Below, one piece after another: positions 1-64,000 of a stretch of DNA of 64,000 bases. Where the stretch lies: contig NC_089434.1 in the NCBI RefSeq assembly GCF_026210795.1, forward strand, positions 1,426,001 to 1,490,000, given 5' to 3'. Numbering within the stretch: the first letter of the stretch is position 1; every line of letters starts with the position of its first letter. The DNA comes from Rhizophagus irregularis (Eukaryota > Glomeromycota > Glomeromycetes > Glomerales > Glomeraceae). The translations under genes and the position numbers were made by a program. The notes beneath the pieces were generated by a model. It worked only from the letters and a program-made list of their open reading frames with translations, was not told the DNA's origin and ran no database searches.

Positions 1-724
1 CCAGAAAACGTTATTGAAGCTTCCAGAATCGGGGCGGCGCCTCTTAATATATTAATCGATAGATTGAGTGATCTTGAGCGACGAAAGGGTGAAATGTTCT
101 ATGGATTACAAAGGCGCCAGGGTATTGAAAAGGCTAAAAAAGAGGAATTGGCTGGCTATACTCATCCCGTGACTCCACACGAAGGTGCTGTAATACAAAG
201 GTTGACAGACGTTATTACTCAAGAACGATTACAAGAATTGCTTAAGGCGCAGGCCGAGGAACTTACCAAGAATTTCCAGGCACAATTTAAACAATTACAA
301 GTATCTAAGCCAGTTCGTAAACTACCGGTCTATAGACAACAGATTAAACCTGTTCGACCAAAACCACAGAGACGCGTTGTTCAGGATCATCAGGATTCCT
401 GATTGGGATGATGGTTATGTAGATCATGATGTTGGTGATGACCCTGATGCTCCTGAATGGACTAGTGAAGATGATCAACATGTTATTGATCTTATTATGG
501 GATATGAGACATCTAAAAGATTTCCAAAGCGACTTCAGAAGGCTAAAGATAGACGCGATGATCTGGAATTAGCCCGAGCAATGAGAAACCTCGATCTTAA
601 TGATGATGCTATGGATATTGATACTAATACCGCGAGTTTTGATGACTTGAAAATTGTTCCCGATGAGGAAGGTGGTTTTCGGATTTGTGCGGTTCGAAGT
701 ACAAAAAAAAGTAAACTCGCATAA
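1..724 (+). pseudogene. Outer-copy retrotransposon-type Gag, C-terminal part, frameshifted
   Basis: The reading frame is open from the first base of the window and matches the C-terminal third of the intact Gag at 12046-13476, including the QELLKAQAEELTKNFQ segment and the DWDDGYVDHDVGDDPDAP acidic segment. Near 395-398 the copy has one extra T compared with the inner gene, so the frame moves and continues through 724. The N-terminal capsid-like part lies outside the window. It is probably a recent pseudogene, because the sequence is otherwise closely conserved. A one-base assembly error is the alternative. Confidence 0.75.
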
Positions 725-1433
725 GGGTGTAAGTATCTCGAAACTTCTTAAATCTGTTCCAAAAAAATCAGTTAAAATGACTCCTATTAAGATTCCTGCG
801 AAGGTTACTAGTAGTAAGCCCACACTTATAAAAGCCGTCACCAAAAATGATTCATTAAGTTTATTAAGGTCTGCAGATTTTAGAAAATTACTCCGCGAGA
901 TTCTTCGGGAAGAATTAAAGTCTGCTCGTAAAAGTACGGAGATTCCGGAAGACCTAGTTGAGGAAAAACAAGAAGAGGATATCAGGGAAGATGACCCGAT
1001 GGATATTGACATAGCTCGTTTGGAGAATACTAAAGATCTTTTAGCGCTGGATGGGGAGGTCAATGGGATAGCAATTCAGTGTTTAGCAGACACTTGTGCT
1101 AACGCGTCTTTTATTCAGAGGGAAGCCGCTGAAGAATTAGGGTTGGATATCGACAAGAGTATTACACATAACATATCCGGCGCTCCGGGTTCTGGTAGGA
1201 CATTTGGCATGGTAAAAGGTGTGTCAATCAAACTAACCCCTGATTGTGTAATCACTGAGAATCTCGCGGTTTTAAGCGATTACAAGCATAGGGAGATTGG
1301 ATTGAGCCGGACGTGTCTGAAACGTTACAATTATGATGTCCATGAATCACGTGAACATATTGCCCTTACTTGTAATGAGAAGAATGTTTTTATTCCGATA
1401 GTTTCTGACGTGAATCGAGGAGACAAAAAATAG
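654..1433 (+). CDS. Outer-copy retropepsin-like aspartic protease
   Basis: This is the homologue of the protease at 13461-14213. The frame overlaps the end of gag and has no obvious start of its own. The first in-frame ATG is at 777, and entry from gag by frameshifting is likely. The core reads LLALDGEVNGIAIQCLADTC followed by ANASFI; the presumed catalytic triplet is DTC rather than the usual DTG or DSG. It is followed by a flap-like Gly-rich stretch and an EIGLSRTCL segment in the place of the usual ILG motif. Many differences from the inner copy fall at third codon positions (for example GCG/GCA and GTC/GTT), which suggests selection on the protein. The frame is intact although gag is broken. 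Confidence 0.7.
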   Translation: MFPMRKVVFGFVRFEVQKKVNSHKGVSISKLLKSVPKKSVKMTPIKIPAKVTSSKPTLIKAVTKNDSLSLLRSADFRKLLREILREELKSARKSTEIPEDLVEEKQEEDIREDDPMDIDIARLENTKDLLALDGEVNGIAIQCLADTCANASFIQREAAEELGLDIDKSITHNISGAPGSGRTFGMVKGVSIKLTPDCVITENLAVLSDYKHREIGLSRTCLKRYNYDVHESREHIALTCNEKNVFIPIVSDVNRGDKK

Positions 1434-1447
1434 GGAATATTTATTTT

Positions 1448-1758
1448 TTATTCCCAAAACTTGCGGATTAAGGCAGGGACATCCTCCTCCAACCGGTCAG
1501 CGGGTTCCCAAGTGGCTTCGGTATCTGGGTATCGTTCCCACTTGACTAGATACTGGTCTTGACCCTTCCTGATGCGATGCCGGAGTATCCGCTCAGGTAC
1601 AAATCTTTCGGGTTGCCCTCTTATCACGGAGTCAGGTGGGGGATGTTCATTTTCTGGAACAATCTGCAACTCTTTTCGGGTGTACGCACATCTGGATACA
1701 CCTAGACGCCCGTGTGGTCCATCAAGAAGATACGTAGGAGGCTGTTCGGGTGAGAGGA
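1448..1758 (-). pseudogene. Outer-copy integrase, C-terminal chromodomain fragment
   Basis: The minus-strand frame encodes the last about 100 residues of the Maverick integrase, ending in a chromodomain (FVPERILRHRIRKGQDQYLV, then the WERYPDTEATWEP motif). It is cut at 1758 by the left end of the inner Maverick. The rest of the same gene resumes at 16307-17071. Alignment with the intact inner integrase shows that the two halves join exactly once the inner element and one GAGGA copy are removed. Confidence 0.9.
1754..1758. repeat. Left target-site duplication GAGGA of inner Maverick
   Basis: GAGGA directly precedes the element end GTCGTCGGTCTGG and recurs at 16307-16311 directly after the other end. 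The related uninterrupted sequence in the inner integrase gene (about 14540-14555) has a single copy of this region. A 5-bp duplication fits a retroviral-type integrase. Confidence 0.9.
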
Positions 1759-2328
1759 GTCGTCGGTCTGGATGTGGGTCTCGCTACCGCTCACCCCACC
1801 TCGGACTCACGTCCTCGCAGTACCTACTTGGGCCATAATGGCCCTGGAATCTCCCATATATACTACTACCATGGCCACAGTGGCCATGGCTGGTCACACT
1901 ACTTTCCAACTCCTTTTTTTTATCCATTTTTTCTTATATATTAAAACTACTATGACCACTATGACCACTATGACCAGACTACTAAAAAGTGGATAAAAAC
2001 GCGAATAAAGCCAAAATCAGACAGAATATCCGGTCATAGTACTGGCCACAGTTCAAAAAACTTATGATAATACTATGGCCACCTTAGTTAGCCCCTCAGG
2101 CTCCAAAACCCGATTTAAGCTATGACCACCCTTTATCTACTTACCTGAGACACCGAACTATGCCACCGAACTATGACCGCCGAACTATGACCACCGAACT
2201 ATGACCACCGAACTATGACCACCCTTTATCTACATACCTGGGACACCAAACTATGACCGCCGAACTATGACCACCGAACTATGGCCACTTTCCCCGTCAG
2301 AAAAAATAAGTAATTGAACAATGGGTAT
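1759..2328. repeat. Left terminal inverted repeat of inner Maverick
   Basis: The sequence pairs with the reverse complement of 15736-16306, with one mismatch in the terminal 13 bases and about one indel. From the end inward it holds a GC-richer tip (GTCGTCGGTCTGGATGTGGG), two perfect palindromes (1830-1844 and 1869-1889), ACTATGACC-type 12-bp direct repeats near 1950-1980, and a block of CTATGACCACCGAA-type 14-bp repeats at about 2157-2290. The inner edge merges into the promoter of the F-box-like gene. Confidence 0.9.
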
Positions 2329-2345
2329 ACCATAAGTAATATACA

Positions 2346-2784
2346 ATGATGAACTTACACGCAGCCACTTATCTTGCCGAAGACCTCGGACTTGATCTTG
2401 TAGACATCTATGGAATCCGTAAATGGATCCAAATGCGGGCATCGCCCCTCAACGACCCGGATATAGTAGCAGAAATAGTCAGAAACCTTCCGGCCAAAGA
2501 ATTTGGAAAGCACCTCCAAGATAAACAGACTCTGGTACAACTGTTGTAAAGCCGAGTTGTGGAAGCGATATGAGAAAGCCGAGGAGGCATACGACAGGGC
2601 AGTAGAAAAGAAGGAAAAAGCGGGGGATGCTCTTGGTCAATCATTTGAGGAAGAGGGTATTGGAAATCGTGAACTTCATGAGCTTAATTGGAAGGAGTAT
2701 CAAAAGGCTTGTAAAGAGTTAACGGACGCTAGAAAAGAGCAAATAATGGTAAGGTGGGCTCTTGAGCGGTGTGGATTTCACTAG
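2346..2784 (+). pseudogene. F-box-like protein, frameshifted copy in inner Maverick
   Basis: The first frame begins at ATG 2346 (MMNLHAATYLAEDLGLDLVD) and follows the family seen at 17446-17961 and 25360-25695 up to about 2517. An extra C in the CACCTCCAAG context then moves the frame, and homology continues through KINRLWYNCCKAELWKRYEK and a charged helical tail to the stop at 2784. The segment from LNDPDIVAEIVRNLP to LWKR resembles an F-box (LP..., then W, then LWK), an adaptor fold that binds Skp1 in SCF ubiquitin ligases. The F-box assignment is an inference from the pattern. A sequencing error could also explain the single base. Confidence 0.6.
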
Positions 2785-2966
2785 ATATACGTGGATTGAA
2801 AAGGGGGAAGGGAAGATTTAGAGCAGTCGTAAAGGTTCGTGGTTTATAGTTTTTTTTACCCCTAAAAGATAACCAGATATAACCGGAGGACCGCAGAACC
2901 GCAGGACCACAGGACTACAGGAGGGTAACCTGGTAGGAGTGCAGATCTTTGGAAAAAATATTTGGC

Positions 2967-2975
2967 AATTGAAGA
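2967..2975 (+). promoter_or_regulatory. AATTGAAGA element upstream of SF3 helicase gene
   Basis: AATTGAAGA lies 43-51 bp before ATG 3018, after an A/T-rich run. The longer context CAATTGAAGATTAGGTAACT is also found before the F-box-like genes at 17961 (minus) and 25360. A related AATTGAAT lies at 5563-5570 before the polymerase and TAATTGAAC at 2311-2319 before the F-box-like gene at 2346. Promoter role is inferred from recurrence. Confidence 0.5.
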
Positions 2976-3017
2976 TTAGGTAACTATAAATTAGTACTCG
3001 ATTTGATAGAACAAAAA

Positions 3018-5507
3018 ATGGCCGCTCAAGTTCCAGCAATCTTTAACCCCAACAACCGTTTCTTCTACGATGACCTTCTTAAAAAGTGTATAGGTACACA
3101 CACAAAAGAAAGCATCAATTCAGCAATCTCAGCTTCTGTGGCTTTCATCACCACGAAGTCCGGCATGTGGATCAGAAAAAAGAAGGCTTATAATGGAAGC
3201 ATATACTTCGAGTTTGCTGCAGATCTCAAGGGAATTTCTACTAAGCACAAGGTAAGTATTCGGTCAGATGCAGGAGAAGATGATGGTATGACCACATCCA
3301 TCAAGTTAAAGGACCTTCTTATCCAAGCCTCAGTCACAAAGATCTGTTATACAGATGTAAACTTCATGCCTTATCCCCCAAACGCGCCAAAGTATAATCC
3401 TGAATTCTTCAATCTCTTTCTAGGTTTCAGGGCTCAACCCGCTGAGCACATCAAACCGAACCTAGTTAATCCAATCATTCGACATGTTCATGAGGTATGG
3501 TGTGCAGAGGACAAGCAGTTAACCACGTACATCCTCAACTGGCTTGCATTTCTGGTTCAAAATCCTGACAAAAAACCCGGTACAGCAATTATTATGCGCA
3601 GTCCCCCCAGATGTGGTAAGAATATCTTAACCGATTTTATCGGAGAACGTATTCTCGGCCGTGAAAACTTCCTCTCCACTACGCGTCTTGAAGATGTAAT
3701 GGGAAGGTTCAATGCGGCTGTTCGTGCCAAAAAACTTATCATCCTCAATGAATGTGATATGTCAGGCAAGGAATGGCACGGGGCAAACAACCGACTCAAG
3801 AGTTTAATCACCGAGCCTTACATCTCTATCGAGGAAAAGGGGATAGATGTGAAGGTTATTGATGACTTTGCTGGCTACATGATCCTCAGTAATCATGCTA
3901 TGCCAATCCGTATAGAAATGGGAGATGAAAGATTTGTAGCTCTCAACGTCTCAGCCAAATATAAGGGCAATAGAGAATACTTCGGTTCTCTCGTAAAAGT
4001 ATTAGAAAATCCGGATACAGCCAGTTCCTTCATGTCCTATTTACTTAGCCGAGACTTAACTAGCTTCAATCCCCAATCTATTCCTGATACTCAAATGAAA
4101 CAGGAGCTAATCGAAGCAAGTATTCCAAATCCCCAGCGTTTCATACAATATTACCTTGAAATGATGTGGCCCGACAATTGTGATACACTTGAAATTCCTT
4201 GTACAAATTTCTATAGCACTTACCAGAATTGGTGCAGTGAGAAGGGCGAAAACAAAACACTTAGTGATAATAAGTTTGGTATGGAGATTAAGCAATTTAT
4301 TCCTAAAACTCGCCCAAGACGTTCAGGTGCTAGAATAAACTATTACATACTAGATAAAGCAAAAATTGCGAAGAATTTTAGTAGAGTAATCCAGGAGACA
4401 CAAGACATACAGGAAGCACAGGTAGATCAAGAGGAAGTAGAGCCAGTTGTTGAGAAACCTGCTGAGGAAAAACCCGCTTCTGTCAAGAAGAAGCCTACTG
4501 AAGAAACCAAAAAGACTCCACCACCAGTACCACTTAAGCCCGATTGCTTGAAGGTAAAACCCGCACCTGTCATCAATGAGGATCCTATTCCTGAGGAATC
4601 TCCAGCTCCTATAGAGTCAGATACTGATGAACCTATAGATAGCTTCTCAGACTGTTATCTATCTGATGAGGAACCTGATCAAGAAGATGAGCCGCCTGCT
4701 GAAGAACCTGCACTTAAAGCTGTTGATGACTATGACGTCTTAGATGACTTGCTATCTGACTCAGATTTTACAACTGTGAACCCAGCTCCTGAACAACAAC
4801 CCGAGTCTCCCGCAGAATTTTCTGCATCTGTCACTAAGCCTGACCCAGAACCGGCTCCTGAAGAACAACCCGAGTCTCCCGCAGAATTTTCTGCATCTGT
4901 CACTAAGCCTGACCCAGAACCGGCTCCTAAAGAGCAACCTATCCCAGAACCTGACACAGAACTAGAAGTTGACTGGGACCCTGAACCAAAGGAAGGTACT
5001 CGAGCACACTGGGCTTGGCATGAAAGGCACCGATGGGATCGTAAGCCATGGGTCAAGAATTCAAAGGACCAGGTCTTCAATGATCTCCACAATACAGGTA
5101 AGGATTTATGGGCTAAGTACCAAGACGTGTCAGACAACTATGACTGGGAAATACTCGCGTTTGAAGTAGAGGAATGTCCCACAACACGTATTGAGGACGA
5201 GTACCAGTACTACCTTAGGGAGGTAGTAGACCGCTTCAAGGACTGGATAGAATATAATGGGTACTTACCTAAAACACCTAGCCGTAAAGAACTCGCAGAT
5301 CTAATAAGAGCATATAAGGAGGATCATGATGCCGAGATTATCCCTACCACCTCCGGTTATGAAACTATGAAGATGAATAAGGGTAAGGCACGAGAAATCC
5401 CAGAGGAACGTCCAAAAACTGATATGGAACGTGAATGGGAAGCCGCTAATGGATTTGTAGACGAGCTGGATATTGATGAGGCCTGTGATATGATTGACTC
5501 CTTTTAA
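3018..5507 (+). CDS. Superfamily 3 (D5-like) helicase with long acidic/proline-rich tail
   Basis: The 829-residue product starts at ATG 3018 (MAAQVPAIFNPNN). The SF3 helicase core spans about residues 150-320: Walker A RSPPRCGKN with the lysine near 201, Walker B LIILNECD with the acidic residue near 245, and motif C/sensor MILSN near 288-292, followed by GDERF. This is the class of viral replicative helicase that unwinds DNA ahead of a polymerase, as in NCLDV D5 and virophage helicases. A disordered tail follows, rich in Pro, Glu and Asp, with a perfect 23-residue duplication (69-bp period, 4800-4937, unit containing ESPAEFSASVTKPDPEP), and then a C-terminal region rich in Trp and charged residues. 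I see no clear archaeo-eukaryotic primase motif. It is followed by the polymerase gene on the same strand after 83 bp. Confidence 0.85.
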   Translation: MAAQVPAIFNPNNRFFYDDLLKKCIGTHTKESINSAISASVAFITTKSGMWIRKKKAYNGSIYFEFAADLKGISTKHKVSIRSDAGEDDGMTTSIKLKDLLIQASVTKICYTDVNFMPYPPNAPKYNPEFFNLFLGFRAQPAEHIKPNLVNPIIRHVHEVWCAEDKQLTTYILNWLAFLVQNPDKKPGTAIIMRSPPRCGKNILTDFIGERILGRENFLSTTRLEDVMGRFNAAVRAKKLIILNECDMSGKEWHGANNRLKSLITEPYISIEEKGIDVKVIDDFAGYMILSNHAMPIRIEMGDERFVALNVSAKYKGNREYFGSLVKVLENPDTASSFMSYLLSRDLTSFNPQSIPDTQMKQELIEASIPNPQRFIQYYLEMMWPDNCDTLEIPCTNFYSTYQNWCSEKGENKTLSDNKFGMEIKQFIPKTRPRRSGARINYYILDKAKIAKNFSRVIQETQDIQEAQVDQEEVEPVVEKPAEEKPASVKKKPTEETKKTPPPVPLKPDCLKVKPAPVINEDPIPEESPAPIESDTDEPIDSFSDCYLSDEEPDQEDEPPAEEPALKAVDDYDVLDDLLSDSDFTTVNPAPEQQPESPAEFSASVTKPDPEPAPEEQPESPAEFSASVTKPDPEPAPKEQPIPEPDTELEVDWDPEPKEGTRAHWAWHERHRWDRKPWVKNSKDQVFNDLHNTGKDLWAKYQDVSDNYDWEILAFEVEECPTTRIEDEYQYYLREVVDRFKDWIEYNGYLPKTPSRKELADLIRAYKEDHDAEIIPTTSGYETMKMNKGKAREIPEERPKTDMEREWEAANGFVDELDIDEACDMIDSF

Positions 5508-5545
5508 TAAGATAAGCGCCTCTTAGTTATCTTATATTTTTTATA
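5508..5545 (+). terminator. Hairpin plus T-run after helicase gene
   Basis: Just after the stop, AAGATAA and TTATCTT form a 7-bp stem around an about 11-base loop, followed by ATATTTTTT. It resembles a transcript-end hairpin. No comparable hairpin was found after most other genes of the element, so the role is uncertain. Confidence 0.3.
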
Positions 5546-5590
5546 TAAAAAACCTATATTACAATTGAATACAATTCATAGTTATATCAA

Positions 5591-7471
5591 ATGGCCTATT
5601 CAAAAATTGCACGTGCTTTGCCTACAAGACCAGATATCAAAGAACTACAGTATTCAGGCGCAAGATTTTCTAGAGGAGCTATTGCCAGACTTGGACAGCA
5701 ACTCCAATCCCGGTATCCGACACACAAATTTCAGATTCTGCTTCCCTATGAAAACTGGAAACCCGGTGGATGGACATCAGGAAACCAACCAGCCAGCCTC
5801 TTCTCACTCTTGGACCACTACGACGAAGCACAACTACCGGATGATGCAGACCCTGATTATTTTGAACGATTCATAATTTATGTGAGAGATGCCCCACCGG
5901 TTGCAGGGGGTTGCAACGGGGAGCTAAATGATTGCCTGTATGAATGCCTGAAATATATCTACGGCACATTCTCTAAAATGCCAAAGTCAATCAAAAAGCC
6001 CGAGTATATCAAAAAGGCATTAGGTCTCAATCGTGATGCTCCAGTTCCAGTCTCATATATGGATAAGGTTGAACAACTTGCAGGAAGCCTTGCACTTAAT
6101 ATTGTAGGGGATTCCACTCGAATTTCCAAGAGCAAATCTGACAGACGTGCAACACTTATCCTGTCTGAAGGCCACTACTCTCTTGCACTGAATCCCGGAA
6201 GACTCCACCCTAGCAAATTAGATAGAAAACAAAAGTCTCCCTTTGTTTATCGTGAAGATGGGGTTAATAATGTAGTAACAATATACAATGGTAAGACAGT
6301 TAAGTCTCTTACAGTTGGACAGTTTCAGAAAGGTAAGAACTCTGATAGTTACTCCTTCATCCCTATCGAGAAGAATTGTAAAACTGGAATATATGAAACA
6401 CTTGAGGAAACATACCAGAGGATCCATGAAGAGCGGGATTCCTTCCTACAGGCTACAAAGAAGTTCGGTCTAGGAATCGACTTATCTTACCACAACTGGT
6501 CGTACAAGAGAACTGCACTCTGGCTTTTTGAACGGTTTAGTGTAGGGGTTCCAGCCAATGATCCTCTTGACCCAGTCGAAGCAGAGTGGATAAGTGATGC
6601 AATGATGGGAGGTCTTATCTGGGCAGACAATGAATGGAAGGGCTATGGAAGGCAATACGACGTGACAAGTTTGTATCCAAGTATTCAGCAATCAAATGCA
6701 AACTTTCCAATCCGACAAGGTAAGTTTCAAATACTCAAAGACTTTGTAGACCATAGAGGTTATGCCTTGTATGGATTATTTCGTGCTAGCTCCCAGGGAG
6801 CGCCCAAGGGCAAGGTAAGTGGTAATGACATTCTCTTCCGACAGAATAAGAGGGGAGTCTATACATTCATTGACTTACAACGAGCAAAGAAACTTGGACT
6901 CGATATACAGTTAATCCAGGATGGAAAGCCAAATGCCTTGATATATGACAGAGAAGCAAGAATTCCTGGGACTGTAATATTTGGTGAGTATGTCCACTTT
7001 CTCTTCAATATAAAGAACCAGGGTGGCGTGGCCGGTCGTGTTGCAAAGAGAGTTCTCAATACACTATGGGGAGCACTCTGCCAGAGGAAACGCAATTACA
7101 AGACACTCACCACAGATCAAACAGATCCATTCAAGTTTCCAGAAGGCCACACACTTGACTCCATCGTACCAGTAGGATCTGACCAGTGGCGATTCCAGTT
7201 CACAAACCCAGGTAGTCCCTTCAAGGGTGAGTATCCTAGGATCGCTCCATTCTTATTAGCACATGGACGGAAGACGACTTCAGAGTTATTAGAACCATAT
7301 AAGGATAAAGTACGACGCATCCATACAGATGGATTTATTCTAGAGGAACAGCCGAGTAGTCCTACACTTATCACTTGTCCAGAAAATGCATCCAAAGCAT
7401 TGAAAGCTCTCAAGTTTGAAACCGCAGGATACTGCCATGTGAAAAATGCAAACAAGGTTATCTGGACATGA
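5591..7471 (+). CDS. Protein-primed-type family B DNA polymerase with OTU-like N-terminal region
   Basis: The product is 626 residues from ATG 5591. Polymerase motifs are in order: motif A YDVTSLYPS with the Asp near 357; motif B AKRVLNTLWG with Lys near 486 and Asn near 490; and motif C IHTDGF with Thr-Asp near 579-580, where the usual first Asp of DTD is His. It replicates the element's DNA. The N-terminal half lacks recognisable DxE-type exonuclease motifs. Instead it contains NDCLYECLKYIYG (Cys near 115) and, 80 residues later, EGHYSLA (His near 195), the spacing and style of an OTU-family cysteine protease. The OTU call is by pattern only. The length is short for a Maverick polymerase, which often exceeds 1000 residues. 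AATTGAAT lies 21-28 bp upstream of the start. Confidence 0.85.
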   Translation: MAYSKIARALPTRPDIKELQYSGARFSRGAIARLGQQLQSRYPTHKFQILLPYENWKPGGWTSGNQPASLFSLLDHYDEAQLPDDADPDYFERFIIYVRDAPPVAGGCNGELNDCLYECLKYIYGTFSKMPKSIKKPEYIKKALGLNRDAPVPVSYMDKVEQLAGSLALNIVGDSTRISKSKSDRRATLILSEGHYSLALNPGRLHPSKLDRKQKSPFVYREDGVNNVVTIYNGKTVKSLTVGQFQKGKNSDSYSFIPIEKNCKTGIYETLEETYQRIHEERDSFLQATKKFGLGIDLSYHNWSYKRTALWLFERFSVGVPANDPLDPVEAEWISDAMMGGLIWADNEWKGYGRQYDVTSLYPSIQQSNANFPIRQGKFQILKDFVDHRGYALYGLFRASSQGAPKGKVSGNDILFRQNKRGVYTFIDLQRAKKLGLDIQLIQDGKPNALIYDREARIPGTVIFGEYVHFLFNIKNQGGVAGRVAKRVLNTLWGALCQRKRNYKTLTTDQTDPFKFPEGHTLDSIVPVGSDQWRFQFTNPGSPFKGEYPRIAPFLLAHGRKTTSELLEPYKDKVRRIHTDGFILEEQPSSPTLITCPENASKALKALKFETAGYCHVKNANKVIWT

Positions 7472-7535
7472 TTGCCAAGAATGCGGTTGGATTTACAGTA
7501 GGTATATATATTTTTTCTTGCTTGAATGTAAAGTC

Positions 7536-7545
7536 AATTTGAAGA
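7536..7545 (+). promoter_or_regulatory. AATTTGAAGA element upstream of 156-residue gene
   Basis: Variant of the AATTGAAGA element, 40-49 bp before ATG 7585 and preceded by a TATATATTTTTT tract. Confidence 0.4.
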
Positions 7546-7584
7546 TTCCTATTTATTACAAAGTACAAAAAAGTATAAGGAATC

Positions 7585-8055
7585 ATGTCAACATATACCG
7601 AATTAGCAAGCATTATTAACAGCACTGACAGCATTAGTGATAAAGTTATTTATGATGCATCACACAATCAGTTCACCATTGTCTCTGATGAAACTGTCCT
7701 CAAGATTATCCGTGCATTGAAAGACACTATAGTAGTCGCATTAGTATCTGGGTTTAGCAAAACCAGCTACCTTGTCCAGGATCATGTGAAGTATATCAAG
7801 AGAATCCAGACAGCAAAGTCTCCTGTATCATATGTGAAGTTCGTGGCCAGAAAACTCTTCCCAGATAATGCAGCATATACTGCTAAGATAGCAAAGATTC
7901 GTGAATCATACAAGAATAAACAAGCTCTTTTAGACAAACTTGAGGCCCTCTTCGAGTTGTATTATAATGTAACTAAGGACTCATTAACAGGTCCCCCAAA
8001 GCGAGCTGTCACTATGAATGAGGCTGAGAAAACCTTAGCAGAACTTCTTGCATAA
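7585..8055 (+). CDS. Maverick protein of unknown function, 156 residues
   Basis: ATG 7585 opens a compact, mostly helical, lysine-rich protein (MSTYTELASIINSTDS at the N-terminus, KTLAELLA at the C-terminus). I recognise no domain. It lies between the polymerase and an F-box gene on the same strand and has its own upstream AATTTGAAGA element, so it is probably a separately transcribed gene of the element. A replication accessory or virion role is possible but not shown. There is no signal peptide or membrane segment. Confidence 0.7.
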   Translation: MSTYTELASIINSTDSISDKVIYDASHNQFTIVSDETVLKIIRALKDTIVVALVSGFSKTSYLVQDHVKYIKRIQTAKSPVSYVKFVARKLFPDNAAYTAKIAKIRESYKNKQALLDKLEALFELYYNVTKDSLTGPPKRAVTMNEAEKTLAELLA

Positions 8056-8112
8056 GCGGCTCCTGTACGAATTTAGTTTATATTTTTTATCCATTTGTAA
8101 TGGGCATACAGT

Positions 8113-8121
8113 AATTGAAGA
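8113..8121 (+). promoter_or_regulatory. AATTGAAGA element upstream of F-box gene
   Basis: Exact AATTGAAGA, 28-36 bp before ATG 8149. The following TATAAGTAACATAACATCATG resembles the leader of the other F-box-like genes (ATAAGTAACATACAATG). Confidence 0.5.
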
Positions 8122-8148
8122 TGGCTATAGTATAAGTAACATAACATC

Positions 8149-8553
8149 ATGTTAGACCGGTTACCAGTAGAAATAGTCGAACGCATTGTCACAAAAATCC
8201 CGGATACTGACCTTATTGCAGCGAGTAAGGTAGATAGAGTGTGGTGGCAGGAAGTTCGTCGAGAGGCATATAAGAGGTGGAAAAATTATGCCACTACGAT
8301 CAGGGATGTGTACTGTGAAATCCGAGCTCTCGGAAAGCATTATATAAAGAGGGAAATTGACTGGATAACGTTTGAAGATGTAAACGACCTCTATAAAAGA
8401 TGGATAAACTGCCTTACCGAGGATCAGCTTTATATTATGGAAAAAATGCTTAGGAATGGGATGGTCGTGGACCCCCAAGAGAGGGAAACCATAGAGTATG
8501 CATTAAGTGAACAAAGATGGGGAGGCGATCCTTGGGGACTGGGAGTGGTATGA
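8149..8553 (+). CDS. F-box protein encoded by inner Maverick
   Basis: The product is 134 residues. Residues 1-45 read LPVEIVERIVTKIP followed by DTDLIAASKVDRVW and a Trp/Lys helix, a clear F-box: the conserved Leu-Pro start, hydrophobic helices and the final Trp. F-box proteins recruit targets to Skp1-cullin ubiquitin ligases. The remaining 90 residues form a charged helical region with no recognised substrate-binding repeats. Together with the paralogous family at 2346, 17446, 25360 and 27086 it means this Maverick lineage carries at least two different F-box-like genes. Several large DNA viruses use F-box proteins to redirect host degradation; a similar role here is inference. Confidence 0.75.
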   Translation: MLDRLPVEIVERIVTKIPDTDLIAASKVDRVWWQEVRREAYKRWKNYATTIRDVYCEIRALGKHYIKREIDWITFEDVNDLYKRWINCLTEDQLYIMEKMLRNGMVVDPQERETIEYALSEQRWGGDPWGLGVV

Positions 8554-8576
8554 ATGGACTAACAGGAGTAGCTTAT

Positions 8577-8790
8577 TTATCGGGTATCCTCATATTTCTT
8601 GACAAGGACTGATGACCATGTAACCTTATCATCAGGTATCCTTGCATTTTTTCGACAAGGATTGATGACCATGTAACCTTATCATCAGGTATCCTTGCAT
8701 TTTTTAATAAGGATTGATGACCATGTAACCTTGTCATCAGGTATTCTCGTATTTTTTGATAAGGACTGATGACCGTGTCACTTGGTTATT
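8577..8790 (+). repeat. About 3.5 tandem copies of a 62-bp repeat
   Basis: Units of the type CAGGTATCCTTGCATTTTTT then AAGGATTGATGACCATGTAACCTT-like sequence follow one another between the F-box gene and the next ORF. Related copies occur in both arms of the small element at about 25660-25778 and 27003-27121. The last unit is diverged and runs into the promoter element at 8793. Confidence 0.8.
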
Positions 8791-8792
8791 GT

Positions 8793-8802
8793 AAATTGAA
8801 GA
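8793..8802 (+). promoter_or_regulatory. AAATTGAAGA element upstream of 193-residue gene
   Basis: AAATTGAAGA lies 38-47 bp before ATG 8840, at the end of the 62-bp tandem repeats. It agrees with the element before several other genes of this Maverick. Confidence 0.45.
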
Positions 8803-8839
8803 AAACTATTAGGTATGTAGACACGTACAGAAAAAAGAC

Positions 8840-9421
8840 ATGTCTTACCCTTATATAGCTAACCCTATAACTGGACGTCCAATTATTATCGGTGGAGATA
8901 CCTTTAATCGAATAGTTATGGAATCCCATGATTATATTGATGGAAGGCTTGTCCGTAGACAAACTGCACCTCCACCTGAAGAGCAACCTGTATATTTAAA
9001 TACAGATACAGGACGTTATGTTCGACGTGGTACTAGAACATATTATAGACTGATTGAGAGTGACTATGAGGTAGTTGAGGATTACTACCTTGTCCATTAT
9101 GAAGAAGAGGCGCTTATAGAGGAAATCATCAATGAAACACGCTATAATGAGGAAAATCTTGATGGGCAGCGGTTAACTTTCAATGATATACAACAAATCA
9201 GGACTGCTATTCAGGCTGACCAAGATGAATATGATGATTTTATCTTACAGCAAGATACGACTAACGGAACACTTTCCTCCGGTCCTTCCGGTCGTCCACG
9301 AACTTTGGAAGACCATACCCCGAGACTTGCAGAGCTTAATATTGAGTTGTGTAGGGAATGTCTCATGCCTGTAAGCCCAAGTGACTTAACGGACAAGTTG
9401 TGCAAGGACTGCTCCGAATAG
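8840..9421 (+). CDS. Maverick protein of unknown function with C-terminal Cys-rich knuckle
   Basis: The product is 193 residues from ATG 8840. The N-terminal part is Tyr- and Arg-rich (SYPYIANPITGRPIIIGGDT), the middle is acidic and helical, and the C-terminus has two Cys pairs, CRECLMP and CKDCSE, spaced as in a small zinc ribbon. I do not recognise the family. The start is supported by the upstream AAATTGAAGA element and by colinearity with neighbours. It could be a regulatory or structural protein. Confidence 0.7.
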   Translation: MSYPYIANPITGRPIIIGGDTFNRIVMESHDYIDGRLVRRQTAPPPEEQPVYLNTDTGRYVRRGTRTYYRLIESDYEVVEDYYLVHYEEEALIEEIINETRYNEENLDGQRLTFNDIQQIRTAIQADQDEYDDFILQQDTTNGTLSSGPSGRPRTLEDHTPRLAELNIELCRECLMPVSPSDLTDKLCKDCSE

Positions 9422-9466
9422 TTACTTAATTTTGAATAATTCTTTTTTACATAAAGAAAGATAGCC

Positions 9467-10027
9467 ATGTCAACATCAATCGTAATAAACCAATGCCAAA
9501 ACTGTGGAGTAATCACTCCAAAAACAGCATATAGAGGATTATCCAGCGTGTTGTATAGACAGATTATAAAGAAGATTGGTGACGAGAGTGAACCTTTACA
9601 AGCCTTGGGACTTGCTAGGGATAAGTTAGTTCAGATCATTCGTCGGGGAAGTAATGTGGACTTTACACAATTGTTTACACAAAAACTGGATATGAATATT
9701 ATGGATGGAGAGCCATATGAAGATATTAGGAAGTGGCTTCTCGAACAGCTTATAGCCATAGGTTATGACAGTGGAGAAATTGCTTTATATCAATTTCTAA
9801 GGGATACATATCCAGATGGTATTGACGAGCCTTTCACTACATTCTATGAGAACTATGTAAATCATATAAGTAATCCAATGACTAAGAACTTTGCTTCTCG
9901 TGCTTTAGGAGCAATAGGGTTGAAGGCTAAGATGTTAAGGATTGACTTTGAAGGCCGTAAAAAAAGTGCTATGATTCTTAAAGCTTCTGCAGACGAATTA
10001 CTTGATATTCTCACAAGATACTATTAA
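9467..10027 (+). CDS. Maverick protein of unknown function, 186 residues
   Basis: ATG 9467 opens a protein with an early CQNCG pair and a largely helical remainder (RQIIKKIGDESEPLQALGLA). No family is recognised. It lies 45 bp after the preceding gene and its end overlaps the end of the convergent ATPase gene by 17 bp (10011-10027), so transcripts from the two strands share their 3' ends. In Polintons and Polinton-like viruses the neighbours of the ATPase are often virion genes, but the size and sequence here give no support for a jelly-roll capsid. Confidence 0.65.
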   Translation: MSTSIVINQCQNCGVITPKTAYRGLSSVLYRQIIKKIGDESEPLQALGLARDKLVQIIRRGSNVDFTQLFTQKLDMNIMDGEPYEDIRKWLLEQLIAIGYDSGEIALYQFLRDTYPDGIDEPFTTFYENYVNHISNPMTKNFASRALGAIGLKAKMLRIDFEGRKKSAMILKASADELLDILTRYY

Positions 10028-11235
10028 TTCCTACTTGTAATGCTCGACGGTCCATGTGGCTCTTAGAAAAGATCTGTAGAAGGACTTCAATACCTTCTAT
10101 TATTTGTTTATTATCCAGAGGGCGACTAGACTTCAGGGCTTCATATCGGGAGAATAACTCCTTCACATTCTCAGTTTTCAGAGTTTCAGTCTTTGCAGTC
10201 TTACCCTGTACTTTTGCTAAGAAATCCTGAAAGTCAGCTCCTAGGGTCTTACCAGAGAGTCCATAAGCTTCCCGAAAGACATATTTAATCCAGGTATCTG
10301 CATTCTTGGCTAAGACACCAGGTACAAGTAAATGTTGACGTTCTTTAGGGGATGGAAATACCCGAGCAAATTCAATCAAGTGTCCACCTTTTTTTGCTTC
10401 AAATACAGCTTTCTGACCATAGGGACTAAACTTGGATCGAACTGTGATTGAACTGGGTTCAGACTGAGATCGAACTGGGTTCAAACTTGGATCAAACTGA
10501 GATTGAACTGAGATCGAACTAGGATTGAACTGAGATTGCTCTGTGATCGAACTGAGACTAGTATCCCATCTTACTCGAATGGACAGTGGATCACTTTTGG
10601 ACCGTCTAAGATCAAACACTACAAATTCACGTTGCAGAGTAAGATCATCAATTACTGGTGCTAATGACTCTGATTCTTCTGTATATAGGCGGATGATTCT
10701 CTTGGTATCTGTAAGGCTCCCATGACCTCCATGCAGTGAGATGTAGTTAACATTTTCTCGAATAGCCTTAGGAATGGCAAAGAATCTTTGGGCTACATAA
10801 ATACATGAAATATTTTTGTGTCGTCCATGTGTAAAGTAACCAGTGATGAGATCCTGGATTTTTTTAGGTGCATCCATCAGATCCTCGAAGATTACCACAG
10901 TAGCTTGAGTAGGGTCGAAGGAATCAATCTCTGGAATCTCACTATGGGTTACTGCAGTGAATGGGATCTTCTCCTCTTCGAAAAAAATCATGTACAACTG
11001 CCCACTTTGGCTCGTCAAGATATCTGCCAACTAAAAGTACTGCATCACATAGTACATACCGATTACCATCCTCCTTTGCTTTCTTGTCACCCATTAACAA
11101 ATTAATGATCATAGTTGTCTTACCTGAGTCTGAGCTACCTGCTACGGCTAATCGAAAGGGCCATGATGGAGCAAACTCATTGCCTTGTCTTGAGTCGGTC
11201 GTGTACTCGTCCAAATTGTATACATAAAGATCCAT
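10011..11235 (-). CDS. A32/HerA-FtsK-like DNA-packaging ATPase, split by a T7 frameshift
   Basis: ATG 11235 (MDLYVYNLDEY) leads to Walker A GSSDSGKT with the lysine near 39. After VVHDFF the frame must change by one base at a run of seven T (plus-strand A run 10981-10987) to continue as EEEKIPFTAVTHSEIPEID, Walker B VVIFEDLMD and the sensor-like ISCIYVAQRF. Genome-packaging ATPases of the A32 type couple ATP hydrolysis to DNA filling of virions. The second frame ends at 10011. A Ser/Pro/Gln-rich insertion with degenerate repeats near 10435-10560 precedes the C-terminal helical region. The frame change may be an indel, a homopolymer error or +1 frameshifting; the rest of both frames looks intact. 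Confidence 0.75.
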
Positions 11236-11266
11236 TTGAATTTTATTCTAACTTAGTTTAAATACT

Positions 11267-12064
11267 ATGTCGACATCAACACCAATTCCAGTTTATACTC
11301 CTTCAGAACCTACTGGACCGCCTCCTGCACACTTGGTCAATGAAAAAGACGATGATGAATTAGTTAGAATACTTAAGGCTCATGCAAATTTATTGACTAC
11401 CAGGGGTCGTTTAACTGTTGATTCAGAGATACAGGAGGCAAATAATCAAATCAAACATATTATTAATATATTAATGTATCGCTGTAAAGCAAAACATGAA
11501 GAACTTGGTATTACAAAAGATTTGTTAGTTTTTGCACAAGGTAAGATAAATGCATTTGATGAAACGTTTACTAATTTAGAACGTCAATTAGTTATTATAC
11601 GTGCTGCCAATGATAATTTCATAGAAGAAAACCATAACCTGCAAAGAGATTATGATACTATGGTAGAGCTTCGTCGACGGGCTATAGGTGAACGTAATCA
11701 GGCACGACATGAACGTAATGTATTACAAGCAGATTATACTCAAGCAGTAAGGGATCGTAATGAGGCTCAAAATGCTGTGAATCGTGGTAATATCCTTTTA
11801 AATCATTGGCGGCTGAGGGCTACTCGGACTGGAGGACAACTTGTATTGGTTAATGCGCAACTTGGACAGGTTAATGCACAGCTAGCACATGCTAATAATA
11901 GGGTGCGTTTTGGGATTCAGACATTAGGAAGACTTAGGAATAGACTTTTCCAACAGATAGCTGCTCTTAGAATTCAGGTACAATGGTTTCGAATTAGACA
12001 ATTGAACCCTCCTCCACCTATATTAAACAATCCACTAGAGACGATATGGCTACCACTGCGATAG
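11267..12064 (+). CDS. Coiled-coil protein upstream of Gag
   Basis: The product is 265 residues from ATG 11267. A Pro/Thr-rich N-terminus (STPIPVYTPSEPTGPPPAHL) is followed by long Glu/Arg/Asn-rich heptad-like stretches from about residue 35 to 230, as in a coiled coil. The last 19 nt overlap the start of gag at 12046 in another frame, an unusually tight arrangement for a eukaryotic locus. The start diverges from the ATPase start across only 31 bp. I do not recognise a family. Position suggests a scaffold or partner for the Gag protein (inference). Confidence 0.65.
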   Translation: MSTSTPIPVYTPSEPTGPPPAHLVNEKDDDELVRILKAHANLLTTRGRLTVDSEIQEANNQIKHIINILMYRCKAKHEELGITKDLLVFAQGKINAFDETFTNLERQLVIIRAANDNFIEENHNLQRDYDTMVELRRRAIGERNQARHERNVLQADYTQAVRDRNEAQNAVNRGNILLNHWRLRATRTGGQLVLVNAQLGQVNAQLAHANNRVRFGIQTLGRLRNRLFQQIAALRIQVQWFRIRQLNPPPPILNNPLETIWLPLR

Positions 12065-13476
12065 GATTGCCGATTTTTGAGGGTAAAGCTACTGATGATA
12101 TTGATACATTTGTTAGGCTTTATATGGGTTATCTTGATACTATTAATCTTAACCCATACGCTGCTGGAGGGCCACCAGAGTCTTGGAAAAGAGCTATGGG
12201 TATACTTAGAAGCTGCATGGCTGGTGAAGCGGCTGAATGGTTTGATCGAGAAATTACAGGAAAAAATTGGGAACTTTCTGGTATCACTTCAAGAGGTGGA
12301 GCTAATTTAGCTGCTTTTGTAGCATTAGTAATACCAGAAGGTGCAGGAGGACCAAATGCAGGTACCTATGTAAATGGGTCTGAAGCACATGTTCATGCTA
12401 CAGATGCAGCTAATGCATTAGTAACTATTAGAGCAGCATTTATTCCTACCCATGATTTAATAGGTGGAGATAAAGCTTGGGGAAGAGCTGGTGCTCGTCC
12501 GACAGATAGAGCTGCTCCAGCTACTGCAGATGCTGGTGTTGCTGCTAATAATAATCGTTCTATAGTTTTTCCAGGTATTAAACCTAACCAGGCGCTTTAT
12601 TGGCTTAGAACACAATTTCCAACTATTTTAGATGAAAAGAAACGTATCCGTTTTAACAGTCTTTATCAGGAAAATGAGCCAGTCGATGCATTTTATAGAA
12701 CTGTAAAGAGAGCTGGAAAATTACTAAAACTAACTGATGATCTTATTATCGACCAGTTCTTTAGAGGTCTTTCGGCTGATAATATTTTTGAAGCAGAAAG
12801 GTTTAGTAATCTTAATCCTGATGACTTGGTTAAACATCTGAGAAATTTAGAACGGAGAAGGGCTGAAATGCGCTTGGGGTTACAAGATAGAAATCGACGA
12901 CTTCAAGCAGATTACAGTGATGTAACTCAACCTCCGTTAGGAAAACAGGAACCTGTAGTACTGACATCAAAGTCATCTGGGGTTACTCAAGAACAATTAC
13001 AAGAGTTACTTAAGGCTCAAGCTGAGGAACTTACCAAGAATTTTCAGGTGCAATTTAAACAATTACAGGCTCGGCCAGTTCGTAATCCACCAGTCTATAG
13101 ACAGCAGATTAAACCTGTTCGACCAAAACCACAGAGACGTGTTGTTCAGGATCCTCAGGATCCTGATTGGGATGATGGTTATGTAGATCATGATGTTGGT
13201 GATGACCCTGATGCTCCTGAGTGGACTTTGGATGATCATCAAAATGCTATTGATCTTATTATGGGATATAAACGTGGGACGTCTAAAATACTTACAAAAC
13301 AACTTCAGAAGGCTAAAGATAGACGTGATGATCTGGATTTGGCCCGAGCAATGAGAAACCTTGATCTTAATGATGATGCTATGGACATTGATACTGCGAG
13401 TTTTGGTGAAAAGGTAGAATTGAGAGAAAAAGATGGTGATGTCTATATGGTTCGTGTTGGGTCAAAAAAAAAGTAG
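12046..13476 (+). CDS. Retrotransposon (Ty3/gypsy-type) Gag protein in a Maverick
   Basis: The product is 476 residues from ATG 12046. The N-terminus reads LPIFEGKATDDIDTFVRLYM, then WKRAMGILRSCMAGEAAEWF, the hallmark of the retrotransposon Gag capsid N-terminal domain. Residues about 190-290 (ALYWLRTQFPTILDEKKRIR, FNSLYQENEPVDAFYRTVKR, DQFFRGLSADNI) fit the Gag capsid C-terminal half. The last third is a Gln/Pro/Asp-rich linker with RPKPQRRVVQDPQ and an acidic segment. No CCHC zinc knuckle is visible. It is conserved in the outer copy. Gag forms capsid-like shells, so here it may replace the usual double jelly-roll capsid (inference). The stop at 13474 overlaps the protease frame. Confidence 0.85.
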   Translation: MATTAIGLPIFEGKATDDIDTFVRLYMGYLDTINLNPYAAGGPPESWKRAMGILRSCMAGEAAEWFDREITGKNWELSGITSRGGANLAAFVALVIPEGAGGPNAGTYVNGSEAHVHATDAANALVTIRAAFIPTHDLIGGDKAWGRAGARPTDRAAPATADAGVAANNNRSIVFPGIKPNQALYWLRTQFPTILDEKKRIRFNSLYQENEPVDAFYRTVKRAGKLLKLTDDLIIDQFFRGLSADNIFEAERFSNLNPDDLVKHLRNLERRRAEMRLGLQDRNRRLQADYSDVTQPPLGKQEPVVLTSKSSGVTQEQLQELLKAQAEELTKNFQVQFKQLQARPVRNPPVYRQQIKPVRPKPQRRVVQDPQDPDWDDGYVDHDVGDDPDAPEWTLDDHQNAIDLIMGYKRGTSKILTKQLQKAKDRRDDLDLARAMRNLDLNDDAMDIDTASFGEKVELREKDGDVYMVRVGSKKK

Positions 13477-14213
13477 GTTCGAGTATCTCAAAACTTCTTA
13501 AGTCGTCCCCAAATAAGACAGCAGTTAGCTCTTCTAGTGTGCCATTGAAAGGCAAAGCAACCCCTATTAAGATTCCTATGAAAGTTACTGGTAGTAAGTC
13601 TACACCTGCAAAAGCTGTTACTAAGAATGATTTATTAAGCCTGTTAAGGTCTGCAGACTTTAGGAAATTACTCCGTGAGATTCTTCAGGAGGAGTTATTG
13701 TCTGCTAGAAAAGTCACAGAGATTCCGGAGGACCTAGTTGAGGAGGAACAAGAAGAGGATATCAGGGTAGATGATTCTATGGATATTGACATAGCTCGTT
13801 TAGAGAATACTAAAGATCTTTTAGCACTGGATGGGGAGGTTAATGGAATAGCAATTCAGTGTTTAGCAGACACTTGTGCTAATGCGTCTTTTATTCAGAG
13901 AGAAGCTGCTGAGGAATTAGGGTTGGATATCGACAAGAGTATTACATATAACATATCTGGTGCTTCAGGAACAGGTAGGACATTCGGCATGGTAAAGGGA
14001 GTGACAATCAAACTTACCCCTGATTATGCTATCACTGAGGACCTTGCAGTCTTAAGTGGTTACAAGCATAGGGAAATTGGGTTAAGCCGAACGTGTCTGA
14101 AACGTTACAATTATGATGTCCATGAATCACGCGAACATATCGCCCTTACCTGTAATGGGAAGAATGTTTTTATCCCGATAGTTCCTGATGCTAATCGAGG
14201 GGATAAAAAATAA
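13461..14213 (+). CDS. Retropepsin-like aspartic protease in Maverick
   Basis: About 250 residues if entered by frameshifting at the A run; GTG 13539 is the first alternative start and no suitable ATG lies before the conserved core. An acidic N-terminal helix (residues IPEDLVEEEQEEDIRVDD) leads to the core LLALDGEVNGIAIQCLADTC and ANASFI, the position of the catalytic DTG/DSG loop, here DTC in both copies. A Gly/Ser flap-like segment (NISGASGTGRTF) and EIGLSRTCLKRYN, the counterpart of the hydrophobic-hydrophobic-Gly motif, follow. It presumably processes Gag. Loss of the motif glycine leaves catalytic competence open. The integrase is convergent, 25 bp downstream. Confidence 0.75.
   Translation, partial: VKKKVGSSISKLLKSSPNKTAVSSSSVPLKGKATPIKIPMKVTGSKSTPAKAVTKNDLLSLLRSADFRKLLREILQEELLSARKVTEIPEDLVEEEQEEDIRVDDSMDIDIARLENTKDLLALDGEVNGIAIQCLADTCANASFIQREAAEELGLDIDKSITYNISGASGTGRTFGMVKGVTIKLTPDYAITEDLAVLSGYKHREIGLSRTCLKRYNYDVHESREHIALTCNGKNVFIPIVPDANRGDKK
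13462..13476 (+). promoter_or_regulatory. Candidate -1 ribosomal frameshift site at the gag-pro junction
   Basis: Gag ends TCA AAA AAA AAG TAG. A -1 slip on the run of nine A would continue as AAA AAA GTA GGT in the protease frame, which is open from 13461 without its own ATG near the start. The arrangement is like retroviral gag-pro recoding. I did not find a decisive downstream pseudoknot by eye. The outer copy has eight A at the same place. Confidence 0.6.
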
Positions 14214-14238
14214 GACCCTTTAATTCTTCTATTTTTTT

Positions 14239-15330
14239 TTATTCCCAAAATTTGCGAATTAAGTCAGGGACATCCTCCTTCAACCGGTCAGCAGGTTCCC
14301 AAGTAGCCTCAGTGTCTGGATAGCGCTCCCACTTAACCAAATACTGGTCTTGACCTTTTCTAATGCGATGCTGAAGTATCTGCTCAGGAACAAATCTTTC
14401 AGGTTGTCCTCTTATCACAGAGTCAGGTGGAGGCTTTTCATTAATAGGAACTACTTGCAATTCCTTTCGGGTATATGCACATCTGGATACACCTAATCGA
14501 CCATGTGGTCCATTAAGGAGATATGTAGGAGGCTGTTCGGGTGAGAGTATCATTTTTTTGATTACACGAATGTTTGGGTTCCATCTTATGTCTCCTGTAC
14601 GGAATTTTCCGTGAAGTTTATTACCGAGTACTGAGATAGGTTCATTTAACTTGACTCTGACACGTGCTCCTTCAGAGAGGAGATCCGTCTTTTTTGACAC
14701 TTTGGGTGATCCTGTCGGAATGTCTGGGGGATTTCTCTGCCAGAGTTCATTTACTTTACTCACTATATTATGGAAATCTTCTGACCATTCCACGGATGTC
14801 ACCCCGGTTTTCAACTCCTGTGCTACCATTCGTTTAAGAAGGGGTTCTTGGATGGCTTGGATAGCTCTTTCAGCATAAGATTGCTGTTTATGCCTTCCTG
14901 GCTCTCCGAACCTCATCATTACCCCTAGGCTGTTCAGGAAAAAATCACGTACCTGGTCGTTAGTGAATTCTGATCCGGAGTCTGTCTCCAGTCTGTGTGT
15001 TGGTGGCTTAATACGATTTCTTCTGTAGATTTTGACAAACCCGTTTAGAACTCTATTTGCAGTCTTATCCTTTAGGGGTTCTGCATCAACTCTCTTTCCT
15101 GCAACTTCCACCACTACGAGAAAATAGTGGAATCCTTTGGGGTCAACTGGCATCTCTGCAAGATCTGCCTGATGTGTTGCATTTGGTTTCCATACAATTA
15201 CCTTTGGGCGTTCTGTTGACTTTTCCTTTAGGGGCTTTTTGTATAGGTTGTAGTGCTCTTCACCTTTTAGAATTCGTGCTGGTACTCCGGAGAGATTGTA
15301 GTACTTATAGTAATTCTCTAAGTGTGACAT
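14239..15330 (-). CDS. Maverick integrase: DDE core plus C-terminal chromodomain
   Basis: The start is ATG 15330 (MSHLENYYKYYN), giving 363 residues. The retroviral-type catalytic core has Asp near 56 (HQADLAEM), Asp near 117 (LETDSGSEF) and Glu near 154 (QQSYAERA), a DD36E spacing by my count. A basic SH3-like region follows (GNKLHGKFRTGDIRW), then a chromodomain at about residues 310-360 (QYLVKWERYPDTEATWEP). It cuts and joins element ends to host DNA, and the 5-bp duplications at 1754/16307 and 24867/27910 fit this enzyme class. The chromodomain may guide insertion to modified chromatin. The gene is divergent from the DUF5679-like gene, with only 44 bp between starts. Confidence 0.92.
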   Translation of the reverse strand: MSHLENYYKYYNLSGVPARILKGEEHYNLYKKPLKEKSTERPKVIVWKPNATHQADLAEMPVDPKGFHYFLVVVEVAGKRVDAEPLKDKTANRVLNGFVKIYRRNRIKPPTHRLETDSGSEFTNDQVRDFFLNSLGVMMRFGEPGRHKQQSYAERAIQAIQEPLLKRMVAQELKTGVTSVEWSEDFHNIVSKVNELWQRNPPDIPTGSPKVSKKTDLLSEGARVRVKLNEPISVLGNKLHGKFRTGDIRWNPNIRVIKKMILSPEQPPTYLLNGPHGRLGVSRCAYTRKELQVVPINEKPPPDSVIRGQPERFVPEQILQHRIRKGQDQYLVKWERYPDTEATWEPADRLKEDVPDLIRKFWE

Positions 15331-15374
15331 ATTACAACAAATTAAAGGAATGGTTTTAGACTTCAAATCTTAAA

Positions 15375-15767
15375 ATGACACGTTTTTACTGCCTAAAGTG
15401 CAAGAAGGAAACTGAGACGGCTAGTGAAATACAAGATATGACTACAAATGGGCGTTACCGGCTGCATGGTGACTGTGTGGTTTGTAGTATGCATAAAAAT
15501 ACTTTTACTGGAATAGACTGGGTGATCAAGAAGAAGACTAAGGAGAAAAAGAAAGAAACCGCTGCTAAGAGACAGCAGACGGCTTACAATCGGCAGTGCA
15601 AAAAACTTGGACAGAAAATCTTAGATTCTGATGACGCGTGTAAACAGTGTATTGATAAATGCCTTAAGGAGGCAAAAAAAGAGGAAGACGGATTAGTACT
15701 GTCTTCTAAACTTATCTGGATATGCTCTATTCTCAATACCCATTGTTCAATTACTTATTTTTTCTGA
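15375..15767 (+). CDS. DUF5679-like zinc-ribbon protein, C-terminus altered by one A
   Basis: ATG 15375 gives FYCLKCKKETE, GDCVVCSMHKN and a Lys-rich segment with a further CKQC pair. The N-terminal 45 residues match the pattern of DUF5679-type small zinc proteins of large DNA viruses (YC.KC.....G..CP.C). The outer homologue ends in KEAKKRKTD. Here seven A rather than six after GAGGC shift the frame, so the ORF reads on for about 30 unrelated residues into the terminal repeat. The Lys-rich tail could bind nucleic acid (inference). Confidence 0.65.
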   Translation: MTRFYCLKCKKETETASEIQDMTTNGRYRLHGDCVVCSMHKNTFTGIDWVIKKKTKEKKKETAAKRQQTAYNRQCKKLGQKILDSDDACKQCIDKCLKEAKKEEDGLVLSSKLIWICSILNTHCSITYFF

Positions 15768-16306
15768 CGGGGAAAGTGGCCGTAGTTCGGTGGTCGTAGT
15801 TCGGCGGTCATAGTTTGGTGTCCCAGGTATGTAGATAAAGGGTGGTCATAGTTCGGTGGTCGTAGTTCGGTGGTCGTAGTTCGGCGGTCATAGTTCGGTG
15901 GCATAGTTCGGTGTCTCAGGTAAGTAGATAAAGGGTGGTCATAGCTTAAATCGGGTTTTGGAGCCTGAGGGGCTAACTAAGGTGGCCATAGTATTATCAT
16001 AAGTTTTTTTGAACTGTGGCCAGTACTATGACCGGATATTCTGTCTGATTTTGGCTTTATTCGCGTTTTTATCCACTTTTTAGTAGTCTGGTCATAGTGG
16101 TCATAGTGGTCATAGTAGTTTTAATATATAAGAAAAAATGGATAAAAAAAAGGAGTTGGAAAGTAGTGTGACCAGCCATGGCCACTGTGGCCATGGTAGT
16201 AGTATATATGGGGGATTCCAGGGCCATTATGGCCCAAGTAGGTACTGCGAGGACGTGAGTCCGAGGTGGGGTGAGCGGTAGCGAGACCCACATCCAGACC
16301 GATGAC
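15736..16306. repeat. Right terminal inverted repeat of inner Maverick
   Basis: Inverted partner of 1759-2328. The 3' end of the DUF5679-like ORF runs about 30 bp into it. The tip reads CCAGACCGATGAC at 16294-16306. The segment CCTCGCAGTACCTAC is also present in the outer element and in the small element at 24872-27909, so it may be part of the integrase recognition region (inference). Confidence 0.9.
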
Positions 16307-16311
16307 GAGGA
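16307..16311. repeat. Right target-site duplication GAGGA of inner Maverick
   Basis: This is the second copy of the 5-bp duplication at 1754-1758, immediately outside the right terminal repeat. The outer integrase frame continues from here. Confidence 0.9.
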
Positions 16312-17071
16312 TCATTTTTTTGATGACACAGATATTGGGATTCCATCTTATGTCACCTGTACGAAATTTTCCATGGAGTTTATTCCCGAGTACTGAAATA
16401 GGTTCGTCTAATTCAGAGAGAAGTTCCGTCTTTTTTGACACTTTGGGTGACCCTGTCGGAATGTCTGGGGGATTTCTCTGCCAGATTTCATCTATTTTAT
16501 TAACTACATCACGGAAATCTTCTGACCATTCCACGGATGTCACCCCGGTCTTCAACTCCTGTGCCACCATTCGTTTTAGGAGAGGTTCCTGGATTGCTTG
16601 GATGGCTCGTTCAGCGTATGATTGCTGTTTGTGTCTTCCTGGTTCGCCGAACCTCATCATCACCCCTAGGCTGTTCAGGAAAAAATCACGTACCTGATCA
16701 TTGGTGAATTCTGATCCGGAGTCTGTCTCTATTCGATGTGTTGGTGGCTTAATGCGATTTCTTCTGTAGATTTTAACAAATCCATTGAGAACCTTATTTG
16801 CGGTTTTATCCTTTAGGGGTTCTGCATCGACTTGTTTACCCGCGACTTCCACCACTACGAGGAAATAGTGGAATCCTTTGGGGTCGACTGGCATCTCTGC
16901 AAGATCTGCCTGATGTGTTGCATTTGGTTTCCATACAACTACTCGTGGACGCTCTGATGACTTCTCCTTTAGGGGCTTTTTATATAGGTTGTAGTGCTCC
17001 TCACCTTTTAGAATTCGTGCCGGTACTCTGGAGAGATTGTAGTATTTGTAGTAATTCTCTAAATGCGACAT
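16307..17071 (-). pseudogene. Outer-copy integrase, N-terminal part, disrupted by inner Maverick
   Basis: ATG 17071 (MSHLENYYKYYNLSRVPARI) gives the same DDE core as the inner integrase, with ADLAEM, ETDSGSEF and SYAERA all retained. Compared with the inner protein it lacks about nine residues around the GARVRVKLN segment. The frame then reaches the KKMIL segment and is cut by the inner element at 16306; the C-terminal chromodomain is at 1448-1758. Reading through the boundary gives meaningless residues from the terminal repeat. Confidence 0.9.
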
Positions 17072-17115
17072 ATTACGACAAATTAAAGGAAAGATTTCGG
17101 ACTTCAAATCTTAAG

Positions 17116-17436
17116 ATGACACGATTTTACTGCCTAAAGTGTAAGAAGGAAACTGAGACTGCTAGTGAAATACAAGATATGACCACAAATGGCCGCTATC
17201 GTTTACATGGTGACTGTGTAGTTTGTGGGATGCATAAGAATACTTTTACTGGGATAGACTGGGTTATCAAAAAGAAAACCAAGGAGAAGAAAAAAGAAAC
17301 TGCGGATAAAAGACATCAGACGGCGTACAATCGGCAATGCAAAAAACTCGGGCAGAAAATCTTAGATTCTGATGACACGTGTAAGCAGTGTATTGATAAA
17401 TGCCTTAAGGAGGCAAAAAAGAGGAAGACGGATTAG
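17116..17436 (+). CDS. DUF5679-like zinc-ribbon protein, outer Maverick
   Basis: The product is 106 residues from ATG 17116 and ends in KEAKKRKTD, with Cys pairs CLKC, CVVC and CKQC and a Lys-rich middle (KKKTKEKKKETADKR). It is close to the copy at 15375, with many silent differences. Starts of this gene and the divergent integrase are 44 bp apart, as in the inner copy, so they probably share a bidirectional promoter. The function of DUF5679 is unknown; zinc binding is inferred from the cysteines. Confidence 0.7.
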   Translation: MTRFYCLKCKKETETASEIQDMTTNGRYRLHGDCVVCGMHKNTFTGIDWVIKKKTKEKKKETADKRHQTAYNRQCKKLGQKILDSDDTCKQCIDKCLKEAKKRKTD

Positions 17437-17445
17437 TACCGCCTT

Positions 17446-17961
17446 CTAAAAGTATTCCTCATCATCTGAGTCATCGAGAGATACCTCTCCATCATCTGAT
17501 TCATCATCCGAGTCATCAGGAGTGCGACCTTCCTTAAGCAATTGGATGTTGTACGTTATTTGAGTCCATTTCTCCCAGTCAGACTCTTGCGTTATAAAGC
17601 CGCATCTGAGGAGTGCTCTTTCTATTACTACCATCCCTGCAAACCTGGTGTATTTTTTCTGATCGGCTTCATTGAAATTGTCAATGGCTTCTTTGTAGTA
17701 GTCTACTGCCTGTTTGTATACCTCTTCGGCTTCTTTATGCCGCTTCCACAACTCGGCTTTACAACAGTTATACCAGAGTCTGTTAATCTTGAGATGTTTT
17801 CCGAATTCTTTAACCGGAAGGTTTCTGACCATCTCTGCTACTATGTCCGGGTCATTGAGGGGTGATGCCTGAATTTGGATCCATTTACGGATTCCATAGA
17901 TGTCTACAAGATCAAGCCCGAGGTCTTCGGTAAGAGAAGTGGCGGCGTGTAAGTTTATCAT
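17446..17961 (-). CDS. F-box-like protein, intact copy of outer Maverick
   Basis: The product is 171 residues from ATG 17961 (MINLHAATSLTEDLGLDLVD). Residues about 35-75 (LNDPDIVAEMVRNLPVKEF, then INRLWYNCCKAELWKRHK) have the Leu-Pro start, hydrophobic spacing and final LWK of an F-box. A helical middle and a strongly acidic Asp/Ser-rich tail (DDSDDESDDGEV) follow. This is the full-length reference for the frameshifted copy at 2346 and the truncated copies at 25360 and 27086. It is tail-to-tail with the DUF5679-like gene, 9 bp apart. The F-box call is by pattern and not certain. Confidence 0.65.
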   Translation of the reverse strand: MINLHAATSLTEDLGLDLVDIYGIRKWIQIQASPLNDPDIVAEMVRNLPVKEFGKHLKINRLWYNCCKAELWKRHKEAEEVYKQAVDYYKEAIDNFNEADQKKYTRFAGMVVIERALLRCGFITQESDWEKWTQITYNIQLLKEGRTPDDSDDESDDGEVSLDDSDDEEYF

Positions 17962-17985
17962 TGTATGTTACTTATAGTTACCTAA

Positions 17986-17994
17986 TCTTCAATT
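17986..17994 (-). promoter_or_regulatory. AATTGAAGA element upstream of F-box-like gene (minus strand)
   Basis: On the minus strand AATTGAAGA lies 25-33 bp before ATG 17961, in the longer context CAATTGAAGATTAGGTAACT that is shared exactly with 25326-25345 and its mirror copy and with 2966-2985. Confidence 0.5.
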
Positions 17995-18460
17995 GCCGAA
18001 TATATTTTTTCTGACGGGGGTAAGTGGTCATAGTTCGGCTGCCATAGTTCGAGTGCCATAGTTCAGGACATAGGGAATCATACTTGGAGGGTCTAGGTGA
18101 GTATATAAAGGGTAATCATAGCGTGAATCGGGTTTTGGGGTCTGAGGGGCTGACTAAGGCTGCCATAGTATTATTATAAGATTTTTCGTACTATGGCAGA
18201 TACTATGGCAGGAGATTCTGTTTGATTTCGGCTTTATTCGCGTTTTTATTCCATTTTTAAGTAGTTTGCCATAGTTGCCATAGTTGTCATAGTAAGTTAT
18301 ATATAAGAAAAAATGTAGAAAAAAAAAAAGTGGAAAAATACCGTGGCAGACCATGGTACTGTGGCAGGTAAACCTGCCCCACGGAGGGGGGATGTAGGTA
18401 CTGCGAGGCCGTGGCCGAGGTGGGATGAGCGCTAGCGAGGCACACTACCAGCCCGACGAC
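17995..18460. repeat. Right terminal region of outer Maverick
   Basis: This non-coding end has CATAGTTCG-type direct repeats near 18025-18065, a TATATAAGAAAAAATG segment and the tip CTACCAGCCCGACGAC. The tip and the neighbouring CCTCGCAGTACCTAC block (reverse strand) match the ends of the element at 24872-27909 better than those of the inner Maverick, so two subfamilies are present. The left partner is outside the window. The host flank after the tip begins ACAAA. Confidence 0.8.
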
Positions 18461-18659
18461 ACAAAAAATCATATTGTCTTTATTCTTATAAATTGTTTAA
18501 ATGCTGAAACTCTAATTAAATCATATAGAAAGTATTGCCGAAACCCTCTAGTTTCGGCAAGCAACCTTATTTATTAAGTAATATTAAATAAAAATTTAAA
18601 TTTTAAAAATACATTAAAGAATGTAAATTTATTTGCAATTCAGTATAGTATGATCATAA

Positions 18660-19690
18660 AAAATATAAATTACTCCACTGCATTTTCATGAAAATTGGAT
18701 TTTGACTGCTAAACAACTTTTAATTAATAAAAGAAGTCGATTTCCTTTGACCAAAATGTTCAAAATACGTTCTGAAGTGACAAAACAGAAAAAATAAAAT
18801 TCATGAATGAGTACCGTTGTGAAAAACGTGAATAACCCTTCAAGTATTAACTGTACCTTCATGAAAATTAATATCCAAGCAGATTATGACCCACTGAAAA
18901 ACTTTCAATTAATATAAGAAGTCAATTTACTTTGACTAAAATGCTCAAAATACGCTCTGAAGTGACAAAACGGAAAAAATAAAATTCGTGAATGAGTATC
19001 GTTGTGAAAAACGTGAATAACCCTTCAAGTATTAACTGTACCTTCATGAAAATTAATATCCAAGCAGATTATGACCCACTGAAAAACTTTCAATTAATAT
19101 AAGAAGTCAATTTACTTTGACTAAAATGCTCAAAATACGCTCTGAAGTGACAAAACGGAAAAAATAAAATTCGTGTTGTGAAAAACGTGAATAATTCTTC
19201 AAGTATTAACTGTACCTTCGTGAAAATTAATATCCAAGTAGATTATCACCTGCTGAACAACATTCAATTAATATAAGAAGTCAATTTACTTTGTCTAAAG
19301 TGCTCAAAATACGCTCTGAAGTGACAAAACGGAAAAAATAAAATTCGTGAATGAGTACCGTTGTGAAAAACGTGAATAACTCTTCAAGTATTAACTGTAC
19401 CTTCATGAAAATTAATATTCGAACAGATTATTACTCGCTGAACAACTTTCAATTAATATAAGAAGTCGATTTACTTTGACTAAAGTGCCGAAAATACGCT
19501 CTAAAGTGATAAAATAGAAAAAATAAAATTCCATTGTGAAAAACGTGAATAACTCTTCAAGTATTAACTGTACCTTCATGAAAATTAATATCCAAGCAGA
19601 TTTTGACCCGCCAAAAAACTTTCAATTAATATAAGAAGTTGATATACTTTGACTAAACTGCCCAAAATACGCTCTGAAGGTAAAAAAAAT
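18660..19690. repeat. About six tandem copies of a 170-185 bp repeat
   Basis: Units contain ACGTGAATAACTCTTCAAGT, then AACTGTACCTTCATGAAAAT and CTTTGACTAAAATGCTCAAA. Anchors ACGTGAATAA occur near 18826, 19011, 19184, 19370 and 19543; shorter units lack the GAATGAGTACCG segment. A mirrored array is in the other arm, and one diverged copy lies near 40040-40200. Function unknown. Confidence 0.85.
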
Positions 19691-19699
19691 TTTGTAACT

Positions 19700-20602
19700 T
19701 AGTACTATTATGTAAAAATGTAAATAACTCCAAAAATATTAACTGTGCTTTCATGTAGATTAATATCTTAACAGCTTCAAACTTGCTGAACTACTTTCAA
19801 TTAAAGAGCAAGATTTACTTTGGCCAAAATGCTCAAACCATAATTTGAAATATGTGTAAACAAACTATAATATTTGTTTATATTTAAATTCTGAGTTATT
19901 TAATTTAAATGTGTTTGTTTATATTTAAGGAAAAAAAATAAAATTTTACTTCTATTTTATTAGGTTTTTGTAAACGAAAAGACAAAAAAATAATCAGCTG
20001 AAAAAATAAAAAAATTCTTTGTTAATAACCGTAATACGTGATCACATGTTGCAATATTAAAATCGGAAATCCTATATTTAAATTGGTAATACGTATTACA
20101 TATATGACCGATAGGCCAAATTATATCTCCTGCTATTACAATTGTAAAATTGTAAAATAATATTAAAATTATGAATAAATTAAAAGTAAATTGGCAAAAA
20201 TTCTAACCTGTATTAAGCAGTATTAAGAAAATTTTTTGATAAATTTAGATTAGATTTATGTGTAGCATAAATAATTATGTTAACGTGTACATTAATTAGT
20301 TACGAAATCACTCGTTATAAAAAGATTTATTTTTTTTAATAAAATTAAACCATTATATCATAATTTCAGATCATAAATTTTATGTTTTTATTATATATAA
20401 GAAAATATATGTATATTCTTTTTTTAAAAGAAGTGAAACAAATTATTATAGAAAAAAAATATTTTTTTAACAAAAAAATGTGGATCCTTGTGAATAATAC
20501 TAAATTTTCTGTTACTAATTTCTTTAAGATTTAATTTCTATAATTTATGGAAATGATTTTTGACATATTTTCTTATTATTTGTATAATACGCAAAATAAT
20601 TT
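19700..20602. other. AT-rich non-coding stretch
   Basis: I see no coding frame, RNA gene or clear repeat here beyond A/T runs and the 3' flank of the gene that follows on the minus strand. Confidence 0.5.
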
Positions 20603-21792
20603 TTATTTCTTTCCGCGTCCTCCACGACCTCCTTTTTTATTATAACTTCTTTTCGGTTTAATAGGTTGATCAATTTCACCATCACACAAATCAGATAATT
20701 GGCGTTTTTTAGTTTTATTAGCATTAATAGACGTATTATCATCTATCATAACCAGGTCTATAGGAGATTGATTTGTTCCTACTGTATCTTCTTTGTCTGA
20801 ATCATTATCACTTTCTTTTTCATATGCATTTTCTATTTCTGTGGTATTTGAATCCGATTTTGGGGTAATATGTGTTTTTACTGGTGAATTAGGAGTTGAT
20901 TTATTCCTCCTTTGAGCAAATGCGTTGGTGGTTGATCTTTGTGGTGAGGGTTGGTAATTGTTACTTGAAGTTGAAGTACGAAATCGAACATCATAATCGA
21001 TCAACTTTGCATCTATCTGTACGTATGTTGTTGATCCGTCTGTATAAATTGCCTCAAGAAATCCAGCGACGAAAAAATTGGCAAATTCACTCCATTTATC
21101 AGAAAGATATTCAAGCCATTTTGATTCACTTGAATATCCAATCTCAAAATTAATGTAACGTGCAGCAGAATGAAATGGTGAATAAATCAACGATTTGGTT
21201 TTAACAAAATTCATATTATTTGATGTTGACAATGGTTCACAAGCAGAAGTAGTGATATGAACGAACGGCTTTGTTGATGGAATTTTTTCAGGTTCCCATT
21301 TCAAACGTTCTCCATTACGTCCTAATTGAGGTTCTAGCACACATGCCGCTTCAACTAAGAGCTGTTTATATGAAAAAGACAAATGAAAATATTATATTTG
21401 TAATTAATATTAAAAAAATTATTTAAATTATTATCATTTTTATAAATTTTTATAATTATTATTATTAGATTATTATCATTTTTATAATTATTATTATTAA
21501 GTAAATTATAAAATTATTATTAAAATTATTATATGTCATTATTCCTTAGATACATACAAAAATTACTTACCATTAATTTATTGTCATCAATAGTGAACTT
21601 TCCACCAAAATGGACTAAGTCCCCTTCTTTAAACGCCTCATTATAATCGTGCAGCGCGTTTGAAAACTGTTTGAATCCAAAAACAGGATTTTCATTGGAA
21701 ACTTTCTCACGATAGATAGCGTCCCCAAATGCTGTGTGAGAGGATTCTCTTAAACATACTACAAGTGCGATAACTGACAGAGTAGCGGTCAT
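20603..21792 (-). CDS. Spliced gene for a 326-residue basic protein of unknown function (left arm copy)
   Basis: Exon 1 is 21571-21792 (ATG 21792, 74 codons), the intron 21362-21570 has GTAAGT and CAG ends, and exon 2 is 20603-21361; both junctions are phase 0. The N-terminal 185 residues look like one globular domain (GDLVHFGGKFTIDDNKLM, FHSAARYINFEIGYSS, FFVAGFLEAIYTDGSTTYVQ). The C-terminal 140 are low-complexity, with acidic stretches and a basic GGRGGRGKK end that could hold a nuclear signal. I recall similar multi-copy proteins in Glomeromycotina but cannot name the family; an OB-fold-type single-strand-binding domain is one possibility. It differs from the right-arm copy at a few residues only (Arg/His, Glu/Lys, Lys/Glu, Ser/Pro). 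Confidence 0.75.
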
Positions 21793-22884
21793 TTTTTTTA
21801 ATTTTTTTGATAAAAAAAAATTGAAAGATTTTATATTATTTTGAGTGTAGAGAAAAAAACACCTGCAAACTATCTATAAATGTGAATAAAGCATTACAGA
21901 TTTTTATATAATTGGTAAAGTACAAGATGAAAAAACTTGATTATCATAATTAATTGTATCACTTCAAGAAAGGGGGCCAGCGTAAAATCTACTCAATTTT
22001 GCCAGATTTTCTAAAAGGTTTTTGAAAAATCTGGTAAATTTTTTAAATCTTGAATAATTTTGGACATTTTACTGCAGATTGTAGTATTTTTCAGAAGATT
22101 TTCGGAATTTTTCTAAAACTTTTTGTACACTGAAGGGAACTCATCCATTAAAATTCCAATGGTGCATTATCCTCATAATCAAATTCTATAATCCCAAAAG
22201 TGTTAAATATCAAAATTTTATAATCCATAAGACAAATTATTGTCAAAATTTAATTAACACAAGGATCTTATTAGCAGGATTAACTGGTTAAAACTGTTTT
22301 GACCATAAATATATCAGTAATTCTGATCAGATTTACTTAATGCTGCCCAGAGACTTAGTAATTCAGTTATATGTTTCCAAACTCAAAATTTAATACCGAA
22401 TTTTTTCCTATTTATTAATAATGGTAGTGATTCAAATAGTCTTTTTTCAACTAAATGTATTAGCGTTAGTAAAATCGAAAATTGGTACAATTTTAAGTAA
22501 AAAAAAATTTTAAATATTTTTCATATTAACTGGTTAAGGTTTTTTTGGATGGTTCTAACCTCTACTTATTATTTATTTTATTTATTTTATTTTTTTTATA
22601 GAGAGAAATTGTCATAATACATGTATTATTTTGAAATTAACATTTTAAAAATTAAATTGAAAAACTATAATTTATTAATTAACGATAAAACGTTTTTTGT
22701 TAAAATTATTTAAAAATTTTTTAAATTATAGCGAAAATGCTACAACAGTAAATAATATTATAATAGCGAAATTGATCAGCAAACAAATGAAAACATGCAA
22801 ATATTAAATGATGTCTCAATTTAACAGGTATTTTCAGTGGCACAGGAAGAGTTTTTGCGAAAAGTTGGCATTAGAAGTTTTTTT

Positions 22885-22966
22885 CATTGTCATTGTCATT
22901 GACATTGACATTGACATTGACATTGACATTGTCATTGTCATTGTCATTGTCATTGTCATTGTCATT
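22885..22966. repeat. ATTGTC/ATTGAC hexamer microsatellite (left arm)
   Basis: About 14 hexamers: ATTGTC units switch to ATTGAC units and then back to ATTGTC. The inverted copy is at 31647-31728 and is not identical in the number of central units. Confidence 0.9.
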
Positions 22967-23217
22967 TACATATAAAGTTATATAAGATTAATTTGAGAGT
23001 TTTTTACCAAAAAGGAAATTTTTTTATAAAAAGAGAAATGATTTTCAATTTCGAGGCAATTCAGCAGGTGTTTTAATAACAAATTGAGAAATGATTTCCA
23101 TAGAAAATCTCGTGACAAAATTTATAATAAATTTAAAAATAAATGATCAACAAATGATCAACAAAATCGTTACTAGTTTTATAAAAAACGCCCAATAATA
23201 TCTTTTTATTGTTTTAA

Positions 23218-24866
23218 TTTATAATCGTTATAAAATCTACTGTAAAATTTAGTGGTGTTTTAACGCGTTAAAATTATTTTATCATCGTTAACTTTTTGTT
23301 TCATTTATTAATCTGGAAAAACTCTCAAGTTATTTATATAGATATTCACATGGAAACGTTTATTCTTTGATAATAGTAAGTATTATAAGCCATGTCATTC
23401 CAACGGATAGCATATTTTAATAATTCGCTACAATACCGTAACGCATTTCTATTTATTGTTGGGTTATAAATTTATATTAGAATTTCCCATTAAATTAATA
23501 TTTTCAAAAATCACAAACTAAGAATCTTGTAAAATATTCTGCTAATCTATTTAATAATATTTTTAAAAGTAACTTATGACAATTTAAAATCTAAAAATAG
23601 ACAAATAAGATACATACAAAATTAGTGACAATAAATTACTTTTTATTAAAGAGTGTTTTGAATCAATCAATCATTGAAATTTATTATTATATAAAACTTT
23701 TTTTTAACTACCATAATACCATTGATATTAATATCTTACCTTTTAATTTGTTCCAACTATATTTCTTTTTTTATTTCTTAATAAATTCATATTTAATAAA
23801 ATACTTGTTTATTAAACATTATACAAATTATTTTAGTACTTACGTATTTTCAACTTTTCAAGTAATTTTTACTGTCAATTCAAATCAACATATAATTTAA
23901 TATGAATTCTAGCTATTTGAATGAAAATATCTAATTATATATTATTATATATTTTAGAAAACAAGAATATCTCAAAAGTTAATTCGAATTGAATATGTTA
24001 AAGCTACTGCAATAATTAAAATGGGTAATTTAAAATAAAACATTTATATTCAAAATATGGTAAATTTATTTTTTTTTTGTATGGATATCAACGTAGAAAA
24101 ATTAAGAGTGTACATTAATATAATAACTGAACAACAAATACATTAAAAATGAATTTCTAAATGGTTTTTTTTTTACTAAATAAACATATTTATGAACAAC
24201 TTTTTTTTTCGAATTAAATGTGAAATCTCATTCATAGGCATCAAAATAAGAAATATAATGGAGATACAGCAGTCAGACTTCCAAAAATTACACCCTTTAT
24301 TATACATTATATAAAAACCTTTTCGTAAGCACATTTTTTGGAAAATTTACCGAGGTCAAAAGTGGTGATTATAGACAAGTTTGTCTGTAATAGTAAAAGA
24401 TAATAATTACTAAAATAAATCCTTTTTATTATTAATCATATAATAAATTTTAAATGAATTAATTTAAAAACACATCGTAAATCAAAAAATAAATATTTCA
24501 CCATTTCGTTTACTCTTTGTTTCTTCCAAATATACCAACACTTTGCTTCCACTCAAATTAATTCATTTTAGTTTTTTAGTTCTATGTTAATGAAAAGAAC
24601 ACCCATAATAAAAAATAATGTACGTTTGATAAAAAAAAATAATAAGCTGCATGTACCAAATAATGAAATATACAAACTTAATTTATTTCACAATTTATCG
24701 ATAATCTTTAATAAAATATTTTACAAATAAGAAACGTTTTTAACATAATGCAAATTATATAAAGTCAATACAAACATTACACAAACATGGTTAATTTCAT
24801 TTTTCTAGATATTTCTTTCAATTGTATATATTTTATTTTTTTGCAATATAATTATCAAGTAAATAA
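23218..24866. other. AT-rich spacer without a supported gene
   Basis: This is the left part of the spacer between the two arms. Only short chance ORFs are present and no RNA gene was recognised. Confidence 0.5.
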
Positions 24867-24871
24867 TGTAA
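24867..24871. repeat. Target-site duplication TGTAA, left
   Basis: TGTAA precedes the element tip and recurs at 27910-27914. The 5-bp length equals that of the inner Maverick. Confidence 0.8.
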
Positions 24872-25359
24872 GTCGTCGGGCTGGTAGTGTAGTCACTACG
24901 TTCCTCCACCTCGGCCACGGCCTCGCAGTACCTACATCCCCCCTCCGTGGGGTAGGGAATCCCCTATATCTGTCACCATCTGTCATTAACATCTGTCATA
25001 TAATAATATACTAAAAAAGAATGAAATAAGGGAAAAGAGAGGAAAATACGATAGAATCAGAGGGGTATGACAGATATGACGGATATGACAGATGTTTCAG
25101 AAAAATCGGGAGAGGATACTCCCAGAAAAAAGTTTTGATTTTACCCCCCAGATCTGTCATTCTGTCATAGATCTGTCATATGATCAGGATTCAGTCTATT
25201 CATCTGTCGGAAGCAGTGAGATAGCAAACCGAGTAAACAGGTAGGTTAATAGCCCCTAGAAGGTCTGTAAAGCCACAGAGAGATAACCGGGTAGGAGCAC
25301 GGATTCTTGGAAAAAATATATTCGGCAATTGAAGATTAGGTAACTATAAGTAACATACA

Positions 25360-25695
25360 ATGATAAACTTACATGCCGCCACTTCTCTTGCCGAAGACCT
25401 CGGGCTTGATCTTGTAGACATCTATGGAATCCGTAAATGGATCCAAATTCAGGCATCACCCCTCAATGACCCGGACATAGTAGCAGAGATGGTCAGAAAC
25501 CTTCCGGTTAAAGAATTCAGAAAACATCTCAAGATTAACAGACTCTGGTACAACGGTTGTAAAGCCGAGTTGTGGAAGCGGCATAAAGAAGCTGAGGAGG
25601 CATACGACAGGGCGGTAAACCACTACAGGGAAGCTAATGATCCTGCAGAGTCATATTTTTTGTCCAGATTTTTACAAGGATTGATGACTATGTAA
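25360..25695 (+). CDS. Truncated F-box-like protein in left arm of small element
   Basis: The product is 111 residues from ATG 25360. The first about 90 follow the 171-residue family member (MINLHAATSLAEDLGLDLVD to AELWKRHKEAEEAYDRAVNH), and then the frame runs into the 62-bp repeat and stops. The upstream region keeps the AATTGAAGA element at 25327-25335. The acidic tail of the full-length protein is missing. It may still make the F-box-like part or be a relic. Confidence 0.5.
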   Translation: MINLHAATSLAEDLGLDLVDIYGIRKWIQIQASPLNDPDIVAEMVRNLPVKEFRKHLKINRLWYNGCKAELWKRHKEAEEAYDRAVNHYREANDPAESYFLSRFLQGLMTM

Positions 25696-25868
25696 CCATA
25701 TCATCAGGTATCCTTACATTTTTCAACAAGGATTGATGACCATGTAACTTCATCATCAGGCATTCATGAATTCTTAACATAAACTAATAAATTTTTGAAT
25801 GTTCTATCTAGTACTCTTTCAAAATTTTGTCTAATCACTAGTTTGAACTGATGAGATAGCAAATCAAG

Positions 25869-26681
25869 TTAATCCTCTTTACCAGGTTTCCCTAAAGAAA
25901 TTCTTGTTGGCTTTGGACTATGTAATAATGCAGAAAGCCAGCAAAATGATTTATCATCTCTTATTCTATTATTAGCAAAAAGCCATTGTAACATATTATT
26001 TCCTTCTTTAAATTCCTCAATATCAAGTGGACATGATCTCAATAGTAATAAAAGTTGATTCATATATAATCTAGCCGTTTCTTTATCCTCTTCAGTCTGT
26101 TCTAAATCTGCTATTGTAGGATCATATGTAAATTGTGAAGTTTTAGAACTAGCAGTTGAAAGTGGAATACTATGAATACTTGATTTACTAGACAAAGCAG
26201 TATGTTGAGACATTGTCTCCTCAAGATCTCGAACAGATTTTTTGGTTGAAGCAGTATGTTGAGATAATGTTTCTTGAAGGTTTTGAACAGATTTTTTAGT
26301 TGAAGCAGTGTGTTGAGACATTGTTTCCTCAAGATCCTGTATTTTACTTTGTGCTGCTTCCTGCTGATTTGATAAATCTGTTATATCACCTGACACTCCC
26401 TTAATATCCATTGATGTATTTTTTAATTGCCAAGAAATTGCTCGCATTTGTGAAGCAAGCTCATCTATAGTTGCTTTAAGCTCTTCTACAGATGATGTAC
26501 CACCATACTTTAGATTGTTTGGAAGGTTATTTCCAACTTCTGAAGGTTCTGGAATAGTTTCCGGATAGCTAATTACTTCAATAATTTTAGGTATACATGG
26601 AATTCTGCGATTCAGATGAGTGTTTCTATCTCGAGTACTTTTAAAATTATCTTTTCCACATTTAGGACATGGAGGCAACAT
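25869..26681 (-). CDS. C2H2-type zinc-finger protein with coiled-coil repeats, cargo of small element
   Basis: About 270 residues from the ATG near 26681. It opens with CPKCGKDNFKSTRDRNTHLN followed by RRIPC, a single zinc finger of the C2H2/C2HC kind. A coiled coil follows, with an 18-residue repeat (LEETMSQHTASTKKSV-type, nearly three copies, nt about 26165-26335), and a C-terminal globular part (ARLYMNQLLLLLRSCPLDIE). I do not recognise it as a transposition protein. Such finger-plus-coiled-coil proteins are common in these fungi and in large DNA viruses. It lies in the unique centre of the element, so it is the only intact cargo gene. Confidence 0.65.
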   Translation of the reverse strand: MLPPCPKCGKDNFKSTRDRNTHLNRRIPCIPKIIEVISYPETIPEPSEVGNNLPNNLKYGGTSSVEELKATIDELASQMRAISWQLKNTSMDIKGVSGDITDLSNQQEAAQSKIQDLEETMSQHTASTKKSVQNLQETLSQHTASTKKSVRDLEETMSQHTALSSKSSIHSIPLSTASSKTSQFTYDPTIADLEQTEEDKETARLYMNQLLLLLRSCPLDIEEFKEGNNMLQWLFANNRIRDDKSFCWLSALLHSPKPTRISLGKPGKED

Positions 26682-26739
26682 AATGAATAATATTACAACC
26701 ACTCAGTAAAGGTAAAGTGTTCATTTCTGATGTGTATGT

Positions 26740-26960
26740 TCAAATGGACGAATGGATGGATGGATAGAATCCTGAACATTATTGTACAAATGGCCAGATG
26801 AACAAATGGATGCCATTCCATCTAATGCTATATTTTTAACGTATAAATGGATGGATGGATGGAATCCTGAACATTGTTGTACAAATCAAATGGATGGAAT
26901 CCTGAACATTATTGTACAAATGGCCAGATGAACAAATGGATGCCATTCCATCTAATACAC
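26740..26960. repeat. Two degenerate direct repeats with GGATGGAATCCTGAACATT core
   Basis: Direct repeats of about 105-125 bp include GGATGGAATCCTGAACATT, TTGTACAAATGG and GATGCCATTCCATCTAAT. They lie between the zinc-finger gene start and the right arm of the small element. Confidence 0.7.
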
Positions 26961-27085
26961 ATTAGAAATTATTAGAGAACATTCAAAAATTTATTAGTTT
27001 ATGTTAAGAATTCATGAATGCCTGATGATGAAGTTACATGGTCATCAATCCTTGTTGAAAAATGTAAGGATACCTGATGATATGG

Positions 27086-27421
27086 TTACATAGTCATCAA
27101 TCCTTGTAAAAATCTGGACAAAAAATATGACTCTGCAGGATCATTAGCTTCCCTGTAGTGGTTTACCGCCCTGTCGTATGCCTCCTCAGCTTCTTTATGC
27201 CGCTTCCACAACTCGGCTTTACAACCGTTGTACCAGAGTCTGTTAATCTTGAGATGTTTTCTGAATTCTTTAACCGGAAGGTTTCTGACCATCTCTGCTA
27301 CTATGTCCGGGTCATTGAGGGGTGATGCCTGAATTTGGATCCATTTACGGATTCCATAGATGTCTACAAGATCAAGCCCGAGGTCTTCGGCAAGAGAAGT
27401 GGCGGCATGTAAGTTTATCAT
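27086..27421 (-). CDS. Truncated F-box-like protein in right arm of small element
   Basis: Mirror copy of 25360-25695 with identical protein sequence (ATG 27421). The identity of the two arms suggests recent formation or gene conversion. The comments on truncation made for the left copy apply. Confidence 0.5.
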   Translation of the reverse strand: MINLHAATSLAEDLGLDLVDIYGIRKWIQIQASPLNDPDIVAEMVRNLPVKEFRKHLKINRLWYNGCKAELWKRHKEAEEAYDRAVNHYREANDPAESYFLSRFLQGLMTM

Positions 27422-27909
27422 TGTATGTTACTTATAGTTACCTAATCTTCAATTGCCGAATATATTTTTTCCAAGAATCCGTGCTCCTACCCGGTTATCT
27501 CTCTGTGGCTTTACAGACCTTCTAGGGGCTATTAACCTACCTGTTTACTCGGTTTGCTATCTCACTGCTTCCGACAGATGAATAGACTGAATCCTGATCA
27601 TATGACAGATCTATGACAGAATGACAGATCTGGGGGGTAAAATCAAAACTTTTTTCTGGGAGTATCCTCTCCCGATTTTTCTGAAACATCTGTCATATCC
27701 GTCATATCTGTCATACCCCTCTGATTCTATCGTATTTTCCTCTCTTTTCCCTTATTTCATTCTTTTTTAGTATATTATTATATGACAGATGTTAATGACA
27801 GATGGTGACAGATATAGGGGATTCCCTACCCCACGGAGGGGGGATGTAGGTACTGCGAGGCCGTGGCCGAGGTGGAGGAACGTAGTGACTACACTACCAG
27901 CCCGACGAC

Positions 27910-27914
27910 TGTAA
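27910..27914. repeat. Target-site duplication TGTAA, right
   Basis: Second copy of the 5-bp flank directly after the tip GCCCGACGAC. Confidence 0.8.
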
Positions 27915-28326
27915 CGAATAACGATATTGGAAATTTAAAAGATCACTCACCTTAATATTTTTATTAAAGTCATATCCAAGTTTGGAAAAGAACTTCATGC
28001 GTGCCATCAACGCTCATGTGATATTAAAAATTACATATTACGTACGTTGTGACACAGTGTTGTAAATTCAAGGTCATTTAACTTTTTTGAATGACCTAGG
28101 CCATTTCGTTATGATCACGTGATAAATTTACTACTGATTACGTAATTAGGCATTTTCAAGTCATTTCGAGGTCATTTGCAAACGGGAAAAGCACGTGCTA
28201 GTTGGTGATCGATCAAAAGATATAAAATGATGACATTCAGCTTTAATATTTTTTTTTTTTTCCCTAACAAAACTTTATTAATAACATAGCTTTAATATTT
28301 TACCAAGTTGAAATCAAAAAATCAAA

Positions 28327-28865
28327 ATGTCTCAACCTAATTTTAAAGTTATATCTGATCCACTTAATGCGTTAGCTACGGAAGTCCCCAATTTACCAAA
28401 CATACCCATATTTTCTGTCATGGAAGGTTTGGAAAGAATAGCTAAAAGGGTTGATCAAACTTCTCAAAGAAACGACGAAATCTCTTTAAGATTTAACCGC
28501 GTCCTCACTGCTTGTATGTATATTATTTTTGGTCTCTAGTATAAAAAAAAATGTTAATGTTCTGTTTAACTGCTCATTTTTAAAATTTTTAATTAATGTT
28601 ACTTTTATTTTTAGACGAACAGCGCATGATAGCGCGTGCTGTCAATTCAACAATCCGCAACTCTCAAGCAACGATTGAACCTCTCTTAACAAATGATGGT
28701 AACCTTCCTGAAGATTTTCCTCGTAACTTTTTGGAAATAGAGGGTGCATCTGAAGACACGATCAAAAAGCTTCTTTTTGTGTATGGTCAACCAACTGACG
28801 GTGACGTAACTATCTGCAAACGACGTTTGGTAGGGTATTTGGGAATTATAGCCCTTTATGTTTGA
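28327..28865 (+). CDS. Spliced small protein, resembles Mug135-like C-terminal family
   Basis: Exon 1 is 28327-28513 and exon 2 is 28615-28865; the intron begins GTATGT and ends TTTAG, with phase 1 on both sides, giving about 145 residues. The N-terminal half carries a Pro-rich lead and a helix (MEGLERIAKRVDQTSQRNDE). The C-terminal half ends LEIEGASEDTIKKLLFVYGQ and a Lys/Arg-rich GYLGI segment, which resembles the Mug135-like C-terminal domain found in many fungal short proteins. The function is not known. It lies in the spacer of the large inverted repeat, 412 bp from the small Maverick derivative. Confidence 0.6.
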
Positions 28866-31395
28866 AGTAAAAAGAGCTTCAAATTTAACAAAGTTTCTGG
28901 ACAAGTATAAGTATTATAAAACACGAATAAAATAAAAAAAGGGAAATCATTTGCAGAGATCAATTATGGAAAAAAAGAAGGATATCTTTTAGAAGATCAA
29001 CTTCTTGTTGATTATCATAATAATGTTTATATAAAATGTACAATATCTGTAGTAATAGGCTAATTAGTATTGCTTAATAAAAATTATTAAATTCTATATT
29101 GCAAATATATTTGTATTTTTTATTTATGGCTCTAACAGTTTCACATATATAAATTATTTCGCTTAGAAAATTGTTGGATAATAAATAAAATCATAAACTT
29201 GACCTTTTGCCTTTTTCTCGTCAACTTTACTATTCATCATGAAGTCTTTAACCATAATTAAAAATTCTTTAGTGTATAATACCAGCTTAAATCTCGAGAT
29301 CTTCCGCACCACAGGATTTTTGATATAAGCAAATGATATTGAGGTAAAGGAATTTTCTGAGTCACAGTCCTGAATAGATGAAGATGTGTCGTTACAGGCT
29401 TATAGCTGACGCCGGTATATATTTCTTGAATCAAACGTTGCCCTTAGCAACAACCTCTTCGTTTTTTCATCCATGGCACAATATTTTGGGAAATCAGGAT
29501 GCCTCTGGATCTATAGAAGTAGGGTTACATTGTTCTGCAATAAGCCTGTCTCCCACTTCCTCTGCCTTATATCTCTTTATTTTGTTGCGATTTTAACACT
29601 CTCTTTCACTAGATGCTTTTAATATTGTCTCATAATAATTATCATCACTGCTGAAGCAAAAGTACTTAGTTGAAATTTTAAATGTAAGTTATTTGACTCC
29701 TTCTTGTAATTTATGAAGTAGCTGACAAATACTTTAACATCATAACTTCATCTTTAAATTCTATTCCCTAGTGAATTAGTTGGTGAAATTGCTTTCAAAT
29801 TCATATTTCCCATAAATTTTTGAAGCTATATCATAAGTGATATTGTTTTTTATGATATTTGCATATATAAATTTATTCCCTCATTTCTTTGGTAACACCT
29901 TATTAACCAACCCAATATATAAATATATATAAATAAGCAAGATCAAATTGACTTATTCTGGCTAAATAGTAAACAAAGCAGAAAAAAAGAGAATCAGTTA
30001 ATGAATAGAAAAAAAATGAGAAAATGTTTTCAGATTTGAAAAATATTTATCAGTGAGGGTTGGATTATGATGATGATACTAATGAGTTGATTATCTTGAG
30101 ACACTTAACTAATTGGAAAATTGTCATTGTCTCTAAACTTTGATATTGGTCCCATTTCCTCCCACAAGTTTGTTTAGAAACATCTTTAGATGGTTGAGCT
30201 CAAGAAAGTTTTATATTATTCAAAATCATAAACTGCAACTTTTAACTTTTTTATGAAAGAAAAGCTTCTTAGGGTTTGAGACAATAAAATCTTTAATGTC
30301 AATTTTAGGACTATTAATAAATTTATGTCAAATGATAACCATGTAAATATCATTACGTCTTCATTGCGTCTAAAAGCAAACAATTTAATAATATAGTACT
30401 TTCATTTTGATGAAGAGATGATAGTTTTTAAAAGTACTATAAGAGTTTTTTGAAGGTATGTATAAACTTTTACAAACCTTTTTGAATATATTATGATTAG
30501 TAATAAGATAGACTCTTGATAGAAGCTTATAATGGTGAAATACAGTAAATGATATAAACAAAATTAATAGACGTATTAAAAAAATAATTTATCAGTAAAT
30601 TTTTTTTTTCTTGTTACGGAAAGAATTCACGAGAAAAAAATTGTTCCCATAATAAGTTTAATTTATTAATGCTTATTTAATTTATTTGTGATGATTTAAA
30701 AATATAAAATAGAAACAATATTATTTATTTTTATTACAAATATTCGAGTATAAATTTAACAGTGTTAAACATAACGAGAAGTTATTTCGCTAATAATCTT
30801 ATAATTATTGATCAAAAATCAAAATACAACAATTCATCACTATTTGATACTAAAAGAAAACTTGAATAATTTATTTTTAGTTCAACAGCATGTATTTTAC
30901 AATTATTATACAATATTAAAATCTCAGAAACATATATCTGGTTATAACATATGTTTTCAATGTATAGAATATTTATAATCATTACAGCCGGTAAACTGAA
31001 TGGGACTATAATTTAAATCCAATCGCTATACCGTTATAAAAAATTAAAGTAACTTACATTTTGCTTTAATCCTTCACTATGACATTAATTTCAACTTGCA
31101 CAAAGTGTAATTTTTATTTTACTATATTTATATTTAATATGACAAAAGAGAAAGCGGATTGTAAATTGTGTTCTCTAAAAGAAGTAATCCATTAATTTAT
31201 TCGTTTACATGTTTATGAAATTTCATGGGTTGCCATTTCGATATCAAATATGTTACATATATTGCGCATAATATACATACAAAACATGGATTCCTTTGTT
31301 TACCTAATATATATCCAGTTTTGAATTTTTATTTGTGGTTTAAGATTATCTATCGTTTATAAATTTACATACGGTAATATATTGAATTACATAAT
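28866..31395. other. AT-rich spacer, nothing supported
   Basis: I see no convincing coding frame. The 72-codon frame at 29378 has no homology I recognise and no splice context. Several A/T runs and short palindromes are present. Confidence 0.5.
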
Positions 31396-31646
31396 TTAAA
31401 ACAATAAAAAGATATTATTGGGCGTTTTTTATAAAACTAGTAACGATTTTGTTGATCATTTGTTGATCATTTATTTTTAAATTTATTATAAATTTTGTCA
31501 CGAGATTTTCTATGGAAATCATTTCTCAATTTGTTATTAAAACACCTGCTGAATTGCCTCGAAATTGAAAATCATTTCTCTTTTTATAAAAAAATTTCCT
31601 TTTTGGTAAAAAACTCTCAAATTAATCTTATATAACTTTATATGTA

Positions 31647-31728
31647 AATGACAATGACAATGACAATGACAATGACAATGACAATGTCAATGTCAATGTC
31701 AATGTCAATGTCAATGACAATGACAATG
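31647..31728. repeat. Hexamer microsatellite (right arm)
   Basis: GACAAT and GTCAAT hexamers, the inverted counterpart of 22885-22966. Confidence 0.9.
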
Positions 31729-32820
31729 AAAAAAACTTCTAATGCCAACTTTTCGCAAAAACTCTTCCTGTGCCACTGAAAATACCTGTTAAATTGAGAC
31801 ATCATTTAATATTTGCATGTTTTCATTTGTTTGCTGATCAATTTCGCTATTATAATATTATTTACTGTTGTAGCATTTTCGCTATAATTTAAAAAATTTT
31901 TAAATAATTTTAACAAAAAACGTTTTATCGTTAATTAATAAATTATAGTTTTTCAATTTAATTTTTAAAATGTTAATTTCAAAATAATACATGTATTATG
32001 ACAATTTCTCTCTATAAAAAAAATAAAATAAATAAAATAAATAATAAGTAGAGGTTAGAACCATCCAAAAAAACCTTAACCAGTTAATATGAAAAATATT
32101 TAAAATTTTTTTTTACTTAAAATTGTACCAATTTTCGATTTTACTAACGCTAATACATTTAGTTGAAAAAAGACTATTTGAATCACTACCATTATTAATA
32201 AATAGGAAAAAATTCGGTATTAAATTTTGAGTTTGGAAACATATAACTGAATTACTAAGTCTCTGGGCAGCATTAAGTAAATCTGATCAGAATTACTGAT
32301 ATATTTATGGTCAAAACAGTTTTAACCAGTTAATCCTGCTAATAAGATCCTTGTGTTAATTAAATTTTGACAATAATTTGTCTTATGGATTATAAAATTT
32401 TGATATTTAACACTTTTGGGATTATAGAATTTGATTATGAGGATAATGCACCATTGGAATTTTAATGGATGAGTTCCCTTCAGTGTACAAAAAGTTTTAG
32501 AAAAATTCCGAAAATCTTCTGAAAAATACTACAATCTGCAGTAAAATGTCCAAAATTATTCAAGATTTAAAAAATTTACCAGATTTTTCAAAAACCTTTT
32601 AGAAAATCTGGCAAAATTGAGTAGATTTTACGCTGGCCCCCTTTCTTGAAGTGATACAATTAATTATGATAATCAAGTTTTTTCATCTTGTACTTTACCA
32701 ATTATATAAAAATCTGTAATGCTTTATTCACATTTATAGATAGTTTGCAGGTGTTTTTTTCTCTACACTCAAAATAATATAAAATCTTTCAATTTTTTTT
32801 TATCAAAAAAATTAAAAAAA

Positions 32821-34010
32821 ATGACCGCTACTCTGTCAGTTATCGCACTTGTAGTATGTTTAAGAGAATCCTCTCACACAGCATTTGGGGACGCTATCTA
32901 TCATGAGAAAGTTTCCAATGAAAATCCTGTTTTTGGATTCAAACAGTTTTCAAACGCGCTGCACGATTATAATGAGGCGTTTAAAGAAGGGGACTTAGTC
33001 CATTTTGGTGGAAAGTTCACTATTGATGACAATAAATTAATGGTAAGTAATTTTTGTATGTATCTAAGGAATAATGACATATAATAATTTTAATAATAAT
33101 TTTATAATTTACTTAATAATAATAATTATAAAAATGATAATAATCTAATAATAATAATTATAAAAATTTATAAAAATGATAATAATTTAAATAATTTTTT
33201 TAATATTAATTACAAATATAATATTTTCATTTGTCTTTTTCATATAAACAGCTCTTAGTTGAAGCGGCATGTGTGCTAGAACCTCAATTAGGACGTAATG
33301 GAGAACGTTTGAAATGGGAACCTGAAAAAATTCCATCAACAAAGCCGTTCGTTCATATCACTACTTCTGCTTGTGAACCATTGTCAACATCAAATAATAT
33401 GAATTTTGTTAAAACCAAATCGTTGATTTATTCACCATTTCATTCTGCTGCACGTTACATTAATTTTGAGATTGGATATTCAAGTGAATCAAAATGGCTT
33501 GAATATCTTTCTGATAAATGGAGTAAATTTGCCAATTTTTTCGTCGCTGGATTTCTTGAGGCAATTTATACAGACGGATCAACAACATACGTACAGATAG
33601 ATGCAAAGTTGATCGATTATGATGTTCGATTTCGTACTTCAACTTCAAGTAACAATTACCAACCCTCACCACAAAGATCAACCACCAACGCATTTGCTCA
33701 AAGGAGGAATAAATCAACTCCTAATTCACCAGTAAAAACACATATTACCCCAAAATCGGATTCAAATACCACAGAAATAGAAAATGCATATGAAGAAGAA
33801 AGTGATAATGATTCAGACAAAGAAGATACAGTAGGAACAAATCAATCTCCTATAGACCTGGTTATGATAGATGATAATACGCCTATTAATGCTAATAAAA
33901 CTAAAAAACGCCAATTATCTGATTTGTGTGATGGTGAAATTGATCAACCTATTAAACCGAAAAGAAGTTATAATAAAAAAGGAGGTCGTGGAGGACGCGG
34001 AAAGAAATAA
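32821..34010 (+). CDS. Spliced gene for a 326-residue basic protein of unknown function (right arm copy)
   Basis: Exon 1 is 32821-33042, the intron 33043-33251 (GTAAGT to ACAG) and exon 2 33252-34010. The protein is as described for the left-arm copy: a globular N-terminal domain, an acidic linker (EEESDNDSDKEDT) and a basic GGRGGRGKK tail. An A-rich leader directly precedes the ATG. The two copies differ at only a few residues, so either or both may be expressed. Confidence 0.75.
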
Positions 34011-34922
34011 AAATTATTTTGCGTATTATACAAATAATAAGAAAATATGTCAAAAATCATTTCCATAAATTATAGAAATTAAATCTTAAAGAAATTAGTA
34101 ACAGAAAATTTAGTATTATTCACAAGGATCCACATTTTTTTGTTAAAAAAATATTTTTTTTCTATAATAATTTGTTTCACTTCTTTTAAAAAAAGAATAT
34201 ACATATATTTTCTTATATATAATAAAAACATAAAATTTATGATCTGAAATTATGATATAATGGTTTAATTTTATTAAAAAAAATAAATCTTTTTATAACG
34301 AGTGATTTCGTAACTAATTAATGTACACGTTAACATAATTATTTATGCTACACATAAATCTAATCTAAATTTATCAAAAAATTTTCTTAATACTGCTTAA
34401 TACAGGTTAGAATTTTTGCCAATTTACTTTTAATTTATTCATAATTTTAATATTATTTTACAATTTTACAATTGTAATAGCAGGAGATATAATTTGGCCT
34501 ATCGGTCATATATGTAATACGTATTACCAATTTAAATATAGGATTTCCGATTTTAATATTGCAACATGTGATCACGTATTACGGTTATTAACAAAGAATT
34601 TTTTTATTTTTTCAGCTGATTATTTTTTTGTCTTTTCGTTTACAAAAACCTAATAAAATAGAAGTAAAATTTTATTTTTTTTCCTTAAATATAAACAAAC
34701 ACATTTAAATTAAATAACTCAGAATTTAAATATAAACAAATATTATAGTTTGTTTACACATATTTCAAATTATGGTTTGAGCATTTTGGCCAAAGTAAAT
34801 CTTGCTCTTTAATTGAAAGTAGTTCAGCAAGTTTGAAGCTGTTAAGATATTAATCTACATGAAAGCACAGTTAATATTTTTGGAGTTATTTACATTTTTA
34901 CATAATAGTACTAAGTTACAAA

Positions 34923-35953
34923 ATTTTTTTTACCTTCAGAGCGTATTTTGGGCAGTTTAGTCAAAGTATATCAACTTCTTATATTAATTGAAAGTTTTTT
35001 GGCGGGTCAAAATCTGCTTGGATATTAATTTTCATGAAGGTACAGTTAATACTTGAAGAGTTATTCACGTTTTTCACAATGGAATTTTATTTTTTCTATT
35101 TTATCACTTTAGAGCGTATTTTCGGCACTTTAGTCAAAGTAAATCGACTTCTTATATTAATTGAAAGTTGTTCAGCGAGTAATAATCTGTTCGAATATTG
35201 GTTTTCATGAAGGTACAGTTAATACTTGAAGAGTTATTCACGTTTTTCACAACGGTACTCATTCACGAATTTTATTTTTTCCGTTTTGTCACTTCAGAGC
35301 GTATTTTGAGCACTTTAGACAAAGTAAATTGACTTCTTATATTAATTGAATGTTGTTCAGCAGGTGATAATCTACTTGGATATTAATTTTCACGAAGGTA
35401 CAGTTAATACTTGAAGAATTATTCACGTTTTTCACAACACGAATTTTATTTTTTCCGTTTTGTCACTTCAGAGCGTATTTTGAGCATTTTAGTCAAAGTA
35501 AATTGACTTCTTATATTAATTGAAAGTTTTTCAGTGGGTCATAATCTGCTTGGATATTAATTTTCATGAAGGTACAGTTAATACTTGAAGGGTTATTCAC
35601 GTTTTTCACAACGATACTCATTCACGAATTTTATTTTTTCCGTTTTGTCACTTCAGAGCGTATTTTGAGCATTTTAGTCAAAGTAAATTGACTTCTTATA
35701 TTAATTGAAAGTTTTTCAGTGGGTCATAATCTGCTTGGATATTAATTTTCATGAAGGTACAGTTAATACTTGAAGGGTTATTCACGTTTTTCACAACGGT
35801 ACTCATTCATGAATTTTATTTTTTCTGTTTTGTCACTTCAGAACGTATTTTGAACATTTTGGTCAAAGGAAATCGACTTCTTTTATTAATTAAAAGTTGT
35901 TTAGCAGTCAAAATCCAATTTTCATGAAAATGCAGTGGAGTAATTTATATTTT
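34923..35953. repeat. Tandem 170-185 bp repeats (right arm)
   Basis: Mirrored copy of the array at 18660-19690, in the opposite orientation. A GG in place of TT at about 35207-35208 is one of the few differences between the arms. Confidence 0.85.
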
Positions 35954-36227
35954 TTATGATCATACTATACTGAATTGCAAATAAATTTACATTCTTTAAT
36001 GTATTTTTAAAATTTAAATTTTTATTTAATATTACTTAATAAATAAGGTTGCTTGCCGAAACTAGAGGGTTTCGGCAATACTTTCTATATGATTTAATTA
36101 GAGTTTCAGCATTTAAACAATTTATAAGAATAAAGACAATATGATTTTTTGTATGTAAATATTTATTTTATAATATTTAATATTAAACTAATAAAATATA
36201 CGATTAAAAATATAATAAAAATTAAAA

Positions 36228-36914
36228 TTATCTTCTATGTGGGGACCTGCTTCTACCTCTTCTTCTATCTCTACTTCTGTCCCGTCTTCTATCTCTACTT
36301 CTGTCCCATCTTCTATCTCTACCTCTATCTCGTCTTCTATCTCTACTTCTTGATCTACTTCTTGATCGAGACCTTGATCGAGACCTAGATCGCGACCTTC
36401 TTCTTTCCCTTCGCAATCTATATTCATATTGACGTCGATCATGCGCAGCATGCCGCCGTCGATACTCTCGTCTAAACAGATCTAAAATCCAATAAAAATA
36501 TTAATGAATTGAATGAATTGCCTAAATAAAATTAATTTAAAATAATAATTAATAATAATTACCGGTTTGTAACCAGAATTCATCATTCATATCGGCAAAA
36601 CACGCTCTATCGAAACTATTTGGGCTTGTAATAGGAATGCCGTCATCATTATTATTTATTATTCTACTGAGGTTTTCATAACCTCGTTTGAGGGCATTCC
36701 ATTTTGTATAGCACTGCCTGGGTGTCGCTGCAAATCCCGTTGCAGCGAACACCCTATTTGCTATTATTGTCCATGCATTAACATGGTAGCGGTTTGCAAT
36801 TCTTTCGAATTGCTGATGTAAGTTTCTTCGCTCCGCAATTAACTGCCTAGCAGCATTAATCGTCCATTGGAATACTGGTGGTGGCGGTGGAACAAAAGGT
36901 ACTAATGCTGCCAT
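36228..36914 (-). CDS. SANT/Myb-like (trihelix-type) protein with RS-rich tail, two exons
   Basis: Exon 1 is 36563-36914 (ATG 36914) and exon 2 is 36228-36481; the intron runs GTAATT to TTTTAG and both sides are phase 1, giving about 201 residues. Exon 1 encodes a Pro-rich lead and a SANT/Myb-like DNA-binding domain (FQWTINAARQLIAERRNLHQ, NAWTIIANRVF, RQCYTKWNALKRGYENL). Exon 2 encodes an arginine-rich part with SRSRSR and DRRRDR dipeptide runs ending SPHRR, as in RS-domain splicing or chromatin factors. Each half alone looks real; the fusion rests on matching splice phase. It starts 76 bp beyond the inverted-repeat arm. Confidence 0.7.
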
Positions 36915-38371
36915 TTTTTATTTTTTATGATTTTTTTGTAACTTGAAAATTAAATACAATTTGAAAATTAAAATACAATTTGGTTTTGAATTGCGAAAAA
37001 AAAATTCAAATTTCATAATATTTATAATAATTTTAAAATTCGTTATAATGTTTAAAACATGAACTGATGAACATAATAACATTCTACATAATTAAAGTAT
37101 TTGTAACAAAATAAACACAGTTTTGATTCTAATGTAATAAATTTAATTAACGCAGTTCTAAATTTTTTTTTGTAATGCAGTTCTTAAAATTTATTGATCT
37201 AATGTAATAAATTTAATTAACGAAGTCCTTAAAACTTATTGATTCTAATATAATATGCTTATCCTTATTCCTTAATTAAATTGCACTATTTTTAAAATAT
37301 AATATGCTTATCCTTATTCCTTAATTAAATTGCAATGTTTTAAAATATAATATAAAATTACAATTGCCTGCATTGCCTGCATAATTATATGTTAACTGGA
37401 CTTTGATCGCGAATATTTTGCCCTGCATAATTACATCATTTATTTCCTAAATAGTATCATTATTTAAATCACATGATATTAGAATTAATTCTCATTGGAT
37501 TAACTATTGTAATTATTTCTCATTATTATTATTCCTCACTATCATCATAATTATCGTCATTAACACTTTTATTAATAGAAAATTTAAAAACAAATTTTTA
37601 TAGTGATAAAAAAATTATTAAAAATACTAAATAAATAAAAGAATTACAATGATGGAAAAAAAAATGACTGACTGAAAAAGGAATAATATTCATTTAAAAA
37701 AAATTTGTAATTACAAAAACTGAAAATAACTGGATAGCTGCATCAGGACCCCGAACAATACATATAAAGGTCACATTAAAATCAAAATTTTTTACTATGA
37801 TCAATAAGCAAATGATTTTGGATTCTATCTCGCCAATTATAAGTGATCTACCTACTACTAATTTGTGATACTACAGACATCCCTCGCGCTCAAATTTTGT
37901 GTTCTTACAAATCTCTCCTTATAAATTCATTTGATAGATTTCTATTATTGGGACTTTAAAAGTTCCTTTCATTATTTTACATAATTTACAATTATAGGTT
38001 AAATTATTGAAATCAGTATCTTAATTTTTAAAATTAAATAATCCTAATTATTTCTAAAAATAAATTAATGGTCGCGACTTATTAATTTTATTATTTTAAC
38101 TCCTTAAATTAACTTATCGAGTATTACTATTTTTAGACTATTTTCCTTTGTTCTGAAAATAATTTTTCTGATATGATTTTCCTTTTCCAGAATTTTCCCT
38201 CATGTAACATTTATCCTTTTATTTGTTTTGCTAATTTTTACATGTTTACGCGTCACATCTCTTCATTATATAAGTATCTTCATTTTTCCTTCCTTTCTTG
38301 TTTTTACTTAATATTTTTCAAAATTTTCCTTCACTACACCTTTACTACACATCTATTTGTTCCTTCTCAAA
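36915..38371. other. AT-rich intergenic stretch
   Basis: No coding frame is supported. Near 37120-37340 there are short duplications (AATATGCTTATCCTTATTCC with TTAATTAAATTGCA, twice). The last 150 bp are pyrimidine-rich, as expected for the promoter of the next gene. Confidence 0.5.
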
Positions 38372-39286
38372 ATGGTTGCCACTAGGAAATTTACCACCAC
38401 TTCTGCTTTAATTGCTGCTCATCCTTCTACTACTGCTGCTCGTCCTTCTACTACTGCTGCTCGTCCTTCTACTGCTGCTCGTCCTTCTACTGCTGCTCGT
38501 CCTTCTACTACTGCTGCTGCATCAAATAAGAAACGCTGTCGACGTTCTGCCACCTCTAACCGAAAATCTAAAAATCGCTTGAAGGCTTTGAAAGCTGCCA
38601 GAAAACCAAAGGTTCAACTTCTTGAAGGTGGGTATTGTACGCAAGGTTTACTAAATGATCTTAAAAGAGGTTGCCTGCAGACAGTATATTCGTATTCTCA
38701 GGGCATGGTTCTTGACGGTTCATTACCTGTAGACGGAGTATTCATATTCCCAGTGTCCAGTTCTTAAAAGGATTTTACCTTCTGCAGATCTTTTCTAAAC
38801 TATCGACTTTATCCACTTAGTTCTCGAACTAACTATCCAATTATTATCATATACACATATATACATATATTTTTTTTTAATTTAATTCAGAGGAACTTGA
38901 AAGTTGTTGTCGTCATCTTAATCATATTCAGAAACAACTTAATGAGGCACAAGACTCCCTTCATGACAGTATTCAACTAAGGTCTCAGCTGGAAGATGAT
39001 CTGACTATTGCACGATCAAAAATATTAGACCTTGAAGATGAATTAACGAAGCAGCGAAAAGAACAGAGAATGTTGGGTAAAAAGTATATGGAACTAAAAG
39101 GTATATTTCAATATTATATCTTTCAACTGTTATTATATATTATTTCTTTAATTAAAAATTTTATTAGAAGAGAATTATACCATTAAAACTCGTCAACTTC
39201 GTTCTCATTCTACTACTCCCGCTACTCCTATACCATCACAACTGACTAAAAGTAAATCTAAAAAGAAAGTAAAATTTGCCACTTGA
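38372..39286 (+). CDS. Three-exon gene for a basic coiled-coil protein with PST-AAR repeats
   Basis: Exons are 38372-38627, 38891-39100 and 39168-39286. The donors GTGGGT and GTATAT and the acceptors TTCAG and ATTAG are all in phase 1, giving 194 residues. The N-terminus has short tandem repeats PSTTAAR/PSTAAR (18-21 bp units), then a Lys/Arg-rich stretch (NKKRCRRSATSNRKSKNRLK). Exon 2 encodes a coiled coil (LNEAQDSLHDSIQLRSQLED). Exon 3 ends with a basic KSKSKKKVKFAT tail. No known domain is recognised; a nuclear protein is likely from composition. The unspliced frame of exon 1 also stays open to 38767, so the first intron is the least certain call. Confidence 0.6.
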
Positions 39287-39740
39287 TTTCTGTATTTTGG
39301 AAAGGCTTTTATTTCTTCTTTTTTTAGGTTTATGGATGATTCTTGGACAATTATTCATGGTAGGTTTATTTGTGTGGGTGTTAATGGTGACGTTATTAAA
39401 CTACATTAACATCCCTTTTTTTATTTTTAGATTCCCAGATAATTTTAAACAACATTCTTCATGGTAGATCCTTTGCATGGTGTTTAATGGTGTATTGTTT
39501 AATAATATTAATGCCTTTTTTTATTTTTTTTAGATTTTTGGATGGTGTCAATAAATTTTTTGGATAATTATGTGATGGTTTTAATGGTAGTACTAACCCC
39601 ATTATTTACTTTGTTTTCTAGGATTTTATTATGGTACGTAGGTTTTTTATTAAATTGGGTGATAATGGTGCTATTAAACAAAACTAATAATGCCTTCTTA
39701 TTTTTGTAGCATTTTTTGGATAGGAAACGCAAATGACATT
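39287..39740. repeat. Degenerate repeats of about 100 bp in the 3' flank
   Basis: Segments with TTTTTATTTTTAGATT, TTTGGATGGT or TTATGGTAG, and GTTATTAAAC or GTTTAATAAT cores recur about four times. They look like decayed tandem copies, possibly of intron-like sequence, since several end in TTTTTAG or TTGTAG. Confidence 0.45.
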
Positions 39741-41465
39741 AGACGCGATGAGATATCAAAGACATCTGAGACGTATTAGAAGTTTTTTGTTGGAATCGAA
39801 CCAACTGGAAAAATGTTCCAAACCATTAACAACATTTATAGTTTAGAAAGATAAAATATTAATGTAATACATATAATAAATATCTAGTTTTAAGCAAATA
39901 AAATAAATAAATGATGTTTATTAATAAATAATAATATACAATACACATAAAAATCAGTAAAATATCGGGATATATCAGGATATATTATCAATGAAATATT
40001 GTATTTTGATAATATACGGCAATAATTGAAAGTGCGAAAATTATTAGTACTCCATAAGTATTGCTCCGATTACTATGAAAATTTACGTGCAGGTAGATTC
40101 GACATCGCCGAACAACATTACTTAAACTTGAAAAGGCGATTACATTTGACTAAAATGCATTCCGAGCGTACCGACGTTAGTAAAAAAATAAAAAAATAAA
40201 GTAATATTATTGTGAAAAATACAATTTTTTTTATGAGTATGATGTCTAATTTTATGAGAATTAGATGTAATAAGTTCAATAATGTATTTGAAAACAAATT
40301 ATCAGTTTAAAAATTTATTTTATAAAAATTTTTGAACGTGTGAAATTTAATTTTATTTTTTATATATAAAAAATTACTCCTGTTACGCAAATCTATATAT
40401 GACTATTCATTTCTAATTTATTTGCTACGCAAATACAAATATGACGTTATGGAAATTTTACCCCTAAATACGCAAAATTCTATATGACTTAATAAAAAAT
40501 TTTATATGATGAATAAGCAAATTTTTTTGTCACCGTTCATTCCAAAAGGATGGGAATAGAAAAATTATTATTAATACAACTGAGTTTTTTTGTAAAAAAA
40601 GTGATTAAAATTTCATTAACTGGAAAAATTATATTAGCAATAAAGAATTGTGTACATATGAACATATGACCTGACCGCTAATCAAATAACATGGACAGAT
40701 CATGTTACATAATTCAAATTATTTATACAGACAGTATGACAGAATATTTCTCGGTTTACACAATTTTTTAAAAAGCTATCAATCGGCCGGTAAGTTGTAC
40801 AACCGATACCAAAACTGCATATATATATAGTAAATAAATAATATTAAATTAATATTAATAATAAATAAATATTGCACATAATTATAATTTATTTATTAAA
40901 TATATTAAATAATTCACTCAGTTTATACAATTATCGATCAGCCAGTAAGTTATATGGCCAATACCAAAACTGTGGTTTTTAATATATATATATAGTTAAT
41001 AAATAATATTAATTATTTATCAATATATTAAATAATTTTAGATATAACAGCTAAGTCATATATATAGCGAATAATAATTGCATTAATTACATGATAAATA
41101 AAATGAATAATCACGTATTTTACATTATTTTTAGGAAAAAACTGGTAATTAATTACCAGAATTACAAATAAGAAAAATAAGATAATAAAATCCATGTATT
41201 ACATAACACATATGATCTTCGGGAATCGGATATTTTGGCAGGTTTCGGCCTATCTTAAGATTCGGCCTAATTTTGAAGTTTCAGTCAAAATTACAAATTT
41301 CAGCCAAAATTTTGGATTTCTGGAATTTTATTGGTTAAATCCTTTCACAATTTAAAAATAGGGTTTTAGTAAAAGACCCTTTATTTTGGTATATTAACAC
41401 TGAAATGTAATTAAAATTCTTACATTAATAAATACATTTTTAATTTTTTCATATAATATAAAACT
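39741..41465. other. AT-rich stretch with one diverged copy of the 180 bp repeat
   Basis: Bases about 40040-40200 resemble the arm repeat (AGTATT, then ATGAAAATT, GCCGAACAAC, TTTGACTAAAATGC and GAGCGTACC in the same order). The last 250 bp before the Helitron gene contain TTTCGGCC- and TTTCAGCC-type short repeats. There is no gene. Confidence 0.45.
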
Positions 41466-44400
41466 ATGAGTTTTACTGTTAATCATTGGAGAGTTGAAGT
41501 ATCAGATAATGATTCTGAATCTTATTTGAACTCAGAACATGAAAATTTTGATAGTTCATTATTTTCAAGTTATGCAGTTCGTCAACAAGCTAATGCAGAT
41601 CATTCTCGAATTCCAATTCAACCATCTTTGTCTTCTGCAAACATCACCTTTAGAGCTTATTTTCCATCCTGGCAACCTTCTATAAAATTGTGTAACTTAC
41701 AAGATCGGTTTAATACAACTATTCTTACTCAATATCCATGTGTTCCATGTAGTTATTGTTCTCGTTTACAGTATCCAACAAAGGCAAAGTGGGAACTATA
41801 TGATAGAACATTTAAATATCCTTTAGAAGAAGCTTATTCAAATAATCCACAAATCACATTAGTTTTTCATACTGATGATTCTCAACCTGCACGTATAGCA
41901 ACATGTTCTTCTTGTTATAATTCTAATAATCATCTTAAAATACCAATTCCTGATCCTATACCTGATGAAATTCAAAGTGTGCCTTTATATCATCGAATTT
42001 ATCTCTCACCTATTCATCTTAGTTGTTCATTAGGCCGAGTTCCAAATAGCAATGCTTACACAAACTATCGTCACTTAACTGGAACCTTTAACTACTCAAA
42101 AAATATTAATGCACTTGCATTATATTCTGGTACCATTGGTGCTATACTAAATAATAATCAATCAAATTCATGGTATCATTCTTCACTTGATAATGCAGCA
42201 AGATGGTTACGAGATCATAATCCTTATTTTAAACCATATCAAACTTTAATTAATCGTGGAACATGGGATGGGGCACCAATTATCTTTCCAAATGCCTCAC
42301 TTAGTAATACTTCTCAAAATCAAGACCAACCATTATTTAACATTAATTCACGTCCTTCTGCTGTAATACTACCTCCCTATGAACTTGATGCAGAAATTCA
42401 TAATGAAGATTACCATTATAATCGATTAATGGCAGGATTTTTAACTGATCCATATAATAAAAAATTACCAATATCTTTTTATGATAAAAATATTGAACCA
42501 CTTTTATTTCCTGACCTTTTTCCATATGGAAAAGGATTTTATATAAATGATGAAAATACAAATCGGCGATTTACAGATAGTTTAGGTAATTATGCAAAAT
42601 CTTTACTACTTTGTCCTGATCCCAGATGGAGATTATCTTGGTATTGGCCTCATTATATTTATTTAACAATTGAAAAATTAAGAAATCACCAAAATAGAAA
42701 TCGAATTTTAAATCAATATAATACTTCACTATCACATCAATTAACAACAGCAGATTTAATTACCAATAGTATTTATACTGGACGTCCAATAATTAATGAA
42801 AAAAATACAACAACTATACCTTCTTATATTAGAACAGGAGATTCTTATTTTCGCCAAAAAGAACATCATATTAATACTATGGTTCAAGGATTTGGTTTAC
42901 CACAAATTTTTTATACTATGACTATGGCTGAAAATCATTGGTCACATTTAAAAAATATTTTATTAAAAACTGATAACAAAGATCCCCTTCCTTCTAATCG
43001 TCCATTTCATACCTACTTGCATTATCATCATCGTTTAGCATCAATGCATCAATATCTTTGGAAAAATCCAAATTTAACTGATTGGGGTAACTGGTTACAT
43101 CATTTTGAACGTGATGAATTTCAAAATCGTGGAGCAATTCATACACATGGTATAGCTTATTTATCTAAATCAATTTCTGAATTAATTGATTCTAATGTAA
43201 TTAGAGCAGATATGCCAGATCCCAATTCTGAACCAGAATTATATGAATTGGTTAAAAAACATCAAATTCATACTTGTGATTCACGTTGTGGAGGTCCAGC
43301 TCCATCTGGTTCACGTTGCAAAAAAGGTTTTCCTCAACCATATTCAGATACTACACATGAAGATCCTAATTCCTTAAGATATATTTATCGTCGTACTAAA
43401 GAAGAAGATTTATATGTTATTCCATATCATGCACCAACATTATTTTTATGGAATGGTCATATTAATTTTCAATATGTAACAACACATCAATTTGCAAAAT
43501 ATATGACTAAGTATGTTACAAAATCTGAACCATCAGAATATTTTGATATTTCTGAACCTGATGCATTTCGAAAACATATTTTAGCAAGACGTCTTGGATC
43601 AATGGAATTAATGATTCTTTTACTTGGATATTCAATATGTCGATCATCAATTGCTGTTGAATTTCTTCCTTCTATTCCTCCTGAAATAAGAACTAAATCT
43701 ATAAAACCACTTTATTTATTACAACAAGAAGAACAATTATCTCCCTATTGGGATGATGCCATTGATAAATATTTTGATCGTCCATCTGATAATGAATTTG
43801 ATAGTATGACATATCCTTTTTATCATCGCAATTATACTATACAAAAAAGTCAGCCAAAAAATGGAATATATTATATAGATAAAAAAAACTGCTTTGTAAG
43901 AAAAAGACAAAAAGAAATTCTTGTACGTTTTCAACATTTAACAATTCAGCAATCAGAATCATTTTATTATCAACAATTACTACTTAGATTACCTGTTAGA
44001 AGTGAAACTGATTTAAAAAGCTTATATCAAACTTATAAAGCTCATTTTGAAGCTAAATATCCTACTGAATATTCATTAACTTTAAATTTTGTACAAAATT
44101 CAATGCAATCTAATATTCAAAGATATACAAATAATTATCAAAATTTAGTTAATAATTTGATATCTTCATTGCATGTAAACTTACAAGAAATTATTGGAAA
44201 TCAGTTAAATAATTTGTTACGTCAACCTATTCGCTCTTTAAATCTCTCATCTATGCTACTTTCTGAAGATCAATACAAAATAATGAATATACTTACAAAT
44301 AGTTGGGGAGAAAGATTACATTCTAAACATCCTTATTTTTTTCTAACTGGTTCAGCAGGTACTGGTAAATCTTTTATGATACATCTAATTAAAAATTTTT

Positions 44401-45569
44401 TAGCTGATAAAAAAACTGAATATTTATTGATGGCTCCTACTGGTGTTGCTGCACAAAATGTAAATGGAAAAACTATACATTCAGCACTATATATTAGAAA
44501 TACTCAAACCTATTTTGAAACATTATCTCATTATAATAATCAACAATTTGAAAAACTTAGCCAGATTAAAGCTATTATAATTGAAGAAGTATCAATGGTA
44601 TCATCAATTCTTTTATCTTTTATTAGTTCATTATTTGCAAAAATTAACAAATCACCAGTACCTTTTGGTGGAATTCCAACTTTACTAATTGGAGATATTG
44701 CTCAACTTCCACCTGTAAGTGGTAAACAAGTTTTTTATGCTCCAGAATGGCAAGAATTTTTCCCACTTTTTCTTACAACTTCTCATCGCCAACAAGATAG
44801 ATCATTTTATAATATATTAGAAGAAATGCGAATAGGAAATATAAGTTCAGAAACAAGAAGATTAATTGATGAAAAAGTGCAATCATATCAAAGTAACAAT
44901 GAAATGTCAACTGATACTACCTATATTTTTGGATTTCGTCATAGTGCAGATTCAATTAATAATTTAATCTGTGGTTATCTTCCTATTTTTAAAGATATCT
45001 CCTCTGGATTTTTAATTTCTACAGCTATTGATTATGTTAATGAAAAAGAATGTATACCAAAAGAATATGATAAACAATTTAGACATTATACTAATTTACC
45101 ATCTGAATTAATAATAAGAGAAGGAGCAAGAGTAATGTTTCTAACTAACAAATTATTTAATGAACAACTTTGTAATGGATCAATTGGTGTGGTAACTAAA
45201 TTAATAAATGAAAATCAAGTAGAAGTGGCATTTCCAATAAATAATGGGATAAATCAAGTTATAGTAGAAAAAATTACAACTTATTTTAACTTACATGGAG
45301 CTTCAGCACAACGAACACAATTTCCACTTCAAAATGCATTTGCTCTAACTGTACACAAGACACAAGGCCTTACATTACCCCATGTAACTGTATCATTGGA
45401 TGAACAAATGTTTGCTCATGGGCAATCTTATGTAGCAATAAGTCGTGCCACATCTTGGGAAAATCTAGAAATCCAATCTTTTGATCCAAATGCAATAAAA
45501 GTAGATGATGCAATGTTGTCAGAATTAAATAGATTACAGGAGAAGTTCAATACAATGTATTTATCATAA
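41466..45569 (+). CDS. Helitron Rep/PIF1-type helicase, intact
   Basis: A single 1367-residue frame without introns from ATG 41466. The N-terminal about 250 residues are Cys/His-containing (CVPCSYCSRLQYP, CSSCYN). The Rep part has the HUH motif GAIHTHG with His near 559 and 561 and the two-tyrosine motif KYMTKYVTK with Tyr near 679 and 683, which nick and join single-stranded DNA in rolling-circle transposition. The PIF1-like helicase part has GSAGTGKS near 962, EEVSMV, GDIAQLPPV near 1076 and a C-terminal HKTQGLTLPHV with AISRATSWENL. All expected motifs are present, so it may be active. I could not fix the element ends (5' TC, 3' hairpin plus CTRR). Confidence 0.92.
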   Translation: MSFTVNHWRVEVSDNDSESYLNSEHENFDSSLFSSYAVRQQANADHSRIPIQPSLSSANITFRAYFPSWQPSIKLCNLQDRFNTTILTQYPCVPCSYCSRLQYPTKAKWELYDRTFKYPLEEAYSNNPQITLVFHTDDSQPARIATCSSCYNSNNHLKIPIPDPIPDEIQSVPLYHRIYLSPIHLSCSLGRVPNSNAYTNYRHLTGTFNYSKNINALALYSGTIGAILNNNQSNSWYHSSLDNAARWLRDHNPYFKPYQTLINRGTWDGAPIIFPNASLSNTSQNQDQPLFNINSRPSAVILPPYELDAEIHNEDYHYNRLMAGFLTDPYNKKLPISFYDKNIEPLLFPDLFPYGKGFYINDENTNRRFTDSLGNYAKSLLLCPDPRWRLSWYWPHYIYLTIEKLRNHQNRNRILNQYNTSLSHQLTTADLITNSIYTGRPIINEKNTTTIPSYIRTGDSYFRQKEHHINTMVQGFGLPQIFYTMTMAENHWSHLKNILLKTDNKDPLPSNRPFHTYLHYHHRLASMHQYLWKNPNLTDWGNWLHHFERDEFQNRGAIHTHGIAYLSKSISELIDSNVIRADMPDPNSEPELYELVKKHQIHTCDSRCGGPAPSGSRCKKGFPQPYSDTTHEDPNSLRYIYRRTKEEDLYVIPYHAPTLFLWNGHINFQYVTTHQFAKYMTKYVTKSEPSEYFDISEPDAFRKHILARRLGSMELMILLLGYSICRSSIAVEFLPSIPPEIRTKSIKPLYLLQQEEQLSPYWDDAIDKYFDRPSDNEFDSMTYPFYHRNYTIQKSQPKNGIYYIDKKNCFVRKRQKEILVRFQHLTIQQSESFYYQQLLLRLPVRSETDLKSLYQTYKAHFEAKYPTEYSLTLNFVQNSMQSNIQRYTNNYQNLVNNLISSLHVNLQEIIGNQLNNLLRQPIRSLNLSSMLLSEDQYKIMNILTNSWGERLHSKHPYFFLTGSAGTGKSFMIHLIKNFLADKKTEYLLMAPTGVAAQNVNGKTIHSALYIRNTQTYFETLSHYNNQQFEKLSQIKAIIIEEVSMVSSILLSFISSLFAKINKSPVPFGGIPTLLIGDIAQLPPVSGKQVFYAPEWQEFFPLFLTTSHRQQDRSFYNILEEMRIGNISSETRRLIDEKVQSYQSNNEMSTDTTYIFGFRHSADSINNLICGYLPIFKDISSGFLISTAIDYVNEKECIPKEYDKQFRHYTNLPSELIIREGARVMFLTNKLFNEQLCNGSIGVVTKLINENQVEVAFPINNGINQVIVEKITTYFNLHGASAQRTQFPLQNAFALTVHKTQGLTLPHVTVSLDEQMFAHGQSYVAISRATSWENLEIQSFDPNAIKVDDAMLSELNRLQEKFNTMYLS

Positions 45570-48000
45570 TAGCATCCAATCTAATTTTTTTAAATCACTA
45601 TACTTAACATTATCATCATATCTAATATTTTACTAAAATTAATACAAACTATTATATTTATATTTATCTTTATATTATTATCACTTAACATGTTACAGGA
45701 TCAATTCATTTTGATCATTAAATATAATATTTCTTTAATAAAACTAATAAACTCAAAATAAACCATAAAATTTATTATTTGATAAAAATACAAAATACAA
45801 ATCAACTTTTTAATATAAACCCTATTATATTACTTAAAATATATATAAATAATTACTGAATAATGCAATAATTATATTATAACTCACTAACAATACCAAA
45901 TTACCCTAGTTAATTAATAAAATTTTACTTGCATTATATAATTTTTTTTTTTTTTGGAATAATAAAATTTTTCAACCTTCATTTATAATTCATTTAATAG
46001 TTTGCTAAACTCGTGTACAGTATATAATTGCAACAATCGGCCGAAACTAAAATTCGCCGTTTATCATTTAATTCCAGTCAAGTCGACAATCACTAGACTC
46101 TAGTGTATGAGATTGAAATAGTTACAAACAAATAATAAGACATTTATTTAATATTTAAACTTATTCAACGATTGTTAATTAATAAAATTTAAAAGTAATT
46201 TCCTACGCTTAAAATAGTTTTGATAGCAACTGAGAAGATTAATAATATTAGTTTCCATATTAAAAATAGACACAGCAGAAACAAAATTTTACCATTTAAT
46301 TATTGTGAAATTGGAAAAGTATTCAAATTGCTTTCCGCTTTATTTGTCTATTGCAAATTAATTTTCCTTCTCAAATATTTTATATAATCTTTCAATTCGC
46401 GCTTTAACTAAATCCGAAATAAAATTACAAGAATATCTAAGTACGTTAGATCTCCTATCAAATAGGAGCCGAATGAGATTATCATCAATATATCTAATGT
46501 TCTAGTTGAAAGCCAGAAGAATAATTCTGATTAGCTTTTCCCTCACTTTTATCTAAAAAATAATAAAATGATAACAATGACAATACAAGGAGAGAAAATA
46601 ACAGAAAAGATATAAATTTTGTCTATTAAATATTATCATTTTAATGATTCACTTATCTAATCCATTTTTTTTGATACTCTTTACCAAGGAAAATAGATGT
46701 CTGATGATAAAATAAGATTTAACAGCTTTGACGATTGTGATATCTAGGGTTATTATTGAGTAATAGTATATATATTTTATACTCATTAAAAGCTTAATCA
46801 TGCGATACTTAATCAAACACATTTTAAAGAATAATAAAAAATTTTGAATTTAATTTTCTTACAAAAATTCTTTGTGCAGAAAATGATTCAATTTAATCAA
46901 AAATCATACTATAAATGAAATGGGAGTAAAAATATTAACACAAAAGTTCTCTTAGGAATTGACATCGAACAATCTTAGTGAATCTATTAAGGATAACTAA
47001 AAATTCAATATGATAATTATGCTTAAATCAAACTTGCTATTCTGCTATACTAATCTCATTATCATGCAATAGATACGCTATATCACCTGAATCACCTGAT
47101 GTAACCTTTTATTTAATTCTACTTAAAACTCTTATTATTTCAAATTAAATTTGTAGTATTTATTATTAGCCGAATAATTAAAGTTTGTATTTAACAAATT
47201 TTATTTTAGCAATTCAGTTGCTAAAAGCTCATCGGTGAGATTACATATTTAACCTTAGTGATGTTAGTACATCGACTTATTATTTAAAGAAAAATCACAT
47301 ACAGTCAGTATAATATTGTTAATTATAAACACATAGATCACAATCACTAATTCCCTATTCTCGATTTCTCGTCCTGAATAGAAATTAATTGGCCGCAGTT
47401 TCAGATCATGTGATACTATGAACCAAGTTCATGACCCTCACGTTTTATATTTTGGAAAAAAGTGGAATTACATGAATTTGTCGCTATGTTTACTACGTCA
47501 TTGACGAAATGCTGAAATGTCACTTAATTGTTAATTCTATTTGTTCATAATCAATGTTTCTAATAATATGAAGATAATTTTTAACGTTCTATTAACAAAA
47601 AATGTAATATAAATCAAACTACTGTATTTGATACATAAATATAATCGTACAATTTAATTTCCGTATCTACCAAAGTAATTATAAGCGGAGTGATAAAATT
47701 AAATAAATAATTGACAAATAATCGACAAAATTGTGATAAAGTAAAAATGAATGATAATCATTTCATTGGTGCTTAGTAATTACCTAAGATGAAATGATTA
47801 ATCAGTTACTGCGATTTTGTAATAATTGATCTACATTCCAGTTTGTTTGTCATATATGCAATGATGCAATGCTTGTACTTGTAATCAACGCTTTTGCACA
47901 TAATGTATTTTGCATAAATATTATTACATTTATTCATACTAATAAAGGCGCTCAATAATAAAAAAAAAGAAATAAATAAATAAAAATATTTACTTTATCT
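45570..48000. other. AT-rich stretch without a supported gene
   Basis: A short perfect hairpin CACTAGA-C-TCTAGTG lies near 46091-46105. There is no coding frame of note, and no clear Helitron terminus could be recognised. Confidence 0.45.
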
Positions 48001-48007
48001 TTTCCAG

Positions 48008-48057
48008 TTGGGGAGAATTTGAGAATTTTGATATAGTAATGGACCAATGTATTGAAG
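48008..48057 (+). other. Candidate exon upstream of the intron-like array
   Basis: After TTTTCCAG the sequence is open in one frame as WGEFENFDIVMDQCIE and ends at a GTAGCT donor-like site in phase 1. It could be an upstream exon of the kinase gene at 52096, whose first visible exon needs upstream coding sequence. This is weak evidence without transcripts. Confidence 0.3.
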
Positions 48058-48145
48058 GTAGCTGAAATATTTTTTTATTTATAAACAATTCATGTTTAAT
48101 ATCTTATATAATTCAACTAATTACATTCTTTATTTAAATAACTAG

Positions 48146-51100
48146 ATTGTAAGTAACTATATATAATTTACAGTAAATGCTTTTATATTATCTTTATATT
48201 TAACTAATTAATAATTAATAATACTACAGGGTGTAAGTTATATGATATCTATATTTGTATTATTTATATAATTTAAACTTAATTTCTTTATTTAAAAAAT
48301 TATTTCGTAGATGGTAAGTTATTTATTTAATTCTATTATTACTTAATGTTATAATATTTACATATAATTTAAACTATCTAATTTCTTTATTTAAAAAATT
48401 ATTAAATAATATAGCGAGTAAGTTATTTATTTAATTCTATTATTACTTATTGTTATAATATTTACATATAATTTAAACTATCTAATTTCTTTATTTAAAA
48501 AATTATTAAATAATATAGCGAGTAAGTTATTTATTTAATTCTATTATTACTTATTGTTATAATATTTACATATAATTTAAACTATCTAATTTCTTTATTT
48601 AAAAAATTATTAAATAATATAGCGAGTAAGTTATTTATTTAATTCTATTATTACTTATTGTTATAATATTTACATATAATTTAAACTATCTAATTTCTTT
48701 ATTTAATAGATTGTAAGATATTTATTTAATTCTATTATTACTTATTGTTATAATATTTACATATAATTTAAACTATCTAATTTCTTTATTTAAAAAATTA
48801 TTAAATAATATAGGGGGTAAGTTATTTATTTAATTCTATTATTACTTATTGTTATAATATTTACATATAATTTAAACTATCTAATTTCTTTATTTAATAG
48901 ATTGTAAGTTATTTATTTAATTCTATTATTACTTATTGTTATAATATTTACATATAATTTAAACTATCTAATTTCTTTATTTAAAAAATTATTTCGTAGA
49001 TGGTAAGTTATTTATTTAATTCTATTATTACTTATTGTTATAATATTTACATATAATTTAAACTATCTAATTTCTTTATTTAATAGATTGTAAGTTATTT
49101 ATTTAATTCTATTATTACTTATTGTTATAATATTTACATATAATTTAAACTATCTAATTTCTTTATTTAATAGATTGTAAGTTATTTATTTAATTCTATT
49201 ATTACTTATTGTTATAATATTTACATATAATTTAAACTATCTAATTTCTTTATTTAAAAAATTATTAAATAATATAGCGAGTAAGTTATTTATTTAATTC
49301 TATTATTACTTATTGTTATAATATTTACATATAATTTAAACTATCTAATTTCTTTATTTAATAGATTGTAAGTTATTTATTTAATTCTATTATTACTTAT
49401 TGTTATAATATTTACATATAATTTAAACTATCTAATTTCTTTATTTAATAGATTGTAAGTTATTTATTTAATTCTATTATTACTTATTGTTATAATATTT
49501 ACATATAATTTAAACTATCTAATTTCTTTATTTAATAGATTGTAAGTTATTTATTTAATTCTATTATTACTTATTGTATTATTAAATAATATAGGGGGTA
49601 AGTTATTTATTTAATTCTATTATTACTTATTGTTATAATATTTACATATAATTTAAACTATCTAATTTCTTTATTTAAAAAATTATTAAATAATATAGGG
49701 GGTAAGTTATTTATTTAATATTATTACTTATTGTTATAATATTTACTATAATTTAAACTATCTAATTTCTTTATTTAAAAAATTATTAAATAATATATAT
49801 AAGATTGTAGTAAGTTATTTATTTAATTCTTATTACTTATTGTTATAATATTTACATATAATTTAAACTATCTAATTTCTTTATTTAAAAAATTATTTCG
49901 TAGATGGTAAGTTATTTATTTAATTCTATTATTACTTATTGTTATAATATTTACATATAATTTAAACTATCTAATTTCTTTATTTAAAAATTATTAAATA
50001 ATATAGGGGGTAAGTTATTTATTTAATTCTATTATTACTTATTGTTATAATATTTACATATAATTTAAACTATCTAATTTCTTTATTTAATAGATTGTAA
50101 GTTATTTATTTAATTCTATTATTACTTATTGTTATAATATTTATATAATTTAAATATCTAATTTCTTTATTTAAAAAATTATTAAATAATATGTAAGTTA
50201 TTTATTTAATTCTATTATTACTTATTGTTATAATATTTACATATAATTTAAACTATCTAATTTCTTTATTTAAAAAATTATTTGTAGATGGTAAGTTATT
50301 TATTTAATTATATTATTACTTATTGTTATAATATTTACATATAATTTAAATATCTAATTTCTTTATTTAATAGATTGTGTTATTTATTTAATTCTATTAT
50401 TACTTATTGTTATAATATTTACATATAATTTAAACTATCTAATTTCTTTATTTAATAGATTGTAAGTTATTTATTTAATTCTATTATTACTTATTGTTAT
50501 AATATTTACATATAATTTAAACTATCTAATTTCTTTATTTAATAGATTGTAAGTTATTTATTTAATTCTATTATTACTTATTGTTATAATATTTACATAT
50601 AATTTAAACTATCTAATTTCTTTATTTAAAAAATTATTTTGCAATTTATTTTAGTTGGTAAGTCATAAGTTATTTATTTAATTCTATTATTACTTATTGT
50701 TATAATATTTACATATAATTTAAACTATCTAATTTCTTTATTTAAAAAATTATTAAATAATATAGCGAGTAAGTTATTTATTTAATTCTATTATTACTTA
50801 TTGTTATAATATTTACATATAATTTAAACTATCTAATTTCTTTATTTAAAAAATTATTTCGTAGATGGTAAGTTATTTATTTAATTCTATTATTACTTAT
50901 TGTTATAATATTTACATATAATTTAAACTATCTAATTTCTTTATTTAAAAAATTATTAAATAATATAGGGGGTAAGTTATTTATTTAATTCTATTATTAC
51001 TTATTGTTATAATATTTACATATAATTTAAACTATCTAATTTCTTTATTTAAAAAATTATTAAATAATATAGCGAGTAAGTTATTTATTTAATTCTATTA

Positions 51101-51941
51101 TTACTTATTGTTATAATATTTACATATAATTTAAACTATCTAATTTCTTTATTTAATAGATTGTAAGTTATTTATTTAATTCTATTATTACTTATTGTTA
51201 TAATATTTACATATAATTTAAACTATCTAATTTCTTTATTTAAAAAATTATTAAATAATATAGGGGGTAAGTTATTTATTTAATTCTATTATTACTTATT
51301 GTTATAATATTTACATATAATTTAAACTATCTAATTTCTTTATTTAATAGATTGTAAGTTATTTATTTAATTCTATTATTACTTATTGTTATAATATTTA
51401 CATATAATTTAAACTATCTAATTTCTTTATTTAATAGATTGTAAGTTATTTATTTAATTCTATTATTACTTATTGTTATAATATTTACATATAATTTAAA
51501 CTATCTAATTTCTTTATTTAAAAAATTATTAAATAATATAGCGAGTAAGTTATTTATTTAATTCTATTATTACTTATTGTTATAATATTTACATATAATT
51601 TAAACTATCTAATTTCTTTATTTAAAAAATTATTAAATAATATAGCGAGTAAGTTATTTATTTAATTCTATTATTACTTATTGTTATAATATTTACATAT
51701 AATTTAAACTATCTAATTTCTTTATTTAAAAAATTATTAAATAATATAGCGAGTAAGTTATTTATTTAATTCTATTATTACTTATTGTTATAATATTTAC
51801 ATATAATTTAAACTATCTAATTTCTTTATTTAAAAAATTATTATGATCTAGCTTGTAAGTACCTCTATTGTTATATATTTATATAATATTTATTTGTTAA
51901 TTGAATTCTTTTATTCAAAAAATTATCTGTTACTTTAGTTG
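48146..51941 (+). repeat. Minisatellite of intron-like 87/104 bp units separated by 3-nt candidate microexons
   Basis: About 36-38 head-to-tail units. Each begins GTAAGTTATTTATTTAATTC and carries AAACTATCTAATTTCTTTAT, a branch-point-like TCTAAT plus pyrimidine-rich run. It ends either TTAATAG (87-bp units) or ATTATTAAATAATATAG (104-bp units), or TTTCGTAG. Between TAG and the next GTAAGT lie exactly three bases: about 13 ATT, 9 CGA, 6 GGG, 5 ATG and a few TTG, CTT or GGT. Three junctions (near 49800, 50190 and 50375) deviate. Every unit therefore has the form of a short fungal intron flanked by one-codon exons. Confidence 0.85.
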
Positions 51942-52095
51942 GTAAGTTATAAATTATAAGTTATTATGTATTTATCCAAAGACTAAGACTTATATTACAT
52001 TAAATTTCTATTTAAATTTTAGAGTAAGTAATAATTTATTTTAGTGTAAATTATAATATAATCTATAATATAATTTTAATTATTAAAATTTATAG

Positions 52096-53344
52096 ATTTG
52101 GGAAAAGTGGAAATACAATTATAGATGATTTTATTTTAAAAAAAAAATTAAGATGGATTCCTTATAACCGATTTAAAAATGTTGAATATCTTAATGAAGG
52201 AGGATTTGGTACTATATACAAAGCTATTTGGTTAAAGAATAATAAAGATGAAAAAGAAGTAATTTTTAAATGTCACAAGAATTTAAATGAAAATTTAAAT
52301 GATTTTTGAAAGAAGTATGATAGATTGATAGTATATTATTTTTTTATTTTTATAATTTATATTAATAAATTATTATTAATTTTTGTAGTGGGACTATCAT
52401 AAGAATTGTTTAAATTCATCACATGAAATTGTAAATTTTTATGGATTTACAAAAGATCCAGAGATTTCAAAATATATAGTAGTAATGGCTTATGCAAATA
52501 ATGGTAATTTAAGAGAAAATTTAACAAGAATAGTCAAAAATAATTGGAATCAAAAATTATGTATGTTGTACAGAATTATTTCTGGACTTAGTAAGATACA
52601 TGAAAAAAATCTTATTCATTGTGATTTTCATGATGGTAATATTTTAAATCATAATGAGAGTATATTATATATTAGTGATTTAGGATTATGTCAACCTGTA
52701 AAATCGGGTTTGAAAAAGTATGATATTTATGGTGTTATACCATTTATGGCTCCTGAAGTTTTAAGAGGCAAATCTTATATTCCAGCTAGTGATATATATA
52801 GTTTTTCTATGATTATGTGGGAGTTTACATCTGGAATACCACCATTTAATAATAGAGAACATGATCTTCATCTTAGTTTAAGTATTTGTAAAGGTGAACG
52901 TCCTGAAATTATTGAAAATACTCCACAATGCTATGTAGATTTAATGAAAAAATGTTGGAATGAAGATCCATTAAAAAGACCATCTACATCAGAAGTGAAG
53001 GATGTTATTAAAAAATGGATTCTCCGTCCTGATGAAGATGATGAAGTCAATGATGAATTAAAAAGCAACATTATGGAATTTATAAATGCACCAATTGGGC
53101 AGTATAACAATCTTGTTACTCAACCTCATCCTAAAGCATGTTATACAAGTCGCTTACTTAATTTTACTAGTAAAAAATTGAATGAAATTATTGAAAGTGA
53201 AGATTTGAATGATTTTATAATTAAGGATTTGGGGTCATTAGGTATGTATCATGATATATAAAAAATTAATCTTGCAAATTATTTATGTGAAATTAATTTT
53301 ATTTAATATTTAACTTAGATATTAAAACAGATGAAAAAAACTAG
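52096..53344 (+). pseudogene. TKL-type protein kinase gene with one-base frameshift; upstream exons uncertain
   Basis: Exon 52096-52314 encodes SGNTIIDDFILKKKLRWIPY, the Gly loop EGGFGTIYKAIW and the VIFKC lysine. It meets TGA because GATTTTTGAAAGAA has five T where six would give FLKE and a phase-0 donor. Exon 52389-53241 follows (WDYHKNCLNSSHEIVNFYGF; catalytic loop IHCDFHDGN; SDLGL in place of DFG; FMAPEVLRGKSY; CWNEDPLKRPS). The intron 53242-53318 leads to the short last exon 53319-53344, giving LGSLDIKTDEKN. The catalytic loop has HCD for HRD. One base restores the whole frame, so either recent inactivation or an assembly error is possible. Regulation is unknown. Confidence 0.75.
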
Positions 53345-53439
53345 TCATTGTTTGTTTTTAAAAAAAATTTATAGTTTTTTTTAAGTGATATTTGATATTA
53401 TACATTTAAAAGAAATTGTTCTTTATTTTATTCTTTTTA

Positions 53440-53615
53440 GATTTATTTAAACACTAAGAGTCTAAGACTAGAGTAGGAAAATATTTTATGAGTTTCTTAG
53501 TTTGTAATTTAAATAATTCCCTTTTTTTTTTTATTATACTTATAATTATTTAAACACTAAGACTAGAGTAGTAAAATATTTTACAGGTTCTTAGTTTGTA
53601 ATTTAAATAAATCTT
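53440..53615. repeat. Two direct copies of a 70-bp 3'-flank repeat
   Basis: Copies begin TTATTTAAACACTAAG and end TTCTTAGTTTGTAATTTAAA. A third diverged copy is at about 58355-58425 after the orphan kinase tail, and a partial one near 63505-63530. The repeat thus seems tied to kinase 3' ends. Confidence 0.6.
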
Positions 53616-55030
53616 TTTTTTATAACTTTTTCAATTATGAGATATAAATTATCAAAATAATAATATAAAACCATTTCCAATGGTAATGTATAGACCAACA
53701 GCCTAACACTAGCCATTTGATCTGTTTGATCACATTTTCGTACATAGCTCTGCATAACTCTGGCCAAACCTAACCGGAAAATATCCTTCTATCAATTTTG
53801 TTTTACAGACAGTTCTATGAAAATGACAGTGAGTTCTTCTTCACAAGCCTCTTCCTTAATCCTCCAAAAAAGCAATTATACTTTACAGAAACTTTTAAAA
53901 TTGAAACCAAATATTGACCATATCGAAAATATATCATGAAACTTTTAATCAATATTTGGTCGTGAAATTGTAAAAAAAAAATATCTTATCGAATTTGAAA
54001 TAATTAAATAAATAGTAAAATATTATTAAATATCTAGAATAAATAAAAATATATATATATATATATAATATCTATTATTCATTTATTCTACTAATAACAA
54101 CTAGCAACATGTCAAAAACCAAAAATCATTATTAAAAAAAAAACAATTATAAGCAATGCCAAATATCACAAAATTTAAACCAACTTACATGAAATAGAAA
54201 AATATAAGCCAAGAAGTATTCTTATATTCTTTCCTTTCATTTTGAAATTGTGAAGTTTTAGGAAATAAATAGAAAAAATACATATTTGACACATTAATTA
54301 TATCTAAACTATTAAAAGACTTTTTTGCCAGTCTTTCATTTGTAATCTAATTGTATTTCAAAAACATGCATCAATTATGTCTTTTATGTTAAATTTTGTT
54401 TATCGTACTAATTCTTATGATAAATCCGAACCAATCAAATAAAACTAATATTTTTTAAAACAGAATATTAAAGAAAAATTGGTTATTTAAAAGAATTTTT
54501 TGATTTTTTATTTTTTCTATTAAAAAAAATGTGTTTTAGCCGATAATTTGACTACCACTAATTATCGAGCCAAATGTTAAATATTAAATAAAAATATATT
54601 TTTCTTAGTTTATTTTCTTATTTATTGATTGATTAATTAGATTATTTATTAATTACTATTTAATTTTTTATCTTTAGATCACTCCCTTTGGTTTAAAATA
54701 AAAAGAATTTTTTTTTAAATGAAAACTTTTTTTTTCAAAAAATTATTTTTAAAGATAAAAAAAAAATATAAGAAATGCCAAGAGAATATTTATTAAACAA
54801 ATTTTAAATTATTAAATAATTCAAAATAGAAATTTTAATAAACCAAATTCCCTTTCAAATATTAATTCTACTGTATATTAAAACATATTAACTAAAGTTA
54901 TAATTGAAATTTATTATGCTACTATATATTATATAGGAATACCTAAATCCAAAATTATGTAATTCAAGCAATTTTATTTAAAATGTAAATATAAATTAAA
55001 ATATAGAAATATAGAAATATAGTGTTAAGT
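53616..55030. other. AT-rich intergenic stretch
   Basis: No gene is supported. A (AT) run is near 54048-54067. Confidence 0.5.
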
Positions 55031-55366
55031 ACTTCAATATCAATCACTAGTGGCAACGAAGTTGCTGCACATCAGATTCCTCTAGTTTCAAGTTGTTAAT
55101 TCAAGATTCAAGTTTTTAATACAAAAAAAGTGGCAAAAGTAAAGTGGCTCTGCTTTTCAATCATAAATTTTAACATGGCGCAATAAAAATGTGACAAAAA
55201 TACTCTTGTGCTCTTAGTAATAATATGAAAAATGTAGTAATTTAAAAATACGTATTACTATAGAAATTTTTTTTTATATAAACACTTTAAAAGGAGAGAA
55301 AATTATTTTAAAAATAAGTTAACAAACAATGAATTAAAATCATATATCACACACAAAAAATTAATC

Positions 55367-55474
55367 ATGAAATTAAATTATTTATTATTGATTTTTGTCT
55401 TTACTATTGTTTCAATGGGTACTTATAAACAATTTCTTTATATGTCAATTATTATAAAAGTGGTTTTAAAATAA
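55367..55474 (+). CDS. Short ORF with signal-peptide-like start, duplicated promoter
   Basis: 35 codons: Met-Lys, then a hydrophobic stretch NYLLLIFVFTIVSMG, ending in KVVLK. Upstream, ACTATAGAAATTTTT, TATATAAACACTTTAAAAGG and a purine-rich leader closely resemble the region before 55981, so a segment of about 600 bp was duplicated. The mature part has no recognisable domain. It may be a relic of a secreted-peptide gene. Confidence 0.35.
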   Translation: MKLNYLLLIFVFTIVSMGTYKQFLYMSIIIKVVLK

Positions 55475-55980
55475 ATACTTAATGCAATACAGTATTTATA
55501 TTTTTTAAATCAGATATTGGTTAATTTTATTAATTTCAGAATAAATTTGGGATATACTTCTACCACAATAAAATAAGTGGTCCTTTTTTTAGAATTTGAC
55601 ACAATAAATTATAAAATATGTCTAAATTATTTTATTGGGCAAAATTCTTATACACCTCATTTACTTCGCAATCTATAGACTGCAGTTTAAGATAATCAAA
55701 ATCTCGCATTTTCAAATTATCTAATTTAAAATGGCTTTGCTCTTCAATTGTGAATTTTAACAATGACGTAATACTTACTATAGAAAAACATGGCAAAAAT
55801 ATTTTTGTACGTCTCATTTGCTTCACTTCATTAATAATAATGTAATCATGTAATCATTTGAGATACATGCTACTATAGAAATTTTTCTTATATAAATACT
55901 TTGAGAAAGAGGAGAGAATTTTCTAAACAATTTAACAAACAACGAATTAAAAATTATATATAAAATACACAAAATCGATC

Positions 55981-56187
55981 ATGCAATTAAAATACTTGTT
56001 GATTTTCATCTTCACTATTGTTTTAGCAAGTAGTAAATATTGGTGCAAAACTTTTCCTTTTTAGTAAATTAATTTCTTATAGTAATAATTTTAATTAATT
56101 GTTTACACAGATGCAGAACCATAAGGTGTATTTAAACGTGGTAAATATTATTATTGCAAAACTTTTCATTTTTTTATCGTAGAGTAA
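55981..56187 (+). pseudogene. Secreted repeat-peptide gene remnant with KR processing site
   Basis: ATG 55981 starts a signal-peptide-like MQLKYLLIFIFTIVLA. Splicing from 56030 (GTAGTA) to 56110 (TTACACAG) gives NAEP and then a stop TAA. The same frame beyond the stop reads GVFKRGKYYYCKTF, with a dibasic Lys-Arg site as in Kex2-processed secreted peptides. The unspliced frame instead gives SKYWCKTFPF, a second copy of the same peptide motif. One base change explains the stop. The similarity to Kex2-processed repeat proteins of Rhizophagus is my inference. Confidence 0.4.
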
Positions 56188-56354
56188 AAAACAGACAATA
56201 GTCTTTTCCTATTCGGTAATCTGTCGTACTCTCTGAAATATAGTGTTACAATTTTTTTTATATTTTTTAAAATAAAGTGCCCCATAGACTCCCGGTTAAA
56301 CGATCATCAAAACACTTGCAAAGTATATGGCAAGCCGAGTTGAACAAAATTGTG

Positions 56355-56580
56355 TGATAAAATATCAAGCATGGCTTCACCCCGTGTCTGACATTTTACC
56401 TGTTTATGCTTGATTTTAATCTGTCACGTGCTTGATATTTTTATCTGATGTTTATCTAGATGCTTGATGATTTTATCTGTTCGTGCTTGGTATTTTTATC
56501 TGTCCGTGCTTGAGGTTTTATCTATCTGTAGTTGATGTTTTTGTCCAACTGTATTTGATTAATTTTATCTTGTCAAAAAT
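56355..56580. repeat. Degenerate 24-32 bp repeats, TGCTTGAT-TTTTATCTG type
   Basis: About eight imperfect copies of a unit with TGCTTGAT, a T-rich run and ATCTGTC follow one another. No function is apparent. Confidence 0.55.
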
Positions 56581-56659
56581 TAGTTTCTTTGTCAGCACAG
56601 GGGTGATATTTTGTTAATCACGTTTTTTAAGTTTAGCATAGTTTTTACATGAAGTATTT

Positions 56660-57440
56660 TTTTTTTATTTTATTGGCTTTTTTTTTAATAAAACAATTTT
56701 TATAGAGAATTTTTATTATAGGCAAAGGCTTTTTTTGATAAAATTCTTTTGGAATTTTTTTTAATAAAAAGACTTTTTTTGATAAAAAATATTGTCAGAG
56801 CATTTTTTTATTGATAGGGACATTTCTGAGTTTTTTTTTCGATGGATAATTTTATTAAATTTAAATTTCATTGGAGAATTTTTTTTTTAATAAGATTTTT
56901 TTTTGGACATACCTGATTTGTTGGAACAATTTTTTAACAGGATTTTTTTTTTCGATAGAGAATTCATTGGGTATTTTGTAAAAAATTCTTTGGAGAATTT
57001 TTTTTAATAGGTGAAAGTATTTTTTGACAGAGAATTTATTAGAGAATTTTTTTTTTGATAGAAATTTCATCATAGAATTTTTTTTAATAGGTAAGATTTT
57101 TTTTTTTTGATAGAAAATTCCGGTAGAGAATTTTTTTTTTAATAGGAGGAAAGTTTTTTTTTGATAGAAATTCTTTTGAGAATTTTTTTTAATAGGTAAA
57201 TTTTTTTTTTAATAGGGAAAATGTGTTTTTTGATGGAAGATTTTCGTTAGGAATTTTTCTTAATCAGGGATATTTTTTTTGATTGAGAATTTCATTAGAG
57301 AATTGTTGGTTGAAAAGTTTTTTTATTTTTTTTGATGGAGAATTTTGTTAGAAGTCTCAATAGAAAATTTTATTGAAAATAGTTTTTTTTTAATAAGGGT
57401 ATCAAGAATTTTGGCTTGAAATTTTGTTTTTTTAATAAAG
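56660..57440. repeat. T-rich degenerate tandem repeats
   Basis: About 20 imperfect copies of AGAGAATTTTTTTTAATAGG and GATAGAGAATTTCATT-like segments with variable T runs. Strand composition is strongly skewed to T on the plus strand. The minus-strand frames here are low-complexity Lys/Phe and not considered genes. Confidence 0.6.
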
Positions 57441-57650
57441 AATTATTTATATTATTTTTTTTTTATTTATTCAATTAAATGTATTGATTTAATCAATTAA
57501 ATTTTGATTGAAAATTTACGTCATATTTTTTTTTTATTATAATAAATTTACAAATAAAAAATAAAATAAAATAAAATTTTCCCATTATATAATTCATTCA
57601 TCACAAATAAATTCATCATACTAAATAAAAAAATTTATTAAAAACGTAAT

Positions 57651-57752
57651 CTAATCGTCCGAAGTTTCCTGCTGGGTTTCATTAATCATAGTAGGCATCG
57701 GATTGGAATCCAAAGCTGACGCGAGTGTTAACGATCTCAATCTCATTTGAGT
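57651..57752 (-). other. Orphan terminal exon candidate
   Basis: On the minus strand, after an acceptor-like CTTATTAG, 33 codons read TQMRLRSLTLASALDSN to TQQETSDD and a stop. Base composition is less AT-rich than its surroundings. No upstream partner exon was identified. Confidence 0.3.
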
Positions 57753-57985
57753 CTAATAAGCAGAATAGTAACAAATCGTCAAAAATAATTAATATTTTTA
57801 AAGGTAATATATTTAAGTTATTATTAAATTTGGGATTGAATCATTTATTAAACCCATATTTTAACTTTTAGATAGTAATAAAAGGTTATCTAAATTATTT
57901 AAAAGTTGCATATAAAAATAGTAATAAATAAACCGATTATTATATCAATTTCATTTATTAAATACGGCTTTTATTTAAAATTTAG

Positions 57986-58200
57986 ATGATGAAAAAGAAA
58001 TAATTCAACAAAAAATGAAAAGACAAAGTATTGATGATATTGATGGTAAGCGAAAAGTTTGCAGAAAATTTCAATTCTATATTGTTATTAATTTTACTAT
58101 TTATTTATTTTTTACAGATGATGACGAAGTATATAATAATCCAAATCTTCATTCGAAAGAACAAATTGAGCTGGAAATTCCTGATGGCATATTTTATTAA
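57986..58200 (+). pseudogene. Orphan C-terminal exons of a kinase-family gene
   Basis: Exon 57986-58045 (DDEKEIIQQKMKRQSIDDID) is joined over an intron (GTAAGC to TTACAG) to exon 58118-58200 (DDDEVYNNPNLHSKEQIELE, then IPDGIFY and a stop). The tail NNPNLHS is one I associate with protein kinases of Rhizophagus. No kinase domain precedes it within 4.6 kb, so it is probably a fragment left by rearrangement. The 70-bp 3'-flank repeat follows at about 58355. Confidence 0.45.
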
Positions 58201-60047
58201 AATAAATATATTATTATTATTATTATTATTTTACTGATCTGTATTTATCTATTTATCTATTAATTATTTATTCATTAGACGGGTTTTAAATTTTCCAGTT
58301 AATGATATTATTATTATATTTGAAGAATTTATCATTTATTTATTTATTCTTTTATTTTGAATTATTTAAGCACTAATATAGGGTAGTAAAATGTTTTACT
58401 GTTCATAGTTTGTAATTTAATATAAATATTTTCTTTTTCAAATTATAAGTATATAAATTATATTATTATATAAATAATTATTGAAAGGGTGGCATTTTAT
58501 AAGGTTAAAAGATTAAATTATTTCGATTGGGAAATCTATATATATGTTCGTGATCACGAAATTGATGATGGAATCTATAAAATCGAATGATATTATGCGG
58601 GTGAATTAACATTACGCCGCAGCAGGGATGTTTTTAGTTTAGACTTGATTGTGTAATTATAATTTAACCTAATAAACCAATCTAAAATTGGTTTATATGT
58701 AAATTAGTAAGACATTCTGTTAAATATACTATGTATGATCGACTAACCAAATGTTTAAATTTCATCAGAAACTTTTTGTCCAGTCTCTCATTATCAAATA
58801 TCTTCTTCTGAGGAGTATATCTCAGAAAAATAACATTTATTAAAATATCTATCCATTTTTAAGTTGTTCATCATGTCTTTGTAGGCAAAGTGTTGCTTCA
58901 TGTGCTATAATTAGTAAGTTTTTACTTATTTTTGACTTATGTGTAAAGTTTTCGCATATGAAATTTTTTTTATATTTTAACTTAACAAACTAAAAAAAAG
59001 TGTTGAAAGCGAAAAAAGATCAAAAAAGAAAGCGAAGATATTTCATGGGAAATATTTACATGAATCACACATAGTTTATCATTATTAGGAGAATTGTTTT
59101 AGTACTAAATACGTAAAATATAACAATTTTAGACCACCTTGCAAGTTCCCAGCCAATAAATCATTTAAAGATAAACTGGCATCGTGTTTAAAAAATTTAA
59201 ATAATTGGTTTAATCGAAAGCGAGATTAAAATCTGAGATTTCGAAAATAAAACTTAGATTTAAAATGTCAATTATTCCCTATAAAAATGGTATGTCCCAT
59301 TATTTTTTCACATCCATGGACTCTTTGCTGATAATGCATACTGATTTTTACAGTGTTTTCTGGTTTTAATCCTTATGGGATTATATATTTTATCATTATT
59401 TTTTAAATTCACGGGTCAAAAGTGTTTCAATCTTCGTATAACATAATAAAATAGTTTGTAAAAGAACATCACTAAAAAAGAAAGCGTGTTTTGTATTCAA
59501 TTGGTGATTATTTCTTTTACGAATAAATTAGATTACAATTCTCTGAATCATCACTATCTTTCATTTCTAATAATATATTTCATTAATATTTTCCATTCTC
59601 TAATTCTTTGAAATCGTTTAAATAAGGAAAAAATTACCACGATTTTTAAAGTATAGAACTTTCTTTCATATTGCACTTTATACTTTAAACATAAAAATAT
59701 TTAATTGTAAATGAGATGATTTGATAAATTTAAAAAGCACATTTACCGATAAATTTATTTTTTATAAGAAAATTTACATAATATATCTAACTATTCGATA
59801 TAATATGCAACAATAAAGAGCTCCTTTACTAATTGATTGCTTACAAAACAATATATAATAATTCTTGATGATAACAATCAGATTATTCACTAAAAATTAT
59901 AATTAGAATAAAATTATAAATAATTTAGATACAAAAAGAGTTTGTGAAAATTGTAACAAGGATGTTTTATACTATATTGTGAATTTTGTGTTCGGCAGAA
60001 ATTATTTAAGATCAGATTTTTCAAATATGACCTCTTTTGTTGATAAT
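58201..60047. other. AT-rich stretch, only a 3'-flank repeat copy
   Basis: Apart from an (ATT) run near 58210-58232 and the repeat near 58355-58425, nothing could be supported. Confidence 0.45.
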
Positions 60048-60726
60048 TTAATTGGTGATCCGCGAGTCAAGTAGCGAAAACGATAATAAAATTTGACGGA
60101 AATTTATTAATTAAAAGCCGCATTTCCGAATGTGGGGTTGTTCATGAATTTCTCTAGCCAAATGTTTAAATAACGCCATTTTGCTTTAATGAAATAGTTT
60201 TCCACAGTTTTCCAACCAATCTCATGCAAAAAAAACCATAATGTAACATTGGAAAAAAGTCCAATTTCTAAGAGATCTGAGATTTGAAAGACAAAAACTA
60301 GTTTTATCATACCATATCACTTGTATAATGAGTGTGAAAAAGTCTTGAATTTGTCGGTTTAGAAGTTATTACAGCATAGTTTACTAATAAAATATATCAA
60401 AAATAAAGCAATATGCATGAAAGTTTAGTGAAATATAAAAATATTTCCATAATTTGTACTTTTAAAACCTTAGTTTACCTAATAACATAGTAAATGCCGC
60501 GTGCTTCCAAGGTAAACTTCGTCAAAAAAAAGTTTTACACTTTGTAGCTTTGAAAAATAAAAGTGTGACATTTACTTTATTGTTTGTATTATTTTTAGTA
60601 AACTATGCTTTATAGTTTTTGTTACATCAGAAATCATTAAAGTCGGCGTATTACGACAAATTAGTATATGATTTGCGTCAAATTTTATATGTAATTTCTC
60701 TAGTTAACTCGCGGATCGTCAATTAA
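60048..60726. mobile_element. MITE-like element with about 50 bp terminal inverted repeats
   Basis: TTAATTGGTGATCCGCGAGT at the left pairs with the complement of the right end (TTAATTGACGATCCGCGAGT), and the similarity goes on with interruptions through AAAATTTGACG. A second inverted pair, CATAGTTTACT near 60374 and AGTAAACTATG near 60597, is inside. The 679 bp carry no convincing gene. No clear target duplication was found. Confidence 0.6.
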
Positions 60727-63254
60727 TCTATAAATGTCTAAATACAGAAAATCGCTGTTTTGACTTTTGATTAAGTCCAAGTTTTATTAGTTAGTATTAT
60801 GTAATTGTTTTTTAACTCATTCAATAACAATTCAATTTTTAAATTTTTAGATCTCATCCATCCTCGTGACACGCATCCATTAGTTGGGTGCTTTTTTTTT
60901 TAATTCGTTCGATTATCCGTTTGTATATTTATAGGTTGATTTGTATCCTTAAGTATTATGTATATTTTAAATCTAGAAGTATATTGAAATAAAATTTCCA
61001 ATGTAGTTAGTATCTTATTTTTACAATGTGTTGGTCTAAAAATATGGTTTAACATTAATCAATAGAATTTAGGCGAGTTTCTTTTGGAAGATGATATTAT
61101 TATTTATAAAAATATTTTTTTGTTACTGGTGAATTTTTTTTTATTTTTTCAGATCAGATAGTATCGAAAGGACGAATATAATCATATAACTCAGCTTGAA
61201 AAATTGGAATTATTAAAACATTTTTTTTCTCTTTTTATCTGCACTTTTTGCTTTAATAAATTAGAATTGTGCAAATTTGATACATTTTTTTAAAATTCGT
61301 TGGTAAACGATCGCCGGATATGGTAGAAATATCATACTATCACATGATTTTACAAACTAGTTGATGAACAATCGTGTTCCTCGACAAATATGAACGAGAA
61401 ACAATATCTTGAATTAATAGCTGGAAAATTACTTTTGAAATTGAATTACAATTAAACAATTAATGAAATTGAATAAGCAGTGTAAGATAATTTTAGATAA
61501 ATATGATATAAATTCATTATTTAGACAACTGAAGTTAACATCTAAATTTCCACGTTCCAACCTTTGTTTTATCATTGCAAATCTTTCATATCTTCTCTAG
61601 ATTGTATTTTTTCATTTTCATTCCATAATTTTTATAGTCAGACTTCAATATACCGATATTCGATATTCGATACATATTAAAAACTCGATATAACAGATAA
61701 CGATAAATTTGATAAATTTTTATCTTTCCCACTATATGAGAGAACATATAGATATCAGTAACTTCCTCAGTCTTAATAACTTCAAATTCACTTTTGATAA
61801 CTCTTTCTTCTATTTTTAATGGAGCGTACGTAGCCAACATGCTGGTCTATAATGAATATGTAAAACAGTTTCCGGAACCGTTTTCCGTCATTTTGATATC
61901 TTGATTTTTTTGAAACATGTAGAAACTTTTATTCCCATTCCAATTCCAATTGATTCAGGAACTTGTACTTTTTTCTACTTTATTTATGACGTAATTCAAA
62001 TTCAGGTAGACGAAGATAGCACCAATTTCTCTAAGTACCTGCACTACATGCATACCTTTATTATTATTTGAATCTTATTCGCTATCATTTATTCAATTGG
62101 TAGCATCAAATTTAAATAAATGTTTTTGTCATTGTTCTTTAATAATAAAAGAATCGTATGTTATATAATGTCATATGTTTATCGCTCAATTTTGAATATT
62201 TTTATTTAATACAATGATAATAGATGACTACAGGACCTTCATATGTATTCGATAAAAAAACTGGACGAAAGACTAAAAGATATATACAGTATTTTTTGTG
62301 ATTTAAAGGTTACAAAATAAAATATTTCATATTCTTTTGATATCTTTAATAATAATTACCTCGAACTTTTGGTATAGCGATAAAATATATTACGCAGCTG
62401 TTGAAGAAATTGGAAAGAATTACGTTTTACAGTTTGACGCTTCATCTAGATAGTAATCATCAATACTTAAAGTTATTTATTGATGGAAGTGAGATCACAC
62501 TTATAAACAAATTTAAAAAACTACACCAAAATCAAGAAAAGTATGTTCGCTACATTCTTTTAATGGCTTGTTATTTTGGCTTGTTATTTACTAATATCTT
62601 TAAAGAAAATCCCGAATATATCATTTTTATGTAGTAATTAATATTGATGATAAAAATAAATTTTCAGTGTTAAAAAATAAATAATGGAATTAAATGAAAA
62701 ATAAGAGTGAAATTTCGAGAATTTTTATTTTTTTAAAAATAAGCTCAACTTTTAGAACAAATACGAGATTGATTGTAGTACAGTTAAATAATCTGGTTTT
62801 AAAGTAGTTACAGTAACAGTATTTATACATAAATACATACTTCCCTTCGCAGATTACACCAGCCACTCATGCATTAACGGATATGATGATGAATGAGTTC
62901 TAAAAGACAACAATTAAATGAGTTGAAAGATTTGGAAGACAAACCCTAGTAATAAAAATAATAATAAAAGAGTAGAAATTATTGCTTATACGCTTTATTT
63001 TATTCATAAGAGAAAACAATCCATAGAGATTTACTTGTTAAAAATAAAAACTCAACGCATTTAAAGATTTTAAGAGTTGCCAAAAAATCTACAAAAGTAA
63101 CAATCGTAAAGAAAAAGCACAAGTCGATGTCTGATTGCTGGATCAAGAAATGAATAATGCAATTGTGAACGTCGAATTGCAATTGTTAAGCGAGTGCTTA
63201 CATTTTGTAGACTTGCAGATACAACAATCATAATTCATTTCTGCTGTATCAAAT
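60727..63254. other. AT-rich stretch without a supported gene
   Basis: Only short chance frames are present, such as those near 61586-61840 and 62401-62634, which lack splice context and recognisable motifs. Confidence 0.45.
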
Positions 63255-63459
63255 ATGCTGCGTGACCATCCCACGATGGACACAATTAATGGTACGAGAC
63301 CAAAAATTGTAACGGAAGGCCGATTTTATTACGATTAACATACAGTACAAGTAAAATCTTATAGTATATTAATTATTTTATTTGTCTGTTATAATAATTT
63401 TTTTTATTTAGGTCGAGATTCATAATAATCCAAATCTTCACCAAGAACAAAATGGTTAG
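63255..63459 (+). pseudogene. Decayed kinase gene 3' end
   Basis: The frame 63255-63338 includes NGTRPKIVTEGRFYYD, like the NG-RPKIV-E-P--Y segment of kinase subdomain XI in the kinase at 52389 (KGERPEIIENTPQCYVDL). After TTTATTTAG the stretch 63412-63459 reads VEIHNNPNLHQEQNG and stops, matching the tail exon at 58118. The part between is missing, so this is a relic. Confidence 0.45.
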
Positions 63460-64000
63460 ATAATTCTTTAAAATTATATAAAAAGGAAATAATACACTTT
63501 TTATCTTAGTTTGTAAATTTAAATAATTTTATGTATACAATATAAAATCATTTGTTTTACGTATCTCGAATTTTCTTGTATGTTCGACTCTTAAGGAGGA
63601 ATTTTATTTAAAAGTGGCGCAACTTGGTGCATGATTTGTTAATTCCGCCTGATACTCCTTTAAACTATCGCAGAAATTAAGAAAGATTATAGGGATTTTA
63701 CTATTTTACTAATGTGATGACCTAAGGGGTGCATCATAAAAAGGGGGGGAACTTACACAAATTATATTTTTATAAAATTCATATGCAAAATATTAATTGT
63801 GCTCATAACCTCGAATTTATTTTTGTGACATTATTTACATTATTTATATTATTTATATTATTTATATTAAATGCGGGAGAAATTGGCTATTATAAGTTTA
63901 TAATAGAATATTATTTCGATCGTCAATTCGCATTATATATAATCATCATTAACGAAGGTATCACAACATTCATTGGACGAGATCCACGTTTTTGTGGCAT
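63460..64000. other. AT-rich window end
   Basis: TTATTTATATTATTTATATT-type short repeats are near 63828-63870. No gene is supported. Confidence 0.4.

Follow-up and report, generated by a model that had tools for sequence, protein, structure and literature searches.

Polintons are widely held to be ancestral to many eukaryotic DNA viruses. The locus described here raises the question of which shell, if any, such an element uses when a Gag and a retropepsin stand in place of the usual double jelly-roll capsid and adenovirus-type protease. In Rhizophagus irregularis, Mavericks count among the elements that expanded recently (PMC8647823). According to PMC7805220, the Polintons of Glomus intraradices (= R. 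irregularis) have no detectable major capsid protein (MCP), none having been found as of 2021, and some protist Polintons likewise lack a recognised MCP.

We analysed a window of 64,000 bp (the whole stretch, G000:C6:1426001-1490000), and the genome searched comprised 146.7 Mb in 32 contigs. The window contains an inner element of 14,548 bp (1759-16306), which is bounded by terminal inverted repeats (TIRs) and interrupts the integrase gene of an outer, older element. The features are given below.

1..1758, plus strand: left portion of the outer, older element (subfamily 2), with the 3' part of gag, the protease (663-1433) and, on the minus strand, the 3' end of the integrase from 1441
1759..2328, plus strand: left TIR, 570 bp, about 99% identical to the right TIR
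3018..5507, plus strand: D5-like (SF3-type) helicase, 829 aa (Pfam DUF5906 2.9e-19, Pox_D5 2e-7; phage primase families in PHROGs)
5591..7471, plus strand: family-B DNA polymerase (PolB), 626 aa (DNA_pol_B_2 1.7e-7; palm motifs present)
7585..8055, plus strand: conserved 156-aa protein (p156), dN/dS 0.16 between subfamilies, no PDB sequence match
8149..8553, plus strand: weakly F-box-like protein, 134 aa (F-box E 0.011, below cut-off)
8840..9421, plus strand: 193-aa protein (p193) with a weak 2-cysteine-adaptor-like motif (2C_adapt 0.0017, below cut-off) and two C-terminal CxxC
9467..10027, plus strand: conserved 186-aa protein (p186), no PDB sequence match
10011..11235, minus strand: A32-like packaging ATPase, frameshifted here (10942-11235 and 10011-10991)
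11267..12064, plus strand: 265-aa protein (p265), coiled-coil in look, with a weak SMC-type match (E 0.0012)
12046..13476, plus strand: Gag, 476 aa, whose model shows both capsid domains (N and C); no CCHC zinc knuckle
13464..13473, plus strand: A9G tract immediately 5' of the gag stop codon (13474-13476), through which the protease frame runs open in -1
13539..14213, plus strand: aspartic protease of the retropepsin type, with its first ATG at 13578 and Asp-Thr-Cys as active-site triplet
14239..15330, minus strand: 363-aa integrase of the retroviral type carrying a chromodomain (rve 5.1e-9, Chromo 3.1e-17; motifs)
15375..15767, plus strand: zinc-ribbon-like (DUF5679) protein, 130 aa (1.4e-17)
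15736..16306, minus strand: right TIR, 571 bp
16307..18460, minus strand: right portion of the outer element, with the remaining integrase (to 17107), a DUF5679 protein, a 171-aa ORF and the right end at 18460

The inner element was flanked by a 5-bp target duplication, GAGGA (1754-1758 and 16307-16311). Three other elements with both ends located had the duplications ACAGC, ATTAA, and TTACC; the length was thus 5 bp in 4 of 4 such elements, against the 6 bp of the vertebrate type. A relative of the outer integrase gene was found uninterrupted at 14525-14570, and the right end of the outer element (18460) was of the subfamily-2 type. With a family-B polymerase, an rve integrase, an A32-type ATPase, and TIRs present, the locus is a member of a Polinton/Maverick-like family of Rhizophagus. 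An earlier note had read helicase, PolB, A32-like ATPase, chromodomain integrase, Gag, and retropepsin as parts of one TIR-bounded element, and this was confirmed by Pfam matches, the TIRs, and the target duplication, with the ATPase frameshifted.

The polymerase is short (626 aa, no exonuclease recognised), and Cys/His motifs in its N-terminal part recall an OTU (vOTU) domain, as far as motif reading goes. Its AF2 model was unusable (pLDDT 29), and its profile gave no match to PDB. The A32-like ATPase was a single frame in sister copies (Pox_A32 1.1e-10 for the sister frame); it is broken in the window copy, which counts against the packaging reading.

No double jelly-roll capsid was matched among the ORFs scanned (Pfam; PHROGs for 10 proteins). 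An adenovirus-type protease was likewise not matched (Pfam), and a retropepsin is there instead. The coding share between the TIRs is 90%, and no unassigned ORF has the size of a double jelly-roll gene, for which there is no room because the longest stretch without an assigned gene is 689 bp. The earlier claim that both genes were missing was therefore upheld. The 156-, 186-, and 193-aa proteins gave no match to PDB sequences and no penton match in Pfam, and it is possible that one of them is a jelly-roll minor capsid or small penton protein. A genome search with PF21738 (double jelly-roll) gave zero matches and was uninformative, since the controls were equally silent.

One explanation would be that a divergent jelly-roll capsid exists, either in one of the small ORFs or provided in trans from elsewhere (another element or a giant virus), with Gag as an addition. 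The MCP of the Trichomonas Maverick was recognised late, in a conserved hypothetical protein, by a survey that left out fungi (PMC10120064), which calls for caution with any claim of absence, and a giant-virus-like polymerase was reported from R. irregularis (PMC5294986). We regard this explanation as quite unlikely, given the small gaps, the lack of an unassigned ORF of suitable size, and a Gag that is mostly helical in its model.

The matches of Gag were each weak singly (E values of 0.03 in Pfam, 0.11 in PDB and 0.033 in Foldseek), and PHROGs (10 proteins) and NCBIfam gave no match to capsid or Gag families. The best structural matches of the Gag model, which is of moderate confidence, were retroviral-type capsids; 2 of the 50 Foldseek rows displayed were unrelated helical proteins, and a family missing from the list of the VIA comparison is not thereby excluded. 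As modelled, Gag has a capsid-like fold. The idea that it is a misread double jelly-roll protein was rejected because the model is mostly helical. Chou-Fasman counts, which are crude, had no discriminating power. Alignments of Gag, PolB, and A32 were also scanned against IMG/VR, and no relative could be confirmed there. The active-site triplet of the protease, Asp-Thr-Cys, departs from Asp-Thr/Ser-Gly, and this counts against the packaging reading, as does the lack of a zinc knuckle in the window Gag.

We then turn to the junction of the two genes. The 3' end of gag reads TCA AAA AAA AAG TAG, and its A-tract is the only plus-strand A-run of at least 8 between the TIRs. Both A AAA AAG and A AAA AAA are established signals for slippage into -1. 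Among 21 distinct loci, the tract was A9G in 15, A8G in four, and A7G in two, and the gag frame itself was shifted in the A8 and A7 copies. The protease frame was open from the tract to the active-site motif at 18 of the 21 loci, the exceptions being two decayed copies (L036 and L038) and an interrupted one (L032); in L013, the frame was open and the motif changed. In two copies gag and protease were fused in one 737-aa frame, and the one of these read as DNA (L011) was A7. Downstream of the tract, RNA folding was no more stable than in shuffles (z 0.38, 0.89, 0.13). RNA polymerase slippage is an alternative to a ribosomal -1 slip at the tract. What is new here is that gag ends at A9G with the protease in -1, an arrangement as in retroelements.

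The linkage of a retropepsin to gag through a frame overlap is a trait of LTR retrotransposons, and the proteins are of LTR-element type, as they would be if gag-pro were the leftover of an LTR retrotransposon inserted in the element. The ORFs scanned, however, contained no reverse transcriptase or RNase H, no direct-repeat pair surrounded gag-pro among the 20 largest of 43 repeat families, and gag-pro was found in both subfamilies under purifying selection, with the Gag of relatives at 41-53% identity. With no RT, RNase H, or LTR in the scanned data and with the module conserved, this origin is highly improbable and was rejected.

The genome contained at least 91 Gag matches (55 at 83-100% identity, 34 at 49-57%, and others at 63% and 73%), a lower bound because 89 of 334 candidates were scored, and at least 154 protease matches. 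For 56 of the 91 Gag matches listed, a PolB match was present on the same strand in the 25 kb 5' of Gag. In the PolB search, in which 70 of 262 candidates were scored, a Gag match was found within 25 kb downstream for 53 of the 71 PolB matches listed. Among the remaining 18, 11 had a protease within 25 kb downstream and seven had neither among the matches listed; in one of the 18 (L042), Gag was broken. Altogether, 64 of the 71 listed PolB matches had Gag or protease within 25 kb. The order p193-p186-A32-p265-gag-pro-integrase-zinc ribbon was kept in 10 sets, which were chosen by their Gag and so show order, not frequency, except that C15_4013 lacked p186 to p265 and that an insert separated gag from pro in C11_694. 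Helicase and PolB were inside the stretch read in six of the 10 sets. These results agree with the earlier view of the module as stable and selected, not a chance insertion (64 of 71 listed PolB matches, and the order kept), and gag-pro, whose absence from related Mavericks had been named as a point that would speak against it, was present among them (53 of 71 with Gag). The gag-pro-integrase order had also been seen in the outer copy, where 3' gag, the protease, and the integrase were indeed located.

Selection between subfamilies was measured for the window against L023/L024, and for PolB against L029. The dN/dS was 0.065 for integrase, 0.073 for PolB, 0.086 for p186, 0.114 for protease, and 0.119 for A32; higher values were obtained for p156 (0.159), p193 (0.216), gag (0.40), and F-box (0.53). 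Between the inner and outer proteases dN/dS was 0.103 (0.069 in the core), which bore out the prevalence of silent differences noticed before. Residues 1-300 of Gag were the most changed, with dN 0.52 versus 0.03-0.08 in each of the eight further genes compared (dS 1.5; Gag tail, dN 0.19 and dS 0.43). The p265 ORF, whose last 19 nt overlap the start of gag, has diverged in step with it and has about 40-49% identity between subfamilies. The divergence of Gag 1-300 and p265 may stem from rapid change or from the exchange of a capsid cassette. The tail of a metagenome protein (P0064) was near-identical to that of the window Gag and its capsid part was not, a mixed likeness that fits exchange. Among the best 120 of 189 Gag protein relatives, identity reached 98% (Rhizophagus irregularis DAOM 181602=DAOM 197198), further relatives were at 41-74%, and one from R. 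diaphanus (P0041) was at 75%. There is good support for the chimaeric gene content and for its conservation, and the sequence comparisons show gag-pro to be resident and under purifying selection in the family.

We consider it fairly probable that a retroelement virion module has taken the place of the usual double jelly-roll capsid and adenovirus-type protease in a DNA-replicating element. Judging from homology, the element would be copied as DNA by the family-B polymerase and the SF3-type helicase that it encodes, and integrated by the chromodomain integrase. The conserved frame layout suggests that Gag would be the main product, and that slippage at A9G would give a minor Gag-Pro fusion. 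Gag would assemble into a shell, the retropepsin would mature it, and the A32-like ATPase would load it with the DNA genome. The conserved slip site, the retropepsin, and the packaging-type ATPase are, we infer, best explained by a Gag shell around a DNA genome. Against this speak the weakness of each Gag match by itself, the absence of stable RNA structure at the tract, and the seven PolB matches with neither gene listed.

The element might also be a pure transposon whose Gag-Pro serves another intracellular step, such as chromatin tethering, traffic of replicated DNA, or interference with co-resident retrotransposons. Both the chromodomain integrase and the large number of copies suit a transposon. 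Among the ORFs scanned, Pfam revealed no envelope or penton gene, and the MCP-less Polintons prompted the idea of capsid loss for transposon life as put forward in PMC7805220. However, the -1 layout, which would set the ratio of Gag to Gag-Pro, together with the retropepsin best fits a maturing shell, and the A32-like ATPase is under purifying selection (dN/dS 0.12). We therefore regard a pure transposon as somewhat unlikely.

The reading of a Gag shell around a DNA genome may extend to a second module. The protease search also returned matches at 28-32% identity, and the proteases of L041 and L043 were 29% and 23% identical, respectively, to that of the window. L041 has an 803-aa frame, coiled-coil and Gag-like, which ends in A9G, with the protease in -1 and an integrase adjoining (C8:3488398). 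L043 has a 695-aa coiled-coil/Gag-like protein with a weak CCHC motif (E 0.02), an A10C junction, a protease in -1 with the active site Asp-Thr-Gly (DTG), and an integrase 28% identical to that of the window. It lies 1.1 kb downstream of a large frame read as a polymerase (L003), which matched DNA_pol_B_2 (1.8e-11) in the genome search and has a visible YMDTDS motif; a Pfam scan of the frame gave Endonuclease_7 only, which counts against the polymerase reading. The spacing between PolB and integrase was 4939-4951 bp in seven of 31 large-PolB rows, and because the gag-pro of L043 lies within this interval, the module is probably constant there, L043 being the one read of the seven. The spread of the second module is judged from integrase and protease matches and from spacing. 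The Gag-like proteins of L041 and L043 were 33% identical to each other, and the window Gag had no profile similarity to them (hhalign probability 1.2), which leaves a common origin of the two modules unsupported. What L043, which lies beside a different polymerase, has in common with the window is the layout of integrase, coiled-coil/Gag-like protein, A-tract, and -1 retropepsin.

We tentatively propose that at least two Maverick families of the fungus, with unlike polymerases, dropped the double jelly-roll virion and may enclose a genome copied by a DNA polymerase in a Gag shell of the retrovirus type, which the A32-like ATPase would load and a retropepsin made by frameshifting would mature, that is, a varidnavirus replicon with a retrovirus capsid. 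If true, this would mean that shells are swappable between virus realms, and it would settle whether fungal Polintons are capsid-less transposons, a question left open.

Compared with known systems, the window element shares a family-B polymerase, a retroviral-type integrase, a packaging-type ATPase, long TIRs, and a length of 14-15 kb with Polintons/Mavericks of the animal type. It differs from them in that Gag and retropepsin were found instead of a double jelly-roll capsid and an adenovirus-type protease. Vertebrate Mavericks have 6-bp duplications and AG/AGT ends (PMC8097293), whereas the window element has a 5-bp duplication and ends in GTC[G/A]TC, not in AG or AGT repeats. The short polymerase without a recognised exonuclease, the separate SF3-type helicase, and the rve integrase resemble those of mavirus-like virophages. 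The mavirus polymerase is described as TP-vOTU-palm plus S3H, and the vOTU domain is ascribed to protein-primed polymerases (PMC11071308). Unlike in these virophages, no jelly-roll capsid was found in the window element, and its likeness to the vOTU part is by motif reading only. The capsid-like fold of Gag, the retropepsin, the -1 overlap at an A-rich tract, and the chromodomain rve integrase are shared with Ty3/Gypsy elements and retroviruses. In contrast to these, the window element was found without RT, RNase H, or LTR, its end repeats are inverted, its integrase is on the opposite strand, and it has a DNA polymerase and helicase instead.

No report of Gag or retropepsin as a Polinton/Maverick component was found in the literature searched, a scope outside which most subscription journals fell. 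Nine MCP-less Polintons of a published set also lacked ATPase and PRO as listed in PMC4028283, unlike the window family, whose ATPase frame is kept in sister copies. The MCP-less Polintons of G. intraradices, likened to ours by description, are very probably the same kind of element, and the Discussion of PMC7805220 makes no mention of a Gag-Pro module. A Gag-Pro in the position of the capsid may explain why the capsid gene of the R. irregularis elements stayed unfound.

The N-terminal part of the D5-like helicase appears, from sequence comparison, to be a second exchanged cassette, in addition to the one proposed for the capsid part of gag. When the helicases of related elements at three other loci of the same genome (L031, L029 and L039) were compared with that of the window element (3018-5507), the N-terminal part was of a differing type in some copies. 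At L031 it reached 42% against the window helicase, while the C-terminal parts showed 96% and 83% identity. Over spans longer than that of L031, the values were 46% for L029 and 55% for L039.

In the subfamily-2 element at L029, an additional ORF of 173 aa (L029:4301-4822), absent from the ORF list of the window element, lay between PolB and the conserved 156-aa protein. A third PolB group had the integrase 585-586 bp from PolB, at these contigs and positions:
C7:3330135
C11:1426171
C16:3598756
C3:4732837
C16:2680907

Immediately beyond the end of the outer element, an inverted pair begins, with arms of 4762 nt each, 100% complementary and spaced by 8168 nt:
18461-23222, left arm
31391-36152, right arm

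This pair would stem from a large inverted duplication of recent date or, alternatively, be an artefact of the assembly. Each arm holds a tandem array of units of about 173-185 bp (18708-19679 and 34934-35905). Between the arms lies a second, perfect inverted pair, with arms of 935 nt each (24871-25805 and 26976-27910), overlapping sequence with 94% similarity to the 171-aa ORF region of the element. Another tandem array, at 48210-51948, is composed of 87-bp and 104-bp units in mixed order. A single 1367-aa frame at 41466-45569, with Helitron_like_N and PIF1 helicase domains, is a predicted Helitron.
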